Shown here: piece after piece, positions 1 through 64,000 of the stretch
How positions within the stretch are numbered: position 1 is the first letter of the stretch
How the letters are laid out: each line of letters starts with the position of its first letter
NCBI GenBank assembly: GCA_016789955.1
Contig: JAEUPB010000018.1
Location: 124,001 to 188,000, forward strand
Length of the DNA stretch: 64,000 nt
Source of the DNA: Rubrivivax sp.
GTDB taxonomy: Bacteria > Pseudomonadota > Gammaproteobacteria > Burkholderiales > Burkholderiaceae_C
Reading direction: 5' to 3'
Notes under the pieces: generated by a model
What the model saw: the letters and a program-made list of their open reading frames with translations, nothing else
What the model was told of the DNA's origin: nothing
Databases searched by the model: none
Program-made: the position numbers and the translations under genes

Positions 1-312
1 ATGCTCGCCGCGGTGGCCGGCGTGATGTGGGCGGCCAACTACGGCACCGTGCAGCATTCGATGGGCTTCCTGCCGGGGCTGAAGGCCTTCACCGCCGCGG
101 TGCTGGGCGGCATCGGCAACCTCGGCGGCGCGGTAGTGGGCGGCATCCTGCTGGGCATCGTCGAGGCGCTGGGGGCCGGCTACCTCGGCGCGCTCACCGG
201 CGGCGTGCTGGGCAGCCACTACGCCGACATCTTCGCCTTCGTCACGCTGATCCTCGTGCTGACGCTGCGCCCCTCGGGCCTGCTCGGCGAGCGCGTGGCC
301 GACCGGGCCTGA
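1..312 (+). CDS. livH: Branched-chain amino acid ABC transporter permease, LivH family (3' end only)
   Basis: This is the C-terminal ~103 residues of an inner-membrane permease; the 5' part lies outside the window, so the ATG at position 1 is probably internal. The visible part has two or three hydrophobic helices, the LivH-typical block AVLGGIGNLGGAVVGGILLG, and the usual C-terminal RPSGLLGER ending. It lies 18 bp upstream of livM and heads a livH-livM-livG-livF run. The family forms the channel of HAAT-type importers for leucine/isoleucine/valine or other amides and acids. The substrate cannot be told from this piece, because the binding-protein gene is not in view. Confidence 0.93.
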   Translation: MLAAVAGVMWAANYGTVQHSMGFLPGLKAFTAAVLGGIGNLGGAVVGGILLGIVEALGAGYLGALTGGVLGSHYADIFAFVTLILVLTLRPSGLLGERVADRA

Positions 313-330
313 CGACGAGGCGTCCGGACC

Positions 331-1413
331 ATGAAGAACAAGATCGTCATCTTTGCCGTCGCGGCGGTGCTGCTGTTCGCGCTGCCGCTCTTCGCGCAGC
401 AGTTCGGCCAGGGCTACGTCCGCATCATCGCGCTGGCGCTGCTGTACGTGCTGCTGGCGCTGGGCCTGAACATCGTGGTGGGCTATGCCGGTCTGCTGGA
501 CCTCGGCTTCGTCGCCTTCTACGCGGTGGGTGCGTACATGTACGCGCTGATGGCCAGCCCGCACCTGTTCGAGAACTTCCCGTGGATCGCTTCGGCGCTG
601 CCCAACGGGCTGCACACGCCGATCTGGCTCGTCGTGCCGCTGGCGGCGCTGCTGGCGGCGGTGGCCGGCGTGCTGCTGGGCACGCCGGTGCTCAAGCTGC
701 GCGGCGACTACCTGGCGATCGTCACGCTGGGTTTCGGCGAGATCATCCGCGTGTTCATGAACAACCTCGAGCACCCGGTGAACATCACCAACGGGCCGCG
801 CGGGCTGGACCGCATCGACTCGATGCGGATCTTCGGGCTGGACTTCGGCAAGAAGCTCGTGATCGGCGACTTCACGATCCCGTCGGTGACGATGTACTGC
901 TGGCTGTTCCTGGTGCTGGTGTTCGCCAGCGTGCTGATCTGCCACCGGCTGGAACAGTCGCGCATCGGTCGCGCGTGGATGGCGATCCGCGAGGACGAGA
1001 TCGCCGCCAAGGCGATGGGCATCAACACGCGCAACATGAAGCTGCTCGCGTTCGGCATGGGCGCCAGCTTCGGCGGCGTGTCGGGTGCGATGTTCGCGGC
1101 CTTCCAGGGCTTCGTCTCGCCGGAGTCGTTCAGCCTGATGGAGAGCGTGATGATCGTGGCGATGGTCGTGCTCGGCGGCATGGGCCACATCCCCGGCGTG
1201 ATCCTCGGCGCGGTGATGCTGGCGGCGCTGCCGGAGGTGCTGCGCTACGTGGCCGGCGACATCCAGAACATGTCCGGCGGGCGCATCGACGCATCGATCC
1301 TGCGCCAGCTGCTGATCGCGCTGGCGATGATCATCATCATGCTGCTGCGCCCGCGCGGCCTGTGGCCGGCGCGCGAGCACGGCAAGGCGGCGCCGTCGCC
1401 GGTGAAGGCCTGA
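331..1413 (+). CDS. livM: Branched-chain amino acid ABC transporter permease LivM
   Basis: This 360-residue inner-membrane permease is the second channel subunit beside LivH. It has an N-terminal hydrophobic segment (residues ~5-25), the LivM signature NIVVGYAGLLDLGFVAFYAV around residues 47-66, the cytoplasmic coupling block GRAWMAIREDEIAAKAMGIN around residue 215, and the C-terminal RPRGLWPAREH. Its length is normal for the family. The start ATG follows the livH stop by 18 bp, so the two are probably translated from one mRNA. The 83-bp gap to livG carries a repeat element. Substrate is unknown; a liv-type amino acid is only the default guess. Confidence 0.95.
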   Translation: MKNKIVIFAVAAVLLFALPLFAQQFGQGYVRIIALALLYVLLALGLNIVVGYAGLLDLGFVAFYAVGAYMYALMASPHLFENFPWIASALPNGLHTPIWLVVPLAALLAAVAGVLLGTPVLKLRGDYLAIVTLGFGEIIRVFMNNLEHPVNITNGPRGLDRIDSMRIFGLDFGKKLVIGDFTIPSVTMYCWLFLVLVFASVLICHRLEQSRIGRAWMAIREDEIAAKAMGINTRNMKLLAFGMGASFGGVSGAMFAAFQGFVSPESFSLMESVMIVAMVVLGGMGHIPGVILGAVMLAALPEVLRYVAGDIQNMSGGRIDASILRQLLIALAMIIIMLLRPRGLWPAREHGKAAPSPVKA

Positions 1414-1424
1414 CATGAAGGTAC

Positions 1425-1495
1425 CCCCACGCTCACGTCGTTCGCTGCCCCCCGCGGGGGCTGTCAGGCCCTTCGGAACGGCCGGGCGGTCCTGA
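1425..1495. repeat. Intergenic palindromic repeat, short copy between livM and livG
   Basis: A C-run/G-run palindrome (CCCCCCGCGGGGG) is followed by GGCCCTTCGGAACGGCC and a GGGCGG tail. It fills almost all of the 83-bp livM-livG gap. It is related in style to the longer copies at 2268-2352 and 55884-55976. Such elements are scattered between genes in many Burkholderiales; that is family knowledge, not something measurable here. It may form an mRNA hairpin between the two cistrons. Confidence 0.6.
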
Positions 1496-1496
1496 C

Positions 1497-2267
1497 ATGG
1501 CCTCCACCGTCCTCAACGTCCAGGGTGTGTCCAAGCGCTTCGGCGGGTTGCAGGCGCTCTCCGACGTCGGCATCGCGATCCAGGTCGGGCAGGTGTACGG
1601 GCTGATCGGCCCCAACGGCGCCGGCAAGACCACCTTCTTCAATGTCATCACCGGCCTCTATACGCCTGATGGAGGCAGCTTCGAGCTCGGCGGCAAACCC
1701 TACAAGCCCAGCGCCGTGCACGAGGTGGCCAAGGCCGGCATCGCGCGCACCTTCCAGAACATCCGCCTGTTCGCCGAGATGACGGCGCTCGAGAACGTGA
1801 TGGTCGGCCGCCACGTTCGCACGCAGTCGGGGCTGGTCGGGGCGGTGTTCCGCACCGCCGGCTTCAAGGCCGAGGAAGCCGCGATCACCGCGCGCGCACA
1901 CGAACTGCTCGACTACGTGGGCATCGGCAAGTACGCCGACTACAAGGCGCGCACGCTGTCGTACGGCGACCAGCGGCGGCTGGAGATCGCGCGTGCGCTG
2001 GCCACCGACCCGCAGCTGATCGCGCTCGACGAACCCGCCGCCGGCATGAACGCCACCGAGAAGGTGGTGCTGCGCGAGCTGATCGACCGCATCCGCAACG
2101 ACGGCCGCACGATCCTGCTGATCGAGCACGACGTGAAGCTCGTGATGGGCCTGTGCGACCGCGTCACCGTGCTCGACTACGGCAAGCAGATCGCCGAAGG
2201 CACGCCGGCCGATGTGCAGAAGAACGACAAGGTGATCGAGGCCTACCTCGGCGCCGGACACAAGTGA
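1497..2267 (+). CDS. livG: Branched-chain amino acid ABC transporter ATP-binding protein LivG
   Basis: This 256-residue cytoplasmic ATPase powers the LivHM channel. Walker A is GPNGAGKTT near residues 37-45, the Q-loop region is ARTFQNIRLF, the signature is LSYGDQRRLEIARAL, Walker B is LIALDEPAAGMN, and the H-loop is LLIEHDVKLVMGLC. The signature reads SYGDQ rather than SGGQQ, which is normal for LivG proteins. Length is standard. A repeat element lies on each side, in the gaps to livM and livF. It pairs with LivF as a heterodimer. Confidence 0.96.
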   Translation: MASTVLNVQGVSKRFGGLQALSDVGIAIQVGQVYGLIGPNGAGKTTFFNVITGLYTPDGGSFELGGKPYKPSAVHEVAKAGIARTFQNIRLFAEMTALENVMVGRHVRTQSGLVGAVFRTAGFKAEEAAITARAHELLDYVGIGKYADYKARTLSYGDQRRLEIARALATDPQLIALDEPAAGMNATEKVVLRELIDRIRNDGRTILLIEHDVKLVMGLCDRVTVLDYGKQIAEGTPADVQKNDKVIEAYLGAGHK

Positions 2268-2352
2268 ACCCCCCCCGTTGCGCCTTCGGCGCTCCCCCCC
2301 AGGGGGGCGCCGCCAGCGGCCCGGCGAAGCCGGCTCCGTGGCGGCCGCTCGG
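2268..2352. repeat. Intergenic GC palindromic repeat between livG and livF (copy 2)
   Basis: The 139-bp gap between livG and livF begins with a C-run, then GCGCCTTCGGCGC, another C-run/G-run, GGCGCCGCCAGCGGCCC and GAAGCCGGCTCC. The stretch from about 2281 to 2351 aligns almost base for base with 55901-55976. Two dispersed copies at such similarity mark a true repeat family rather than chance GC. No open frame of its own and no flanking target duplication was seen. Confidence 0.75.
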
Positions 2353-2406
2353 CTTTGCTGGACGGCTCTATCCATCGGCGCGCACCGGCCGCTCAGGGTA
2401 TTCGTC

Positions 2407-3120
2407 ATGACTGCGACACTTCTGAAAGTCACGGGCCTCAAGGTCGCCTACGGCGGCATCCAGGCCGTCAAGGGCGCGAGCTTCGAGGTGCAGCAGGGCG
2501 AGCTGGTCTCGCTGATCGGCGCCAACGGGGCGGGCAAGACCACGACGCTGAAGGCCGTCACCGGCACGTTGCCGTTCGCCGACGGCCGCATCGAGTTCAT
2601 GGGCCGCGACATCCGCGGCCAGGGTGCGTGGGACCTCGTGCGCCAGGGCCTGGTGATGGTGCCCGAGGGCCGGGGCACGTTCACGCGCATGACCATCGTC
2701 GAGAACCTGCAGATGGGCGCCTTCGTGCGCGACGACGGCGAGGTCGACGCCGACATCGACAAGGTCTTCGCCATCTTCCCGCGCCTCAAGGAGCGCGCGA
2801 AGCAGCTCGCCGGCACGATGAGCGGCGGCGAGCAGCAGATGCTGGCGATGGGCCGCGCGCTGATGGCGCGGCCGAAGGTGCTGCTGCTCGACGAGCCGTC
2901 GATGGGCCTGTCGCCGATCATGGTCGACAAGATCTTCGAGGTGGTGGCCGACATCCACAAGCGCGGCACGACGGTGCTGCTGGTGGAGCAGAACGCCTCG
3001 CGCGCGCTCAGCCTGGCCAACCGCGGCTACGTGATGGACTCCGGCGAGATCACGATGAACGGCCCAGCGCAGGAGCTGCTGAACGATCCCAAGGTGCGCG
3101 CGGCCTATCTCGGAGAGTAG
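2407..3120 (+). CDS. livF: Branched-chain amino acid ABC transporter ATP-binding protein LivF
   Basis: This 237-residue cytoplasmic ATPase is the partner of LivG. It shows Walker A GANGAGKTT, the LivF-typical VPEGRGTFTRMTIVENL block, the ABC signature [15 protein letters not shown], Walker B LLLDEPSMGLSP and the H-loop VEQNASRALSLA. I chose the ATG at 2407 because the protein then begins (MTATLLKVTGLKVAYGG) as other LivF proteins do; the frame is open further upstream, but only through the repeat element. It is the last gene of the first liv operon. The gene downstream starts 79 bp later behind its own promoter-like site. Confidence 0.95.
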   Translation: MTATLLKVTGLKVAYGGIQAVKGASFEVQQGELVSLIGANGAGKTTTLKAVTGTLPFADGRIEFMGRDIRGQGAWDLVRQGLVMVPEGRGTFTRMTIVENLQMGAFVRDDGEVDADIDKVFAIFPRLKERAKQLAGTMSGGEQQMLAMGRALMARPKVLLLDEPSMGLSPIMVDKIFEVVADIHKRGTTVLLVEQNASRALSLANRGYVMDSGEITMNGPAQELLNDPKVRAAYLGE

Positions 3121-3143
3121 CCGGGCCTGCGGGCGCGTAGGCC

Positions 3144-3178
3144 CGGTAACGCCTCGGTAACATGCCTGAGCCTAGCCT
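3144..3178 (+). promoter_or_regulatory. Tandem heptamer operator and -10 element of the first SARP-like regulator gene
   Basis: The heptamer CGGTAAC occurs at 3144-3150 and again at 3155-3161, an exact direct repeat with a 4-bp spacer and 11-bp period. Eleven bases further on is a -10-like TAGCCT (3173-3178). The regulator ATG follows at 3200. SARP proteins of actinomycetes bind heptamer direct repeats spaced one helical turn, just upstream of a -10 box; that is established. That the neighbouring SARP-like protein binds here is inference, and would mean autoregulation. Confidence 0.7.
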
Positions 3179-3199
3179 GCCGGCGCTGGAGGCTCGACG

Positions 3200-6100
3200 A
3201 TGGGGATGGATGCAGGCACTGCCGCTTCGGATGCGGCCGTCGTCCCGCACGGGCGACCGGTCCCGCTGCGGCTCGTGCTGCTGCAGCGGCCCCGGCTCCT
3301 GCGAGGCGACTCCGCAGAGCTCGCGCTCAACGACAAGGATGCCGCGCTGCTGGCGCTGGTGGTGCTGGATGCACCGCTGGCCCGCACCCGGGCAGCTTCG
3401 CTGCTGTGGCCCGCCGATGGCGGCCATGGCGCCGGCGATGCACGCGCGCTGAACAACCTTCGCCAGCGCCTCTTCCGCATCGGACGGTGGGCGGGCCGTG
3501 AGGTGGTGGTCACCGGCCCGCGCCTGCTGCTGGCCGATGGCATCGGGCACGATCTCGCGCCGGACGACGACACGCTGCTCGCCGACCAGGCCCAGGGGGA
3601 GCTGCTGGGTGCCCATCTCTACGACCCGGCCAGCGAGCTCGGGCTCTGGGTACAGGCCGCCCGGCAGCGATGGCGCGCGATGCGCGACGACCATCGGATC
3701 GGCCTCGCTGCCCGGCTCGAGTCCCAGGGCCGGCTCGGGGAGGCGTTGCGGTTGGCCTCCCTGCTCGTGGCCGAAGCGCCCTTGTCGGAACACGCCTGCC
3801 GGTTGCTGATGCGGCTCCACCACGTCCGCGGCGACCGCGGCGCCGCCCTCGCCGAGTTCGAGCGCTGTCGCCAGACCCTCTACGAGCAGCTCGGCGACGC
3901 GCCGTCGCAGGAGACCGTGGAGCTGGCGCAGACGGTGGCGCGCAGCGAAGCGCCAGCGCCGGCGAAGCGGCTCGCGCTGCCCTTGGCGTTGCGGCATCCG
4001 CCGCGCACGGTGGGTCGCGATGCCGCGCTGCTGCGCGCCGAGCATCGCTGGTCTCAGCTGGGTGTCGTGCTGCTGCTCGGGGCAGCCGGCATCGGCAAGT
4101 CGCGACTCGCGGCGGAGCTGCAGCAGCGCCACGGCATCACCGTGGGCGTGCTCTGCCGGCCGGAGAGCGCCGCATCGAGTTTCGGCCTGGTCGGCCTGCT
4201 GGCCACCGCGCTCGCCCCGGCCGTGCGGCCGCGGCTGGGCCTGGAGGAACAGGTGTGGCTCGACTGGCTCGCCGACCCGCTGCACCGCGGCGCGCCGCTG
4301 CCCGCCGTGCCGCCCGGCCAGGTGGCACGGATGTACGCGAAGCTGCTGGCGCACGCGGCGGACGCCGGCGTGGCAGCGGTGGCGGTGGAAGACCTCCACC
4401 ACGCGGACGACGCGAGCCTGCAGGTGCTGTGCGCGAGCCTGCCGGGACCCGTCGACCGGCCCACCGCGCGGTCACTGCGCTGGCTGCTCTCGTGCCGCGA
4501 CAACGAACTGCCGGCACCCGTGCAGGCGTGGATCGACCGTCGGCCGCTGGGGGCCGACCCGGTGGTGATGCTCGGGCCGCTGGACGTGACCGCGACCGAC
4601 GCCTTCCTGGCCACGCTCGGCCTGGCCGAAGGCCGCCCGGGTGCGGCCGCCGCGCTGCACACCCATTGCGGCGGGCACCCGCTGTACATGCTGCAGGTGC
4701 TGCGCCAGCTGCAGCTCGCGGGCGAACTCGACGAAGGCCGCTGGCCCGACCGGCTGCCGCTGCCCGACGACGCGATGGTGAGCGCGTCGCAGCGGCTGGC
4801 GCGCGCGGACGCCACCGCGCAGCAGATGGCCTATCTCGCGGCGCTGTGCGGCCCGGACTTCACGGCCGACCTGATGTGCCGCCTGATGCGGCAAAGCGCC
4901 GTGGCGCTGCTGTCGCCCTGGCGCCGCCTTGAAGACCTGCACATCTTCGGGCCCGCGGGCTTCGCGCACGACCTCGTGCGCGAAGCCGTGCTGGCCGTGG
5001 TGCCGCGCGCGCTCGCGCCATTGCTGCACCGCGAGATCGCGCAGGTGCTGGGCGATGTCGGCGCCGATCCGGTGCGGTGCGCGCTGCACTGGGAGGCCGC
5101 CGGCGAGCCGGCCCGGGCGGCCCGCGACTTCGAGGCCGCGGCCGACATCGCCGAGCGCTGCGGGCTGCAGCAGCAGGCGCTGGGCTGGCTCGCCCGGGCC
5201 CAGGCGCAGCATCGCCTCGCCGGCGCCATGCCTGCCGCCTTCGATTGCGACTGGCGCCGCGGCCACCTGATGATTTCCGCCGCGCCCATCGACCGGGCGC
5301 TCGAGCTCGCGCGGCAATTGCCGGGTCGCGCACGGACCGTCGCGCAGCAGGTGCTGGCCGCCGAGCTGATGGCGCGCGTGCGCATCGAGCAGCAGGACGG
5401 CGCGGCGCTCGCCGATGCCGAGGAGGCGCTGGCGTTGGCCCAGTCGCTCGAGGCCGGACCGCAGCGGGCCGGGCTCGTCGCGCGCAGTCGGCTCGTGCGC
5501 GGGTGCGCGCTGGCGCTGCACGGGCGGCACGACGAAGCGCTGGCCGAGTTCGATCGCATCGGCGTCGAAGCATTGCCGCCCGATGGCGACTTCGCGTTCG
5601 ACCTGGCGTGCGACCGCGCGTCGGTGCTGGCCACGCTCGGCCGTCGCCGGGAGGCTGTCGTCGTGCAGCAACGGGTGCTCGAACGGGCACTGGCCGATCG
5701 CCACCCGGCCCGGGCCTCGTTCGCCGCTGGCTTCTGCGCCACCCACCTGGGCTACCTGTGCCGCGTGGGCCGCGCACTCGAGCTGGCCGAACAGAGCCTC
5801 GCGCTGGCGCGGCAGGCGGGTACCGAGCAGGGCCAGGTGCTGGTGGACGAGATGGGTCGTGCCGGCAATCTCGGCGACCTTGGCCGCTACGACGAGGCAC
5901 TGGAACTCGGCGAGCAGGTGCTGTCGGCGCTGCAGTCCGGCGGCCACGCCGTGTGGGCGGCCAATGCGGCCAACGATCGCGCGGTCATCTTCATGCGGCT
6001 GGGCCGTCCCGACCTGGCGCAGCAGCTGCTGGGCCCGCTGCCCGACGATCTGCCGCCGTGGGTGCGCGCGTCGCGCAGGCTGGTGCAGGCGCGGTCGCGG

Positions 6101-6631
6101 CAATGGCAGGGGCACGACGCGCGGGCGCTGGTCCTCGAGGCCGCCGCGATGTTCGCCGAGGTCGGCTCCGCGCTGCACGACTACCCGCGGCGCAAGATCG
6201 AGCTCGAGGCGGCGCGTGCACGCGGCGTCGAGTCGGCGACAGCGGCCGCGCGGGACAGCGTGGCCTGGGCCCGTGCGCACGAGCACGTGGCCTTCGAGCG
6301 GTACGCGCTCACCGTGCTGATCGCGTCGCTGGCCGAGTCCGGGCGGGCTGCCGAGGCCGCCGACGAGGCCCGCGCCCTGGCCGGACAGGACGGCGTGTGC
6401 AGCGAGGCATTCGGGTTCTACCTGCCGCAGCTGCTGCTGGTCTGCGCGGAGGCGCTGCGGGGAGCGGGCGACGCGGCCGCCGCGGAGCCGATGCTGGATG
6501 CCGCGCTGGCCTGGCTCGAGGATCGCCGCACGCGACACGTGCCGCCGCTGTTCCGCGACAGCTTCCTCGCCCGCAACCCGGTGAACCAGCGACTGACCGC
6601 ACTGCGGCGGACCGCGGTAACGCCCCGGTAA
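3200..6631 (+). CDS. SARP-like transcriptional regulator: winged helix + BTAD + AAA/STAND ATPase + TPR-like tail
   Basis: This is a 1143-residue cytoplasmic regulator. Residues ~22-110 form an OmpR-type winged helix as in SARPs, with probable recognition helix ARALNNLRQRLFRI (82-95). Residues ~125-250 match a bacterial transcriptional activation domain (BTAD). A P-loop ATPase follows, with Walker A GAAGIGKS (294-301) and a Walker B-like VAVEDLHHADD (~394-404). The C-terminal ~550 residues are Ala/Leu-rich helical pairs resembling TPRs. The start is supported by GGAGG 7 bp upstream. A tandem CGGTAAC operator lies before it, and a second one overlaps its stop codon, ahead of the Calx-beta gene. 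Family knowledge suggests ligand- or protein-controlled, ATP-dependent activation. The signal is unknown. A 1117-residue paralogue is at 20211-23564. Confidence 0.85.
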   Translation: MGMDAGTAASDAAVVPHGRPVPLRLVLLQRPRLLRGDSAELALNDKDAALLALVVLDAPLARTRAASLLWPADGGHGAGDARALNNLRQRLFRIGRWAGREVVVTGPRLLLADGIGHDLAPDDDTLLADQAQGELLGAHLYDPASELGLWVQAARQRWRAMRDDHRIGLAARLESQGRLGEALRLASLLVAEAPLSEHACRLLMRLHHVRGDRGAALAEFERCRQTLYEQLGDAPSQETVELAQTVARSEAPAPAKRLALPLALRHPPRTVGRDAALLRAEHRWSQLGVVLLLGAAGIGKSRLAAELQQRHGITVGVLCRPESAASSFGLVGLLATALAPAVRPRLGLEEQVWLDWLADPLHRGAPLPAVPPGQVARMYAKLLAHAADAGVAAVAVEDLHHADDASLQVLCASLPGPVDRPTARSLRWLLSCRDNELPAPVQAWIDRRPLGADPVVMLGPLDVTATDAFLATLGLAEGRPGAAAALHTHCGGHPLYMLQVLRQLQLAGELDEGRWPDRLPLPDDAMVSASQRLARADATAQQMAYLAALCGPDFTADLMCRLMRQSAVALLSPWRRLEDLHIFGPAGFAHDLVREAVLAVVPRALAPLLHREIAQVLGDVGADPVRCALHWEAAGEPARAARDFEAAADIAERCGLQQQALGWLARAQAQHRLAGAMPAAFDCDWRRGHLMISAAPIDRALELARQLPGRARTVAQQVLAAELMARVRIEQQDGAALADAEEALALAQSLEAGPQRAGLVARSRLVRGCALALHGRHDEALAEFDRIGVEALPPDGDFAFDLACDRASVLATLGRRREAVVVQQRVLERALADRHPARASFAAGFCATHLGYLCRVGRALELAEQSLALARQAGTEQGQVLVDEMGRAGNLGDLGRYDEALELGEQVLSALQSGGHAVWAANAANDRAVIFMRLGRPDLAQQLLGPLPDDLPPWVRASRRLVQARSRQWQGHDARALVLEAAAMFAEVGSALHDYPRRKIELEAARARGVESATAAARDSVAWARAHEHVAFERYALTVLIASLAESGRAAEAADEARALAGQDGVCSEAFGFYLPQLLLVCAEALRGAGDAAAAEPMLDAALAWLEDRRTRHVPPLFRDSFLARNPVNQRLTALRRTAVTPR

Positions 6632-6649
6632 CAGCACGCGCCCTACGCT
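6615..6649 (+). promoter_or_regulatory. Tandem heptamer operator and -10 element of the first Calx-beta gene
   Basis: CGGTAAC lies at 6615-6621 and 6626-6632 with spacer GCCC, and TACGCT follows 11 bases later at 6644-6649. Heptamers, period and distance to the -10 are the same as upstream of the regulator gene. The TAA stop of the regulator (6629-6631) sits inside the second heptamer. The Calx-beta ATG is at 6678 with CGGAG six bases before it. Confidence 0.7.
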
Positions 6650-6677
6650 GCCCGGCATCCGCCCACCGGAGTCGAGC

Positions 6678-9600
6678 ATGCCGTACCTGTCCACCCGCCC
6701 CGTGGCCGCCAGCGAGAACGCGGGCGTCGTCGAGTTCATCGTCCGCCTGGACGCGCCGGCCACCACCGAGGTGCGCGTCTCGGTGCAGACCGACAACGGC
6801 ACCGCCGTCGCCAACCAGGACTACACCTTCCTGCGCGACACGCTGGTCTTCGCCCCTGGCGAGACCAGCAAGACGGTGCGCGTGAGCCTGATCGACAACG
6901 CTCCGGCGGAGGGCACCGAGCACTTCTGGCTGCAGCTCTACAGCCCGGTGGGGGCGAGCATCGAGCAGCCATTCGTGCCGGCCACGATCATCGACAACGA
7001 CGCCGCTGCCGGCACGCCGGCGCTCTCGGTGGGCGACACGGCCATCGACGAGGCGGCCGGCACCGTCACCTTCTTCGTGCGCCTGTCGCGGCCTTCGTCC
7101 ACCGGCGTGACGGTGAGCTACGCCACCGCCGACGACAACGCCCGCGAGGGTGCGGACTACAGCGCCACCAGCGGTCTGCTCAGCTTCAACCCGGGCGAGG
7201 TGGTGAAGACGGTGACGGTGCCCCTCGCCAACGACGGCGACTCCGAGCGCGACGAGACCTTCTTCCTGCGGCTGTCCGGCCCCTCGGGCGCGACGCTCGC
7301 CGATGGCGAGGCGGTGGCGATGATCGGCCGCAACGATGCCGGTGCCACGTCGACGCCGCAGGTCTTCGTATCGTCCGTGGTGCTCGACGAGACGGCGACG
7401 ATGGCCGAGGTCGCGGTGCAGCTCTCGGCGCCGTCGAGCAACGAGGTGCGCGTCAGCGCGCAGACCGAGAACGCCACCGCCACCGCCAACAGCGACTTCC
7501 AGTTCGCCCGCGACACGCTGACCTTCGCGCCGGGGCAGACGCTGAAGACGTTCCACGTGCCGATCCTGCAGGACACCACGGCCGAGCCGACCGAGCTGTT
7601 CTGGCTGCAGCTCTACAGCCCGGTCAATGCGACGCTGCCGCGGCCCTACACGCTGATGACGCTGGTGGACAACGACGCCTCGGCCGGGACGCCGGCGATG
7701 ACGATCGGCGACGCGGTGGTCGACGAGTCGGCGCAGACGGTGACGGTGCCGGTGCGTCTGTCGCGGCCGTCGGCAGGCACGGTGGTCGTCGACTACGCCA
7801 CGGCCGCCGAGACCGCCTCGGCCGGCGACGACTACGTCGCCGCAGCCGGCCGGCTGTCGTTCGCCCCGGGCGAGACCGCCAAGACGATCACGCTCAAGCT
7901 GGTCGACGACGGCATCGCGGAAGTGGACGAGCGCTACTCGGTCGCGCTCTCGGGCGTGACCGGGGCGACGTTGGCCGATGCCGTCGGCACGGTCACGATC
8001 GCGCGCAACGACGACGCGGCCGTGAGCACGCCGTACGTCTACACCACGCCCGCGGTGGTGGGCGAGGGCGAGGCCGTGGCGACGATGGTCGTGCGCCTGT
8101 CGGCGCCGTCGCTCAACGAGGTGCGCGTCAGCTACCAGAGCGAGAACAACACCGCCACCGCGAACAACGATTTCCAGTTCACGCGCGACACGCTGACCTT
8201 CGCCCCGGGCGAGACGGCCAAGGTGATCTCCATCGTGATGCTCGACGGCACGGTGGCCGAGCCGACCGCGGACTTCTCGGTGCAGCTCTACAGCCCCGTC
8301 AATGCGACGCTGTCGCGGCCGTACACGTCCGTCACCGTGTACGACAACGACGGCACCACCGGCACGCCGGCGATCTCGGTGGGCGACCTGATCGTCGATG
8401 AAGGCGCGATGACGGCGCAGTTCGTCGTGTCGCTGTCGCGGCCGGCGGTGGGCGCCGTGACGGTGGGCTACGCCACGGCCGACGACAACGCCCGCGCCGG
8501 CGCCGACTACCGCGCCGCGGCCGGCACGCTGTCGTTCGCGCCGGGCGAGGTGGTCAAGACGGTGACGGTCGACCTCTTCGACGACGGCGCTGCCGAGGGC
8601 GACGAGTCCTTCAAGCTGGTGCTGTCGAGCCCCACCGCAGCGACGCTGGCGGCCGACACCGGCACCGCGCTGATCGGCCGCAACGACGGTGCGCCGGAGA
8701 GCCGCCCGTACCTGTCGGTCACGCCGCTGGCGGTGACCGAGGCCGGCCTCGCGATGTTCGCGGCGCAGTTGTCGGCGCCATCGACGAACGAGGTGCGCTT
8801 TTCATACCAGACCGACAACGTCACGGCGGCCGCGAACTCGGACTACTCGTTCGCCCGCCAGCAGCTGATCTTCGCCCCCGGCGAGACCACCAAGTTCATC
8901 GAGATCCCGACGCTGGACGACACCGTCGCCGAGCCGGCGCAGTCGTTCTACCTCCAGGTGTACGGTCTCGTGAACGCGACGGCGCCGGTGTCCTACATCC
9001 CGGCGCTGATCGTCGACAACGACGGCACCACCGGCACGCCGGCGATCTCGGTGAACGACGTGGTCGTCAACGAGAACGACCAGGTGGCACGCTTCTTCGT
9101 CACGCTGGACCGCGCCTCGACGCAGACGGTGGCGGTGCGCTGGGGCACCGCCGACGACACCGCCGCGGCCGGCGGCGACTACGAAGCCGCGTCGGGCGTG
9201 CTCTCGTTCGCACCGGGCGAGATGGTGAAGACGGTGGCGGTGAAGCTCACCGACGATGCGCTCACCGAATTCCTCGAGAGCTTCCAGGTGAAGCTCTCGG
9301 CGCCCAGCGCCGCAACAATCGCCGATGCGACCGGCGCCGCCTTCATCGGCCGCAGCGACGGGCCGCCGGTGGCGCGGCCGCAGGTGTCGGCCACGCCGCT
9401 GACGGTGGCCGAGGGCGACACCTTCGCCACCTGGCTCGTGCAGCTGTCCGCGCCGTCGGGCAACGAGGTGCAGGTCAGCTGGCAGACCGAGAACGCCACG
9501 GGCGTCGCGAACTCGGACTACCTGTTCGACCGCCAGACGGTGGTGTTCGCCCCCGGCGAGACAGTGCGCGTGCTGCGCCTGCCGCTGCTGGAAGACACCG

Positions 9601-10481
9601 CCGCCGAGAGCACCGAGTCGGTGACACTGCGCCTGTACAGCCCGGTCAACGCCACGGTGTCCCAGGCCACGTACACCGTGTCGATCATCGACAACGACAG
9701 CGGCTTCGCGGTGGGCAGCCGCGGCCTGTCGAACGACCGCTACGACATCTCGTCGGTGCTCGCGCGCATCGCCGAGAGCCCCGGCGGCGGCACCGACACG
9801 GTGGTCGCGAGCGTCAGCTACACGCTGCCCGAGAACGTCGAGAACCTGGTGCTCACCGGCGGTGCGGCCAACGGCATCGGCAACGCGGGCAACAACACCT
9901 TCGTCGGCAACGCCGGCAACAACACCTTCGACGGCCAGACCGGCATCGACACGGCCGTCTTCGGCGGCCCGCGTGCCGCCTACACCGTGACCGGCAGCGC
10001 CGCGTCACGCACCGTCAGCGGCGGCGCCGACGGCACCGACACGCTGCTGTCGATCGAGCGGCTGCGCTACTCCGACCAGGTGCTGGCCAGCGACACGCAG
10101 CCGGGCCAGAACACCTACCTCGCCTACGCGATGTTCAATGCCGGCTTCGACCGTGGCCCCACCCCCACCGAACTGGCGCTGTGGACCAGCCAGCTCGACC
10201 GCCTGGGCAACACGCGCGACCTGGCGCAGGCGATGATCAACTTCTACGCGCCGGGCGTGCCCGACGAGGCCCTGGTGGCCCACCTGTGGGGCACGATCGT
10301 CGAGGCGCCGATCCCGCTGGACGCGCTGCAGCTCTACGTCGGCCTCGTCGGCAACGGCACCTACACGCAAGCGTCGCTGCTCGAGCTGGTGGCGACGCTG
10401 GACCTGAACACGGTGGAGTTCGCCGGCATCGCCGGCAGCACCTTGACGATGGATGCGTCGTTCTTCCCGGTGCCGGGGTGA
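6678..10481 (+). CDS. Large Calx-beta repeat protein with RTX-like and DUF4214-like C-terminus (first copy)
   Basis: The 1267-residue protein is built of nine Calx-beta domains of about 112 residues, ending near residues 107, 219, 332, 445, 557, 670, 781, 894 and 1007. Two types alternate: one ends in xxDND followed by a GTPA-type linker, the other in IGRND. Each has the typical NxDY/GADY, LxFAPGET and DDxxxE motifs that bind calcium in the family. Residues ~1050-1100 hold short RTX-like glycine repeats (GNAGNN). The last ~150 residues contain NTYLAYAMFNAGF and resemble DUF4214. There is no N-terminal signal peptide, so export by a type I system through the C-terminus is likely but unproven, and no such system is in the window. 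It is probably a surface or secreted adhesin. The second copy is at 16309-20187. Confidence 0.85.
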   Translation: MPYLSTRPVAASENAGVVEFIVRLDAPATTEVRVSVQTDNGTAVANQDYTFLRDTLVFAPGETSKTVRVSLIDNAPAEGTEHFWLQLYSPVGASIEQPFVPATIIDNDAAAGTPALSVGDTAIDEAAGTVTFFVRLSRPSSTGVTVSYATADDNAREGADYSATSGLLSFNPGEVVKTVTVPLANDGDSERDETFFLRLSGPSGATLADGEAVAMIGRNDAGATSTPQVFVSSVVLDETATMAEVAVQLSAPSSNEVRVSAQTENATATANSDFQFARDTLTFAPGQTLKTFHVPILQDTTAEPTELFWLQLYSPVNATLPRPYTLMTLVDNDASAGTPAMTIGDAVVDESAQTVTVPVRLSRPSAGTVVVDYATAAETASAGDDYVAAAGRLSFAPGETAKTITLKLVDDGIAEVDERYSVALSGVTGATLADAVGTVTIARNDDAAVSTPYVYTTPAVVGEGEAVATMVVRLSAPSLNEVRVSYQSENNTATANNDFQFTRDTLTFAPGETAKVISIVMLDGTVAEPTADFSVQLYSPVNATLSRPYTSVTVYDNDGTTGTPAISVGDLIVDEGAMTAQFVVSLSRPAVGAVTVGYATADDNARAGADYRAAAGTLSFAPGEVVKTVTVDLFDDGAAEGDESFKLVLSSPTAATLAADTGTALIGRNDGAPESRPYLSVTPLAVTEAGLAMFAAQLSAPSTNEVRFSYQTDNVTAAANSDYSFARQQLIFAPGETTKFIEIPTLDDTVAEPAQSFYLQVYGLVNATAPVSYIPALIVDNDGTTGTPAISVNDVVVNENDQVARFFVTLDRASTQTVAVRWGTADDTAAAGGDYEAASGVLSFAPGEMVKTVAVKLTDDALTEFLESFQVKLSAPSAATIADATGAAFIGRSDGPPVARPQVSATPLTVAEGDTFATWLVQLSAPSGNEVQVSWQTENATGVANSDYLFDRQTVVFAPGETVRVLRLPLLEDTAAESTESVTLRLYSPVNATVSQATYTVSIIDNDSGFAVGSRGLSNDRYDISSVLARIAESPGGGTDTVVASVSYTLPENVENLVLTGGAANGIGNAGNNTFVGNAGNNTFDGQTGIDTAVFGGPRAAYTVTGSAASRTVSGGADGTDTLLSIERLRYSDQVLASDTQPGQNTYLAYAMFNAGFDRGPTPTELALWTSQLDRLGNTRDLAQAMINFYAPGVPDEALVAHLWGTIVEAPIPLDALQLYVGLVGNGTYTQASLLELVATLDLNTVEFAGIAGSTLTMDASFFPVPG

Positions 10482-10602
10482 ACGAACCACCGCGGCGACG
10501 CCACGCAGGTCAGGGGTTTCGAGGCAAACCCGGGCGGTGGCCTCGATGCGCAGGCGCTATGCTGGCCGTGGCCATCAGAGAGAGGCTCAGAGGAGGATGT
10601 CG

Positions 10603-11850
10603 ATGAAGAACGGATGGATCGGCACCATGCTGGTGCTGGCGGGCGGCGTGGCCGCCGCGGCCGACGAGGCGCAACCCAGCGTCGAGAAGTGCAGCCAGGA
10701 ACTCGGCACGCTGGCGGTGGCCGAGCAGCCGGACACGATCAACCGCCTGCGCGGCTATGGCCTCGGCTCGCCGACGATGATGCTGCGCATGATCGTGCAG
10801 GAGTCCGGATGCTTCGCGGTCGTCGAGCGCGGAGCGGGCATGCAGGCCATGCAGCAGGAACGCGCGATGGCGGCCACCGGGCAGCTCACCGCGGACGCCA
10901 ATATCGGTGGTGGGCAGATGCAGGCGGCCGACTTCGTGCTGACCGCATCGGTGCAGTTCTCCGAGGAGACCGGAGGCGTCGGCGGCGCGGTGAGTGGCCT
11001 GCTCGGGCGGGCCAGCGGCCTGCTCGGGCGGCTCGGCGGCCTGGCCGGTGGCGTCAAGTTCAAGGAGGCACAGACCACGATCCTCGTGTCCGACGTCCGC
11101 TCGGGCATCCAGGTGGCCAGCGGCGAAGGCCAGGCGAGCAAGATGAACTTCACGCTCGGCGGCTGGGGCTGGGGTGGCCTGGGCTGGGCGACGGCGGGCG
11201 GCTACAGCAAGTCCCCCGAGGGCAAGCTGATCGCCGCGAGCCTGCTCGACAACTACAACAAGGTCGTGCTGCAGGTGCGCGACAAGCCGATGCTCGTGCG
11301 CGCGCGGTCGGATGCCAGCATCCGCAACGCCGCGGCGTCGACGCAGGCCACGCCGCAGACGCAGACGGTGTCGGCAGTGGCCCCCAGCGGCCACGTGGTG
11401 CCGGTCGCGCCGACCGGTGCGCAGGTGGCGGTGGCGCAGCCGCGCGTCATCGTGGCCCAACCGCAGATCGTGTCGCCGCAAGTGGTGGCCGTGGCCCCGC
11501 AGGTGGTGGCGCCGCAGATCATCGTCACGCAGTCCGACCGCGTGCTGCCGACGGCAATGGTCGGTTCCTTCTCCGGCAAGATCAACGGCGACCATCAGGG
11601 GGTGATCTCGCTGATCGTCTCGGTGAACGGGCGCGTGTCGGGCATCGTGCAGTCTGCTGCGGCCGGAGGCAGCGCGCCGGTCAACGGCGTGGCCGATGCC
11701 GCCGGCAACTTCGTGCTGATCTCCAGCGGCAATGCCGGTGCACCGACGGCGCAGTTCAGCGGCCGCATCGATCCTTCCGGCGTGATGATCGGCACCTGGC
11801 TCGTGCAGGGCCAGAACATGCAGGGCACCTTCAACGCCCGGCGCGATTGA
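10603..11850 (+). CDS. CsgG-family envelope protein with Val/Pro/Gln-rich linker and C-terminal beta domain
   Basis: The 415-residue protein has a Sec signal peptide (residues 1-21, cleavage after GGVAAAA) without a clear lipobox cysteine. Residues ~25-230 match the CsgG family (curli-secretion channel relatives): note SGCFAVVERG and the following QQERAMA. Two near-identical SGLLGR units occur around residue 135. Residues ~265-320 are a low-complexity linker rich in VAPQVV repeats. The last ~100 residues look like a small beta-barrel domain. AGGAGG at 10591-10596 points to the ATG at 10603 rather than 10597. It sits 121 bp behind the first Calx-beta gene in the same direction, so it could serve surface display; that link is inference. 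Confidence 0.75.
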   Translation: MKNGWIGTMLVLAGGVAAAADEAQPSVEKCSQELGTLAVAEQPDTINRLRGYGLGSPTMMLRMIVQESGCFAVVERGAGMQAMQQERAMAATGQLTADANIGGGQMQAADFVLTASVQFSEETGGVGGAVSGLLGRASGLLGRLGGLAGGVKFKEAQTTILVSDVRSGIQVASGEGQASKMNFTLGGWGWGGLGWATAGGYSKSPEGKLIAASLLDNYNKVVLQVRDKPMLVRARSDASIRNAAASTQATPQTQTVSAVAPSGHVVPVAPTGAQVAVAQPRVIVAQPQIVSPQVVAVAPQVVAPQIIVTQSDRVLPTAMVGSFSGKINGDHQGVISLIVSVNGRVSGIVQSAAAGGSAPVNGVADAAGNFVLISSGNAGAPTAQFSGRIDPSGVMIGTWLVQGQNMQGTFNARRD

Positions 11851-11872
11851 GCGCCCACCGAGGGCGCCCCGC

Positions 11873-12811
11873 TCAGCGCAGCGCCGTCGGCGGCACGCCC
11901 AGCAGCCGCACGAAGCTGCGCCGCAGGCGCTCGGCGCGGCCGAAGCCGTAGCGCATCGCGGCCTGCTGCACCGAGACACCGCCGCTCTGCAGCGCGGCGC
12001 GAGCCGCCTCCACGCGCAGCCGCTCCACCGCACGCGCCGGCGTGGCGCCGGTCTCGGCGTGGAAGGCGCGCGCGAAGTGGCGCGGGCTCATGCAGGCCCG
12101 CTCGGCCAGGCTCTCCACGCTGTGCCGCTCGGCCAGCCGTGAGCGCACCTCCTCCAGCAGCGGCGCGAATCGGCCCTGCGGCCTTTCGAGCTGCAGCAGC
12201 GCCGAGAACTGCGACTGACCGCCGCGCCGCCGCGTGTAGACGACGAGCTGCTGCGCGGCCAGGCGTGCCACCTCCTCGCCGACATCGTGGGCGACGATGG
12301 CCAGCGCCATGTCGATGCCGGCGGTGATGCCGGCCGAGGTCCAGCGGTTGCGGTCGTGCACGTAGATGCGGTCGGGCTCGAGCTGCACCTGCGGGTGGCG
12401 CCTCTGGAACTGCCGCGTGCGCGACCAGTGCGTGGTGGCGCGGCAGCCGTCGAGCACACCGGCCGCCGCGAGCACGAGGCTGCCGCTGCAGACGCTGGCG
12501 ATGCGCGGCGCACCGGCGCCCGGGCGGGCCATGCGCTGCAGCCAGCGCACGAGGCGGGCATCGGCCGCCGCTGCGTCGGAGCCGTCGCCGCCGGTGAGCA
12601 TCAGGGTGTCGAAGCGGCCGCGTGCCGGCAGCGTACCGGCCTCCCAGGCCACGCCGGCCGAACTGCGTACCGGGCCGGCCTCGCTGGCGGCGAAGCGCCA
12701 GGCGTAGCTGCCGGGCCGCAGGCGCTCGGCGACTTCGAACACGGCCAGCGGCCCGGCCACGTCGAGTTGCTGGAAGTCGGGGTAGAGCACGAAGGCGATG
12801 CGGTGGGTCAT
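11873..12811 (-). CDS. GlxA-type transcriptional regulator: DJ-1/PfpI-like domain + AraC HTH
   Basis: The 312-residue regulator starts MTHRIAFVLYPDFQQLD. Residues ~5-180 form a DJ-1/PfpI (GATase1-like) ligand domain with the nucleophile-elbow sequence ASVCSGSLVLAAAG. Residues ~215-310 hold the two AraC-type helix-turn-helix motifs (SVESLAERACMSPRHFARAF and the YGF-containing second one). An ATG four codons upstream (12823) is equally possible; neither has a good ribosome site. It is divergent from a second DJ-1/PfpI gene across 109 bp, which suggests that it controls that gene. The effector is unknown. Confidence 0.88.
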   Translation of the reverse strand: MTHRIAFVLYPDFQQLDVAGPLAVFEVAERLRPGSYAWRFAASEAGPVRSSAGVAWEAGTLPARGRFDTLMLTGGDGSDAAAADARLVRWLQRMARPGAGAPRIASVCSGSLVLAAAGVLDGCRATTHWSRTRQFQRRHPQVQLEPDRIYVHDRNRWTSAGITAGIDMALAIVAHDVGEEVARLAAQQLVVYTRRRGGQSQFSALLQLERPQGRFAPLLEEVRSRLAERHSVESLAERACMSPRHFARAFHAETGATPARAVERLRVEAARAALQSGGVSVQQAAMRYGFGRAERLRRSFVRLLGVPPTALR

Positions 12812-12920
12812 GGCCGTGAGCATGGCAGAAAAAGGAGGAACTACGTCATTGCTGCCATCGCCTGGGCGCGCGATGCTGGAGGCCTTCCGCGCTTGCGCGC
12901 CATGGCCTGGAGCCTGTTTC

Positions 12921-13619
12921 ATGACCACGATCGCCCCCGCCCCGTTCCGCGTCGTCTTCGCGCTGTTCCCGCGCATCACGCAGCTCGACTTCACCGGCCC
13001 GCACGAGGTGCTGTGGCGGCTGCCGGGCGCCGAATGCGTGCTGGCGTCGGTCGGGGGCGGGCCGATCACCGCCGATGGCGGGATCGTGTTCCAGACGCAG
13101 CGCCTGGCCGACATCGCCGCCTGCGAGCTGCTGCTGGTGCCAGGCGGCTACGGCGTCGTGGCAACGATGTCGGATGCCGCGTTCCTCGCCGAGCTGCGGC
13201 GGCTGGCAGCCGGCGCGCGGCACGTGGTGTCGGTGTGCACCGGCTCGCTGCTGCTGGCCTCGGCCGGGCTGCTGAAGGGTCGTCGCGCCGCCTGCCACTG
13301 GGCCTGGCGCGACCTGCTCGCGTCGTTCGACGGTGTCACGCCCGACGAGCGCCGCATCGTGCGCGACGGCAACGTGCACACCGGCGGCGGCGTGACCGCC
13401 GGCATCGACGTGGCGCTGGCGGTGATGGCCGAGGTGGCCGGCGTGCCGTACGCGCAGGCGGTGCAGCTGGGCATCGAGTACGCGCCCGAGCCGCCGTTCG
13501 ATTGCGGCCGCCCCGAGCGCGCCGATGCCGACGTGCTGGCGCGCGTGCGGCAACGGCTGGAGTCGATGGGGAGCGAGCGGCGCACCGCGGTGCAGCGCGC
13601 CGCCGCGGCGCTGGCCTGA
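12921..13619 (+). CDS. DJ-1/PfpI family protein, isonitrile hydratase-like
   Basis: The 232-residue cytoplasmic protein is a single DJ-1/PfpI domain. It has DFTGPHEVLWRLPGAE near the N-terminus, LLLVPGGYG, and the nucleophile cysteine in VSVCTGSLLLASAG. The overall pattern matches InhA-type isonitrile hydratases and their uncharacterised relatives. The ATG at 12921 has TGGAG eight bases upstream and gives the usual family N-terminus. It is divergent from an AraC/DJ-1 regulator that shares the same fold. The substrate is not proven; a thiol-based hydratase or amidase-like role is the family guess. Confidence 0.85.
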   Translation: MTTIAPAPFRVVFALFPRITQLDFTGPHEVLWRLPGAECVLASVGGGPITADGGIVFQTQRLADIAACELLLVPGGYGVVATMSDAAFLAELRRLAAGARHVVSVCTGSLLLASAGLLKGRRAACHWAWRDLLASFDGVTPDERRIVRDGNVHTGGGVTAGIDVALAVMAEVAGVPYAQAVQLGIEYAPEPPFDCGRPERADADVLARVRQRLESMGSERRTAVQRAAAALA

Positions 13620-13631
13620 GCGCCCCGGCCT

Positions 13632-14849
13632 TCAGGCCCGACCGAGCAGCGACTCGCGCAGCATCGCCAGCGCCAGCTCGACCTCCTCCTCGCTGATCGT
13701 CAGCGCCGGCACCAAGCGCAGCCGCTCGGGCCGCGCGGCATTGACGATGAGGCCGTCGCGCACCCCGTCGGCGCGCGCGAACAGCGCGGCGGCGGCGCGC
13801 TCAGCCTGCGCCGGCTGCGGCAGCTGCAGCGCGAGCAGCAGCCCGCGGCCGACCGCCGGCGGCGAGCCGAGCTCGGCGGCGATGTCGTCGAGCCCGCGCC
13901 TCAGCTGCCGGCTGCGCTCGCGCACCTGTGCGAGGAAGCCGGGCTGCGCCACGGTGCCCAGCACCGCCAGCGCCGCGGCACAGGCGAGCGGGTTGCCGTG
14001 GTACGTGCCGCCCTGGTCGCCGGGGGCGAAGCAGCTCACCGACTCGCGCGCCACCATCGCGCCGATCGGCACGCCGCCGCCGAGGCACTTGCCGAGCGTC
14101 AGGATGTCGGGCCGCGCGCCGCTGTGCTCCCAGCCCCACAGCGTGCCGGTGCGGCCCACGCCGGTCTGCACCTCGTCGTAGATCAGCAGCAGGCCCTCGT
14201 CGTCGCACAGTCGACGCAGTGCCTGCAGGAAGCCGGGCTCGGCCTCGATCACGCCGGCCTCGCCTTGGATCGGCTCGAGCATCACGGCCACGGTGCGCGG
14301 GCCGATCAGCGCGCGCACGCTCGCCAGGTCGTTCAGTCGCGCCTTCGGAAAGCCCGGCACCTTGGGCTCGAACAGCGCCGCGAACGACGGCTTGCCGCTG
14401 GCGCTCATCGCCGCCAGCGTGCGGCCGTGGAACGCGTGCTCGAAGGTGATGATCTCGTGCGCGCCGCCGCGGTGCAGCTGCCCATACTTGCGAGCGAGCT
14501 TGATCGCGCCTTCGTTGGCCTCGGCGCCACTGGCGGTGAAGTAGGCGCGTTCCAGGCCCGAGAGGGCGGTGAGCCGCTGCGCCAGCGCCAGCGCGCGGTC
14601 GTTGTACAGGCCCGGGCCGGGCTGCAGCAACCGCGTGGCCTGCTCGGCCAGCGTGTCGGCCAGCAGCCGTGGCGCGTGGCCCAGCGTGTTGACCGCCCAC
14701 CCCTGCACGAGGTCGAGCCAGCGGCGGCCCAGCGAATCCCACAGCCAGCTGCCGCGGCCGTGCGTGAACACGGCATCGGGCCGCTGCGTGACGTGCATCA
14801 GCGCGGTGGTGGAAGGTTGCCCGAGGGCGGGTGCATCGGCGAGGTTCAT
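13632..14849 (-). CDS. argD: Acetylornithine transaminase family protein (class III aminotransferase)
   Basis: The 405-residue PLP enzyme probably converts N-acetylglutamate semialdehyde and glutamate to N-acetylornithine in arginine synthesis. Visible signs are the GAEANEGAIKLARKYG cofactor region, FHGRTLAAMSASG, the DEVQTGVGRTG aspartate motif and the PLP lysine in LTLGKCLGGGVPIGAM. Length is normal. The 3' end lies 12 bp from the convergent DJ-1 gene. No other arginine gene is nearby, so a related class III transaminase role remains possible, but the sequence is closest in style to ArgD. Confidence 0.87.
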   Translation of the reverse strand: MNLADAPALGQPSTTALMHVTQRPDAVFTHGRGSWLWDSLGRRWLDLVQGWAVNTLGHAPRLLADTLAEQATRLLQPGPGLYNDRALALAQRLTALSGLERAYFTASGAEANEGAIKLARKYGQLHRGGAHEIITFEHAFHGRTLAAMSASGKPSFAALFEPKVPGFPKARLNDLASVRALIGPRTVAVMLEPIQGEAGVIEAEPGFLQALRRLCDDEGLLLIYDEVQTGVGRTGTLWGWEHSGARPDILTLGKCLGGGVPIGAMVARESVSCFAPGDQGGTYHGNPLACAAALAVLGTVAQPGFLAQVRERSRQLRRGLDDIAAELGSPPAVGRGLLLALQLPQPAQAERAAAALFARADGVRDGLIVNAARPERLRLVPALTISEEEVELALAMLRESLLGRA

Positions 14850-15160
14850 GGGTCGGTCCGTTCAGGGGGTGGAGGATCGGCCCGTGGAACTCTCGCGGTC
14901 TGCAGTGCTGCCGAGGCTGCTGCGGAGTGCCGGGCGAGCGGCGCCGCGAGGGCCAGAAAGCACGAAGGCCACGAGGAGTCTCGTGGCCTTCTGGGCGTGA
15001 ACGCTCGATGCGGGTCTAGCGTTCGCGGCGGCACGACACCTCGCGACAGGTACGTCGCAAGGCTCGTCGGGAGGCCGTGGCGGCAGGAAGCGCAGCGGGG
15101 TTCACGTCGCGGAGCATACCTGCAACCCCGCCGGGTGCCGAGGCTGATGTGGCGCGCCCG
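14850..15160. other. Non-coding stretch between argD and the TctC-type gene
   Basis: These 311 bases have no convincing gene. They hold the 5' leader of argD, a perfect 12-bp hairpin (14964-14991), and a 7-bp inverted repeat GAACGCT/AGCGTTC at 14999-15024. No further structure was recognised. Confidence 0.6.
14964..14991 (-). terminator. Strong hairpin, likely terminator after the TctC-type gene
   Basis: GAAGGCCACGAG and CTCGTGGCCTTC form a perfect 12-bp stem with a 4-base loop. On the minus strand the stem is followed by GTGCTTTCTGG, a modest T-rich tail. It lies 170 bp past the stop of the TctC-type gene and upstream of argD on the same strand, so it would keep the two transcripts apart. 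Confidence 0.6.
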
Positions 15161-16135
15161 TCACTCGAGCCGCGCACCGCTGGCCTTCACCACGCCCTCG
15201 TACTTCGCGAGCTCGCCCTTGACGAACGCGGCGAACTGCTCGGGCGTGGTGGGCGAGGGCTCGGCCATCAGCGTGGCCATGCGCGCCTTCACCTCGGGGC
15301 TCGCGAGCGCGTCGGTGAACGCCTTGTGCAGCCGCTGCGTCACGTCGGCCGGCAGGCGTGCCGGGCCGAAGAGGCCGAACCAGGTGTTGACGTCGAAGTT
15401 CGCGAGGCCGAGCTTCGCCCCGGCCTCCGCCATCGTCGGCAGCTCCGGCATCGCGCTGGAGCGCCGCGCGGTGGTGACCGCCAGCGCCTTCAGCTTGCCG
15501 CTCCGGATGTTGGCCGCCGCCGCGGCGAGGTTGTCGATGTTGAAGTCGACCTGCCCCGACACCAGCGCGAGCTGCGCCGGCGGCCCGCCGGCATACGGGA
15601 TGTGCACGACGTAGAGGCCTGCCTGCGCCTTGAACATCTCGCCGGCCAGGTGTCCGGCGCTGCCGTTGCCGCCCGAGCCGTAGTTCAGCCGCCCCGGGTT
15701 CCTCTTCGCGTAGGCCACGAGGTCGGCGAGCGAGGCGATCGACAGGCGCGACGCCGTCTCGGCGTTCATCACGACGACGTTGGGCACCTGCGCCACCAGC
15801 GTGATCGGCGTGTAGTCGCGGATCGGGTCGTAGGGCATCGTGCGATAGAGCCACGGGTTGATCGCGTGCGTGGCCACGGCGCCCATCACGATCGTGTGGC
15901 CGTCGGGGGGCGACTTGGCGACGAGGTCGGCCCCGAGGTTGCCGCCGGCTCCGGGCCGGTTCTCGACCACCACGGTGCCCAGGCTGCCCTGCACCCGCTC
16001 GGCGAGTGCGCGGGCGACGATGTCCAGCGGGCCGCCGGGGGGGTAGGGAACGACGAGGCGGATGGGGCGGGGCTGGGCGGCCAGGGGCAGGGCCGCGAAG
16101 GCCAGGGGAGCGAACAGCAGGGGACGGCGTTGCAT
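15161..16135 (-). CDS. Bug/TctC-family tripartite tricarboxylate-type solute-binding protein
   Basis: The 324-residue periplasmic binding protein has a signal peptide (MQRRPLLFAPLAFAALPLAAQ). It shows the Bug-family landmarks VPYPPGGPLDIVARALA, VVVENRPGAGGNLGADLVAKSPPDGHT and GSGGNGSAGHLAGEMFKAQAG. The ATG at 16135 places the signal peptide correctly; the frame is open further upstream. Burkholderiales genomes carry very many such orphan binding proteins, and no TctA/TctB membrane genes are adjacent. Its 5' region is divergent from the second Calx-beta gene, 173 bp away. The ligand is unknown, probably a small carboxylate. Confidence 0.9.
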   Translation of the reverse strand: MQRRPLLFAPLAFAALPLAAQPRPIRLVVPYPPGGPLDIVARALAERVQGSLGTVVVENRPGAGGNLGADLVAKSPPDGHTIVMGAVATHAINPWLYRTMPYDPIRDYTPITLVAQVPNVVVMNAETASRLSIASLADLVAYAKRNPGRLNYGSGGNGSAGHLAGEMFKAQAGLYVVHIPYAGGPPAQLALVSGQVDFNIDNLAAAAANIRSGKLKALAVTTARRSSAMPELPTMAEAGAKLGLANFDVNTWFGLFGPARLPADVTQRLHKAFTDALASPEVKARMATLMAEPSPTTPEQFAAFVKGELAKYEGVVKASGARLE

Positions 16136-16240
16136 GGCGGGTCTTGGGAGTACGCGGTGAGCTTTCGAGACTACCCCGGGCGGTGTTCCGCGGCGGAACT
16201 GCCGGTGCGTCGCTTCGACGGCGAGACACGGGCTCCCGCT

Positions 16241-16274
16241 GGGTAACGGACCGGTAACGCGGGCCTTCGAAGCT
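16241..16274 (+). promoter_or_regulatory. Tandem heptamer operator of the second Calx-beta gene
   Basis: GGGTAAC at 16241-16247 and CGGTAAC at 16252-16258 repeat the operator seen at 3144 and 6615: same 11-bp period, one base different in the first heptamer, spacer GGAC. A weak -10-like GAAGCT follows ten bases later (16269-16274). The Calx-beta ATG is at 16309. Finding the same site 10 kb away, in front of a paralogous gene, argues for a shared regulator. Confidence 0.65.
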
Positions 16275-16308
16275 CGCGCCATCGCCATTTTCGCGCCAGG
16301 AGATCCCG

Positions 16309-19300
16309 ATGCCCTTCGTCAGCGTCAGCCCGCCCGTGCTCGTCGGCGAGGGGGAGCGGTTCGTGGACATGGTCCTGCGGATGGATGTCGCCTCGGCGGC
16401 TCCCCTGTCGCTGAAATGGGACCTGCGCAATCTCGAGAACACCGTCTCGGCGGACTGGCGCACGACGGGAGGCACGGTCGTCTTTGCGCCTGGAGAGACC
16501 CTGAAGACCGTGCGGCTCGAACTGATCGACGACACCGTCGACGAAGCGCTCGAACTCTTCAGCTTCGAGTACTTCGGTGTCGCCGCGGGCACCACTGCGT
16601 CGGGCGCCCAGACGGTCCAGGTGCTCGACAACGACGGGGCGATCGCGGTGCCCCAACTGTTCGTGCACGACGCCACCATCGACGAGAAGGCCGGGGTGAT
16701 GCGATTCGTCGTGCGCCTCGGCGACATGGGAGGCGGTTCGCTGGCCACACCGGTCACCGTGGCCTACTCGACGGCCGACGACACCGCGACGGATCGGCTC
16801 GACTATGCGAGCGCGTCGGGGACGCTGACTTTCCTGCCCGGCGAGAACGTCAAGACGATCGACGTGACCGTGTTCGACGACACGTCGATCGAGTCGGCCG
16901 AGCGGCTCCTGCTGACGCTCGCGGACCCATCGGGCGCAGCGATCGGCGACGGCATTGCGATCGGCACCATCGGCCCGAGCGACGGCACGCTGGCCACCCA
17001 GCCGCGCTACAGCGTCACGTCGGCGACGGTCGGGGAGGGCGATGGGTATGCCGATCTGGTCGTGACCCTGGCCTCCCCGGCGGCCACGCCGGTCACGATC
17101 GCCGCGTGGACGCCGGCGCGGGGGCTCATCCTCCCGGAAGCGATCGTCGCGGGCGGGCTCGCGCCCGTTGCCGTCGGGGGGCAGCTCGTCTTCTTTCCCG
17201 GCGAGACCACGCGCGTGCTGCGCGTGGGACTGCTCGACGACAGCGAGCCCGAAGCGCGGGAACTGAACGGCGTGCTCCTACAGAACGGGTCGGTCGGCGT
17301 GCAGACGCTGACCGCGACCAGTGTGGTGGTCGTCGACAACGACACGCGCTCCGGCGTCCCGCGGATCTTCGTCGACGACATCGTCGTGGACGAGACCACC
17401 GGCACCGCGCGCTTCGATGTCCGCCTCGGATGGAGCCTGGGGCAGGTCGCGAGCGGACGGGTGCAGGTGGACTTCCGCACCGAGGATCGCAGCGCCGTCG
17501 CGGGACAGGACTACGTGGCGGCGGCGGGACGCCTGAGCTTCGCGCCGGGGACCAGCGTCCAGTCGGTGTACGTCGACCTGCTCAACGACACGCTGGCGGA
17601 GTCGGCCGAGCGATTCGCGCTGGTGCTGTCGAACCCGGTCAACGCGACCCTCGGGCAGGAGTCGGCCGAGGCCGAGATCGGGCTCAGCGACGGCGTGCCG
17701 CTGTCGCAACCCACGATCAGTCTGGACGACGTGATCGCGGGCGAGGGCGACACGATCGGCCAGTCGGTCCTGAGGCTGAACGCGCCGTCGCCGAACCCGA
17801 TCTCGGTGATGTGGGGCGGCGCCGGCATCGCCCGGGAGATCGCGGACTTCGTCGGCCCCAACTCGCGGGAGATCTTCGTCCACTTCGCGCCAGGCCAGAC
17901 GACGCAGGTCGTCCCGCTCGAGTTCGTCGACGACAAGACCGCCGAGCCTCTCGAGATCTTCCCGATCACGCTGGGCACGCCCACCAATGCGCTCATCGGA
18001 CGCGGCGCTGCGTCGGTGACGATCTACGACAACGAGACGTTCGCCGCGCAGCCGCAGCTGTTCATCGAGGACGCCGCGGCGGACGAGAGATCCGGATCGG
18101 TCCAGTTCGCCGTGCACCTGGGCGGCCGCGACGCGCAGGCCTCGTCACAGGTCGTCTCGGTCCGCTATGGCACGACTGACGTGACCGCACAGGCGAATGC
18201 CGACTACCGCGGCCGCGAGGGGCTTCTGGTGTTCCAGCCCGGAGAGACGGTCCAGGTGGTTCGCGTGGACCTGATCGACGACACCCTGCGGGAAGCGTCC
18301 GAGCGATTCCGCATCGAGCTGTACGACCCGGTCAACGCCACGATCGGCTCCGCCCGGGCCCACGCCCTGATCGGTCCCAGTGATCAGGCCCCGGTGGAGC
18401 GTCCGATCCTCTCGGTGGGCGACGCCAGTGCAGGCGAGGCCGACGGCTATGTGGACGTGGTCGTGGGGCTGAGTGCGCCGTCGCCGCTGCCGGTGGGATA
18501 CCAGCTCCTGGTGACCGACGCCCTCAGTGGTCGTCTCGTGACCTCGACCGGAAATGGAGGCACCCTGAGTTTCCCTGCGGGGGAGACGCTGCAGGTGGTG
18601 CGGCTGCGCATCTCGGAGGACCAGGTGGCCGAACCGATGGAGCACTGGCTGGTGACGCCGAGCGGGCTGAGCAACGCCACCGCTCCTGGGCTCGGCGGGC
18701 TCGTCGCCATCCTCGACAACGACAACTTCGCGGAGACCGCGACGCTGAGGGTCCGCGATGTCGTGGTCGATGAATCGTCCGGCCGGGCCCGCTTCGACGT
18801 CGTGCTGGGAGGCGCTCGTGGTGCGGCGAGCGCGGAAATGATCCGGGTCGCCTACGCGACGCGGGACGGCACCGCGCAGGCCGGGCAGGACTACGTGCCC
18901 CAGGACGGCGTGCTGGTGTTCGCTCCGGGCGACACGCTCAAGACCGTGGAGGTCGACTTGATCGACGACGCGTGGCCGGAGCCGGGCGAGCGATTCGAGC
19001 TAGTGCTGTCGGGCGCCGAGCACGCGGCGGTGGCGGACGGGCACGGCGTGGCGCTGCTCGGCCCCAACGACACTGCGCCCCAGGCCCGCGCCACGTTGTC
19101 GGTCGCCAGTGCGGCCGTGTCGGAGTCCGACGGATACGTGGACCTGATGCTGACGCTGAGCAATCCTCTCTCGGTCGCGGTCTCGTTGCCGACCAGTCCG
19201 TTGATCGGCGGGACGGCATCCGCGGGCGACCTGACCCTGCTGGATCCGGCGACGCTGTTTCCCCAGGGCGCCACGACGGCGTCGCTGCGGGTGCGGCTGG

Positions 19301-20187
19301 TCGACGACATCGTGCTGGAGCCCGCCGAAGTCGCCCGGCTCTCGTTCAATGCCCCGACGGGCATCACGCTGCCGACCAGTGCCGTCGACGTCACGATCCA
19401 GGACGACGACGACCTGAGCCGGGCGGTCCTGAGCTGGGGGCGCAGCGACGACGTGTACCGACCGCAGTCCGCCGCCGATCTGATCGTGGAGTCCGCAGGC
19501 GGGGGCACCGACACGCTGGTCACGTCCTGGGACGTGACGCTACCCGCCGCCCTCGAGAACGCCTGGCTGCTCGGCACGTCGCCGTTGTCGGCCACCGGCA
19601 ACGCCTCGATGAACCTGCTGATCGGCAACGCCGGCAACAACCGTCTCGACGGCCAGGCGGGCATCGACACGGCCGTCTTCGCCTCGACGAGGGCCGCCGC
19701 GACGATCACTGGCGGCACTGTCGCGACGCCGCTCGACGGCACGGATACGCTGGTCTCGATCGAGCGGTGGCGCTTCGCCGACGTGCTGCTGGCCTCGGAC
19801 ACCACGCCCGGCGGCAACACGTACCTCGCCTATGCGATGTTCAACGCCGGCTTCAACCGCGGCCCGGACGCGAGCGAGCTGGGCCGCTGGACGGCGCAGC
19901 TCGACCAGCTCGGGAACGGCAGCGACCTCGCCCAGGCGATGATCAACTTCTACGCACCCGGCGTGCCCGACGACGCACTGGTCGCGCACCTGTGGGGCAC
20001 GATCGTGGGAACGCCGATCACCCCGGCCGACCTGGCCACCTACGTCGGGCTGATCCGCAACGGCACCTACACGCAGGCCTCGCTGCTGGAACTCGTGGCC
20101 ACGCTGCCGATGAACACGGTGGAGATCGTCGGCATCGTCGGGCAGACGCTCGCGATGGATCCGGCGTCCTTTCCGCTGCCCGCGTGA
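16309..20187 (+). CDS. Large Calx-beta repeat protein with RTX-like and DUF4214-like C-terminus (second copy)
   Basis: This 1292-residue paralogue of the protein at 6678-10481 has nine Calx-beta domains ending near residues 108, 224, 344, 461, 575, 691, 804, 921 and 1034. They alternate between xxDND-ending and IGPSD/IGLSD-ending types. The repeats have drifted and some loops are longer, but the tail (IGNAGNNRLDGQAGIDTAVF, then NTYLAYAMFNAGF and GTYTQASLLELVATL) is almost the same as in copy one. AGGAGAT lies before the ATG. No signal peptide is seen. A calcium-stabilised, C-terminally targeted surface or secreted protein is likely. Its 3' end faces the second SARP-like regulator across 23 bp. 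Confidence 0.85.
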   Translation: MPFVSVSPPVLVGEGERFVDMVLRMDVASAAPLSLKWDLRNLENTVSADWRTTGGTVVFAPGETLKTVRLELIDDTVDEALELFSFEYFGVAAGTTASGAQTVQVLDNDGAIAVPQLFVHDATIDEKAGVMRFVVRLGDMGGGSLATPVTVAYSTADDTATDRLDYASASGTLTFLPGENVKTIDVTVFDDTSIESAERLLLTLADPSGAAIGDGIAIGTIGPSDGTLATQPRYSVTSATVGEGDGYADLVVTLASPAATPVTIAAWTPARGLILPEAIVAGGLAPVAVGGQLVFFPGETTRVLRVGLLDDSEPEARELNGVLLQNGSVGVQTLTATSVVVVDNDTRSGVPRIFVDDIVVDETTGTARFDVRLGWSLGQVASGRVQVDFRTEDRSAVAGQDYVAAAGRLSFAPGTSVQSVYVDLLNDTLAESAERFALVLSNPVNATLGQESAEAEIGLSDGVPLSQPTISLDDVIAGEGDTIGQSVLRLNAPSPNPISVMWGGAGIAREIADFVGPNSREIFVHFAPGQTTQVVPLEFVDDKTAEPLEIFPITLGTPTNALIGRGAASVTIYDNETFAAQPQLFIEDAAADERSGSVQFAVHLGGRDAQASSQVVSVRYGTTDVTAQANADYRGREGLLVFQPGETVQVVRVDLIDDTLREASERFRIELYDPVNATIGSARAHALIGPSDQAPVERPILSVGDASAGEADGYVDVVVGLSAPSPLPVGYQLLVTDALSGRLVTSTGNGGTLSFPAGETLQVVRLRISEDQVAEPMEHWLVTPSGLSNATAPGLGGLVAILDNDNFAETATLRVRDVVVDESSGRARFDVVLGGARGAASAEMIRVAYATRDGTAQAGQDYVPQDGVLVFAPGDTLKTVEVDLIDDAWPEPGERFELVLSGAEHAAVADGHGVALLGPNDTAPQARATLSVASAAVSESDGYVDLMLTLSNPLSVAVSLPTSPLIGGTASAGDLTLLDPATLFPQGATTASLRVRLVDDIVLEPAEVARLSFNAPTGITLPTSAVDVTIQDDDDLSRAVLSWGRSDDVYRPQSAADLIVESAGGGTDTLVTSWDVTLPAALENAWLLGTSPLSATGNASMNLLIGNAGNNRLDGQAGIDTAVFASTRAAATITGGTVATPLDGTDTLVSIERWRFADVLLASDTTPGGNTYLAYAMFNAGFNRGPDASELGRWTAQLDQLGNGSDLAQAMINFYAPGVPDDALVAHLWGTIVGTPITPADLATYVGLIRNGTYTQASLLELVATLPMNTVEIVGIVGQTLAMDPASFPLPA

Positions 20188-20210
20188 CCGAGCCGTGCGG
20201 GCGACGACGG

Positions 20211-23200
20211 TCAACGGGTGCTGCCGCGGGCCGCCTCCAGCCTGAGCAATTCGGCGTTGACCGGATGTCCGTGCATGAAGCCCCGCCGCAGCGCCTCCGG
20301 AACATGGCGGGCCGCCGACTCGCGCACCCAGCCCGCGCCTTGCAGGAGCAGCCGCACGGTGGTCGCGCCGTCGCCGATGGCATCGAAGGCCCGGTACAGG
20401 ATCCAGCAGGCCTCCGAGTAGTCTATGTCCATCGGCAACCGGCCGGCGTCGAGGTCGGCCAGCGCGCAGCGGGCGGTGGGCAGTGCGTCCGCCGTACGCT
20501 CCTCGTCGAGCAGAGCGGCCACGGCCACGAGCCGCGCCTGCAGCACGATCGTCTCCGTGCCCTCGGCCTGCGCCGAGGTTTCGATGCTGCCCGCGATCGC
20601 GGCGCCCTCCGCGCCGCCGACCTCCCGCGCGATGGCCAGTTCCAGGGCCTGACGCGTGGCGCCCTGCGTGGGATCGTCGAGCCGGCGCAGCTCGATCAAT
20701 TCCGGGCCGATCGGCCGTCTCAGCCGCCGATCGATCGCGAGCCGGCACAACTCGTGCGCCAGCCGGCCGCCGCGCACGCCCGCAGGCCAGGCGCCCAGTG
20801 CCTGCCTCGCCTTGCCCGGCTGGCCCAGCGACAGCCAGGCCCGGGCCAGCGAGGTCTGCGCGCGCACACGGAGCGAGGCGTGGCCGGCGCCGTGGAGCTC
20901 GGCCACGGCGCCCTCCAGCGCGTCGAGCGCCTCGTCCAGGCGTCCCAGCCGGGTGCACAGCTGTCCCTTCGTGAGCAGCGCCAGCGCCGTCGGTGCGCCC
21001 ATCTGCGCGGCCATCGCGGCCGACCAGGTCCTCGCCCGCATGACGAGTTCCAGCGCCGCCCGGTACCGGCCCTGCCGCGTGTAGAGGCCTGCGAGGTTGT
21101 GGGCGATGACGTGCGCTTCCGCGTGGTCGTCCAGCGCCGTGGCGGCGTCGAGCGCCCGCTCGAAGGCGCGGACCGACTCGGCGGTCCGTCCGACGATGCC
21201 CAGCGAATATCCGAGCGTGCTGGCGCAGTCCATGCGCAGGCGAAGGTCCGGGGAGCGGTCGATCAAGGGCGTCAGGCGCTGCAATTCGTCGAGCGCCGCC
21301 GCATGGGCACCGCCCTGCGCCCGGGCCGCGCCGAGCAGCATCGACGCGCGCAGCCGCGCGCCGTCGGCCTCCGCCAGTTCCCCACGCGCCACCAGATCCT
21401 CGGCCAGACGCACCGCGGTGATGGCGGGCTCCTGGGCGCCGGGGATGTCGTGCGAGGTCAGTCGCTGGCGCACCACCAGAAGCGTGGCCTGCAGCCGCTC
21501 GTGGTCGTCGGCGGCCGTCGAGGCGATGGCATCGATGCGCTCCCGCAGGCCACCGCCGCCGATCGCCAGCGCGGCGTCGGCGGCCTGGATCCGGACGGCG
21601 CGGGCGGCGATCCGATCCCCGGCCGCGTCGTGGCATTCGGCGGCCGCGTCGAGGTGTGCTACCTCCTGTTCATGGGCATGGCGTGCGCGCGCCTCCGCCG
21701 CGGCCTGCTCGTACATCTCGGCGGCCCGCGCGGGACGGGCCGCCGCGCGCCAGTGGTGGGCCTGGGCCGCGGTCCCGACGCGGTGCCGTGGCGCGACCTC
21801 GGCGATGCGCAGATGGGTGAGCCGTGACAGCGGCGCGGCGATCGACGCCTGCAGCCGCTCATGCAAAGTGTCGTGCGCGACGGCGCCGTCGAGCAGCACC
21901 GCTTCGCGCTCCAGCTCACGCCAGGCGTCGTTGAGCTGCAGCGGCTTCAGGTCGAGCACGTCCAGCGCCAGCGGGGCATCGAAGTGCCCGCGGGCGAGGG
22001 CCGCGAGCTGGGCCAACTGACGCGCTTCGGGGGTGAGCTTGCCGATGGCCTGGTCGAGCACCTGCGTCAAGGTCGCCGGCACGGCCAGCGGGCCGTCGAC
22101 GGGCGCGTCGAGCACGCCCTCGCCGTGCAGGCGCAGCTGGTGCGCCAACAGGGCCAGCATGTGCATCGGATTGCCCAGGCCCTGCGCGGCCAGCGCCCGG
22201 GCCCAGGCCGGGGCCTGGCGCGCCTGCGGCGCGATGCTGGCGATCAGGTCCTCGACCTGGGTCGGGTCCAGGGCGTGCATCGACAGCCGCGCGACGTGAC
22301 GCTCGGCCGCCTCCGCCAGCCAGCCGGCCAGCGCGGGCCGCGCTTCGCCGCGCCGGGCCGCGAGCACCCAGCGCACCGGCACGTCCTCTCGGACCGCCAG
22401 AGCCAGCAGCGCCCGGGCCGAGTCGTCGTCGGCCCACTGCAGGTCGTCGATGACCAGCGCCGTCAGGCCCTGCCCATGCCAGTGCGCCAGCGCCTGCGCC
22501 AGCGCCTGCGTTCGCTGCGCCGCGGTGCAGGCAGCCGGGGCGTCGCCGAGCCCGTCGACGAACTCGGCGAGCGGGCGCCAGCGCCCATCGTCGGCGGGCA
22601 GCGGGTGGCGCGCATGGAGCGGCTGCAGCAGCGCACCGAGCGTGGCATAGGGCAGCCGGTCGTCGCCGATGCTGGTGGCGTGGAGGTGCGCGCCGGGTTG
22701 GGCGGCGACCCACTCCGCGAGGAAGCGCGACTTGCCGATGCCCGGCTCGCCGACGAGCAGCGGCACGCGGCCAAGCGCGAGAGCCTCCTGCACCGCGGCC
22801 CAGGTGGCTTCGCGTCCGACCATGCGCGGCGGTCGTCGCACGGCCACGGAGATCGCGGCGCGGGCGAGGGCGGGGTCGCCGCGTTCGGCCAGGGACAGCA
22901 GGTCGCGCAGGGCCGCGGAAGGCTCGCAGCCGGCTCCCGCCCGCGCCGCCCGGCAGGCGTCGCCGGCACGCCGCGCCGCCGCCGTGTCGCCGAGCAGGTA
23001 GTGCAGGCGAATCAGGCGCAGCCAGGCGTCGTCGGCTTCCGGCGCCTCACGCACCAGTCGCTCGGCGAGGGCCAACGCGTCCGCATGTCGATGCTGTGAT
23101 TCGAGCGCGTCGGCGAGGAGGGCGAGCCGCCGGCGTCGCTCCGCCGTCCAGCGCCTGCGGCTATCCTCGACCCAGTCGCCCAGTTCGCCGGCATCGGCGT

Positions 23201-23564
23201 AGTCCAGGCTGCCGAGGAGGTCCCCTTCGGCCGGGACGTCTTCTGCGGTACCCAGGTCGAGCCGCACGCCCGGGGCCAGCTTCAACGTCTGCTGCCCCTC
23301 GATCAGATCGGGGCCGACGGTGCGGCGCAGTCGCAGCAGCCGCTGCCGCAGGTTGCCGCGAGCGGTGGAGGGCGTCACATCTGGCCATAGCCACGCGGCC
23401 GCCTCCTGTCGTTCGATGGGGCCGCGTATGGCCAGCACCGCCAGCAACGCCGCGTCGTGCCATTCGAGCGGCAGCGGTGCACGGCCGGCGGGCTCCACGT
23501 GCGGCGGCCCGCACAGGTGCAGGCGCGGCGCGCCGTCGTGCGCGACCTCGTCGCCGCTGTCCAT
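20211..23564 (-). CDS. SARP-like transcriptional regulator: winged helix + BTAD + AAA/STAND ATPase + TPR-like tail (second copy)
   Basis: This 1117-residue relative of the 3200-6631 regulator has a winged helix at ~12-108 with probable recognition helix STARGNLRQRLLRLRR (66-81), sharing the core NLRQRL with copy one. BTAD spans ~110-230, Walker A is GEPGIGKS (272-279), and the Walker B-like motif is VIDDLQWADDDS. A long helical TPR-like tail follows. The start ATG at 23564 has GGGGAGG six bases upstream; the frame stays open far upstream only because of GC bias. No CGGTAAC pair precedes it, so it is not obviously in the same circuit as a target. It lies 53 bp behind the reductase gene on the same strand and may be co-transcribed with it. 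Confidence 0.83.
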   Translation of the reverse strand: MDSGDEVAHDGAPRLHLCGPPHVEPAGRAPLPLEWHDAALLAVLAIRGPIERQEAAAWLWPDVTPSTARGNLRQRLLRLRRTVGPDLIEGQQTLKLAPGVRLDLGTAEDVPAEGDLLGSLDYADAGELGDWVEDSRRRWTAERRRRLALLADALESQHRHADALALAERLVREAPEADDAWLRLIRLHYLLGDTAAARRAGDACRAARAGAGCEPSAALRDLLSLAERGDPALARAAISVAVRRPPRMVGREATWAAVQEALALGRVPLLVGEPGIGKSRFLAEWVAAQPGAHLHATSIGDDRLPYATLGALLQPLHARHPLPADDGRWRPLAEFVDGLGDAPAACTAAQRTQALAQALAHWHGQGLTALVIDDLQWADDDSARALLALAVREDVPVRWVLAARRGEARPALAGWLAEAAERHVARLSMHALDPTQVEDLIASIAPQARQAPAWARALAAQGLGNPMHMLALLAHQLRLHGEGVLDAPVDGPLAVPATLTQVLDQAIGKLTPEARQLAQLAALARGHFDAPLALDVLDLKPLQLNDAWRELEREAVLLDGAVAHDTLHERLQASIAAPLSRLTHLRIAEVAPRHRVGTAAQAHHWRAAARPARAAEMYEQAAAEARARHAHEQEVAHLDAAAECHDAAGDRIAARAVRIQAADAALAIGGGGLRERIDAIASTAADDHERLQATLLVVRQRLTSHDIPGAQEPAITAVRLAEDLVARGELAEADGARLRASMLLGAARAQGGAHAAALDELQRLTPLIDRSPDLRLRMDCASTLGYSLGIVGRTAESVRAFERALDAATALDDHAEAHVIAHNLAGLYTRQGRYRAALELVMRARTWSAAMAAQMGAPTALALLTKGQLCTRLGRLDEALDALEGAVAELHGAGHASLRVRAQTSLARAWLSLGQPGKARQALGAWPAGVRGGRLAHELCRLAIDRRLRRPIGPELIELRRLDDPTQGATRQALELAIAREVGGAEGAAIAGSIETSAQAEGTETIVLQARLVAVAALLDEERTADALPTARCALADLDAGRLPMDIDYSEACWILYRAFDAIGDGATTVRLLLQGAGWVRESAARHVPEALRRGFMHGHPVNAELLRLEAARGSTR

Positions 23565-23617
23565 TGCGATCCTCCCCAGTCGCCCCGCGGCGCCCTCGCC
23601 CGGATGCGGCGCCGCGT

Positions 23618-24658
23618 TCAGCCGGCCCCGTGCTTGTCCGCTTCGCTCGTGAACGAGTCGGCGTAGAACTCGTCGTCGGGCAGGCCGCACTGCCGCACGA
23701 AGTCGCGGCGCGCGGAGTCGACCACGATCGGCGCACCGCAGGCATAGACCTGGTGCTGCGAGAGGTCGGGGTAGTCCTCCATCACGGCGCGGTGCACGAA
23801 GCCCGAGCGGCCGCTCCAGCCGTCCTCGGGCAGCGCGTCGCTGATCACCGGCACGTAGCGCAGGCGCGGCATCGTGGCAGCCGCCTCGCGGCACCAAGCG
23901 TCGCGGTAGAGGTCCTGCGGGCGGCGGCCGCCCCAGTACAGCACGGTGTCGCGATCGATGCCCTGGTCCTGCATCCGCTCGATCAGCGCCTTGATCGGCG
24001 CGAAGCCGGTGCCGCTGGCCAGCAGCACGATCGGCTTGTCGCCGTCCTCGCGCAGGAAGAAGCTGCCGAAGGGCCCTTCCATGCGCAGGATCTCCTTCTC
24101 CTTCATCGCGCTGAACACGTGGTCCGTGAACTTGCCGCCGGGCATGTGGCGCACGTGCAGTTCGATGGCCGGCGGGCTGCCCAGCCGCGCCGGCGACGTG
24201 GCCATGCTGTAGCTGCGGCGCGCGCCGTCGCGCAGGATGAATTCGACGTACTGCCCGGCGCGGTACTGCAGGTTCAGGTTGGCCGGCAGCTGCATCCTGA
24301 GCACCGCCACGTCGGGCGCGGCGCGCTCGATGGCGAGCACCCGCGTGGGCATCTTCACGATCGGGAACTCGCCGGCGCCCGGCACGCTGCGCGCCTCGAC
24401 GGTGCAGTCGGTCTGCGGCGTGGCGCAGCAGGCCAGGATGTAGCCGGCCTGCTCCTCGGCTTCCGACAGCGCCTTGGCCTGGTGCGCGCCGTGGATGACG
24501 CGGCCCTGCACGAGCTTGCTCTTGCACGAGCCGCAGGCGCCGTCGCGGCAGCCGTACGGCATGCCGACGCCCTGGCGGATCGCCGCGGCGAGGATGGGCT
24601 CGTCGCGGTCGACGGTGAAGCTGCGTTCGGCGGGGACGATGGTGACGGTGAAGGACAT
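23618..24658 (-). CDS. 2Fe-2S ferredoxin-NAD(P)H reductase, CDP-6-deoxy-delta-3,4-glucoseen reductase-like
   Basis: This 346-residue single-chain electron-transfer protein has an N-terminal plant-type 2Fe-2S domain with cysteines in YGCRDGACGSCKSK and LACCATP. A FAD domain follows (RSYSMATSP), and then a NAD(P)-binding domain (LLASGTGFAPIKALIE, VYACGAPIVVDSARRDF). It passes electrons from NAD(P)H through FAD to the iron-sulfur cluster for an unknown acceptor. Burkholderiales homologues are often named CDP-6-deoxy-glucoseen reductase, yet no deoxysugar genes are nearby, so that name should be read as a family label. The start codon overlaps the earliest possible start of the divergent epimerase gene. 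Confidence 0.85.
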   Translation of the reverse strand: MSFTVTIVPAERSFTVDRDEPILAAAIRQGVGMPYGCRDGACGSCKSKLVQGRVIHGAHQAKALSEAEEQAGYILACCATPQTDCTVEARSVPGAGEFPIVKMPTRVLAIERAAPDVAVLRMQLPANLNLQYRAGQYVEFILRDGARRSYSMATSPARLGSPPAIELHVRHMPGGKFTDHVFSAMKEKEILRMEGPFGSFFLREDGDKPIVLLASGTGFAPIKALIERMQDQGIDRDTVLYWGGRRPQDLYRDAWCREAAATMPRLRYVPVISDALPEDGWSGRSGFVHRAVMEDYPDLSQHQVYACGAPIVVDSARRDFVRQCGLPDDEFYADSFTSEADKHGAG

Positions 24659-25604
24659 GTCGGCGGCAACCGTAGACTCGGCGCCGATTGTGCCCGCCGG
24701 TCCCCTGCCCCTTGCCGCGCAACGCCGCCCGACGCTGCTGATCGTCGGCTGCGGAGACGTGGGGCTGCGCGTGCTGCGGCGCGTCTCTCCCGCGTGGCGG
24801 GTCGTGGCACTCACGTCCTCGCCCGCTCGCCGAGCCGATCTGCGGGCCGCCGGGGCGCTGCCGTTGCTCGGCAACCTCGACGACGTGCGCACGCTGTACC
24901 GGCTGGCGCCGCTGGCGGATGTGGTGCTGCACCTGGCGCCGCCGCCGAACACGGGCGACGTGGATGCCCGCAGCGCCCACCTCGCCCGGGCGCTGGCTCG
25001 CGCGGGCCGCGTGCGGCGGCTGGTGTACATGAGCACCACCGGCGTCTACGGCGATGCACAGGGCGCCCGATTCGACGAGACCCGCCCCGTGGCGCCGGCC
25101 ACCGCCCGCGCGCGGCGGCGGGTCGATGCCGAGGGCCTGTGGCGCACCTGGGGCCGCCGGCACGCCGTGGCGGTGACGATCCTGCGCGTGCCGGGCATCT
25201 ACGGGCTCGACCGCGCCGGTGGCGACCCGCGCGACCGGGTGCGCCGCGGCACACCGGTGCTGCTGCCCGAGGACGACGTCTACACCAACCACGTCCACGC
25301 CGACGACCTCGCGCGTGTCTGCGTGGCCGCGCTCTTCCGCGGCCGGCCGCAGCGCGTCGTGCACGCCAGCGACGACACCGAGCTGTCGATGGGCGACCAC
25401 TACGACCTGGTGGCCGATCTCGCCGGCCTGCCGCGCCCGCCGCGCATCTCGCGCGCCGAGGCACCGGCGCGGCTGGGCGAGGCGACGATGAGTTTCCTCT
25501 CGGAATCGCGCCGGCTCGTCAACCGGCGGTTGAAGGACGAGTTGCGCGTGGTGCTGCAGTACCCGACCGTGCGCGACGCCCTCTTGCCTGCAAGCCGAGG
25601 CTGA
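24657..25604 (+). CDS. NAD(P)-dependent epimerase/dehydratase-like protein (extended SDR)
   Basis: The 315-residue protein has a Rossmann start LLIVGCGDVGLRVLRRV (GxGxxG), the SDR region YMSTTGVYGD with the YGD triad-like block, and TILRVPGIYGLDR. The catalytic YxxxK tyrosine is not obvious, as in many YeeZ-type atypical SDRs. The ATG at 24657 overlaps the divergent reductase start; GTG at 24690 (304 residues) is an alternative. A -10-like TAGACT at 24673-24678 fits a nearly leaderless GTG start. Substrate is unknown. Confidence 0.78.
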   Translation: MSAATVDSAPIVPAGPLPLAAQRRPTLLIVGCGDVGLRVLRRVSPAWRVVALTSSPARRADLRAAGALPLLGNLDDVRTLYRLAPLADVVLHLAPPPNTGDVDARSAHLARALARAGRVRRLVYMSTTGVYGDAQGARFDETRPVAPATARARRRVDAEGLWRTWGRRHAVAVTILRVPGIYGLDRAGGDPRDRVRRGTPVLLPEDDVYTNHVHADDLARVCVAALFRGRPQRVVHASDDTELSMGDHYDLVADLAGLPRPPRISRAEAPARLGEATMSFLSESRRLVNRRLKDELRVVLQYPTVRDALLPASRG

Positions 25605-25616
25605 CGGGCGCGCCGA

Positions 25617-26636
25617 TCAGACGCCGCGCGGGCGGCGCAGCGTCTTCGCGCGGTCGACGGCCTGCACCGTGACGGTCTGCGGCTGGCCGTCGCGCAGGAT
25701 GTCGATCACCACCGCGCGCTCGGCCGGCGGCGTCTTCCACAGCGTCTTCCACAGCGCCTCGAGCGTCTGCACGGGAACGCCGTCGATGCGCACGATGGTG
25801 TCGCCCGCCTCGAGGCCGGCCACGTCGGCCGGGCTGTCCTCGCTGATGCGCACCACCTTCACCACGTTGCCCTGGTCGATGCAGTTCACCCCCAGCCAGG
25901 CGCGGTGGCTCTGCTGCGACGAGCCGCGCGCCATCAGCTCGGGCAGGATCGGCGCCAGCAGGTCGATCGGCACGAACATGTTGCCGGCGGTGCGAGGAGC
26001 GTCCCGGCCCAGCGCATCGGTCACGAACAGCGAGCCGATGCCGACCAGCTCGCCGCGCTGGTTGAAGAGACCGGCGCCGCTGTGGTCGCGCCGCGGCGGC
26101 GACGTGAACAGCGCCCCGTCGATGTGGTACTCCCAGTAGCCCGAGAAGCCGCGGCGGGACAGCAGTCGCGCGGCGCTGATCGCGCCCCCGGCGCCACCGC
26201 TGGCCACCATCAGCAGGTCATCGGTGGCGACCTGCATGGCCTGCCCCATCGGCGCGGGGTCGAGCTTCAGCGGCACCAGCGCGCGCACGAGCCCGAAACC
26301 GCTGGCGAGGTCATACGCGATCACGCGGGCCGGCACGATGCGCGCATCGTCGGTGACGATCTGCACCTGCTCGGCCTCGAGGATCAGGTAGCCGATCGTC
26401 AGCACCAGGCCATCGTCGGAGATGACCACGCCGGACCCCTGCCGGGCCAGGCCGAGCGTGGAGGCCGAGCGCGCATCGTCGACGGCCTGCACGAGCACGC
26501 CGACGACGGCATCGCTGGCGCGCTGCAGCGCGCGGGTCATCGCATCGGAAGGCTCCGCCGGTGCCGCCGGCTGCGCGCAGGCGCCCGTGGCGACGAATCC
26601 GATCGCCGCGATCCAGCGGCTCGCCCAGCGCAGCAT
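25617..26636 (-). CDS. HtrA/S1C-like protein with PDZ domain, catalytic residues degenerate
   Basis: This 339-residue envelope protein has a signal peptide ending near ATGACAQ, possibly a weak lipobox. The trypsin-like domain (~40-235) keeps GSGVVISDDG. Where active HtrA has the histidine there is LTIGYLILEA, and where it has the TDLA aspartate there is ASGFGLV. The serine region is DHSGAGL rather than NSGGPL. A C-terminal PDZ domain (~245-335) is intact (SPADVAGLEAGDTIVRIDG). It is probably a non-proteolytic binding protein or adaptor. It follows the convergent epimerase gene by 12 bp. Confidence 0.82.
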   Translation of the reverse strand: MLRWASRWIAAIGFVATGACAQPAAPAEPSDAMTRALQRASDAVVGVLVQAVDDARSASTLGLARQGSGVVISDDGLVLTIGYLILEAEQVQIVTDDARIVPARVIAYDLASGFGLVRALVPLKLDPAPMGQAMQVATDDLLMVASGGAGGAISAARLLSRRGFSGYWEYHIDGALFTSPPRRDHSGAGLFNQRGELVGIGSLFVTDALGRDAPRTAGNMFVPIDLLAPILPELMARGSSQQSHRAWLGVNCIDQGNVVKVVRISEDSPADVAGLEAGDTIVRIDGVPVQTLEALWKTLWKTPPAERAVVIDILRDGQPQTVTVQAVDRAKTLRRPRGV

Positions 26637-26730
26637 CGACACTCCCGTGAGGTGGCTCCCGGGCGCCAGCATGCGACGCCGGCGCGGCAGGGTCAAGCGC
26701 GAAAGCCGGGGCCGCGTCGCGGCCAGGGAC

Positions 26731-27330
26731 TCAGCGGCGGCGGGGCCCGCGCGGCGGGAACGGCGGCTGGCCGCGCCAGTAGCGGATCATCAGGAAGCCG
26801 CCCACCATGCCGCCCAGGTGCGCGAAGTGCGCCACGCCGGAGAGTCCGGACACGCCGAGGAAGAGTTCGAGCGCACCGAACACGAGCACGAACGTGCGCG
26901 CCTTCATCGGGATCGGCGGAAACAGCGGCATGATCACCCGGTCCGGGAACAGCATGCCGTAGGCCAGCAGCAGCGCGAACAGCGCGCCCGAGGCACCGAC
27001 GGTGGGCACGCGCGAGCCGAACATCGCCGTGATCAGCAGCTGCGCGGCGGCCGCGGCCAGCACGCCGGCCAGCAGGAACTGCCAGTAGCGGCGCCGGCCC
27101 CACAGGCGTTCGAGCTCGGAGCCGAACATCCACAGGCCCAGCATGTTGAAGAACAGGTGCATCACGCCGCCGTGCAGGAAGGCGTAGGTCACTGCCTGCC
27201 AGGGCCAGAAGCGCCCGCTGCCCACCGGCCACAGCGCGAACCACGCCTCCAGCGGAACCAGGAACTGCACGCAGAACACCGCCGTGCAGGCGAGCATCAG
27301 GGCTTGGGTCAGGGGCGGGATCGGCGGCAT
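26731..27330 (-). CDS. Rhomboid-family intramembrane serine protease
   Basis: This 199-residue membrane protein has about six transmembrane helices. Family motifs are HGGVMHLFFNMLGLW (helix 2), the catalytic serine in TVGASGALFALL and the catalytic histidine in AHLGGMVGG. Length fits the compact bacterial six-helix form. The ATG at 27330 is just downstream of the tRNA-Leu on the same strand. The target is unknown; rhomboids cleave single-pass membrane proteins within the bilayer. Confidence 0.92.
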   Translation of the reverse strand: MPPIPPLTQALMLACTAVFCVQFLVPLEAWFALWPVGSGRFWPWQAVTYAFLHGGVMHLFFNMLGLWMFGSELERLWGRRRYWQFLLAGVLAAAAAQLLITAMFGSRVPTVGASGALFALLLAYGMLFPDRVIMPLFPPIPMKARTFVLVFGALELFLGVSGLSGVAHFAHLGGMVGGFLMIRYWRGQPPFPPRGPRRR

Positions 27331-27342
27331 GGACGAGGTGCT

Positions 27343-27427
27343 TGGTGCCCGGGGCCGGAATCGAACCGGCATGCCTTGCGGCGGGGGATTTTGAGTCCCC
27401 TGCGTCTACCGATTTCGCCACCCGGGC
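27343..27427 (-). tRNA. tRNA-Leu, anticodon CAA
   Basis: On the minus strand an 85-base cloverleaf starts at 27427 with acceptor GCCCGGG and ends with CCCGGGC-A-CCA. The anticodon stem GGGGA/TCCCC holds loop CTCAAAA, so the anticodon is CAA (reads UUG). The T arm contains GGTTCGATTCC, the D arm AAATCGGTAGACG, and there is a class II variable arm. The CCA end is encoded. Confidence 0.96.
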
Positions 27428-27511
27428 ATGGGTTGCTGCCGACGGCACGCATGGGCGCGGCATTATGCCTGCGGCGACAATGGCCTCTTTCCTCCGCAGA
27501 CCCGCCCGCCC

Positions 27512-28429
27512 ATGCCCGCTGCTGTACCCGCCTACAAGACCGTCGAGGACGTCATCGGCGCCACGCCGCTGGTGCGCCTGCAGCGCCTGCCCGGCGCGGA
27601 CATCGAGCGTCGCGGCAACGTGATCCTCGGCAAGCTCGAAGGCAACAACCCGGCCGGCTCTGTAAAGGACCGCCCGGCCATCAGCATGATCCGTCGCGCC
27701 GAGGAGCGGGGCGACATCAAGCCCGGCGACACGCTGATCGAGGCCACCTCGGGCAACACCGGCATCGCGCTGGCGATGGCTGCGGCGATCCGCGGCTATC
27801 GCATGGTGCTGATCATGCCGGAGGACCTCTCGATCGAGCGCGCGCAGACGATGAAGGCGTTCGGCGCCGAACTGATCCTCACGCCGCGCTCGGGCGGCAT
27901 GGAGCACGCGCGCGATCTCGCAGAGCAGATGGAGAAGGACGGCAAGGGCCGCGTGCTCGACCAGTTCGCCAACGCCGACAACCCGCGCATCCACTACGAG
28001 ACCACCGGCCCGGAGATCTGGAACGACACGAACGGCCGCGTGACGCACTTCGTCAGCGCGATGGGTACCACGGGCACCATCACCGGCGTATCCCGCTACC
28101 TGAAGGAACGCAAGCCGGTTGTGCGCATCGTCGGCGCGCAGCCCTCGGAAGGGTCGCGCATCCCCGGCATCCGCAAGTGGCCCGAGGCCTACCTGCCGAA
28201 GATCTACGACCCACGTACCGTGGACGAACTGGTGCTGGTGGCGCAGAGCGATGCCGAGCAGATGGCCCGCCGCTTGGCGCGCGAGGAAGGGCTCTTCGCC
28301 GGCATCTCCGCCGCGGGCGCCTGCTGGGTGGCGCTGCAGATCGCGCAGCAGGTGCAGGACGCGACCATCGTGTTCGTGGTCTGCGACCGCGGCGACCGCT
28401 ATCTGTCCACCGGCGTGTTCCCGGCCTGA
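27512..28429 (+). CDS. cysM: Cysteine synthase B (O-acetylserine sulfhydrylase)
   Basis: This 305-residue cytoplasmic PLP enzyme makes cysteine from O-acetylserine and sulfide or thiosulfate. It shows ATPLVRLQRLPG, the PLP lysine in NPAGSVKDRPA (near residue 52), the substrate loop EATSGNTGIALAM, the phosphate-binding AMGTTGTITGVSRYL and the C-terminal DRGDRYLSTGVF typical of CysM. The next gene starts 5 bp after its stop with GTG, so the two are probably one operon. Confidence 0.95.
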   Translation: MPAAVPAYKTVEDVIGATPLVRLQRLPGADIERRGNVILGKLEGNNPAGSVKDRPAISMIRRAEERGDIKPGDTLIEATSGNTGIALAMAAAIRGYRMVLIMPEDLSIERAQTMKAFGAELILTPRSGGMEHARDLAEQMEKDGKGRVLDQFANADNPRIHYETTGPEIWNDTNGRVTHFVSAMGTTGTITGVSRYLKERKPVVRIVGAQPSEGSRIPGIRKWPEAYLPKIYDPRTVDELVLVAQSDAEQMARRLAREEGLFAGISAAGACWVALQIAQQVQDATIVFVVCDRGDRYLSTGVFPA

Positions 28430-28434
28430 CGATC

Positions 28435-28974
28435 GTGCGCCACGAATACCGCTACTGCCCGAACTGCGCCACGCCGCTCGAGCTGCTGACGCAGGCCGAG
28501 GATGGCGGCGACAAGTCGCGGCTGCGCTGCCCGGCCTGCACCTGGACGCACTGGAACAACCCGACGCCGGTGCTGGCCGCGGTGGTCGAGTGCAGCGACC
28601 GCGAGGGCCGCATCCTGCTGGCGCGCAACGCCGCGTGGAGCGGCCGCATGTTCGCGCTGATCACCGGCTTCATGGAGGCCGGCGAGACACCGCAGGAGGG
28701 CGTGGCGCGGGAGGTGATCGAGGAAACCTCGCTCGAGATCGACGCGGTGTCGCTGATCGGCGTCTACGACTTCCAGCGCATGAACCAGGTCATCATCGCC
28801 TACCACGTGGTGGCGCACGGCGAGGTGCGGCTGTCGCCCGAACTGGCCGAGTACAAGCTCTACGCGCCGGCCGACGTGCGCTGCTGGCCGGCCGGCACGG
28901 GGTACGCCCTGGCGGACTTCCTGCGCAGTCGCGGCCACGAGCCGCAGTTCATCGAGTTGCCGCGCCGGGGCTGA
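28435..28974 (+). CDS. Nudix hydrolase with N-terminal zinc ribbon
   Basis: The 179-residue protein starts with GTG five bases after cysM. Residues ~7-40 carry a zinc ribbon (CPNC ... CPAC). The Nudix box runs GFMEAGETPQEGVAREVIEE, with the expected glutamates for Mg binding. This layout resembles NudC-type NADH pyrophosphatases but lacks their N-terminal extra domain, so substrate (NAD(H), ADP-sugar or another nucleotide) is open. Coupling to cysM is by position only. Confidence 0.88.
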   Translation: MRHEYRYCPNCATPLELLTQAEDGGDKSRLRCPACTWTHWNNPTPVLAAVVECSDREGRILLARNAAWSGRMFALITGFMEAGETPQEGVAREVIEETSLEIDAVSLIGVYDFQRMNQVIIAYHVVAHGEVRLSPELAEYKLYAPADVRCWPAGTGYALADFLRSRGHEPQFIELPRRG

Positions 28975-28984
28975 AACCTAGAAT
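28957..28984 (+). promoter_or_regulatory. Predicted sigma-70 promoter of the tusA-like gene
   Basis: TTGCCG (28957-28962), a 16-bp spacer and TAGAAT (28979-28984) form a good promoter overlapping the end of the Nudix gene. The expected start point is only about 3 bases before the ATG at 28994, so the mRNA would be nearly leaderless; no ribosome site is visible. Confidence 0.55.
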
Positions 28985-28993
28985 CGCGCGGCC

Positions 28994-29221
28994 ATGCAGA
29001 TCCACAAGGAACTCGACACCCGCGGCCTGAACTGCCCGCTGCCCATCCTGAAGGCGAAGAAGGCGCTCGCCGACATGGTCAGCGGCGAGGTGCTGAAGGT
29101 GGTGTCCACCGACCCGGGGTCGCTGCGCGACTTCCAGGCCTTCTCGCGCCAGACCGGCAACGAACTGCTCGAGCAGTCGCAAGGCGCCGGCGAGTTCGTG
29201 CACGTGCTCAAGCGCCGCTGA
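28994..29221 (+). CDS. TusA/SirA-family sulfur-carrier protein
   Basis: The 75-residue cytoplasmic protein has the family CPxP motif in LDTRGLNCPLPILKAKKAL; the cysteine (residue 14) would carry a persulfide. Length is normal. The family relays sulfur for tRNA thiolation, molybdenum cofactor or other sulfur transfer. It sits behind cysM and the Nudix gene, and a sulfur-metabolism link with cysM is plausible but only positional. Confidence 0.93.
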   Translation: MQIHKELDTRGLNCPLPILKAKKALADMVSGEVLKVVSTDPGSLRDFQAFSRQTGNELLEQSQGAGEFVHVLKRR

Positions 29222-29233
29222 GCGCCGCGGCGT

Positions 29234-30100
29234 TCAGAGGGTCAGAGTTTTCAGGTAGTTTCGGAAGCCCGGCCCGAGCGCCGGGTGCGCCAGCGCCAGT
29301 TCGACGTTGGCCTGAAGGAAGCCTTCCTTGCTGCCGCAGTCGTAGCGGCGGCCTTCGTAGCGGTAGGCGAACACCTTCTCGCGGCGCAGCAGTGATGCGA
29401 TGCCGTCGGTGAGTTGGATCTCGCCGCCCACTCCGCGCGGTTGCGTGGCGATCTCGTGGAACACGCCGGGCGTGAGCAGGTAGCGGCCGGCCACGCCGAG
29501 TCGCGACGGCGCGGCTTCGGGTGCGGGCTTCTCGACGATGCGGGCCACATCCACCAGGCGCGGATTGACCTCATGCCCGGCCACGATGCCATAGCGCCGC
29601 GTGTGCTCGGCGGGCACTTCCTGCACGGCCAGGATCGACGCCCGCCACTCGGCGAACTGCTCCACCATCTGCGCCAGGATGGGGCGTTCGCCCACCATCA
29701 GGTCGTCGGCCAGCAGCACGGCGAACGGTTCGTTGCCCACCAGCCGCTGACCGCACAGCACCGCGTGGCCCAGGCCCAGCGCCTGCGCCTGGCGGACGTA
29801 GATGCACTCCATGTCATCGGGCTTGACGCTGCGCACCACCGACAGCAACTCGTCCTTGCCAGCCTGCTCGAGCGCGACCTCGAGTTCGTAGGTCATGTCG
29901 AAGTGATCCTCGATCGGCCGCTTGTGGCGGCCGGTCACGAAGATCATTTCGCGCACGCCTGCGGCATATGCCTCTTCCACGGCGTACTGGATCAGCGGCT
30001 TGTCCACAACCGGCAGCATTTCCTTGGGCTGAGCCTTGGTGGCGGGTAGAAACCGCGTGCCCAGCCCCGCCACCGGAAAAATCGCCTTCTTGATGTACAT
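29234..30100 (-). CDS. galU: UTP-glucose-1-phosphate uridylyltransferase
   Basis: This 288-residue cytoplasmic enzyme makes UDP-glucose from UTP and glucose-1-phosphate for envelope polysaccharides. Landmarks are AGLGTRFLPATKAQPKEMLP near the N-terminus (nucleotide and Mg binding), the TGRHKRPIEDHFD block, and IVEKPAPEAAPS with GGEIQLTDGI. Length is standard. AGG lies close before the ATG at 30100. It is divergent from the dehydrogenase-like gene across 81 bp and convergent with tusA-like at 12 bp. Confidence 0.95.
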   Translation of the reverse strand: MYIKKAIFPVAGLGTRFLPATKAQPKEMLPVVDKPLIQYAVEEAYAAGVREMIFVTGRHKRPIEDHFDMTYELEVALEQAGKDELLSVVRSVKPDDMECIYVRQAQALGLGHAVLCGQRLVGNEPFAVLLADDLMVGERPILAQMVEQFAEWRASILAVQEVPAEHTRRYGIVAGHEVNPRLVDVARIVEKPAPEAAPSRLGVAGRYLLTPGVFHEIATQPRGVGGEIQLTDGIASLLRREKVFAYRYEGRRYDCGSKEGFLQANVELALAHPALGPGFRNYLKTLTL

Positions 30101-30181
30101 CCTGTTACCTAGAATGAATCGCTCGACCCATTGTCGGACGGTTCCGCGGCGGGTACGAAGGCAGTAGTCGCAGTTTCTGCA

Positions 30182-31150
30182 ATGGACGTCCTGATCGTCG
30201 AGCCGATCGATCCCGAGGTGCTGGAATGGCTGGCCGCGCGCCATGCCGTCCGCTATGCACCCGAGCTCGCCGACGATCCTCTGCAACTGCGACAGGCGCT
30301 CACCGGGGTGCAGGCCGTGGTGGTGCCGCCCGAGGTCGCGATGGACGCGTTCACGCTCAGCGGCGCACCGTCGCTGCGGGCCGTGGGACGCCTGTCCAGC
30401 GGCGCCGAGAACATCGACGTGGAAGCCTGCCTGCGCGCCGGCATCGAGGTGGTGCGGCCGCAGGATGCCAGCGCCGCGGCCGAGGCCGAGTTCGTCATCG
30501 GTGCGCTGCTGCAGCTGTTCCGCCGCGTGCCGGTGGTCGGCAGCGACGGGCTGCTGGTCGGGCGCGAGCTCGGTGCGGCCACCATCGGCCTCGTGGGCCT
30601 GACGGCCAGCGCCACGCCGCTGGTGCGGCTGCTGGAGTCTTTCGGCGCGCGCGTGCTCGGCTACGACCCCTCGCTGCACGCGAGCGACGCTCAGTGGCAG
30701 CGTGTCGGGCTCGAGCCCGTGGGCTTGCGCGAGCTGTTCGCGCAGAGCGACGGCGTCTGCGTGCTGCTGTCGTACTTCACGCGCTACCGGGGCCTGCTCG
30801 GCGCGCGCTATCTCGAGCTGAGTCGGCCCAACCAGGTGCTGGTGAACGTGGCGCCGTCCAGCCTCTTCGACGAGGAAGCGCTGGCCTGGGCGCTGGTGTC
30901 CGGGCGGCTGGCCGGCGCGTGGTTCGACAGCGTCGAGCCCGGCATGCTGGACCCCGGCCGCCCGCTGCACGATGTGATGACGCTGCAGGTCACGCCGCGC
31001 GTGGCCGGCACCACGCGCGAGTCGCGCATCCGCAGTGCGTGGACGGTGGCGCGGCGCATCGACCTGATCCTGCGCACGCCGCGCCACGCGGTCATGGAGA
31101 CGTCGCCAGGCGACCTCGCTGATCTCGCAGACGGTCCAGAGAGCGACTGA
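30182..31150 (+). CDS. D-isomer 2-hydroxyacid dehydrogenase-like protein with altered active site
   Basis: The 322-residue protein has the fold and motif order of D-2-hydroxyacid dehydrogenases. The catalytic arginine position (NTARG in active members) reads [14 protein letters not shown] near residue 221. The catalytic histidine (TPH) is TPRVAGTT near residue 271. The Rossmann loop is [12 protein letters not shown] instead of GxGxxG. All three changes suggest loss of normal activity. A TAGAAT -10-like box lies at 30110-30115. Its last 59 bases overlap the 3' end of valS on the other strand. Confidence 0.72.
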
Positions 31151-33989
31151 ACTCGGCGATGCGATCGCGTTCCTGCTGCACCACCGCGGCGGGTGCGCGT
31201 GCGACGAAGCTCTCGTTCTTCAGCTTGCCCTCGGCCTTGGCGATCTCGCCGGACAGGCGCGCGATCTCCTTGTCGAGGCGGGCCGTCTCGGCGGCGATGT
31301 CGATCTCGATGTGCAGCGCCAGCCGCGCGTCGCCCGAGACCATCACCGGCGCCTGGCGCGTGGCTGCCGCGAAGGCGGCCTCGTCGGGCAGGGCGCGCAC
31401 GTCCGACAGCCGCGCCAGCGCCTTCAGCACCGGCGCGGCGCTCTCGACGAACGCGGCGTCGCCCAGCGCCAGCAGCGGCACCCGCTCGCCGGGCGGCAGC
31501 TGCATCTCGCTGCGCAGTTGCCGGCACACGCCGACCACCGCCTTCAGCCGCGCCATCCAGGCATCGGCGGCCGGGTCGATCTTCTCCGGGTGGGCCTGCG
31601 GATACGGCGCGCTGGCGACCGTCTCGGCCGACTTGCGGCCGGCCGCGGGGGCCACGCGCTCCCACAGCTCGGCGGTGATGAACGGCGCCACCGGGTGCAG
31701 CAGCCGCAGCACGGCCTCCAGCGTGCCCAGCAGCGTGCGGCGCGTGGCGCGCTGCTCGGCCGGGCCGCCGGTGGTGAGCTGTACCTTGGCGATCTCCAGG
31801 TACCAGTCGCAGTACTCGTCCCAGACGAAGGCGTAGATCGCATTGGCGACGTTGTCGAGCCGGTAGTCGCCGAACCCCGCGGCCACGGCCGCCTCGACGC
31901 GCTGCAGCTCACCCGCGATCCAGCGGTCGGCCGCGGAGAAGCGCAGGTAGCCGTGGAAGGGCCCGGCCGGGGCGACGATGCGGCCTTCGGCATCCAGTGT
32001 CGGCGGTGCGCAGTCGGCCTTGGTGTGCTGCTCGAGCCCGCAGTCCTGGCCCTCGCAGTTCGCCAGCACGTAGCGGGTGGCGTTCCAGAGCTTGTTGCAG
32101 AAGTTCCGGTAGCCCTCGCAGCGCTTGGCGTCGAAGTTGATGTTGCGGCCCAGCGTCGCGTAGCTGGCCATCGTCAACCGCAGCGCGTCGGCGCCGTACG
32201 CGGGGATGCCGTCGGGGAATTCCTTCTGCGTCTCCTGGCGCACGCGCGGCGCGGTCTCCGGCTTGCGCAGGCCGGTCGAGCGCTTGTCCAGCAGCGGGCC
32301 GAGCGCGATGCCGTCGATCAGGTCGACCGGGTCGAGCACGTTGCCCTCGCTCTTGCTCATCTTCTTGCCCTGCGCGTCGCGCACGAGGCCGTGGATGTAG
32401 ACGTCGCGGAACGGCACCTGCCCGGTGAAGTGCGTCGTCATCATGATCATCCGGGCCACCCAGAAGAAGATGATGTCGAAGCCGGTGACCAGCACCGACG
32501 ACGGCAGGAACAGGTCCTGCTCGACGGTCTTGGCGGGCCAGCCGAGCGTGGAGAACGGCACCAGCGCCGACGAGTACCAGGTGTCGAGCACGTCCTCGTC
32601 GCGCGTCAGCGGCCCGGTGTAGCCGGCGGCCGCGGCGCGCTCGCGGGCTTCATCCTCGCTGCGTGCGACGAAGGTCTCGCCGCCGCTGCCGTACCAGGCC
32701 GGGATCTGGTGGCCCCACCAGAGCTGGCGGCTGATGCACCAGTCCTGGATGTTGTTCATCCAGTGGTTGTAGGTGCTGACCCACTGCTCGGGCACGAAGC
32801 GCACCTGCCCGCCCTGCACGGCGTCGATCGCCTTCTGCGCGATGCTGGTGCCGTCGCGCCCGGGCTTGCTCATCGCCACGAACCACTGCTGCGTGAGCAT
32901 CGGCTCGATGATCTGCCCGGTGCGGCCGCAGCGCGGCACCACGAGGCGGTGCTTCTTCGTCTCGACCAGCAGGCCCAGCGCGTCGAGGTCGGCGATGATG
33001 CGCTTGCGCGCCTCGAAGCGGTCCAGGCCCCGGTAGGCCGCTGGCGCGTTGTGGTTGATCGTGGCGTCCAGCGTCAGCACGACCAGGCTCTCCAGGCCGT
33101 GGCGCTGGCCGACCCCGAAGTCGTTGGTGTCGTGCGCCGGCGTGACCTTCACGACGCCGGTGCCGAACTCGCGGTCGACGTAGGCGTCGGCGATCACCGG
33201 GATCAGCCGGTCGGCCAGCGGCAGGCGCACCTTGCGGCCCACCAGCGCGCGGTAGCGCTCGTCGTCGGGGTGCACCATCACGGCCACGTCGCCGAGCATG
33301 GTCTCGGGGCGGGTGGTGGCCACCACCACCGAGTCGAGTCCGCCGGCGCCTTCGGTGCCGGGCCCATCCTCGAGCGGGTAGCGGATGTGCCAGAGGAAGC
33401 CGTCCTCCTCCTCGCTCTCCACCTCGAGGTCGGAGACGGCCGACTTCAGCACCGGGTCCCAGCTCACCAGCCGCTCGCCGCGGTAGATCAGGCCCTCGTC
33501 GTACAGCCGCACGAAGGTCTCGGTGACGATGGTCGACAGGCGCTCGTCCATCGTGAAGTACTCGCGCGACCAGTCCACGCTGTCGCCCATGCGGCGCATC
33601 TGCTGCGTGATCGTGGCGCCCGACGTGGCCTTCCAGTCCCACACCTGCGCGACGAAGTTCTTGCGGCCGAGCTGGTGGCGCGAGACGCCCGCTTCCTGCA
33701 GCTGGCGCTCGACGACGATCTGCGTGGCGATGCCGGCGTGGTCGGTGCCGGGCACCCACAGCGTGTTGAACCCGCGCATGCGGTGCCAGCGCGTCAGCGA
33801 GTCCATGATCGTCTGGTTGAACGCGTGCCCCATGTGCAGCGTGCCGGTGACGTTCGGCGGCGGCAGCTGGATCGAGAACGAGGGCCGGGCCGGGTCCAGC
33901 GTCGCGGCAAACGTGCCGGCCTGTTCCCACCGGGGCGTCCAGCGCGCCTCGACGGCCGCGGGTTCGAAGGACTTGGCGAGGTCGGTCAT
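31092..33989 (-). CDS. valS: Valine-tRNA ligase
   Basis: This 965-residue cytoplasmic enzyme charges tRNA-Val. It has the HIGH-type motif HMGH (residues 52-55) in [18 protein letters not shown], the editing domain with [13 protein letters not shown], the KMSKS motif in [14 protein letters not shown] (~residue 544), and a C-terminal coiled coil ([20 protein letters not shown]) typical of ValS. Length is standard. The 3' end overlaps the convergent dehydrogenase-like gene by 59 bp. Confidence 0.97.
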
Positions 33990-34120
33990 GAGGCGGCGGA
34001 TTGTAGGGAGAACCCTCGGCGGGCTCGCTCGTCGCGCCGGCGTGGGGCCCCCGGGATTCAGGTGTGTATGAACGTGTGCGCCGCGACTCGCAAAGGGGGT
34101 TCTTGCCCTAACATATCCGC

Positions 34121-34933
34121 ATGTCCCGTGATCGTACGAATCCCTCGCGCCTCAGGCACATCGCGGCTGCGGCCGTGCTCTCGGTCACGGCCTGGTGCGG
34201 CGGCGCGCACGCCGACCCGGTGATCTGGGTCGACGACAACACCGGCCGTCTCGGCACCATCGACGTCGGCACGGGTGCGGTGACGATCGTCGGCTCGATG
34301 GGCGTGGTGATGTGGGACATCGCATTCGATCCGCTGGGCAACCTCTTCGGCACCAACGGCACCACGCTCTACCGGATCGACAAGTCGACTGCCGCCGCCA
34401 CGCCGGTGGGCAGCCTGGGTGCCACGATCACGTCGCTGGTGTTCAACCCCAGCGGTGCGCTGTACGGCTCGGGCAACAGCCTCTACTCGATCAATCCGGG
34501 CACGGGGGCGGCCACCTCGGTAGGGGGCGCCGCGTTCGGCTTCTCGGGTGACTTGTCGTTCGCGGGTGGTCAGTTGTACTTGTCGCACGGTCAAGGCCTG
34601 TCCCCGTACACGCTGTCGGTGCTCGATACGTCGACGGGGTTCCGCACGCCGGTCGGCAGCCTGGGGGTGGCCCAGGTCTACGGGCTGGCCAGCCCTGATC
34701 GGGCGGCGCTGTACAGCGTGGCCGGCACGACGGTGTACACGGTCAACGGAACGACCGGGGCCTCCACGATCGCGCTGGACTTCAGCGGGCGTGGCCTGTC
34801 GCAGATCAACGGGGCGGCGTTCGTCACCGAGGCCGCTCCGGTGCCCGTGCCTGAACCCGGCCGCGCGGTGCTGATGCTCGCCGGCCTGGGCGTCGTCGGG
34901 CTGCTGGCCCAGCGCAGGCTCAAGCGGCGCTGA
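34121..34933 (+). CDS. PEP-CTERM sorting-domain protein, repeat-rich exoprotein
   Basis: This 270-residue exported protein has an N-terminal signal peptide (cleavage after GGAHA, ~31). The body has repeated D/N-x-x-T-G-x blade-like units ([30 protein letters not shown]), suggestive of a beta-propeller-like fold. The PEP-CTERM tail follows: VPEPG, a hydrophobic helix ([13 protein letters not shown]) and RRLKRR. Such proteins are cut by an exosortase and sent to the surface or extracellular polysaccharide matrix. No exosortase gene is in the window. Function is unknown. Confidence 0.88.
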
Positions 34934-34935
34934 GT

Positions 34936-34969
34936 ACCGCTGCGCGCCGCGCTCCGGCGGCGCTGCGGT
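34936..34969. terminator. Hairpin between convergent PEP-CTERM and guaC genes
   Basis: ACCGCTGCGC and GCGCTGCGGT form a 10-bp stem with one mismatch around a GC-rich loop. It sits between the two convergent stop codons (34933 and 34971), a likely place for a bidirectional terminator. No T-run follows. Confidence 0.4.
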
Positions 34970-34970
34970 C

Positions 34971-35948
34971 CTACATGAACAGGTGCTCGCCGGCGTTCTC
35001 GCCGCCGAGGATCACGTAGTTCACCTTCTTCAGGTCCGCGAGCGCGCGTCCGCCGGCATAGCTGATCGAGCTCTGCAGGTCCTCGCGCATCTCGCGCAGC
35101 GTGTCGGCCAGGCGGCCCTTGATCGGCTCGAGGATGCGCTTGCCCTCGACGTGCTTGTACTCGCCCTTGTTGAAGTCGCTGGCCGAGCCGTAGTACTCCT
35201 TGTAGAGCTTGCCGTCGACCTCCACCGTCTGCCCCGGTGATTCCTCGTGGCCGGCGAACAGCGAGCCGATCATCACCATCGCGGCGCCGAAACGCACGCT
35301 CTTGGCGATGTCGCCGTGGTGGCGGATGCCGCCGTCGGCGATGATGGGTTTGGTCGCCACGCGCGCGCACCACTTCAACGCCGAGAGCTGCCAGCCACCG
35401 GTGCCGAAGCCGGTCTTGAGCTTGGTGATGCACACCTTGCCCGGGCCGACGCCGACCTTGGTCGAGTCGGCGCCCCAGTTCTCGAGGTCGATCACCGCCT
35501 CGGGCGTGGCCACGTTGCCGGCGATGACGAAGGCCTGCGGCAGCTTCGTCTTGATGTGCTCGATGGTCTTCCTCACGCTGTCGGCGTGGCCGTGCGCGAT
35601 GTCGATGGTGATGTAGTCGGCGCCCACGCCCTCGGCGGCGAGGCGGTCGATCACCGCGTGGTCATGCGGCTTGACGCCCGAGCTGATCGACACGATCAGG
35701 CCCTGCTCGCGCATGCGCCGCGCGAAGGCCACGTTGTCGAGGTCGAAGCGGTGCATCACGTAGAAGTGGCCGCTGCGCGCCAGCGTCTCGGCGATCGACT
35801 CGTCGATCACCGTCTTCATGTTCGATGGCACCACCGGCAGCGCATAGCGGCGGCCGCCGAATTCGATCGACGTGTCGCATTCCGAGCGGCTCTCGACGCG
35901 GCACTTGCGTGGCAGCAGCAGGATGTTGTCGTAGTCGAAGATTTCCAT
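34971..35948 (-). CDS. guaC: GMP reductase
   Basis: This 325-residue cytoplasmic enzyme reduces GMP to IMP with NADPH. It has the IMPDH/GMPR barrel: [13 protein letters not shown] at the start, the catalytic cysteine in [12 protein letters not shown] (~residue 174), [12 protein letters not shown], and [17 protein letters not shown]. The short length without CBS domains and the [19 protein letters not shown] flap fit the GuaC type seen in Firmicutes and some Proteobacteria, not IMP dehydrogenase. It lies 63 bp downstream of imuB on the same strand. Confidence 0.94.
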
Positions 35949-36011
35949 GGCGCGAGCGGAGGCGTGGGCGGCGTGGATCGCCGGGGCGCGCGATTGTGCG
36001 CTCTGAGCAGC

Positions 36012-37508
36012 CTACCCGTAGCGTCCGTGCAGGAACCAGCCGCCGGGGTGGCTGCCGGCGGCGGGCAGGCGGTCGCGGAACACCCAGACGAGCGCGCCAT
36101 CGGGCTGCTGCGCGACGTAGTAGTCGCGCGTGGCGAGCGCGCCGTCCCACCAGCCCGATTCGATGCGCTCGGGGCCGACCAGCAGCTGCAGCGGCCGGCC
36201 GTCGAGCAGCGGGCCGTCGTCCCGGGCTGGCAGCGGCTGCGGCTCGGGCACGAGCCACAGCGGGCGCGATGCGGTGAGCCTCGGCGCAGCACCGCGGCCG
36301 CCCTGCTGCACCGGCACGGCCCGCGTGCCGCGTTCGGGCCGGTGGTCGGCCACCGGCTGCAGCGCCAGCACCTGCTCGTCGCCCAGGCGCGCGCGCAGCC
36401 GCTCGACGAGCCGGCCGAAGCCTTCGGACTCGCTCTGCCGCGTGGGGAACAGCTCGCCGCTGGCGGGCGCACCGCGGTGCAGCTCGTGGCCGTGGCAGCG
36501 CATCGCGATCTCGAGCGTCGGGGCTGCCAGTTCGCAGCGGGCCAGCCGCTCGTGCAGCAGGCCGAGCAGGTGTGCGGCGTCGGCGCTGGGCGTGGCCAGC
36601 TCGATGCGCAGCGTGCTCGTCTCGGGGGCCTCGCCGCGGTGCCGCGCCTCGTGCTTCATGACCAGCGTCCAGGCCTGCACGCGGGCCTGCTGCGCACCGG
36701 CCCAGGCCACCAGGCGCGCCATCAGGTGCGCGGCGGCATGAATCAGCTGCGCGCTCGTGTCGGCCCGCGTGTAGAGCTCCAGGTGGCTCTCGAAGTGCGG
36801 TGGCAGCGCGAGCCAGCGGCGCGGGTCGGGGCGCTCACCGCGCGCACGGTCCAGGTCGTCGAGCAGCGTCTCGCCGAAGCGCCGCGCCAGCCCCGAGCGC
36901 GGCAGCCGTCGCAGGTCCTCGAGCTGGCGCAGCCCCATGCCCTGCAGCGCCTCCCAGTGCTCGCGCGCGGGGCCCAGCATCCACACCGGCGCGGTGTCGA
37001 GCAGCGCCTGCAGCATGCGCCGGTCGCGGCTGTGCGGGCCTTCGGCGAGATCGTCGCGCCAGCGTGCGAGCACGGCGGCGCCCAGCGCAGTGGGGGCGCT
37101 GGCGATCTGCACCCGGTGGCCCAGCGGCGCCAGCAGCGCGCGCAGCCGCGCCAGCAGCGCGGCGTGGCCACCGAAGTAGCGCAGGCTGGCCTGCACCTCC
37201 AGCAGCACGAGGCCGGTGCCCTCGACCGTGACCGACGGCGTGCACGCCAGCGCCGCCTGCGCCACGTCGAGCTGCGCCCGCGCATCGCGCTGCGGGTCGG
37301 CCTGGCCGAGCACCAGGTCGGCCGCCAGCGCCAGCGCGGTGGCGCGCGTGCAGCCGGGGCGGATGCCGCGGCTCAGCGCGGCGACGTTGGCCGCCGCGAC
37401 GTGGTGCTCGTGGATCAGCGCGACCGGGCGCTCGTCACTGCCGGCCGGCAGCGTGGCGCAGAACGCCTCCAGCGACAGCAGCGGCAGGTGCAGCGCGAGC
37501 CACAGCAT
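36012..37508 (-). CDS. imuB: ImuB, Y-family polymerase-like mutagenesis protein
   Basis: The 498-residue protein has the Y-family polymerase fold. The N-terminal position that holds the catalytic aspartate in true polymerases reads LALHLPLLSLEAF, as expected for inactive ImuB. Further signs are SRGIRPGCTRATALAL, the RRFGE fingers-like region, and a C-terminal extension ending in WFLHGRYG. ImuB works as an adaptor between the sliding clamp, ImuA and the polymerase DnaE2 during SOS mutagenesis. It starts 22 bp after imuA and shares its LexA-controlled promoter. No dnaE2 follows; guaC comes next. Confidence 0.9.
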   Translation of the reverse strand: MLWLALHLPLLSLEAFCATLPAGSDERPVALIHEHHVAAANVAALSRGIRPGCTRATALALAADLVLGQADPQRDARAQLDVAQAALACTPSVTVEGTGLVLLEVQASLRYFGGHAALLARLRALLAPLGHRVQIASAPTALGAAVLARWRDDLAEGPHSRDRRMLQALLDTAPVWMLGPAREHWEALQGMGLRQLEDLRRLPRSGLARRFGETLLDDLDRARGERPDPRRWLALPPHFESHLELYTRADTSAQLIHAAAHLMARLVAWAGAQQARVQAWTLVMKHEARHRGEAPETSTLRIELATPSADAAHLLGLLHERLARCELAAPTLEIAMRCHGHELHRGAPASGELFPTRQSESEGFGRLVERLRARLGDEQVLALQPVADHRPERGTRAVPVQQGGRGAAPRLTASRPLWLVPEPQPLPARDDGPLLDGRPLQLLVGPERIESGWWDGALATRDYYVAQQPDGALVWVFRDRLPAAGSHPGGWFLHGRYG

Positions 37509-37530
37509 GACGGCAGCGCAAGGCGCATGC

Positions 37531-38367
37531 TCACGCGGCACCGGCCACGGCCGGGGCGTGCGGGGCGGTGGTGCGTGCGGCGGGGGCCGCTGTCTCGCCG
37601 GCCGGACGGGCGGGCCGGTGTTCCGCGAGCCGCGCATCGGCGCGCGGGTAGACCGACGTCGGCAGCGTCGGCGCGAGGTCGAGCACGATCGGCTGCACGA
37701 GCGGCGGGCCGCGCCGCTTCACCACGCGCAGCTGCAGCCGGTCGGCGCCGGCCGGCTGCAGCCACACCCGTAGCGGCGCGGCGCTGGTGGTGCCGCGGGC
37801 CTGCGCGTCGCGCAGCAGGAAGGCCGGCCCGTCGTGCGCCTGCGCGGCCAGCTGCAGCCGCCGCAGCAGGTCGGCGGGCAGCCGCGCCGGCAGCCACAGC
37901 AGCAGCGCGCCCACGTGGCCGCAGGCCAGCGCCTGCTCGGCGGCCCACCACATGTCGGCCGCGGGCAGCCGCCGGCGCAGCGGGCCGCGCGCAGTGCGGT
38001 CGTCGGGCCGCCGCTGCACGACGACGAGCTGTGCCGCGTCCAGCCCCAGGCCGCACCAGCCCCAGGCCGACAGCGGCGCCGGCGGATCGACCAGCAGCAC
38101 GTGGCGCTGTGCCTGCTGCAGCGCCGCCAGCACCGGCGCCAGCAGCCTCAGCTCGCCGATGCCTACATGCGCCAGCAGCAGCTCGGTGAGCGCACGCTTC
38201 GGCCAGCCGCCGCCCGGCAGCTCGACGTCGAGCGCATCGAACCCCGTGGCGCAGACCCCCACGCGCTCGCGGCCCAGCTCGTGCGCCCGCCACAGCGCCG
38301 GGTGCGGCAGCGAGGCTTCCGGCGCAGCGGCCGGCACCGGATCGGCGAGCAGGGGAAAGGCTTCCAC
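37531..38367 (-). CDS. imuA: ImuA, RecA-like translesion synthesis accessory protein
   Basis: The 278-residue protein matches ImuA: HPALWRAHELGRE near the N-terminus, GFDALDVELPGGGWPKRALTELL, and a RecA/SulA-like core with LLVDPPAPLSAWGW. The start is GTG at 38367. The LexA box ends only five bases upstream, so the mRNA probably has a very short leader. In the family ImuA helps ImuB and DnaE2 in error-prone repair. The last ~45 residues are Pro/Ala-rich and variable. Confidence 0.88.
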   Translation of the reverse strand: MEAFPLLADPVPAAAPEASLPHPALWRAHELGRERVGVCATGFDALDVELPGGGWPKRALTELLLAHVGIGELRLLAPVLAALQQAQRHVLLVDPPAPLSAWGWCGLGLDAAQLVVVQRRPDDRTARGPLRRRLPAADMWWAAEQALACGHVGALLLWLPARLPADLLRRLQLAAQAHDGPAFLLRDAQARGTTSAAPLRVWLQPAGADRLQLRVVKRRGPPLVQPIVLDLAPTLPTSVYPRADARLAEHRPARPAGETAAPAARTTAPHAPAVAGAA

Positions 38368-38372
38368 GAGGG

Positions 38373-38390
38373 TACTGTATGCATATACAG
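38373..38390 (-). promoter_or_regulatory. LexA (SOS) box upstream of imuAB
   Basis: TACTGTATGCATATACAG contains CTGT-N8-ACAG and differs from the ideal enterobacterial SOS box by very little. It lies directly before the imuA start codon, where bound LexA would block transcription of imuA-imuB until DNA damage. Confidence 0.92.
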
Positions 38391-38464
38391 TTTCCTCGGC
38401 AAGGGCCGCCGGCCGCCCGCAGCGCGGCGCCTGTCACGCGGCTGCGGGAAATTCTCCGGCCGTG

Positions 38465-40348
38465 TCACGCCGCCAGCAACCCCGCCACGCGCTCGCGCAG
38501 GCCCTGCGGCGTCACGTCCTTCGCCGGCACCGCCTCCCCCGCCACCAGCCCCACGCGGCTGAAGAAGCCGCGCCGGAACGGCTTGACCATCGCCGCGCCG
38601 CGCTCGATGCGCGAGAAGTACGAGCCCCACAGGTTCTGCAGCGCCAGCGGCACCACCGGCACCGGGTGCGTGGCCAGGATCTTCATCACGCCGCCCTTGA
38701 ACTCGGCGAGCTCGCCGTCGCGCGTGATCGCGCCCTCGGGGAAGATGCCCAGCAGGTCGCCCTCGGCCAGCACCTGGCGCGCCGCCGCGAACGCCGCCTC
38801 GTAGGTGGCCGGGTCGTCCTTCTGCGAGGCGATCGGGATCGCCTTGGCCAGCCGGAACAGCGTGCCCAGCACCGGGGTGGCGAAGATGCGGTGGTCCATG
38901 ATGAAGCGCACCGGCCGCGGGCTGGCGGCCATCAGCAGCACCGCGTCGATGAAGCTCACGTGGTTGCACACGAGGATCGCCGCGCCGCTCTCGGGGATGT
39001 GCTCGTCGCCGCGGATGCGGAAGCGGTAGATCAGCCGCGTCAGCACCCAGGCCAGGAAGCGCAGCAGGTACTCCGGCACCAGCAGGAAGATGTAGCCGGC
39101 CACGATCGCGTTGGCCACCGCGACGATCAGGCACACCTGCGGGATCGTGACCCCCATCGACAGCAGCGCACCCACCGCCACCGAGCTGGCGATCATGAAC
39201 AGCGCGTTGAGGATGTTGTTGGCGGCGATGATGCGGGCCCGGTGCGTGGGCTGCGTGCGGATCTGGATCAGCGCGTACATCGGCACGCTGTAGACGCCGG
39301 CCGACAGCGCCAGCAGCGCCAGGTCGATCATCACGCGCCAGTTCGCGCCGATCGCGACGAAGGCCGCCACCCCCATCGGGGAGGCCGCCGGCAGCGCCTG
39401 CGTGGCGAAGTACAGGTCGGCGGCGAACACGCTCATGCCGAACGCGCCCAGCGGCACCAGGCCGATCTCCACGTGCCGGCGCGACAGCACCTCGCACAGC
39501 AGCGCGCCGGTGCCGATGCCTACCGAGAACACCACCAGCAGCAGCGAGGCCACCTGCTCGTTGCCGTGCAGCACATCGCGCGCCAGCGAAGGGAACTGCG
39601 ACAGGAACACGGCGCCGACGAACCACATCCACGAGATGCCCAGCAGCGAGCGGAACACGACGATGTTGCCGTGCGCCAGCTTTAGGTTCTTCCAGGTCTC
39701 CGAGACCGGGTTCCAGTTGATCTGCAGCTGCGGGTCGGTGGAAGGCGAGGCCGGCACCGCCTGCGCCAGCAGCCGCCCGAGCACGGCCACCGCGACGCAG
39801 GCGATGGCCACGTCGCGCCCGCCGGTCTCGGGGATCGCGATCAACAGCCCGCCGGCCACGTTGCCCAGCAGGATGGCCACGAAGGTGCCCATCTCGACCA
39901 TGCCGTTGCCGCCGGTCAGCTCGCGCTCGCTCAGGTGCTGCGGCAGGTAGGCGAACTTCACCGGGCCGAACAGCGTGGAGTGCAGCCCCATCAGGAACAC
40001 GCAGCCCAGCAGCACCGGTACGTCCTGCCGGATGAAGCCCCAGCCGGCCAGCGCCATGATCGCGATCTCGAGCGACTTCACGAAGCGGATCAGCACCGCC
40101 TTGTCGTACTTGTCGGCGAGCTGCCCGCTGGTGGCCGAGAACAGCAGGAACGGCAGGATGAACAGCGCGCCGATCACCAGCCCCGCCATCGACGGCGGCA
40201 GCCAGCTCACCTGCAGCTGGTAGGTGACGAGCACCGTGAACGCGAACTTGAACAGGTTGTCGTTGCCGGCGCCGAGGAACTGCACCCAGAAGAACGGGGC
40301 GAAGCGGCGCTGGCCCAGCAGCGCGAACTGGTTCGGGTGGTGGTCCAA
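38465..40348 (-). CDS. MFS transporter fused to 1-acyl-glycerophosphate acyltransferase (LplT-PlsC type)
   Basis: The 627-residue inner-membrane protein has about 12 transmembrane helices (residues 1-420) of the lysophospholipid transporter type, starting FFWVQFLGAGNDNLFKFAF. A PlsC-like acyltransferase domain follows (~430-627) with NHVSFIDA (~460, the NHX4D motif) and FPEGAIT (~534). The family is thought to flip lysophospholipids and re-acylate them; this version lacks the AMP-ligase domain of longer Aas-type fusions. The stop is 97 bp upstream of imuA. Fusion proteins like this are known in Proteobacteria. Confidence 0.88.
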   Translation of the reverse strand: MDHHPNQFALLGQRRFAPFFWVQFLGAGNDNLFKFAFTVLVTYQLQVSWLPPSMAGLVIGALFILPFLLFSATSGQLADKYDKAVLIRFVKSLEIAIMALAGWGFIRQDVPVLLGCVFLMGLHSTLFGPVKFAYLPQHLSERELTGGNGMVEMGTFVAILLGNVAGGLLIAIPETGGRDVAIACVAVAVLGRLLAQAVPASPSTDPQLQINWNPVSETWKNLKLAHGNIVVFRSLLGISWMWFVGAVFLSQFPSLARDVLHGNEQVASLLLVVFSVGIGTGALLCEVLSRRHVEIGLVPLGAFGMSVFAADLYFATQALPAASPMGVAAFVAIGANWRVMIDLALLALSAGVYSVPMYALIQIRTQPTHRARIIAANNILNALFMIASSVAVGALLSMGVTIPQVCLIVAVANAIVAGYIFLLVPEYLLRFLAWVLTRLIYRFRIRGDEHIPESGAAILVCNHVSFIDAVLLMAASPRPVRFIMDHRIFATPVLGTLFRLAKAIPIASQKDDPATYEAAFAAARQVLAEGDLLGIFPEGAITRDGELAEFKGGVMKILATHPVPVVPLALQNLWGSYFSRIERGAAMVKPFRRGFFSRVGLVAGEAVPAKDVTPQGLRERVAGLLAA

Positions 40349-40360
40349 GTCGGGGGTCCC

Positions 40361-41710
40361 TCAGGTCGTGGTCGGGTTCGTCGTCGCGGCCGCGTCTCGA
40401 CCGGCCGCGGATGATGCCGCGCGCAGCCGCGCCAGCGCCACGCCTTCGAACACCGACGGTGGCAAACGCACGCTGCCGAGCGCCAGCCGGCGCTTGAGCA
40501 CGAAGTCCGCCAGCAGCGGGTTGTGCGCGCGCACGCGCTGCAGCACCGGCGCGTCGGCGGCCGCCAGCAACCCGGCGGCCACCAGCTTGTCCAGAGAGGT
40601 CAGCGGCATTACGCCGGGCAGCGGATGGTCCGAGCCGTGCAGCAGCTGCGCGTGCCAGTCCTCGCGCTCCAGGATGCGGCGCCACACCGTGGGGCGCCGG
40701 TTGCGCTGGAACACCGCGGAGAGGTCGGCCAGCAGCCGCGGCGAGCCGCGGTTCTCGTCCATCACGCGCGCCCACAGGTCGAAGGCCGGCACCTTCGGCG
40801 CCGACGGGCGGTCGGTGTCGTGCGCGTGGCCGAGCGACGCCGCGTGCGCCACGATCACCGTCACGCCCGCGGCCAGCGGCGCGCGCACCGCCAGCGGGTT
40901 GCCGTAGGCCTCCTGGCGCGCGCCGGGCGCCGCGGCTTCCTCGCCGCAGTGCACGACCAGCGGCAGCCCGGTGGCCACGAGCGCGTCGTAGAACGGCCGG
41001 CAGCGCGGGCTGGCGAGGTCGATGTTCATCGCGCTGGGCAGCCACTTCACCGCCTGGGCACCGCGGGCGGCGGCCTGCCGCAGCCGCTCGACGGCATCGG
41101 GCCGGTAGGGGTGGATCGAGGCCACCCAGTCGAACCGGGCCGGATGCGCGGCGGCCACCTCGGCGGCGTAGGCGTCGGGCACGGTGAAGGTGCTCCAGTC
41201 GGGGCGCTCGCGGCCGTCGTCGTCGGCCGCATGGGCGAACGCGTACAGCCACCATCGCGCGCCGGCCGGGAAGTCCGCCGCCAGGGAGGACAGCCGCTGC
41301 ACGTAGGCACGGTCCACCGAGCCGGCGTCCTCGTCGATGCAGGCGGCGTTCAGGATCACCTTGCGCCGCAGCACCTCCAGCGGCCGCCACCACTGGCGCA
41401 TGCTCGGGTGGATGGTGCAGCCCGAACCCGAGTCGCCCGTGCCCAGCAGGTGCGCGTGCACGTCGACCAGCTTCGTCGCGTCGAGACCGTCGAAGGCCGA
41501 GAGCACCACGTCGTGGCGGGCCAACTCCGCCGGCAGCGTGCCGCGGCAGGGGTTGCGCCAGGGGCTGCCGCCGTCGTCGCCGTCGGCCGGGCCGCGATCG
41601 GCCCGCGCGCCCAGCGACGTGAACAGCCCCGCGGCCAGCGCGCCGGTGCAGCACAACGCATGGCGGCGGTTGATGCCGTGGCGGCGCGGATCGTTCGAGG
41701 TGCTCTTCAC
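40361..41710 (-). CDS. Tat-exported amidohydrolase-2 family protein
   Basis: The 449-residue protein begins at GTG 41710, eight bases after the stop of the DUF2145 gene. The N-terminus holds a twin-arginine-like signal (INRRHALCCTGALAAGLF), so it probably works in the periplasm. The metal-binding DVHAHL motif, the VVHCGEEAA histidine and LLHGSDHPLPG aspartate fit the amidohydrolase-2 barrel. Decarboxylase, hydrolase or lactonase activity cannot be told apart. It ends 12 bp before the MFS fusion gene on the same strand and probably belongs to an operon with DUF2145. Confidence 0.82.
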   Translation of the reverse strand: MKSTSNDPRRHGINRRHALCCTGALAAGLFTSLGARADRGPADGDDGGSPWRNPCRGTLPAELARHDVVLSAFDGLDATKLVDVHAHLLGTGDSGSGCTIHPSMRQWWRPLEVLRRKVILNAACIDEDAGSVDRAYVQRLSSLAADFPAGARWWLYAFAHAADDDGRERPDWSTFTVPDAYAAEVAAAHPARFDWVASIHPYRPDAVERLRQAAARGAQAVKWLPSAMNIDLASPRCRPFYDALVATGLPLVVHCGEEAAAPGARQEAYGNPLAVRAPLAAGVTVIVAHAASLGHAHDTDRPSAPKVPAFDLWARVMDENRGSPRLLADLSAVFQRNRRPTVWRRILEREDWHAQLLHGSDHPLPGVMPLTSLDKLVAAGLLAAADAPVLQRVRAHNPLLADFVLKRRLALGSVRLPPSVFEGVALARLRAASSAAGRDAAATTNPTTT

Positions 41711-41718
41711 GGGTACGT

Positions 41719-42525
41719 TCAGCGGATCTCGCGCATCCGCGACGCCAGCTGCGCGCGCGCCAGCCACTGGAACACCGAGTCGGCGGTGACCGTCTCGATG
41801 CGGTCGGCGTAGCGCTTCTCGTCGGGATGGTCGTCGAAGGCGACGTTGGCCGCCGTCATGCGCGCCCCCAGCCGCGTCAGCGGGCCCAGCCGCAGCACGC
41901 CGGGCTCGTAGCCCTTCACCAGCAGCCAGGCCTGCGCGACATCGCGCCCGGCGTTGCTGCGTCCCGGCGAGCCGGCCGTGGCCAGCAGCTGCGACAGCGC
42001 CAGCGTCTCGATCGCCCATTGGTTCGACTGCTGGTAGCGCATCGCCCACGGGTACGCGACCATGCTGTAGTCGGCCGTGTGCAGCCGCGCCGCGCGCTCG
42101 TTGTCGACGAGCACGGGGCGCAGTGCGCGCTGCACCTCGGGCGTGGGCACCGCGTAGCCGGCGCGGTACTCGAACGGGTCGTCGAGGAAGAACTCCGCCA
42201 GCCCTTGCCGATACAGGTCGCCGCGTGCGCTGCCGCACTGGTTGAGCTTGTGCACCACGCGCCAGCCGGCCTCGTCCTTGTAGGCCCAGCCGACGTGTGA
42301 CCAGCGCAGCCGGTAGCGCGACAGGTCCTGCCCGGCGCGGGCCAGCAGCACCACCTCGGCGCCGCTGGCGTCGAGCTCGCGCATCGTGCGGTGCGCGAGC
42401 TGCAGCGACTGCTCCACGCTGGCGGCCAGCGGCAGGCGGGTCTCGCACGAGCGGCCGGCCTGGGCCTGGGCCCCGGCCCCGACCAGCGCGACGAGGCCGG
42501 CGATCTGCAGCATGCGCGCGATCAT
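41719..42525 (-). CDS. DUF2145 family protein
   Basis: The 268-residue exported protein has a signal peptide (IAGLVALVGAGAQAQA). It shows the DUF2145 landmarks GRSCETRLPLA, GQDLSRYRLRWSHVGWAYK, HKLNQCGSARGDLYRQG, QQSNQWAIETLA and NVAFDDHPDEKRYADRIETV. A conserved Cys/His pattern hints at an NlpC/P60-like enzyme, but that is inference. The start ATG overlaps the stop of the small upstream gene in ATGA, so translation is coupled. Confidence 0.85.
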   Translation of the reverse strand: MIARMLQIAGLVALVGAGAQAQAGRSCETRLPLAASVEQSLQLAHRTMRELDASGAEVVLLARAGQDLSRYRLRWSHVGWAYKDEAGWRVVHKLNQCGSARGDLYRQGLAEFFLDDPFEYRAGYAVPTPEVQRALRPVLVDNERAARLHTADYSMVAYPWAMRYQQSNQWAIETLALSQLLATAGSPGRSNAGRDVAQAWLLVKGYEPGVLRLGPLTRLGARMTAANVAFDDHPDEKRYADRIETVTADSVFQWLARAQLASRMREIR

Positions 42526-42941
42526 CGCGTGATCCTCTCGTTGTGCAGCAGCGCGCGGCCGATCTCGTTGGGCACGTAGGCGATGGCCTGCCCGGCGGCC
42601 GAGAGGATCCAGCCGGTGCCCACCGCGCTCACCGCCACCCCGGTGCCGGCCGCCACCGAGACGCCGGCGGCGAGCCCGCCCGACAGCGTGAGGCTGGCGC
42701 GGGCGCCGTCCGAGGCGCGCTCCAGCACCCACACCGTGGCGCCGGAGACGCCCTCCACCGCCACCACCGTGAGCGCCGCGCCGGACGCGAGGATCGCCAC
42801 CGGTGCCGCCACCGACACCGCCACCGGCAGCAGCGAGGCGGCGCTGAGTTCGGAGGCCGCGGTGTCGCGGTGCGCCCGGGCCGGCAGCGCCAGCATGGCG
42901 GCCAGCGCCAGGATCGTGATCAGGGACTTCGTCGTCGTCAT
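42522..42941 (-). CDS. Small exported protein with glycine/alanine/valine-rich hydrophobic body
   Basis: The 139-residue protein has a clear signal peptide (TTTKSLITILALAAMLALPARA). The rest is rich in Ala, Val, Ser and Gly with two hydrophobic stretches, no cysteine and no motif I recognise. A GGAG site lies before the ATG. It shares the ATGA overlap with the DUF2145 gene, and homologues of this small protein often accompany DUF2145; that last point is memory, not shown here. Probably a periplasmic or membrane-associated partner. Confidence 0.7.
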   Translation of the reverse strand: MTTTKSLITILALAAMLALPARAHRDTAASELSAASLLPVAVSVAAPVAILASGAALTVVAVEGVSGATVWVLERASDGARASLTLSGGLAAGVSVAAGTGVAVSAVGTGWILSAAGQAIAYVPNEIGRALLHNERITR

Positions 42942-42946
42942 GGTCG

Positions 42947-43390
42947 TCACTCCGCTGAGGGTTCGTGGGTGCGGTGCGTCGCGGCTTCGTGCGCGTCGCG
43001 CAGCGTCTTGGCCAGCGTGAAGGCGCTGGACATCAGGAACAGCCAGCTCACCGCGAGGAAGGCCTTGTAGGGCGGGTTGATCTGCATCTGCACGAGGCCC
43101 CAGCCGGTGAGGGCCATCGCCAGCGCGAAGCCGCCCCACACGACGCCGGCCCACATCGGGGTCTGCACCACGGCGCGGCGGGCGCGTGCGGCGTCCTCGT
43201 CGCGCACGTGCTTGGCCAGCGCGAAGGCCATCGCCAGGCAGAAGCCGTAGCCCATCAGCATGAAGGCGCGCTCGATCTCCGCGCCGGGCAGCCAGGCCAG
43301 GCCCGTGCCCGCGAGGCCCGCGGCGGCGGCGAACGAGATCCAGACCTGGGCCTTCCAGGCCTTGGTGTCGGAGCGGGGGATGGCGGGCAT
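42947..43390 (-). CDS. YiaA/YiaB-family inner membrane protein
   Basis: The 147-residue protein has four predicted helices in two similar pairs: WKAQVWISFAAAAGLAGTGL with ERAFMLMGYGFCLAMAFALA, and WGGFALAMALTGWGLVQM with KAFLAVSWLFLMSSAFTLA. This doubled two-helix plan is the YiaA/B domain. It ends 5 bp before the start of the small exported protein, so it heads a four-gene operon with DUF2145 and the Tat amidohydrolase. Function of the family is unknown. Confidence 0.87.
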   Translation of the reverse strand: MPAIPRSDTKAWKAQVWISFAAAAGLAGTGLAWLPGAEIERAFMLMGYGFCLAMAFALAKHVRDEDAARARRAVVQTPMWAGVVWGGFALAMALTGWGLVQMQINPPYKAFLAVSWLFLMSSAFTLAKTLRDAHEAATHRTHEPSAE

Positions 43391-43504
43391 GGCGGTGCTG
43401 CGGGGGGTGGTGATCGCAGTGGGGTTGAACACGGACGAGATCGTCGGGCCCCGCCGTGTCGGTATCAAGCGTTTCCCGGGAGGTGGTTCCGCAGTGGCCT
43501 GCTT

Positions 43505-43523
43505 GGTATCGTCATGCGATACC
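43505..43523. promoter_or_regulatory. Palindromic operator candidate between YiaA and the XRE regulator
   Basis: GGTATCG-TCATG-CGATACC is a perfect 7-bp inverted repeat 24 bases before the XRE-type regulator gene. A lone GGTATC half-site lies at 43461-43466. The position between divergent genes suggests binding by the regulator itself. Confidence 0.55.
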
Positions 43524-43547
43524 GATTGCCGCCAGGAGCCCGCCGCC

Positions 43548-44279
43548 ATGAGCACCACCAAGGACCTCGTCATCGCGCTGAAGGGCGAGCTCAAGCGCCA
43601 GGGCGTCACCTACGCCGCGCTGGCGCGGCAGCTCGGCATCGCCGAGTCCAGCGTCAAGCGCATCCTCGCCAAGGGCGACATGCCGCTGTCGCGCATCGAC
43701 GAGATGCTCGCGGTGCTGAAGATGACCTTCGCCGAGCTGGCCGAGCAGGTGGTGCACGCGCAGCCGCTGCGCCACGAGCTGACGATGGAGCAGGAGCGCG
43801 CCGTGGTGGCCGACCGCAAGCTGCTGCTGGTGGCCATCTGCTGCCTGAGCGCCTGGACCTACGAGCAGATCGTGGCCACCTACCGCATCACCGCGGCCGA
43901 GACGGTGAAGTACCTCGCGCAGCTCGACCGGCTGGGCATCATCGAGCTGCGCCCGTTGAACCGCTACCGCGTGAAGCTCGACAAGACGTTCCGCTGGCGC
44001 GCGCAGGGGCCGGTGATGGACTACTTCCGGCGCGACGTGGTGCCCGACTACTTCGACGGCGGCTTCGACGGCGACGGCGAGACGCTGATGCTGGTGCACG
44101 GCCGCATCAGCAAGGCGCTGGCCGGCATCTTCGTCGAGCGTCTGCAGCGCGTCGGGCAGGATTTCGCGGCGCAGCACCTGGCCGACCAGCGGCTGCCCGA
44201 CGACAAGAAGGACGCGTACACGCTGGTGGTGGCGATGCGCTCGTGGCTGTTCGCCGCGTTCCGTGACCTGAAACGTTAG
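43548..44279 (+). CDS. XRE-family transcriptional regulator with C-terminal effector-like region
   Basis: The 243-residue protein has an N-terminal Cro/C1-type helix-turn-helix (VTYAALARQLGIAESSVKRIL, residues ~19-39). A ~170-residue region follows, with a second winged-helix-like segment (ATYRITAAETVKYLAQLDRL). AGGAG precedes the ATG by nine bases. It is divergent from the YiaA-DUF2145 operon, with a perfect palindrome between them, so autoregulation or control of that operon is likely. Ligand is unknown. Confidence 0.85.
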   Translation: MSTTKDLVIALKGELKRQGVTYAALARQLGIAESSVKRILAKGDMPLSRIDEMLAVLKMTFAELAEQVVHAQPLRHELTMEQERAVVADRKLLLVAICCLSAWTYEQIVATYRITAAETVKYLAQLDRLGIIELRPLNRYRVKLDKTFRWRAQGPVMDYFRRDVVPDYFDGGFDGDGETLMLVHGRISKALAGIFVERLQRVGQDFAAQHLADQRLPDDKKDAYTLVVAMRSWLFAAFRDLKR

Positions 44280-44290
44280 CTGGCGCCGGC

Positions 44291-44306
44291 GGCGGCCATT
44301 GCCGCC
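44291..44306. terminator. GC hairpin between convergent genes
   Basis: GGCGGC-CATT-GCCGCC is a perfect 6-bp stem with a 4-base loop between the stops of the XRE gene (44279) and the DUF1134 gene (44327). No T-run, so only a candidate. Confidence 0.35.
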
Positions 44307-44326
44307 TCGCCGCCATGTGTGCCCGT

Positions 44327-44944
44327 TCAGATCGGGTTGAGCGACTTCTCGCGCCGGTAGTGCACGTAGCCCACGCTCGCGCCGGTGCGCAAGCCCACGC
44401 CCAGGCGGATCGGGGCCAGCGTCACGCCGTCGAGCCGCTGGTAGTTGATGCCGGCGCCGCCCACGTAGTAGAGGCTGCCGTCCACGCCGGGATAGCGCTT
44501 GTAGATCGCATCCACGCCCGGCAGCTTGTAGACGAGCACGAAGACCTTCGACGCGTTGGCGCCCAGGTCCAGGCCGATCGACGGGTCGGCCCAGTAGACC
44601 TTGCTCATGCGGCCGCTCTTGGTCACGAGCTCGCCCTCGCCGTAGCGCACGCCCACGGTGACGGCGGCCGAGACCTCTTCGCCGCGGATGTAGGCGTTCG
44701 GCCGGCCCTGTTCGCGGAAGGCCTTCTCCACCACGTTCGCCAGGCCCTCGGTGGTGCTGCCGAAGAAGTCGGTGACGGCCTTCAGCGTCGACTCCTGGTC
44801 GTAGGTGTCGTCGGCCGCGAGCGCGCTGGCCAGCGGCGACGAGACCAGCGCACCGGCACCGAGCTGCGCGAGCAGGCGGCGGCGCGTGGCGTCGTGGGCG
44901 CCGGTGCCCGGGTCGGACGTGAAGAGACGGGTGGCGGACAGCAT
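44327..44944 (-). CDS. DUF1134 (EipA-like) exported protein
   Basis: The 205-residue protein has a Tat-like signal (TRRRLLAQLGAGALVSSPLA). A DUF1134 domain follows, with FFGSTTEGLANVVEKAF, GRPNAYIRGEEVSAAVTVGV, the YWADPSIGLDLGANASKVF block and the C-terminal VGYVHYRREKSLNPI. EipA, the studied member from Brucella, is a periplasmic protein needed for envelope integrity. AGGAGG lies seven bases before the ATG. Neighbours give no further clue. Confidence 0.83.
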   Translation of the reverse strand: MLSATRLFTSDPGTGAHDATRRRLLAQLGAGALVSSPLASALAADDTYDQESTLKAVTDFFGSTTEGLANVVEKAFREQGRPNAYIRGEEVSAAVTVGVRYGEGELVTKSGRMSKVYWADPSIGLDLGANASKVFVLVYKLPGVDAIYKRYPGVDGSLYYVGGAGINYQRLDGVTLAPIRLGVGLRTGASVGYVHYRREKSLNPI

Positions 44945-45045
44945 CGGGTGACCTCCTGGTTGATGTCGGAGCCGCGAAACGCGGCGACGGCGTCATCTTG
45001 GAGAGGTTGCCGCGCCCTGCGTGTCGCCCGGCCGCGCGAGCCGGC

Positions 45046-45061
45046 GTAGGCATCGGCCTAC
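45046..45061 (-). terminator. Hairpin downstream of the esterase gene
   Basis: GTAGGC-ATCG-GCCTAC is a perfect 6-bp stem 26 bases past the esterase stop on the minus strand. It could end that transcript before the DUF1134 gene; no T-run follows. Confidence 0.35.
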
Positions 45062-45087
45062 ACGATGCCGGGCACCGCGAGGGCCGC

Positions 45088-46026
45088 TCAGCCGGTGCGC
45101 AGCGCCTGCCCCAGCACCGCCGTGCAGGCGCGCACCGCCGTCATCGCCTCGTCGAGCACGCGCGACATGGTGATGAAGCCGTGCACCTGCCGCTCGAAGC
45201 ACAGGTACTGCACTCGGTTGCCGGCCTCGCTGAGCGCATCGGCGTACTGCAGACCCTCGTCGCGCAGCGGGTCGTAGCCGGCGGTCAGCACCAGCGCCGG
45301 CGGAAGTCCCTTGAGGTCTGCGGCCAGCAGCGGCGACGCGCGACTGTCGTTCCACTGTGCCGGCTCGGGCGTGTAGTGGCCGCGGTAGTAGGCGATGCTG
45401 TCGGCGGTGAGGATGTAGCCCTGCCCGTTCGCGCGGTGCGAAGGCGCCACCGCGCGCATGTCGGTGGCCGGGTAGATGAGCAGCTGGTGCGCCAGCGGCG
45501 GCAGGCCGGCAGCGCCGCGCACTGCGAGCGCCGTCACCGCCGCGAGGTTGCCGCCGGCGCTGTCGCCGCCCACCGCCACGCGCGCCGTGTCGATGCCCGC
45601 AAGACCGGCGCTGCCCGACAGCACCGCGCGCGTCACCGCCACGCAGTCGTCCACCGCTGCGGGGAAGCGGTGCTCGGGGGCCAGCCGGTAGTCCACCGCC
45701 AGCACGGCCGCGGGTGTCCAGGCGCAGAGCTGGCGGCACAGCACGTCATGCGTGTCGAGGTCGCCGATGGTCCAGCCGCCGCCATGGAAGTAGACCAGCA
45801 GGGGTTGAGCCGCGCCGGCTGCGCCCGAGGCCGGGCGGTACAGCCGGCAGCGCACGCCGGCCACGTCGACGTCGGCCGCCGAGGCCACTGGCGGTGGCTC
45901 GGGCTGCGTGTAGGCGCGGCGGTCGCGGTACAGCGCGCGGGCGTCGGCGGGCGACAGCGTGTGCGTCGGCGGCACGCCGCGCTCGGCCATCAGCTGGATC
46001 AGCGCGCGGGCTTGCGGGTCGAGCAT
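45088..46026 (-). CDS. Alpha/beta hydrolase, HSL-type esterase
   Basis: The 312-residue enzyme is of the hormone-sensitive-lipase group. The oxyanion-hole motif is YFHGGGWTIGDLDTHD, the nucleophile serine lies in VGGDSAGGNLAAV, the acid is in AGYDPLRDEG, and the histidine is in ERQVHGFITMSR. There is no signal peptide, so it acts in the cytoplasm on short acyl esters. It is divergent from the YchJ gene across 46 bp. Confidence 0.92.
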   Translation of the reverse strand: MLDPQARALIQLMAERGVPPTHTLSPADARALYRDRRAYTQPEPPPVASAADVDVAGVRCRLYRPASGAAGAAQPLLVYFHGGGWTIGDLDTHDVLCRQLCAWTPAAVLAVDYRLAPEHRFPAAVDDCVAVTRAVLSGSAGLAGIDTARVAVGGDSAGGNLAAVTALAVRGAAGLPPLAHQLLIYPATDMRAVAPSHRANGQGYILTADSIAYYRGHYTPEPAQWNDSRASPLLAADLKGLPPALVLTAGYDPLRDEGLQYADALSEAGNRVQYLCFERQVHGFITMSRVLDEAMTAVRACTAVLGQALRTG

Positions 46027-46072
46027 CGCGGGTTCCTCCGGTAGATTGCGGCCAGTGTATCGACCGCCCCCG

Positions 46073-46456
46073 ATGGACATCTCCTGCCCCTGCGGCCTGC
46101 CGCACCGCTACGCCGACTGCTGCGGACGCTGGCACGCCGGCCCGCTGCACCTGCAGGCGCCCGATGCCGAGGCGCTGATGCGCTCTCGCTACGCCGCCTT
46201 CGCACTGGACCGACGCGACTACCTGCGCGACACCTGGCACCCGTCGTCGCGGCCGGCCGTGCTGGAAGACCCGCCGCCCGGGCTGCGCTGGCTCGGCCTG
46301 GAGGTGCGGCGCCACGTGCCGATCGATGCCGACCACGCGACGGTGGAATTCGTCGCGCGCAGCAAGCTCGGCGGCCGCGCGTCGCGGCTGCACGAGGTGA
46401 GCCGCTTCGAGCGCGTGGGCGGGCGCTGGACCTACGTCGACGGCGAGTTGCGTTGA
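46073..46456 (+). CDS. YchJ-family (UPF0225) SEC-C motif protein
   Basis: This 127-residue small protein has an N-terminal cysteine-rich SEC-C-like zinc motif (CPCGLPHRYADCCGRWHAG). The YchJ body follows, with ALMRSRYAAFALDRRDYLRDTWH and the C-terminal SRFERVGGRWTYVDGEL. The fold is NTF2-like. Function is not established. The ATG at 46073 lies 46 bp from the divergent esterase start. Confidence 0.9.
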   Translation: MDISCPCGLPHRYADCCGRWHAGPLHLQAPDAEALMRSRYAAFALDRRDYLRDTWHPSSRPAVLEDPPPGLRWLGLEVRRHVPIDADHATVEFVARSKLGGRASRLHEVSRFERVGGRWTYVDGELR

Positions 46457-46511
46457 CGGTGACCATCGAACGTCGGGCCGCCAGCGGAGGGGCCCGACGG
46501 GCCTCGCACCG

Positions 46512-47399
46512 ATGAACCCCGGCGTCGCCTACGCACTGGCCGCATTCACGATCTGGGGCCTGTACCCGCTGTACTTCCGGTTGCTGGAAGGCGTGCCGGC
46601 GATCGAGGTGGTGCTGCAGCGCTCGGTGTGGTCGCTGGTGTTCGTGCTGGGCGTGCTGGCGGTGTTGCGCCGCTGGCAGTGGCTGGCGCCGCTCCTGCGC
46701 GAGTCGCGGCGGCTGGCGGTGTATGCCGCGAGCGCGCTGCTGATCGCCGGCAACTGGCTCGTCTACGTGCACGCGGTGCAGACGCACCAGGTGCTGCAGG
46801 CGAGCCTGGGCTACTTCATCAATCCGCTGGTGAGCGTGGCGCTGGGGGTGCTGGTGCTGCGCGAACGGCTGCGGCGGCTGCAGTGGCTGGCCGTGGTGCT
46901 GGCGTCGGCCGGCGTGGCCTGGCTCACGTGGCGCAACGGCGGGCTGCCGTGGATCGCGCTGGCGCTGGCGGTGCTGTTCGGCGTCTACGGGCTGCTGCGC
47001 AAGACCGCGCCGCTCGGCGCGCTGGAAGGACTGGCCGCCGAGACGCTGCTGCTGGCGCCGCTGGCGCTGGCCGGCCTCGCGTGGGCCACCGCCGCACGGC
47101 CTGAGCCGCTGCTCGAGGCGCGCCCGACGCTGCTGGTGTGGCTGGCGCTCTCGGGTCCGCTCACCGCGCTGCCGCTGTACTGCTACACGCAGGCCGCACG
47201 GCGGCTGCCGCTGGCCACGGTGGGCGTGCTGCAGTACCTCTCGCCGACGCTGCAGTTCGCGCTCGGCGTGTGGGTCTTCGGCGAGACGTTCGATGCGGCG
47301 CGGCTGGCCGGCTTCGCGCTGATCTGGGCGGCGCTGGCCTGCTACAGCGCCGACGCGCTCATCGGCTCGCGGCCCCGGCCCGAGCCGCCGCCGGCCTGA
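46512..47399 (+). CDS. rarD: EamA-family transporter RarD
   Basis: This 295-residue inner-membrane protein has ten predicted helices in two EamA halves. RarD landmarks are ALAAFTIWGLYPLYFRLL at the start, GNWLVYVHAVQTHQVLQASL and PLYCYTQAARRLPLATVGVL, with YLSPTLQFALGVWVFGE. Substrate is unknown; the family name comes from chloramphenicol-sensitivity work. The last 41 bases overlap the 3' end of the TetR gene on the opposite strand. Confidence 0.92.
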   Translation: MNPGVAYALAAFTIWGLYPLYFRLLEGVPAIEVVLQRSVWSLVFVLGVLAVLRRWQWLAPLLRESRRLAVYAASALLIAGNWLVYVHAVQTHQVLQASLGYFINPLVSVALGVLVLRERLRRLQWLAVVLASAGVAWLTWRNGGLPWIALALAVLFGVYGLLRKTAPLGALEGLAAETLLLAPLALAGLAWATAARPEPLLEARPTLLVWLALSGPLTALPLYCYTQAARRLPLATVGVLQYLSPTLQFALGVWVFGETFDAARLAGFALIWAALACYSADALIGSRPRPEPPPA

Positions 47400-48054
47400 G
47401 GCGTTCGTCGCGGCCCGCCGCAGCGGCCTCGCGCAGCGCCGCGTCGATCAGCGCCTCGGCCATCCACAGCGCCGTCTGCTCCACGCCGCGGTCGCTCTCG
47501 CCCCAGATGTCCTTCAGCACGACGTAGGGCTCGATGCCGTAGACGATCGACAGCGCGCGGTGCAGCCGCGCGTGCACCGGGGGCGGCAGCACGGACGCCA
47601 GCGGCTGCAGCGCCTGCTCGAGGATGCGCACGCGGTGGCCGCGGCGGTAGGGCTCCTCCTCCAGCAGGCCGGCGCGCTCGAGCTGCCACTGCTCCAGCGA
47701 GAGCTGCGCCGCCGCGCGCATCTGCGGCTCGAAGTGCTTGAAGCGCGGGAAGGTGCGCCGGAACAGCTCGCGCACGCGCTCGCGGCCATCACTCTCGTCG
47801 GACTCGAAGCTGCGCATCGGCCCCAGCGAGTCGTCGATCACCGCGGCGACCAGCGCGCTGCGCGTCGGGAAGTAGCGATAGGCGGTGGCGCGCGACACCT
47901 TCGAGCGCACCGCCACCTCGGCCACCGTGGGCACGTGGCCGTCCTGCCGGATGACGTCCGCGGCGGTGTCCATCAGCAGCCGGTAGGTGGCGGCCTTCAC
48001 GCCGCGCTCGGGTACCTCGGGGCCTCGGCTGGGGATCGGGGGCTTGCGGGCCAT
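47359..48054 (-). CDS. TetR-family transcriptional regulator of the adjacent catabolic/ABC operon
   Basis: The 231-residue regulator has an N-terminal helix-turn-helix (TVAEVAVRSKVSRATAYRYF, residues ~43-62) and a helical ligand domain with no recognised specificity. It is divergent from the 13-gene operon that starts at 48207. The palindrome at 48136-48151 lies between them, so it is the likely repressor of the operon and perhaps of itself. Its C-terminal end overlaps rarD by 41 bp. Confidence 0.9.
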   Translation of the reverse strand: MARKPPIPSRGPEVPERGVKAATYRLLMDTAADVIRQDGHVPTVAEVAVRSKVSRATAYRYFPTRSALVAAVIDDSLGPMRSFESDESDGRERVRELFRRTFPRFKHFEPQMRAAAQLSLEQWQLERAGLLEEEPYRRGHRVRILEQALQPLASVLPPPVHARLHRALSIVYGIEPYVVLKDIWGESDRGVEQTALWMAEALIDAALREAAAAGRDERLRPAAARAGAASR

Positions 48055-48135
48055 GAGGGTAATTCCGGGGCGTTCGGCGTGGGGTCTCGGCTTGTGGGCG
48101 GCCGGAACCCGCTCGTATGATGGGCCGTCCAGATT

Positions 48136-48170
48136 TGAGACGCAAGTCTCATTCTCACATCACAGTCTCA
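48136..48170. promoter_or_regulatory. TetR operator candidate upstream of the 13-gene operon
   Basis: TGAGAC-GCAA-GTCTCA (48136-48151) is a perfect 6-bp inverted repeat of the size TetR dimers use. A further TCTCA at 48153-48157 and GTCTCA at 48165-48170 suggest a second, weaker half-site cluster. It lies between the divergent TetR gene and the first operon gene, 55 bp before the latter. Confidence 0.7.
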
Positions 48171-48206
48171 CGGCCTGCGGGCACGTGGGCGAGGAGACAA
48201 CCCACG

Positions 48207-49085
48207 ATGCGCTGGGCCCGTTGGAGCTGGGGCGGCCGCTTCCATCTCGGCACCGTGTCGCCGTCGGGCGACGAGGTCACGCCGCGGGTGGCCGAGCGGC
48301 ACGTCTCCGACATGGCCGCGGTGATCGCCTCGCTGGCCGGCGGGGGGCCGGTGCCGGAGCCCACGGGTGCGCGGCTGCCGCTGTCGGCCGTGACGCTCAC
48401 CGCACCGCTGGCGCGCCCGGCGCGCAACCTCTTCTGCATCGGCCGCAACTACCGGGCGCACGCCGAGGAGCTGGCGACCACGGTGTTCCGCGACACGGTG
48501 GCGCGCGCCGATGGCTGGCCGATCGTCTTCACGAAGGTGCCCGAGACGGTGGTCGGCCCACACGACCCGGTGCGCCTGCCCGGCGCCGCGGCCAGCGAGC
48601 AGATCGACTACGAGGCCGAGCTGGCCGTGGTGATCGGCCGTGGCGGGCGCGACATCCCGCGCTCGCGCGCGCTGGCTCACGTGTTCGGCTACACGGTCGT
48701 CAACGACGTCAGCGCGCGCGACGTGCAGGTGCGCCACCAGCAGTGGCACCTGGGCAAGAGCTTCGACACCTTCTGCCCGATGGGGCCGTGGATCGTCACC
48801 GCCGACGAGCTCGACGGCACCGACACGCGGGTGCGCTGCTGGGTGACCTCCGGCGGGCACACCGAGCTGCGCCAGGACGGCCGCACGCGCGACCTGATCT
48901 TCGACATCCCCACGCTGGTGGAGACCTGCTCGCGCGGCATCACGCTGCAGCCGGGCGACGTCATCGCCACCGGCACGCCGTCGGGCGTGGGCATGGGCTT
49001 CCAGCCGCCGCGCTGGCTGGGCCGCGGTGACGTGGTGCGCATCGAGATCGATGGCCTGGGTGCCATCGAGAACCGCTTCGAGTAG
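48207..49085 (+). CDS. Fumarylacetoacetate hydrolase-family protein
   Basis: This 292-residue cytoplasmic enzyme is of the FAH fold, first gene of the operon. The metal-binding and core motifs are FCIGRNYRAHAEEL, IDYEAELAVVIGRGGRDI, GYTVVNDVSARDVQ, and the C-terminal ATGTPSGVGMGFQPPRWL. The family cleaves C-C bonds of acylpyruvates or hydrates and decarboxylates catechol-pathway products. GAGGAG lies ten bases before the ATG. With the hydrolases downstream it suggests ring-fission or side-chain breakdown of an imported compound; the compound is unknown. Confidence 0.9.
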   Translation: MRWARWSWGGRFHLGTVSPSGDEVTPRVAERHVSDMAAVIASLAGGGPVPEPTGARLPLSAVTLTAPLARPARNLFCIGRNYRAHAEELATTVFRDTVARADGWPIVFTKVPETVVGPHDPVRLPGAAASEQIDYEAELAVVIGRGGRDIPRSRALAHVFGYTVVNDVSARDVQVRHQQWHLGKSFDTFCPMGPWIVTADELDGTDTRVRCWVTSGGHTELRQDGRTRDLIFDIPTLVETCSRGITLQPGDVIATGTPSGVGMGFQPPRWLGRGDVVRIEIDGLGAIENRFE

Positions 49086-49090
49086 CCGCG

Positions 49091-49894
49091 ATGGGCGTCA
49101 CCTGGATCGACCGCATGGCGGTGGACGTGACCGGCGACGGCGACGCGGTGGTGTTCGTGCACGGCCTGGGCGGCAGCCTGAACGTGTGGACGCCGCTGCT
49201 GCCCGCTCTCTCTCGCTGGCGCTGCATCCGGCCCGAGCTGCCGGGCTCGGCGCGCTCGCGCAAGGCCCATGCGCTGGCGGAGTCCACGCCGCACCGCGGC
49301 CGGCTGTCGGTGGGCGTGCTGGCCGATGCCGTGCTGCGGGTCTGCGAACAGCTCGGCGTGGCGCGCGCGCACCTCGTGGGCCACTCGCTGGGCACGCTGG
49401 TGTGCCAGCACGTCGCCGCGCGCGTGCCGCAGGCGGTGCGGTCGCTGGCGCTGTTCGGCGCGCTCGCCGAGCCTGCGGCGGCGGTGCGCCAGGCGATGGC
49501 GCAGCGCGCCGCGGCAGCGCGGGCGGACGGCCTGTTCGGCATCGCCGAGGCGGTCGCGCAGGCGGCGCTGTCGGCCCACACGCGCCAGACGCAGCCGCTG
49601 GCCGTGGCCTACGTGCGCGAGTCGCTGGCCGCGCAGGATGCCGAGGGCTACGCGCGCACCTGCGAGGCGCTGGCCGACGCCACCGCCGCCCCGCTGGAGC
49701 GCATCGCCTGCCCGGTGCTCGTGGTCAACGGCGACGAGGATGTCGTCACGCCGCTGTCGGGCGCACGCCAGCTCGCCGAGCGGCTGGCCTCCGCCCGGCT
49801 GGAGGTGCTGCCGCGCTGCGGACACTGGCCCACCCTGGAGCGCAGTGCCGACAGCCAGCGGCTGCTGCGCGACTTCCTCGACCGCGTGCGCTGA
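49091..49894 (+). CDS. Alpha/beta hydrolase (enol-lactonase-like)
   Basis: The 267-residue cytoplasmic hydrolase starts 5 bp after the FAH gene. It has the oxyanion motif FVHGLGGSLNVW, the nucleophile elbow LVGHSLGTLVC, the acid in NGDEDVVTP and the histidine in CGHWPTLE. The pattern resembles 3-oxoadipate enol-lactonases and C-C bond hydrolases of aromatic pathways. The exact substrate cannot be read from sequence; operon position implies a step in breakdown of the transported compound. Confidence 0.87.
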   Translation: MGVTWIDRMAVDVTGDGDAVVFVHGLGGSLNVWTPLLPALSRWRCIRPELPGSARSRKAHALAESTPHRGRLSVGVLADAVLRVCEQLGVARAHLVGHSLGTLVCQHVAARVPQAVRSLALFGALAEPAAAVRQAMAQRAAAARADGLFGIAEAVAQAALSAHTRQTQPLAVAYVRESLAAQDAEGYARTCEALADATAAPLERIACPVLVVNGDEDVVTPLSGARQLAERLASARLEVLPRCGHWPTLERSADSQRLLRDFLDRVR

Positions 49895-49904
49895 AGGAAG
49901 AACG

Positions 49905-51239
49905 ATGGCCGACGTGCTCTACACCAACGTGCGCGTGTTCGACGGGGGCGGCGACCCGCCGTTCACCGGCGACGTGCTCGTCACCGGCAACCGCATCACG
50001 CGGGTCGTCAAGACCGGCTACGGGCCGCGCGGCGCATCGGTCGTGCCCGGCCCGGGTGCGCCCGCGCTGGCCGGCGCCACCGTGATCGACGGGGCGGGCG
50101 CGTTCCTGATGCCCGGCATGGTCGAGGCGCACACGCACTTCTCGTGGAACGACCAGCCGACGCTCGAGTCGATCCAGCGCATGCCGCCGGAGGAGCACAT
50201 CCTTTGGTGCGCGCAGGTCGCGAGGACCTACCTCGACATGGGCTGGACCAGCTGCGTCGGCGCGGCCACCGCCAAGCCGCGGCTGGACGTGGTGATCCGC
50301 AACGCGATCAACGACGGCACGATCCCCGGGCCGCGCTACATCGCCGCCAGCCAGGAGATCACGGTGCCCGGCGGCCTGGGCGACACCACCGCGCCGCACC
50401 TGCCGCAGCCGGAGTTCGCGTTCGGCGCGATCGTCTCGGGCAACGACGAGATGCGTCGTTGCGTGCGCATGTTCGCCAAGTACGGCGTCGACCAGATCAA
50501 GATCAACCTGTCGGGCGAATCGATCACCGGCATGCCCTCGGAGATGAGCCAGTTCACCGAGGAGGAGGTGGCCACCTGTGTCGACGAGGCGAAGCGCTGG
50601 GGCAAGCGCGTCGCGGCGCACGCGCGCAGCACCTGGTCGATCAAGCAGTGCATCCGCCAGGGCATCCAGGTCATCTACCACGCCAGCTACGCCGACGAGG
50701 AGGCGCTGGACCTGCTCGAGGCGGCGAAGTTCGACCACCACGTCGCACCCGGCCTGGCCTGGCTGATCAACACCTGCCACCACGCCAGCCCGTGGGGGCT
50801 GACGCCCGAGGTGACGAAGAAGATGGGCTACCACCGCGAGCTGGAGGCAGCCATCGAGTCGATGCGCGCGATGCGCAAGCGCGGCATCCGCATCCTGCCC
50901 GGTGGCGACTACGGCTTCGCATGGACGCCGCACGGCACCAACGCGAAGGACCTGCAGTACTTCGTCGAGCACGTCGGCATGAGCCCGATGGAAGCACTGC
51001 TGTCGGCCACGGCCTGGGGCGCGCCGATGATGAACCAGGGCAAGCAGCTCGGCTACATCCGCGAGGGCTGCCTGGCCGACCTGCTGCTGATCGACGGCGA
51101 CCCGCTGGCCGACATCACCGTGCTGCAGGACCGGCAGCGCATCCTCGCCGTGATGAAGGACGGCGAGTTCCACCGCGCGCCGCCCGCGCGCATCGCGCAG
51201 CGCAGCGCCGGCGGCGGCGTCACGCGTTGGGCGGCCTAG
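49905..51239 (+). CDS. Metal-dependent amidohydrolase, first of a tandem pair
   Basis: The 444-residue cytoplasmic enzyme is of the imidazolonepropionase/prolidase-like amidohydrolase group. It has the HxH motif GMVEAHTHFSWND, the probable bridging lysine in DQIKINLSG, histidines in VAAHARSTWS and VIYHASY, and the final aspartate in LPGGDYGFAW. AAGGAAG precedes the ATG, 10 bp after the hydrolase gene. It shares long blocks with the next gene (AKPRLDVVIRNAI, AASQEITVPGGLGD), so the pair arose by tandem duplication. It probably opens a cyclic amide, imide or lactam-like bond. Confidence 0.88.
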   Translation: MADVLYTNVRVFDGGGDPPFTGDVLVTGNRITRVVKTGYGPRGASVVPGPGAPALAGATVIDGAGAFLMPGMVEAHTHFSWNDQPTLESIQRMPPEEHILWCAQVARTYLDMGWTSCVGAATAKPRLDVVIRNAINDGTIPGPRYIAASQEITVPGGLGDTTAPHLPQPEFAFGAIVSGNDEMRRCVRMFAKYGVDQIKINLSGESITGMPSEMSQFTEEEVATCVDEAKRWGKRVAAHARSTWSIKQCIRQGIQVIYHASYADEEALDLLEAAKFDHHVAPGLAWLINTCHHASPWGLTPEVTKKMGYHRELEAAIESMRAMRKRGIRILPGGDYGFAWTPHGTNAKDLQYFVEHVGMSPMEALLSATAWGAPMMNQGKQLGYIREGCLADLLLIDGDPLADITVLQDRQRILAVMKDGEFHRAPPARIAQRSAGGGVTRWAA

Positions 51240-51260
51240 CCGGCCCGCGGGAGCGAGACG

Positions 51261-52544
51261 ATGGCCGATACGCTATTCACCAACGTCCGGATCCTCGACG
51301 GCAGCGGCGACGCGCTGCCTTACAGCGGCAGCGTGCTAGTGTCGGGCAACCGCATCCGAGCGGTGGGCCGCAGCACGGCGCCGATCACGCCCGGCGCCGC
51401 CACCGTCGTGGATGCCGGCGGCGCCACGCTGATGCCCGGCATGGTCGAGGCGCACACGCACTTCAGCTGGAACGACGCGGCCACGTTGTCGGCGATCCAG
51501 CAGATGCCGCTGGAGGAGCATGTGCTGTGGTGCGCGAAGGTCGCGCGCCGCTACCTCGAGGCCGGCTTCACGAGCTGCCTGGGTGCGGCCTGCGCGAAGC
51601 CCCGGCTCGACGTGGTGATCCGCAATGCCATCGAGAGCGGCCAGATCCCCGGCCCGCGCTATCTGGCCGCCAGCCAGGAGATCACCGTACCCGGCGGCCT
51701 CGGCGACGAGACGCTGCCGCACCTGCCGTTCCCCGAGTTCAGCTTCGGCGTCAACGTCAACGGCGCCGAGCACATGCGGCAGGTCGTGCGCATGTTCCTG
51801 AAGTACGGCGTCGACTCGATCAAGCTGAACCTGTCGGGCGACAACTTCGTGCCCGGGGCGCCGGCGCACACCACCTGGATGACCGATGCCGAGGTGGCCG
51901 CCGCTGCCGAGGAAGTGAAGATGCGCGGCAAGCGCATCATCGTGCACGCCCGCTCGTGCGCCAGCGTGAAGCAGGCATTGCGCCACGGCGTGCGGCTGAT
52001 CTACCACGCCAGCTTCAGCGACGAGGAGATGCTCGACCAGCTCGAGGCGGTGAAGGACGAGGTCTTCGTCGCCCCCGGCATCGCGATCCTGTACGCCATG
52101 CTGCACGAGGCCGAGCCCTACGGCATCACGCACGCGCAGGCGGTGGCGATGGGCTACCAGGAGGAGTGGGACGCGGCCTGCCAGACGCTCTCGCGCATGC
52201 ACAAGCGCGGCATCCGGGTGCTGCCCGGCGGCGACTACGGCTTCGCGTTCACGCCGCACTGCCAGAACGCGCGCGACCTCGAGTTCTTCGTGCGCCACCT
52301 CGGCATGACGCCGATGGAGGCGATCCGCTCGGCCACGCGCCACGGCGGCGCGCTGATGATGCGCGGCCACGAACTGGGCCTGGTGCGCGAGGGCTACCTG
52401 GCCGACCTGCTGCTCGTCGACGGCGATCCGCTGGCCAACCTGTCGATCCTGCGCGACCCGCGCCGCATCCTGGCGGTGATGAAGGACGGGCGCTTCGCCA
52501 AGGCCCCGGCGACGACCGAGCGGCGCTGGGAGCGTGCTGCATGA
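51261..52544 (+). CDS. Metal-dependent amidohydrolase, second of a tandem pair
   Basis: The 427-residue paralogue of the preceding gene has HxH in GMVEAHTHFSWND, the lysine in DSIKLNLSGDN, histidines in IIVHARSCAS and LIYHASFSD, and the aspartate in LPGGDYGFAFTPH. It differs mainly in the N-terminal strand region and around residues 190-210. The stop overlaps the start of the livH-like gene (ATGA), coupling enzyme and transporter translation. Two near-copies suggest related substrates or a heteromer. Confidence 0.88.
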   Translation: MADTLFTNVRILDGSGDALPYSGSVLVSGNRIRAVGRSTAPITPGAATVVDAGGATLMPGMVEAHTHFSWNDAATLSAIQQMPLEEHVLWCAKVARRYLEAGFTSCLGAACAKPRLDVVIRNAIESGQIPGPRYLAASQEITVPGGLGDETLPHLPFPEFSFGVNVNGAEHMRQVVRMFLKYGVDSIKLNLSGDNFVPGAPAHTTWMTDAEVAAAAEEVKMRGKRIIVHARSCASVKQALRHGVRLIYHASFSDEEMLDQLEAVKDEVFVAPGIAILYAMLHEAEPYGITHAQAVAMGYQEEWDAACQTLSRMHKRGIRVLPGGDYGFAFTPHCQNARDLEFFVRHLGMTPMEAIRSATRHGGALMMRGHELGLVREGYLADLLLVDGDPLANLSILRDPRRILAVMKDGRFAKAPATTERRWERAA

Positions 52545-53497
52545 CGACGCGGTCGCGCCGCCAGGCGGCGGCCTGGCTGCTGATCGGCGGCCCGATCGCC
52601 GTGTTCAGCGTCTGGGCGCTGGTGGACAACGCGCGGCTGTTCCTGCTGACGCTGCTCAACGGGCTGACGCTCGGCTCGCTGTACTTCATCGTCGCCAGCG
52701 GCTTCACGCTGGTGTTCGGGCTGATGCGCAACGTCAACCTCGCGCACGGCTCGCTGTACCTGCTGGGGGGCTACATCGGCTTCACGATCGCCGAGAAGAC
52801 CGGCTGGTGGCTGCTCGCCATCGCCGGCGGCTTCGTCGCCTCGGCGATCGCGGGGCTCTTGATCCAGCTGCTGATCCTGCGCCACATGCAAGGCCAGGAG
52901 CTCCGCCAGACGATGGTGACGATCGGTCTGTCGATCGTCATCGCCGACCTGCTGATGTGGGCCTTCACGGCGCAGGTCCACCAGATGGAGGCGCCGTCGC
53001 TGCTGCAGGGGCCGATCCGCGACCTGCCGGTGATCCGCGCCTACTCGGCCTACCGGCTGAGCCTGATCGGCTTCGGCGTGGCGATCGGCGTGTTCCTGTG
53101 GTGGCTGCTGGCGCGCACGCGCGTGGGCCGCATGATCCGCGCCGGCGTCGACGACCGCCAGATGCTGGCCGCCGCCGGCGTCGACGTGAACCTCGTGTTC
53201 GCCTTCACGTTCATGCTCGGCGCGGGCCTGGCGGGCCTGGGCGGCGTGATCGGCGCGGTGGAGCTGTCGATGGTGCCGGGCGAGGACACGCGGCTGCTGC
53301 TGGCCTCGCTGATCGTCGTCATCGTCGGCGGCATGGGCAGCGTGGTGGGCGCGGCGATCGGCGCCACCATGCTCGGCCTGGCCGAGACCTACGGCCTGGC
53401 CTACGCGCCGACGTACAGCGTCGTGTTCACGTTCGTCATCCTCGTGCTGGTGCTGGCGTTCCGCCCGCGCGGCATCCTCGGCAGGGCCGAGCGGTGA
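52541..53497 (+). CDS. Liv-type ABC transporter permease (LivH-like)
   Basis: The 318-residue inner-membrane permease has LLTLLNGLTLGSLYFIVASG and GLMRNVNLAHGSLYLLGGYI, the LivH signature, plus GRMIRAGVDDRQMLAAAGVD and the C-terminal FRPRGILGRAER. It starts inside the stop of the second amidohydrolase (ATGA) and ends in GTGA with the next permease, so it is fully embedded in the operon. The transporter probably imports the compound acted on by the upstream hydrolases. Confidence 0.93.
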   Translation: MTTRSRRQAAAWLLIGGPIAVFSVWALVDNARLFLLTLLNGLTLGSLYFIVASGFTLVFGLMRNVNLAHGSLYLLGGYIGFTIAEKTGWWLLAIAGGFVASAIAGLLIQLLILRHMQGQELRQTMVTIGLSIVIADLLMWAFTAQVHQMEAPSLLQGPIRDLPVIRAYSAYRLSLIGFGVAIGVFLWWLLARTRVGRMIRAGVDDRQMLAAAGVDVNLVFAFTFMLGAGLAGLGGVIGAVELSMVPGEDTRLLLASLIVVIVGGMGSVVGAAIGATMLGLAETYGLAYAPTYSVVFTFVILVLVLAFRPRGILGRAER

Positions 53498-54633
53498 GCG
53501 CTGCCCACTGGCGGCGGGCGATGAGCGGCGGCACCGCCGGGGCGCCGCGGCGGCCCGTGCCGGCGCTCCGGCCCGAGCCGCTCGCCGAACCCGATCCTTA
53601 CGCCCACAGCGACGCCCCGCGGTGGCTCAAGTACCTGTGGCGGCACCTGTCGGCCCGGCATGTGTTCGTGGCGGCGCTGGTGCTGGCGTACCCGTTCGTC
53701 GCCACGCCGTTCTTCACCTTCCAGATCGGCGCGCAGTCGCTCGCGCTGGGGCTGATCGCGCTGTCACTGACCTTCCTCGGCGGCTACGGCGGCATGGTGT
53801 CGCTGTCGCAGATGACGGTGGCGGGCATCGCCGGCTACACGGTGGCCATCCTCGGCACCAGCAGCCACACGCTGAGCCTGGGCTGGCCGTGGTGGGTGGC
53901 GGTGCCGTTCGCGCTGCTGATCGCCACCGTCTGCGCCGCGCTGATCGGCTGGCTGTCGGTGCGCACCGAGGGCATCTACACGATCATGATCACGCTGGCC
54001 GTCGGCGTGGCGTTCTACTACCTCGCGCTGCAGAACTACTCGGTGTTCAATGGCTTCCAGGGGTTCCAGAAGGTCTACCCGCCGGTGCTGTGGGGCATCG
54101 ACTGGCGCAGCCCGGTGCCGTTCTACTTCGTCGCTCTGGCCTGCGCGGCCGGCGGCTATCTGCTCGTCAAGTGGCTGGTGCGTGCGCCGCTGGGCATCGC
54201 GCTGCAGGGCGTGCGCGACAACCCGCGCCGCATGGCCGCGCTGGGCTTCCACGTCGTCGGCCACCGCGTCGCCGCGCACGCGGTGGCGGGCCTGCTGGCG
54301 GCGGTCGGCGGCGTGCTGCTGGTCTGGTACAACGGGCTGATCACGCCGAACTCGGTGAACACCGGGTGGCTGATCAACATCCTCGTCATCGCCGTGCTCG
54401 GCGGCATGCGGCACCCGATCGGCCCGTTCATCGGCGCGATCGTCTTCGTACTGCTGCAGACGTTCGCGATCGACATGATCGACCGCGAGCGCTTCAACCT
54501 CGTGATCGGCGCGGTGTTCCTCGCGATCGTGCTGTTTTCCCCCGACGGCCTGCTCGGCCTGGCGGCGAAGTGGCGTGCCCGCCACGCCGCAGGAACAGGC
54601 TCCACCACCACCCCCCCCAGGAGACAAGCGTGA
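53494..54633 (+). CDS. Liv-type ABC transporter permease (LivM-like)
   Basis: The 379-residue inner-membrane permease has FLGGYGGMVSLSQMTVAGIA, EGIYTIMITLAVGVAFYYLA, and the coupling block LGIALQGVRDNPRRMAALGF. The start is taken as GTG 53494, overlapping the livH-like stop in GTGA; ATG 53521 (370 residues) is an alternative. The N-terminus is longer and more charged/proline-rich than usual for LivM. The stop overlaps the binding-protein start. Confidence 0.9.
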   Translation: MSAAHWRRAMSGGTAGAPRRPVPALRPEPLAEPDPYAHSDAPRWLKYLWRHLSARHVFVAALVLAYPFVATPFFTFQIGAQSLALGLIALSLTFLGGYGGMVSLSQMTVAGIAGYTVAILGTSSHTLSLGWPWWVAVPFALLIATVCAALIGWLSVRTEGIYTIMITLAVGVAFYYLALQNYSVFNGFQGFQKVYPPVLWGIDWRSPVPFYFVALACAAGGYLLVKWLVRAPLGIALQGVRDNPRRMAALGFHVVGHRVAAHAVAGLLAAVGGVLLVWYNGLITPNSVNTGWLINILVIAVLGGMRHPIGPFIGAIVFVLLQTFAIDMIDRERFNLVIGAVFLAIVLFSPDGLLGLAAKWRARHAAGTGSTTTPPRRQA

Positions 54634-55883
54634 AACAAGGCAAGCGTACTTTCGTCCGTTCGATGCTCGGTGCGGCGGCCGCCCTCGCGGTGGCGGGCGC
54701 CGCGTGGGCCCAGGGCCAGCCGGTGAAGATCGGCCTGCTGGCCACGCTGGAAGGGCCGTTCGCCGCCGGCGGGGCCGACGGCATGCGCGGCGCCGAGCTC
54801 GCCGTGAAGCAGCGCGGCGGCGTCGTCGCCGGCCGCAAGATCGAGATCGTCAAGGCGTCGTCCAACGCCAACCCCGACGTGGCCGTCAACGCGGTGCGCA
54901 AGCTCGTCGAGCAGGACAAGGTCGACATCGTCGTCGGCCCGCTCTCCGGCGGCGAGGGCATTGCGGTGAAGGACTACTCCAAGACCCAGCCGCAGGCCAC
55001 GTTCATCAACGGCGGCTCGGGTGCGCAGGCCACCACGCTGGTCAACCCGAGCCCGAACTTCTTCCGCTTCAACACCGAGGGTGCGCAGTGGATGGTGGGC
55101 CTGGGCAAGGCCGCGATGAACAAGGGCTACAAGCGCGTGATGGTGATCGCCGAGGACTACGCATTCCCGTACTCGCAGGTGCAAGGGTTCATGAGCGAGT
55201 TCTGCCGGCTCGGCGGCAAGGTGCCGGTGAAGGCCTGGGTGCCGCTGGGCGGCAAGGACTACGCGTCGACCATCGCGCGCATCCCCAAGGACGTCGACGC
55301 GCTGCTGGTGGTGCTGGGCGGCGCCGACGCCGTGAACTTCCTGAACCAGTACGAGGCTGCGGGCGGCGACAAGCCGATGATGGGCGGCTCGATCACCGTG
55401 AGCCAGGACGTGCTGAACTACCGCGGCAAGCGGCGCGACTCGCTGGTGGGCACGCTCTCGGCCGGCCCGCTGGCCGATGCCTATGACGGCGCCGAGTGGA
55501 AGGCCTTCGTCGAGGACTACAAGAAGAACTACCCCGTGTCGGCCGGCGGCTACCCGAGCCCGAGCCTGTTCGCGTTCGTCTACTACGTGAACATGAAGGC
55601 CGCGCTCGACGGGCTGGCGGCGGTCAACGGCGACCTGTCGAACAACCACGCCAAGTACCGCGAGGCGCTCGCCAAGCTCGAGCTGAAGACGCCGACCGGC
55701 ATCGTCAAGCTCGACGGCAACCGGCAGGCCATCGGCACCACCTTCGTCACCGAGGTCGTCAAGGACGCGCAGGGCAACCTTTTCAACAAGGTGCACAGCA
55801 AGGTCGACAACATCGACCAGCTGCTGGGCATGAAGAAGGAGGAGTTCCAGGTCGGCTCGCGCGACGTGCCGAACTGCCCTTGA
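54630..55883 (+). CDS. Liv-type ABC transporter periplasmic substrate-binding protein
   Basis: The 417-residue protein starts with GTG in a GTGA overlap; CAGGAG six bases upstream makes this start firm. The signal peptide ends in AVAGAAWAQG. The type I periplasmic-binding fold shows KIGLLATLEGPFAAGGADGM, VVGPLSGGEGIAVKDYS and TFINGGSGAQATTL. Ligand class (amino acid, amide, urea or aromatic acid) cannot be read. It is the receptor for the transporter encoded around it. Confidence 0.92.
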   Translation: MKQGKRTFVRSMLGAAAALAVAGAAWAQGQPVKIGLLATLEGPFAAGGADGMRGAELAVKQRGGVVAGRKIEIVKASSNANPDVAVNAVRKLVEQDKVDIVVGPLSGGEGIAVKDYSKTQPQATFINGGSGAQATTLVNPSPNFFRFNTEGAQWMVGLGKAAMNKGYKRVMVIAEDYAFPYSQVQGFMSEFCRLGGKVPVKAWVPLGGKDYASTIARIPKDVDALLVVLGGADAVNFLNQYEAAGGDKPMMGGSITVSQDVLNYRGKRRDSLVGTLSAGPLADAYDGAEWKAFVEDYKKNYPVSAGGYPSPSLFAFVYYVNMKAALDGLAAVNGDLSNNHAKYREALAKLELKTPTGIVKLDGNRQAIGTTFVTEVVKDAQGNLFNKVHSKVDNIDQLLGMKKEEFQVGSRDVPNCP

Positions 55884-55976
55884 ACCACGCCCCCCCCCGA
55901 AGCGGCTGCGCCGCTCCCCCCCGGGGAGGCGCCGCCAGCGGCCCGGCGGAGCCGGCTCCGCGGCGGCCGCTCGAGG
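55884..55976. repeat. Intergenic GC palindromic repeat (copy 3) between binding-protein and livG-like genes
   Basis: The gap holds a long C-run, GCGGCTGCGCCGC, a second C-run, then GGCGCCGCCAGCGGCCC and GAGCCGGCTCC. The stretch 55901-55976 matches 2281-2351 in the first liv operon with only scattered changes. The remainder of the gap (to 56025) is GGCGCGCC-rich. Confidence 0.75.
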
Positions 55977-56025
55977 GGCTCGGCGCGCCTGGCGCGCGCG
56001 AGCCGTGGCACGAGAGCCTTGCACG

Positions 56026-56835
56026 ATGGCCACGCTGCCCGCGCTGAGGCGCACCGGGGCTGCCGCGCCCCGCCCGCCGGCCGCGCTCGCGTCGAACGAC
56101 GCGCTCGTGCTCACGCACGTGACGCGCGCGTTCGGCGCGCTGCGTGCGGTGGACGACGTGTCGTTCAGCGTGGCCGCGGGCCAGAAGTACGCGGTGCTGG
56201 GCAGCAACGGGGCCGGCAAGACGACGTTGTTCAACGCCATCACCGGTGACTTCCCGCCCACCGGCGGGCGCATCGAGTTCTTCGGCGAGGACATCACGCT
56301 GCTTCCGCCGCACGAGCGCATCCGCAAGGGGCTGCGGCGCACCTACCAGTCGTCGCTGCTGTTCCGCGAGCTGTCGGTGCGCGACAACCTGTTCCTCGCG
56401 GTGCGCGGCGTCTCCAGCGGCCGCTACGGCCTGCTGCGCGCGCGCGCCGGCAGCGCGTCCAGCCGCGCCACAGACGACCTGCTCGACCGCGTGCGCCTCG
56501 CGCACATCGCCGACGAGCCGGTGGCGAGCCTGTCGCACGGCCAGCAGCGGCAGCTGGAGATCGGCATGGCACTGGCCGGCGCGCCGCGGCTGATCCTGTT
56601 CGACGAGCCGGCGGCGGGCCTGTCGCCGGCCGAACGGCGCGAGCTGGTCGTGCTGCTGCGCTCGCTGCCGTCGCACATGAGCTTCGTGCTGATCGAGCAC
56701 GACCTCGACATCGCGCTGCGCGTCGTCGAGAAGGTCACCGTGATGCACAACGGCGCGGTGCTGAAGACCGGCACGCCCGACGAGATCGAGAACGACGCGC
56801 AGGTGCAGGCGATCTACATGGGGAGCCGCCACTGA
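56026..56835 (+). CDS. Liv-type ABC transporter ATP-binding protein (LivG-like)
   Basis: The 269-residue cytoplasmic ATPase has Walker [10 protein letters not shown], the Q-loop [16 protein letters not shown], the signature [15 protein letters not shown], Walker [14 protein letters not shown] and the H-loop [10 protein letters not shown]. The N-terminal ~25 residues before the ABC core are Ala/Pro-rich. The start ATG at 56026 lacks a strong ribosome site and follows the repeat element; an in-frame upstream start at 56005 exists but begins inside the repeat-flanking sequence. The stop overlaps the next ATG by one base (TGATG). Confidence 0.92.
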
Positions 56836-59123
56836 TGGCCTGGCGCGACGCGGACAAGGATCGGAGCGCTGCGCGGCGCGACCGCGGCGCGGCCGCGGCG
56901 CCGCTGCTGCAGCTCGACGGGCTGGACGTCTACTACGGCCGCGCGCACGCGCTGCAGGGCGTGAGCCTGGCGCTGGACCGCGGCGTGCTGGCCATCGTCG
57001 GCCGCAACGGCATGGGCAAGACGACGCTGTGCAATGCGGTCACCGGCCTCGTGCCGGCCGGCGGCTCGGTGCGCGGCAGCGTGAAGCTCGCCGGTGAGGA
57101 GATCCTCGGCCTCGCGGCGCACCGCATCACGCGCCGCGGCATCGCCTACGTGCCGCAGGGCCGCCGCGTGTGGCCGTCGCTCACCGTCGACGAGACGCTC
57201 GGCCTGGTGGCGCCGAAGCGGCGCGACGTCGACCGCATCTACGACATGTTCCCGCGCCTGGCCGAGCGCCGCGGCAACGGCGGCGCGCAGCTCTCCGGCG
57301 GCGAGCAGCAGATGCTGGCGATCGGCCGCGCGCTGCTGCTGCAGCCGCGGCTGCTGGTGATGGACGAGCCCACCGAGGGCCTGGCGCCGATCATCGTCGA
57401 GCAGGTCGCGCAGTCGCTGCGCACGCTGGCGCACGAGGGCGAGATCGCGGTGCTGCTGATCGAGCAGAACCTGGGCGTCGCGATCGAGGTCGCCGATCGC
57501 ATCGGCGTGATGGTCAACGGGCGCATCGCGCACGAGATGGCGGCCGCCGAGCTGGCCGCCGACCGCGAGCTGCAGGAGCGGCTGCTGGGCGTGCGCGTCG
57601 GCGACGACGACACGGCCGCCGAGGCCGCGCCGACGCAGCCGGTCGAGGCTGCCGAGGTGACCGTGCTGCGCGTGCAGCGCGCCTACGGCGGTGACGGCAC
57701 GCCGTCGATGAACGACGGCCCTGCGCCACGCACCGTGCGCGGCTACAACCGATGGAACGCCGGCGGCACCACCGCGCCGCGGGTCGACATCGCGCGCGAC
57801 GGGCCGGCCGCCGCGCCACCGCCCGGGCCGGCGGCCCGGGCGCCGACGACGCCGGCCGACACCGGCGCCACCGTGCTGCCGTTCCCGGTGGCCGCCACCA
57901 GTGCGCGCGCCGCGTACGTGGCCGGCACCTGGGACACCAAGGGCCGCGAGCTCGGCTACCTGCGCCAGTGCCTCGAGAAGCTCGGGCTGCGCGTGGTGAC
58001 GGTGGACCTGTCCACCAGCGGCCGCCCGTCGCCGGCCAGCGTGCACCCGCGCGAGGTGGCGCGCCACCATCCGCAGGGCGAGTCGGCCGTGTTCAGTGGC
58101 GACCGCGGCTCCGCCGTGGCGGCGATGACCGAGGCCTTCGCGCGCTACATCGTCACGCGGCGCGACCTCGGCGGGCTGGTCTCCGCCGGCGGCTCTGGCG
58201 GCACCACGCTGGCCACCGCGGCGATGCGCGCGCTGCCGGTGGGCGTGCCCAAGGTGATGGTGTCGACGATGGCCTCGGGCGACGTGCGCCCGTACGTGGG
58301 CCCCAGCGACATCTGCATGATGTACTCGGTGACCGACGTGCAGGGCCTGCACCCGATCAGCGAGACGGTGCTGGCCAACGCCGCGCACGCGCTGGCCGGC
58401 ATGATCGCGCACGCGCGCCCGGTGGCGGCACCGACGCGGCCCACGATCGGGCTGACGATGTTCGGCGTCACGACGCCGTGCGTGCAGGCGGTCACCAAGC
58501 GCCTGGAGGACGAGGCCGAGTGTCTGGTGTTCCACGCCACCGGCGTGGGCGGGCAGAGCATGGAGAAGCTCGCCGACTCGGGGCTGCTGGCCGGCGTCAT
58601 CGACGTCTCCACCACCGAGATCGCCGACGAGATCGGCGGCGGCGTGCTGTCGGCCGGCCCGGCGCGGCTGGACGTCTTCGCGCGCCACGCGCTGCCGTAC
58701 GTGGGGTCGTGCGGGGCGCTGGACATGATCAACTTCGGCGCCTGGGACACGGTGCCCGAGCGCTTCCGCGCCCGGCGCCTGTACCGCCACAACCCGACGG
58801 TGACGCTGATGCGCACGACGGTCGACGAGTGCCGCGCAATCGGCGCTTTCGTTGCGCGCAAGCTCAACGCGATGCGCGGGCCGGTGCGCTTCCTGATCCC
58901 CGAAGGCGGCGTCTCGGCGATCGACCGCCCGGGCCAGCCGTTCCACGACCCCGAGGCCGACCGCGTGCTGTTCGCCGCCATCGAGCAGGACTTCCGCGCG
59001 AGCGCCGAGCGCCGCCTCGTGCGGTTGCCGCATCACATCAACGACGAGGCGTTCGCCGACGCCCTGGTCGCCGCATGGCGCGAGATCGCGCCGCGAGCGC
59101 AGCCGGCCCGGCGAGCCTCCTGA
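56835..59123 (+). CDS. LivF-like ABC ATPase fused to a Tm-1-like (UPF0261) domain
   Basis: This 762-residue protein has two clear parts. Residues ~23-255 are a complete LivF ATPase: Walker A GRNGMGKT (56-63), signature [15 protein letters not shown], Walker [15 protein letters not shown]-loop [13 protein letters not shown] ~100-residue Pro/Ala-rich linker follows. Residues ~356-760 match the Tm-1-like ATP-binding UPF0261 domain: [68 protein letters not shown] and [11 protein letters not shown]. The frame is continuous with no sign of a sequencing join. The next gene encodes the TIM-barrel domain found as the second half of plant Tm-1 proteins. The domain's biochemical role is unknown. Confidence 0.9.
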
Positions 59124-59138
59124 GGGAGAGACCCCACC

Positions 59139-59969
59139 ATGCCTCGCATCGCCCGTGCCGAACTGCTCGCGCGCCTGCACGCCAAGATCGCCGCCGGCCA
59201 GCCGATCGTCGGCGGCGGCGCCGGCACCGGCCTGTCGGCCAAGTGCGAGGAGGCCGGCGGCATCGACCTGATCGTCATCTACAACTCCGGCCGCTATCGC
59301 ATGGCCGGGCGCGGCTCGCTGGCCGGGCTGCTGGCCTACGGCAACGCCAACGAGATCGTCTGCGAGATGGCGCGCGAGGTGCTGCCGGTGGTGCGCCGCA
59401 CGCCGGTGCTGGCCGGCGTGAACGGCACCGACCCCTTCATGATCCCCGACGAGTTCCTGCGCCGGTTGATCGCGCTGGGGTTCTCGGGCGTGCAGAACTT
59501 CCCCACCGTCGGCCTGATCGACGGCACCTTCCGCGCCAATCTGGAAGAGACCGGCATGGGCTACGGCCTGGAGGTCGAGATGATCGCCAAGGCGCGCGCG
59601 CTGGACCTGCTGACCACGCCGTACGTGTTCGGCGTGCACGAGGCGCAGGCGATGGCGAAGGCCGGCGCCGACATCGTCGTGTGCCACATGGGCCTGACCA
59701 CCGGCGGCTCGATCGGCGCCGAGACCGCGCTGCGGCTGGCCGACTGCGTCGACCCGATCAACGCCTGGGCCACCGCGGCCAAGCGCATCAAGCCCGACGT
59801 GATCGTGCTGTGCCACGGCGGCCCGATCGCCACGCCCGACGACGCGGCCTACATCCTGAGGCATTGCCGCGAGTGCCACGGCTTCTACGGCGCCAGTTCG
59901 ATGGAGCGGCTGCCCACCGAGGTGGCGCTGACCGAGACCACCAAGCGCTTCCTGCAGATCACCCGCTGA
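59139..59969 (+). CDS. Phosphoenolpyruvate hydrolase-family TIM-barrel protein (Tm-1 C-terminal half type)
   Basis: The 276-residue cytoplasmic protein is of the PEP-hydrolase/TIM-barrel signal transduction family. Motifs are [50 protein letters not shown], and [27 protein letters not shown] precedes the ATG, 15 bp after the fusion gene. In tomato Tm-1 and many fungi and bacteria this domain is joined to the UPF0261 domain; here the two are separate neighbours. The reaction is not established, despite the family name. Confidence 0.88.
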
Positions 59970-59994
59970 ACACGGAACCCGAGGAGACAGCCCC

Positions 59995-61710
59995 ATGACC
60001 GGCGCTGAATTTGGCAGCTTCATCCTGGCCCTGATCGTGGTTGCGATCGTCGTCGCGATCGTCGTGTGGCTGCTGCACTGGCTGTACCTGCGCAGCAGCA
60101 AGGAGCGCGCGTTCGTGCGCACCGGCCTGGGCGGGCAGAAGGTCGTGCTCGACGGCGGCGCCTTCGTGCTGCCGATCGTGCACGACGTGATCCCGGTGAA
60201 CATGAACACGCTGCGTCTGGAGGTCAGCCGCGGCCGCGACAAGGCGCTGATCACGAAGGACCGCATGCGCGTCGACGTGATCGCCGAGTTCTACGTGCGC
60301 GTGGCCGCGCAGCCCGAGTCGGTGGCCGCGGCGGCGCAGACGCTGGGCCTGCGCACGATGGAGCCCGAGCAGCTGAAGGAACTGGTCGAGGGCAAGTTCA
60401 TCGACGCGCTGCGCACCGCGGCCGCCGAGATGACGATGGAGGAGCTGCACGAGAAGCGCGGCGCCTACGTTCGGCGCGTGCGCGAGGCGGTGGCCGAGGA
60501 CCTGACCAAGAACGGCCTGGAACTCGAGTCGGCATCGCTGACGCAGCTCGACCAGACCGCGATGGAGTACTTCAACCCCAGCAACGCCTTCGACGCCGAG
60601 GGCCTGACGCGGCTGACCGAGCAGATCGAGCGCCGCAAGAAGCAGCGCAACGACGTCGAGCAGGACACGCTGGTGGCGATCCGCAACAAGAACCTCGAGG
60701 CCGAGAAGCTGAGCCTGGAGATCGACCGCGAGAGCGAGCAGGCGCGGCTGGCGCAGCAGCGCGAGGTGGAGATCGCGCGAGCGCGGCAGCGTGCCGAGCT
60801 GGCCGCCGAGCGCGCGCAGCGCGAGCAGGAGGCCGAGGGCGCGCAGATCGGCGCGAAGCAGGCCATCGAGGCCGCGCGCATCCGCTCCGAGCAGAGCATC
60901 GAGCAGGAGCGCATAGAGAAGGAGCGCGCGCTGCAGGCGGCCGAGGTCGGCCGGCGCAAGGCGCTGGAGCTGGCCGAGCAGCAGCGCGCCATCGCCGTGG
61001 CGCGCGAGAGCGAGGCGCTGTCGAACGCGCAGGCGCAGGCCGAGCTGGCTCGCGCGCAGGCGGTGGAGGCCGAGGAGAAGGTGTTCACCGCCCGCGAGGT
61101 CGAGATGGCCGAGCGCAAGAAGGCCATCGAGCTGATCGGCGCGGCGCAGGCCGCCGAGCGCGAGGCGCTGCGGCTGACGGTGGCGGCCAAGGCCGAGCGC
61201 GACGCCAGCGGCGACCGCGGCGCGGCGATCCGCGCGCAGGCCGAGGCCGATGCCGAGGCCGAGCGCATCCGCGCCATGGCCGCGCGCGTAAAGGGCGAGG
61301 TCGAGGCCGAGGCGCTGCGCTGGATGAACGAGGCGCAGAACACGCTGTCGCCGGAGGCGCGCGCGTCGGCGCTGCGCATGCGGCTGGTGGAGAAGGCCGA
61401 GGCCATCATCCGCGAGTCCGTGCGGCCGATGGAGCGCATCGAGGGCATCAAGATCCTGCACGTCGAGGGGCTGGCCGGGGGCGGCAGTGGCGGCGGCGAC
61501 CATGGCGGCGGCGGCTTCGCCGACGGCGTGGTCAACAGCGCGCTGCGCTTCCGCGCGCAGGCGCCCATCGTCGACCAGCTGCTGCGCGAGATCGGGCTGG
61601 ACGCCGGCGACATCGGGAGGCTGGCCGCCGGCGTCACCAGCGACGCCGGCCGCATCGGCACGGGCGGGGCCGCTGCGCTGCCGCCAGCCGCTCCGCAGGA
61701 CAAGGGCTGA
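59995..61710 (+). CDS. Flotillin-like (YqiK/SPFH) membrane protein
   Basis: This 571-residue protein has one N-terminal membrane helix (ILALIVVAIVVAIVVWLLHWL). An SPFH domain follows (~35-210) with RTGLGGQKVVLDGGAFVLPI, and then a long coiled coil (~215-460) of Glu/Ala/Arg heptads such as RQRAELAAERAQREQEAEGA. The C-terminus is glycine-rich. This is the YqiK-type flotillin layout. GAGGAG lies before the ATG. Flotillins organise membrane microdomains; its place inside a transporter-catabolism operon is unusual and may reflect scaffolding of the importer. Confidence 0.9.
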   Translation: MTGAEFGSFILALIVVAIVVAIVVWLLHWLYLRSSKERAFVRTGLGGQKVVLDGGAFVLPIVHDVIPVNMNTLRLEVSRGRDKALITKDRMRVDVIAEFYVRVAAQPESVAAAAQTLGLRTMEPEQLKELVEGKFIDALRTAAAEMTMEELHEKRGAYVRRVREAVAEDLTKNGLELESASLTQLDQTAMEYFNPSNAFDAEGLTRLTEQIERRKKQRNDVEQDTLVAIRNKNLEAEKLSLEIDRESEQARLAQQREVEIARARQRAELAAERAQREQEAEGAQIGAKQAIEAARIRSEQSIEQERIEKERALQAAEVGRRKALELAEQQRAIAVARESEALSNAQAQAELARAQAVEAEEKVFTAREVEMAERKKAIELIGAAQAAEREALRLTVAAKAERDASGDRGAAIRAQAEADAEAERIRAMAARVKGEVEAEALRWMNEAQNTLSPEARASALRMRLVEKAEAIIRESVRPMERIEGIKILHVEGLAGGGSGGGDHGGGGFADGVVNSALRFRAQAPIVDQLLREIGLDAGDIGRLAAGVTSDAGRIGTGGAAALPPAAPQDKG

Positions 61711-61731
61711 GGCCGTCCGCGAGCCGCCGCG

Positions 61732-62172
61732 ATGATCCGCATCTACGTCTCCAGCGTCATCGACGCCAGCGCCGACAACGTCTGGCAGCGCATCCGCGAC
61801 TTCAATGCGCTGCCGCTGTGGCACCCGGCCATCGCCGACAGCCGCATCGAGAACCACGAGCCGAGCGACCGCGTCGGCTGCATCCGCCACTTCCACCTGC
61901 GCGACGGTGGCATGCTGCGCGAGCGGCTGCTGGCCCTCTCGGACTACGACTACACGCAGACCTACGAGATCGTCGAGAGCCCGATGGGTGTGGCGAACTA
62001 CGTGGCCACGCTGAAGCTCACGCCGGTCACCGACGGCCAGCGCTGCTTCGCCGAGTGGAGCGCCGAGTTCGACTGCGACGAGGGCCGCGAGCACGAGCTG
62101 ACGCAGCTCGTCACCGGCGTCTTCCAGGGCGGCTTCGACGGCCTGAAGCGCCACTTCGGCACGCGGCGGTAG
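61732..62172 (+). CDS. SRPBCC-family (polyketide cyclase/START-like) protein
   Basis: The 146-residue cytoplasmic protein has the SRPBCC pattern: IDASADNVWQRIRDFNALPL at the start, GCIRHFHLRDGGMLRERLLA in the middle, and a C-terminal helix (LTQLVTGVFQGGFDGLKRHF). The fold binds hydrophobic ligands and sometimes performs dehydration or cyclisation. It is a close relative of the N-terminal domain of the next gene, 13 bp downstream, so the pair arose by duplication. Confidence 0.88.
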   Translation: MIRIYVSSVIDASADNVWQRIRDFNALPLWHPAIADSRIENHEPSDRVGCIRHFHLRDGGMLRERLLALSDYDYTQTYEIVESPMGVANYVATLKLTPVTDGQRCFAEWSAEFDCDEGREHELTQLVTGVFQGGFDGLKRHFGTRR

Positions 62173-62185
62173 CGGGGCCCGGCCG

Positions 62186-63673
62186 ATGCTGCAGAAGGTC
62201 GTCCGCTCGACGGTCATCGACGCGCCCGTCGAGCGCGTGTGGGCCGTGCTGCGCGACTTCAACAGCCACGACCGCTGGCACGACGTCGTCGCCGAGAGCG
62301 CGATCGAGGGCGGCGAGAAGAGCGACCAGGTCGGCTGCGTGCGTGCCTTCACGTTGAAGGACGGGAATTTCATCCGCGAGCAGCTGCTGACGCTGGACGA
62401 CCGCACGTACAAGAGCACCTACTGCATCGTCGAGGCCACCGTGCCGCTGCAGCGCTACGTGGCCACCGTGACGCTGAAGCCGGTCACCGACGGCAACCGC
62501 ACGTTCTGGCACTGGGAATCGACCTTCGCCACGCCGCCGGGGCGCGAGCGTGAGCTGCGCGACATGGTGGCCCAGGGCGTCTACGAGGCCGGCTTCGAGA
62601 ACCTGCGCCGCCACCTGCGCACGGGCGGCGACCTGCGCGTCGGGCCGTCGACCGGCGGCGGCCGAGGCGCCGCCGCCGGCCTGCCGGCCGCGCTGCCGCT
62701 GCCGACGCGTCGCGTCGTGGTGTCGCGCTACGGCGGCGCCGACGGCCTGCGCGCCGAGGACGGCCAGGCGCCGCCGCCCGGCCCGGGCGAGCTGCGCATC
62801 CGCCAGCGTGCGATCGGCGTCAACTTCCTCGACGTGTACCTGCGCCGCGGCTGGATCCCGCCGATGCTGGCCGAAGGCGGCGTCCCTGGCATGGAGGCCG
62901 CCGGCAGCGTCATCGATGCCGGCGAGGGCGCTGCCGGCTTCCTGCCCGGCGACCGCGTCGCCTACCTCGGCCCGCAGCCCGGCGCCTACGCCGGCGTGCG
63001 CACCGTTCCGGCGGCGTGGTGCGTGCGGCTGCCCGCGGCGATCGACGACGATGTCGCCGCCGCGACGCTGCTGAAGGGGCTCACCGCCGACTATCTGCTG
63101 CACGACCTCGGCCGCGTGCAGCGCGGCACGCGGCTGCTGGTGCACGCGGCGGCCGGCGGCGTGGGGCTGCTGCTGTGCGCCTGGGCGCGGCACCTGGGCG
63201 CCACGGTGCTGGGCACGGTGAGCAGCGAGGAGAAGGCGCGGCTGGCGCGCGAGCACGGCTGCCAGCACGTGATCGTCACGCGCGACGCGCGTTTCGCCGA
63301 CGCGGTGCGGCAGGCCTGCGGCGGTGCCGACGTGATCGTCGACGGCATCGGCGCCGACGCGCAGGCCGAGAACCTCGCCGCGCTGGCACGCCGCGGCCAC
63401 TGGATCAGCCTCGGGCAGGCCAGCGGCGCGCTGCCGCCGATCGACGCCGATGCGCTGCTGCACAAGTCGGCCAGCTTCTCGCGCCCGGTGGTGTTCGACT
63501 ACGTGGCGACGCCGGCCGAGCTCGAGCAACGTGCGCAGCGGCTGTGGCAGGCGATCGCGCAGCGCGCCGTGAAGGTGCCGCCGATCGAGCGCCACTCGCT
63601 GGAGTCGGCTGCCGAGGCGCACCGGCGGCTGGAGTCGCGTGCCACCACCGGCGCGCTGGTGCTGGTGGCCTGA
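62186..63673 (+). CDS. SRPBCC domain fused to MDR-type quinone oxidoreductase
   Basis: The 495-residue protein combines an SRPBCC domain (1-150; IDAPVERVWAVLRDFNSHDR, GCVRAFTLKDGNFIREQLL) with a quinone oxidoreductase (~174-495). The second part shows PPPGPGELRIRQRAIGVNFL, GVPGMEAAGSVIDAGEG, the NADPH loop HAAAGGVGLLLCAWARHLG and DVIVDGIGADAQ. It lacks the zinc-binding cysteines, as in QorA-type enzymes. A ~25-residue Gly/Ala/Pro linker joins the parts. It is the last gene of the operon. The SRPBCC part may hold the substrate for reduction; that is inference. Confidence 0.9.
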   Translation: MLQKVVRSTVIDAPVERVWAVLRDFNSHDRWHDVVAESAIEGGEKSDQVGCVRAFTLKDGNFIREQLLTLDDRTYKSTYCIVEATVPLQRYVATVTLKPVTDGNRTFWHWESTFATPPGRERELRDMVAQGVYEAGFENLRRHLRTGGDLRVGPSTGGGRGAAAGLPAALPLPTRRVVVSRYGGADGLRAEDGQAPPPGPGELRIRQRAIGVNFLDVYLRRGWIPPMLAEGGVPGMEAAGSVIDAGEGAAGFLPGDRVAYLGPQPGAYAGVRTVPAAWCVRLPAAIDDDVAAATLLKGLTADYLLHDLGRVQRGTRLLVHAAAGGVGLLLCAWARHLGATVLGTVSSEEKARLAREHGCQHVIVTRDARFADAVRQACGGADVIVDGIGADAQAENLAALARRGHWISLGQASGALPPIDADALLHKSASFSRPVVFDYVATPAELEQRAQRLWQAIAQRAVKVPPIERHSLESAAEAHRRLESRATTGALVLVA

Positions 63674-63674
63674 G

Positions 63675-63689
63675 CCCGGCGGGGCCGGG
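63675..63689. terminator. GC hairpin at the end of the 13-gene operon
   Basis: CCCGGC-GGG-GCCGGG forms a perfect 6-bp stem directly after the operon's last stop and before the convergent phosphotransferase stop at 63697. No T-run, so a weak candidate for a bidirectional terminator. Confidence 0.35.
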
Positions 63690-63696
63690 TCCGTGC

Positions 63697-64000
63697 TCAC
63701 GCCAGCGGCCAGATCGTCACCGCCAGTTCCTCGAAGCTGCCGCAGCGCTGCCAGGCCTCGTGCGCGATCTGCACCGGCAGGTTGCAGTAGCGGTGCAGCA
63801 GCATCAGGCGCAGCAGCTGCAGCCGCAGCTCGGGCGTCGGCCTCACGCCCAGGCCCTCGAACAGCGCGGCGACGCGCGGCGCGTGGCCCGCGGCGTAGAA
63901 GCACAGCGGCCCCAGCCAGTCGTAGGCGCGTGGGCCCACGAGGCCGTCGCCGAAGTCGAACATGCCGCAAAGGGCGCCGTCCTGCACCATCAGGTTCCAC
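63697..64000 (-). CDS. Aminoglycoside phosphotransferase-family protein (3' end only)
   Basis: The C-terminal ~101 residues of a kinase-like phosphotransferase are visible; the gene runs off the window end. The metal-binding DFG-like motif is in MFDFGDGLVGPRAYDWLGPL, followed by a helical C-terminal part. This matches APH/choline-kinase-like proteins, which phosphorylate small hydroxyl compounds. Substrate is unknown and resistance should not be assumed. It is convergent with the 13-gene operon across 23 bp. Confidence 0.8.
   Translation of the reverse strand, partial: WNLMVQDGALCGMFDFGDGLVGPRAYDWLGPLCFYAAGHAPRVAALFEGLGVRPTPELRLQLLRLMLLHRYCNLPVQIAHEAWQRCGSFEELAVTIWPLA

Follow-up and report, generated by a model that had tools for sequence, protein, structure and literature searches.

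SARPs have mostly been described as actinomycete switches for antibiotic gene clusters. EmbR from Mycobacterium tuberculosis, which matches the modelled wHTH-BTAD part of the regulator described below (regulator 1), carries an FHA domain instead of the ATPase-TPR part. Salmonella HilA is a proteobacterial wHTH activator, as regulator 1 is predicted to be; it features a BTAD-like part as well as an 11-bp direct repeat close to the -35 and is not known to carry an ATPase-TPR part, and the literature places it in the OmpR/ToxR family. AfsR from Streptomyces coelicolor is a large SARP in which the SARP domain, NTPase and TPR follow in the same order as in regulator 1, and PimR, SanG and PolR (SARP-LAL) likewise join a SARP domain to a LAL-type ATPase half. 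In the sections of the SARP and HilA literature on which our comparisons draw (PMC10972967, PMC5930380, PMC10936776, PMC7232297, PMC3684757), the 3' repeat of a SARP operator stands 8 bp from the -10, and the afs box is built, like the sites described here, from 11-bp direct repeats starting with CG (CGTT(T/C)ATCGNN versus CGGTAACGNNN here), overlapping the -35 at a similar position with respect to the -10. The same sections give the PimR-type heptamer as CGGCAAG with 4-bp spacers, two letters away from the CGGTAAC seen here, and the SanG and PolR operators as pairs overlapping the -35, as here, whereas activation by PimR requires three repeats, in an operator clear of the -35. Our locus differs from AfsR in its TAAC core, its betaproteobacterial host and its predicted targets, which are surface or secreted proteins and regulators rather than afsS, and from PimR, SanG and PolR in that those belong to actinomycetes and target antifungal gene clusters.

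Within the window, that is the whole 64-kb stretch of DNA analysed, SGGTAACNNNNSGGTAAC has three perfect + strand matches (3144-3161, 6615-6632 and 16241-16258), and no further perfect pair is present, just as a sequence-only reading had reported for the heptamer pairs starting at these positions. Allowing up to 2 mismatches adds one match (2557-2574, minus strand) within the upstream ABC-transporter gene, and in 100 dinucleotide shuffles the matches averaged 0.27 and never exceeded 2. Predicted operator 1 (CGGTAAC-GCCT-CGGTAAC, 3144..3161) ends 38 bp before the start codon of the SARP-type regulator gene 1 (3200..6631, + strand, 1143 aa). Predicted operator 2 (CGGTAAC-GCCC-CGGTAAC, 6615..6632) overlaps the stop codon of that gene and lies 45 bp 5' of Calx-beta gene 1 (6678..10481, + strand, 1267 aa), and predicted operator 3 (GGGTAAC-GGAC-CGGTAAC, 16241..16258) lies 50 bp 5' of Calx-beta gene 2 (16309..20187, + strand, 1292 aa), so that the proposed placement before a SARP-like regulator gene and both Calx-beta genes was borne out. 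The Calx-beta repeats were assigned by Pfam and the termini by eye; the C-terminus of protein 1 resembles that of protein 2, and at the N-terminus of protein 1 no signal is obvious. Behind Calx-beta gene 1, and possibly co-transcribed with it, is a gene for a CsgG-domain protein with a signal-peptide-like predicted start (10603..11850, + strand; CsgG E 1.4e-8 on a longer frame from 10453). Convergent with Calx-beta gene 2 is a second regulator gene of BTAD-AAA_16-TPR type (regulator 2; 20211..23600, - strand, its start near 23600 being an estimate within a frame open to 25400), upstream of which a search for a TAAC pair found none.

The spacing of the repeats, heptamers in direct orientation at 11 bp, follows the SARP operator rule of 11 (or 22) bp. 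A -10-like hexamer 10-11 bases downstream had also been proposed, and this holds well for the first two sites, where the predicted -10 elements TAGCCT (3173..3178, + strand) and TACGCT (6644..6649, + strand) both begin 11 bp past the operator, and poorly for the third, where the candidate GAAGCT (16269..16274, + strand, 10 bp past operator 3) is weak and lacks the TA of the other two. The 11-bp gap between CGGTAAC and the -10 at sites 1 and 2 departs from the 8 bp given for SARPs and would shrink to 8 bp only with TAACNNN taken as the heptamer. Among 58 genus promoters in which 11 bp separate the 3' repeat from the -10 (N11), none has four or more of six -35 matches, as opposed to 10.5% at random TA positions; the sites thus overlap or replace a poor -35, in part because the fixed motif letters occupy that stretch.

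Regulator 1 has the architecture of a large SARP or SARP-LAL: an N-terminal OmpR-type wHTH in the model, a BTAD directly after it (residues 145-246, Pfam E 4.2e-11), an AAA_16 ATPase (residues 282-412, E 5.2e-11, above its cut-off) and a C-terminal TPR part, for which the TPR_12 match falls below its Pfam cut-off while helical repeats span residues of about 600 to 1139 in a model of the whole protein, whose ATPase part is of low confidence. An AF2 model of residues 1-273 (pLDDT 91.7) returned only 6 Foldseek matches at E<=0.001, which were AfsR transcription complexes (8hvr/8k60) and EmbR, with TM-scores of about 0.6 (best AfsR match 8hvr_I, E 7.3e-8), and a sequence profile search likewise recovered AfsR and EmbR. 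OmpR/PhoB-type response regulators share the wHTH but carry a receiver domain, of which the Pfam scan found none in regulator 1, and Pfam Trans_reg_C (PF00486) does not match its wHTH.

The assembly from which the window derives (G000; 5.26 Mb, 79.6% complete) contains four perfect GGTAAC-N5-GGTAAC sites. The fourth (G000:C27:14230), with heptamers nearly identical to those of the window, lies about 90 bp 5' of another BTAD regulator gene, distinct from regulator 2. Two of the four thus stand before BTAD genes and the other two before Calx-beta genes, and random matches away from promoters, a concern attached to the original proposal, were not seen in this genome. The reversed control gave 0 matches without mismatches, and with 1 mismatch the true and reversed patterns stood at 4 versus 4. 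Calx-beta matches occur on three contigs of the assembly, on two of which, C87 and C45, they are not accompanied by a site of this kind.

We consider it probable that the tandem heptamers serve as operators for transcription activators of the SARP type. This reading is supported by the predicted fold of the regulator, the 11-bp spacing, the position of the -10, the absent -35, the genus-wide linkage of TAAC pairs to SARP-type genes and the presence of such pairs before Calx-beta genes in other genomes. The geometry put forward in the sequence-only reading is by itself no proof of a SARP, because OmpR/PhoB-type response regulators also bind 11-bp heptamer repeats. A chance origin of the pairs is rejected by the shuffles, the reversed-pattern controls and the linkage to regulator genes. 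Under the SARP reading, the regulator would form a dimer, two wHTH-BTAD protomers sitting side by side, one per TAAC half-site, with the half-sites one helical turn apart just upstream of the -10. The bound protomers would substitute for the absent -35 and keep hold of sigma region 4, a mechanism demonstrated for AfsR, and the AAA/TPR part would gate activation by a signal. The product of the gene at 3200 would most likely activate its own gene in a feed-forward manner as well as both Calx-beta genes, the one that follows it and the one at 16309, and the C27 paralogue with the same kind of operator may share these targets. The regulon of one regulator and three targets suggested earlier is accordingly too small, the fourth site making it at least one gene larger, and paralogues are also candidate readers.

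This last point leads to the alternative that survives best, which overlaps with the SARP reading: each site might mainly be read by a different SARP paralogue, with cross-talk, so that for example regulator 2 would read Calx-beta gene 2 and the C27 regulator its own gene. We give this a modest probability. In genome G007 a Calx-beta gene whose N-terminus resembles, by eye, that of gene 2 is divergent to a BTAD gene with a site in between, many sites adjoin a regulator gene, and the C27 heptamers are nearly the same, all of which agrees with paralogue-specific reading. On the other hand, regulator 2 has no upstream TAAC pair and neither does any member of the supported tree set of five that holds it, and CGGTAAC pairs 5' of a Calx-beta gene are common to regulator 1 and its relative from G104 (57% identity).

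The linkage to regulators was followed at loci fetched by protein. TAAC patterns were found at 26 of the 79 loci listed for SARP-type regulators (wHTH-BTAD-AAA-TPR), some of which lie on the same contigs as the genus genomes, giving 32 sites versus 0 for the reversed pattern in 1.19 Mb; none of the Roseateles, Paucibacter and Rhodoferax loci among these 79 has the exact pattern. Of 116 regulators, 78 have no TAAC pair nearby and 38 do, the latter proportion being biased upward because the 116 include loci fetched for holding a site. On the regulator tree (110 rows) the TAAC label clusters, with 17 changes versus 30.9 when shuffled, near-copies contributing to this figure.

Across the genus, the pattern TAAC-N7-TAAC followed by a -10 gave 75 matches in 39 of 81 genomes versus 19 for the reversed pattern, and a TAAC pair stands 5' of a Calx-beta gene in four other genomes. 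The expected conservation upstream of orthologues was thus found for the TAAC core, although the exact GGTAAC pair was not above control (7 versus 8 reversed in 36 other genus genomes). As the gene behind each site the longest frame was simply taken, and some of these choices seem to be in the wrong frame; 73 were scanned, 2 of the 75 having been dropped as too short. A third upstream repeat was looked for at the sites and is not general.

It is against these genus data that a second alternative has to be weighed, in which an OmpR/PhoB-type response regulator reads the TAAC pairs and simply has BTAD genes among its common targets. In mycobacteria, PhoP recognises 7-bp repeats separated by 4 bp, and the box bound by AfsR partly coincides with a PhoP site. 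The spacing from the 3' repeat to the -10 is N11 in 58 of the 75 sites and N10 in 17, and an N10 subset with CTAACC cores precedes DegP-like and M16 protease genes, is free of BTAD matches within the fetched region (which reaches at most about 4.5 kb to each side of the site) and comes partly from genomes that lack any regulator match at E<=1e-10 (G015, G075, G021), as this alternative would predict. The notion that every TAAC pair is a SARP site is rejected by the 17 N10 sites, which ignore regulator number, and by the CTAACC subset before proteases. A regulator match lies in the fetched region of 32 of the 58 N11 sites versus 6 of the 17 N10 sites, the other 26 N11 sites having none. The number of N11 sites in a genome rises with its number of regulator matches (rho 0.51, p 1e-6, with regulator counts taken from at most 9 scored candidates per genome), whereas N10 and reversed-control counts do not. 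Moreover, in the two genomes examined, G000 and G430, Trans_reg_C genes lie more than 5 kb from the sites (in G000 the nearest of 22 is about 7 kb away, on C27; in G430 none of 16 is within 5 kb), whereas BTAD genes do occur within that distance. We therefore judge a response regulator to be an unlikely reader. That the sites serve repression rather than activation is more doubtful still: overlap with the -35 region would block polymerase too, and autorepression is common among regulators, but the promoters have no usable -35 and therefore little basal activity to repress, and AfsR activates from about the same position.

In the order as a whole, the TAAC pattern occurs in 113 of 399 genomes, and by inspection of this table the reversed pattern is at least as common, so a universal Burkholderiales motif is rejected for want of any general excess. 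G430, from another family, stands out with 9 sites versus 0 reversed, 3 of which lie 65-179 bp 5' of regulator matches on the same strand.

SARP parts including the operator geometry thus appear in Gram-negative Burkholderiales, where they point largely to surface and secreted proteins. If this is right, many uncharacterised BTAD-ATPase regulators would gain a readable operator, and their targets would therefore be predictable from sequence; the family would offer natural variants for learning how the SARP wHTH reads DNA, and the sigma-adaptation mechanism of AfsR would extend beyond actinobacteria. Among the papers listed, mostly the top entries of longer result lists in a search lying outside most subscription journals, none dealt with how SARP/BTAD regulators are wired in Rubrivivax-type bacteria. 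Although speculative, SARP activators of the STAND type might have multiplied in Burkholderiales near Rubrivivax, every one of them connected with an adjacent gene that encodes a large surface or secreted protein (Calx-beta, Ig-like, PEP-CTERM or RCC1) by a TAAC core common to all and by flanking or variant letters of its own (TAAC, TCAC, TGAC). If true, this would be a modular, self-reinforcing cell-surface switch made from actinomycete antibiotic-control parts.

Near the 116 regulators, TCAC pairs were found at 4 and TGAC pairs at 3, with reversed controls at 0. The variant heptamer TCACG gave 39 versus 10 reversed matches in 81 genomes (hand count) and is suggestive of a variant operator class, no more being claimed because several matches represent one conserved site without a shown BTAD link. 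In the flanks of 30 regulators with an exact site, the 11-bp distance scored 36 upstream and 31 downstream (next-best 14 and 22), a clear period that follows from their having been selected for that site. For the 86 regulators that have no exact site next to them it scored 29 and 31 (best distances 32 and 39), so that a repeat distance of 11 bp is frequent there though not the most frequent, and core-free 11-bp periodicity is no more than suggested.

One other BTAD gene of the Rubrivivax genome (L019) has CTGCAAC-N4-CTGCAAC upstream.

Three tandem heptamers occur in the window where the sequence-only reading had placed them, namely CGGTAAC-N4-CGGTAAC at 3144-3161 (site 1) and 6615-6632 (site 2), and GGGTAAC-N4-CGGTAAC at 16241-16258 (site 3), all matched on the forward strand. 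That the window holds no other such pair was also borne out, a pattern scan returning a single extra match, and that only at two mismatches (shuffle mean 0.27). As had been claimed, site 1 precedes a SARP-like regulator gene (regulator 1, 3200-6631, 1143 aa, with BTAD and AAA_16 domains), and sites 2 and 3 precede genes 1 and 2 for Calx-beta repeat proteins (6678-10481 and 16309-20187). A -10-like hexamer 10-11 bp downstream had been proposed for all three; it is found 11 bp downstream of sites 1 and 2 (TAGCCT and TACGCT, respectively), but is weak at site 3, where there is only GAAGCT at 10 bp. By eye, both Calx-beta proteins have alike C-terminal regions of >100 residues and no obvious N-terminal signal, which suggests a C-terminal export signal.

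Within the 5.26 Mb of the window's own genome, GGTAAC-N5-GGTAAC has four perfect matches and gains none when one mismatch is allowed, versus 0 and 4 matches, respectively, for the reversed control. The fourth site (contig C27, position 14230) lies ~90 bp before the start of a BTAD regulator gene whose product (the C27 paralogue) is 35% identical to regulator 1, and has the TA hexamer TACACC 11 bp downstream. Only 2 of the 13 BTAD matches in this genome, regulator 1 and the C27 paralogue, have a TAAC pair upstream. Three contigs have Calx-beta matches: C28, which carries both window genes, and C87 and C45, on which no perfect GGTAAC pair occurs; the assembly is 79.6% complete, and sites may therefore be missing. 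The gene behind the C27 regulator (locus L060, 12817-14904) carries a calpain-type peptidase domain (E 3.5e-15), another eukaryote-like domain adjoining a SARP-type gene. On contig C74 (locus L019) a CTGCAAC-N4-CTGCAAC pair, possibly an operator with a different core, lies upstream of the domain match in another BTAD gene.

The scan of genome and relatives gave a divided answer: all four sites of this genome precede BTAD or Calx-beta genes, but the exact GGTAAC form alone is not enriched in the genus, since 36 other genomes yielded 7 matches versus 8 reversed. Comparison of the flanks of regulator homologues gave a common core of TAAC-N7-TAAC, followed after 10 or 11 bp by a TA hexamer. Searched as TAACNNNNNNNTAACN{9,10}CTA, this occurs at 75 places in 39 of 81 genus genomes (reversed pattern, 19), with 11 bp to the TA in 58 (N11 sites) and 10 bp in 17 (N10 sites). 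Among N11 sites a G follows TAAC in 48 of 58 at one half and 49 of 58 at the other, and the last base of the hexamer is T or C in 51. A -35 element with at least 4/6 matches at 15-19 bp was found at none of these 58, versus 10.5% of TA positions drawn at random from those regions, a deficit explained in part by motif letters occupying the -35 stretch. Were the hexamer to span -12 to -7, the two TAAC would begin at about -38 and -27. Several genomes (e.g. G065:C29:184542, G006:C4:82437, G031:C24:28584, G007:C17:61920, G020:C82:12360 and G099:C438:1739) share an almost identical site close to TCACGAGATTATCACG, then CACTA, apparently one conserved promoter.

When the surroundings of all 75 sites were taken (up to ~4.5 kb each side, shorter at contig ends), 38 contained a tblastn match to regulator 1 (32 of 58 N11, 6 of 17 N10). 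N11 sites per genome rise with regulator matches, as counted among at most 9 scored candidates of each genome (Spearman 0.51, p 1e-6); N10 sites and reversed controls show no such rise. Of 79 loci retrieved with only the regulator protein as query, 26 carry sites, 32 in all (reversed control, 0); named carriers include Rubrivivax, Rhizobacter, Ideonella and Leptothrix records, and there are no sites in the Roseateles, Paucibacter and Rhodoferax loci among the 79. Of 116 distinct regulators, some from loci picked for their sites, 38 have a TAAC pair plus TA hexamer before, behind or divergent from the gene. The 11-bp distance between identical 6-mers stands out most near the 30 regulators with the exact site; in the flanks of the 86 others this distance is frequent, not top. 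The genome G430, from another family, has 9 sites and 0 reversed. Three of these sites precede same-strand regulator matches, at distances of 65, 120 and 179 bp; another four are found 1 to 7.6 kb away from a fourth match, on its contig C4, and two have no regulator match nearby. The rest of the order showed, by inspection, no general excess of the pattern. Around one BTAD gene on G430 C4 (218401-230760), four TAAC sites fall within ~12 kb, a possible multi-gene SARP regulon.

The main competing explanation is that OmpR-type response regulators, which bind similar repeats, read these sites. However, in the two genomes compared (the window's own and G430) no Trans_reg_C match lies <5 kb from any site, the nearest being ~7 kb away on C27. 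As to the SARP-type regulator that we favor as reader, in the predicted model of residues 1-273 of regulator 1 a winged helix leads into BTAD helices (mean pLDDT 91.7), and at E<=0.001 the model matches nothing in the PDB but EmbR and transcription complexes with AfsR; a sequence profile also picks up both, among synthetic TPR proteins. In the full-length model (six sequences; mean pLDDT 76.6) the C-terminal helical repeats are good and the ATPase part is poor. Regulator 1 contains a GAAGIGKS stretch, which we take to be of Walker A type.

According to PMC10936776, AfsR sits as a side-by-side dimer on a pair of 11-bp repeats with their centre at -29.5, overlapping a poor -35 and docking sigma region 4, and its inhibition by NOD and TPR is relieved by ATP binding. 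PimR, which is of the SARP-LAL type, reads CGGCAAG heptamers spaced by 4 bp; binding takes two of them and activation three (PMC5930380). Only two letters separate CGGCAAG from CGGTAAC. Given these precedents and the heptamer likeness, and judging from sequence, linkage and predicted fold, we propose that regulator 1 activates its gene and those of the two Calx-beta proteins once its sensor part is triggered; self-activation would make the switch abrupt. Both protein family and operator geometry are already known, and among the literature matches listed none tied SARP-type regulators and operators in Burkholderiales to surface proteins; what appears new is thus the use of known parts.

The sequence-only reading further had one regulator controlling itself and both Calx-beta genes. 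Sites do precede all three genes, but a fourth with nearly the same heptamers precedes the C27 paralogue; overlapping specificities are likely, and a single-regulator regulon is therefore not established. Abutting Calx-beta gene 2 is regulator 2 (~20211-23600, minus strand), which has no TAAC pair upstream; the pair is likewise absent from the supported five-member tree set holding it. In G007 a Calx-beta gene, like gene 2 by eye, is divergent to a BTAD gene with a site between.

Four further genomes (G034, G007, G025 and G104) also have a Calx-beta gene behind a site, and in G025 and G104 it comes directly after the regulator gene, like in the window; the regulator of G104 is the closest to regulator 1 (57% identity). 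In G007 (L050; contig also L199), the Calx-beta gene that resembles gene 2 is preceded by a site with three repeats in 11-bp phase, the third of them imperfect (GGGTAGC-N4-GGGTAAC-N4-GGGTAAC), like triple SARP operators. By Pfam, the products of the 73 genes behind sites (window included) comprise, among the best 25 of 51 families, 9 BTAD regulators, 7 PEP-CTERM and 5 Calx-beta proteins, 5 DegP-like proteases, 4 outer-membrane proteins of two-partner secretion, 4 Ig-like proteins, and M16 peptidases, RCC1, ZU5 and histidine-kinase ATPases at 3 each. Many of these products are envelope, surface or secreted proteins; a simple gene-choice rule makes the list approximate. Pairs that mostly have a CTAACC core and a TA 10 bp further on precede DegP-like genes (L114, L115, L117, L119, L123) and genes that are M16 peptidase-like or have a similar N-terminus (L116, L118, L121, and L135 with 11 bp). 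No BTAD match occurs in the retrieved regions of this protease subset, which looks like a separate envelope-stress regulon, and its N10 sites may belong to an OmpR-type response regulator.
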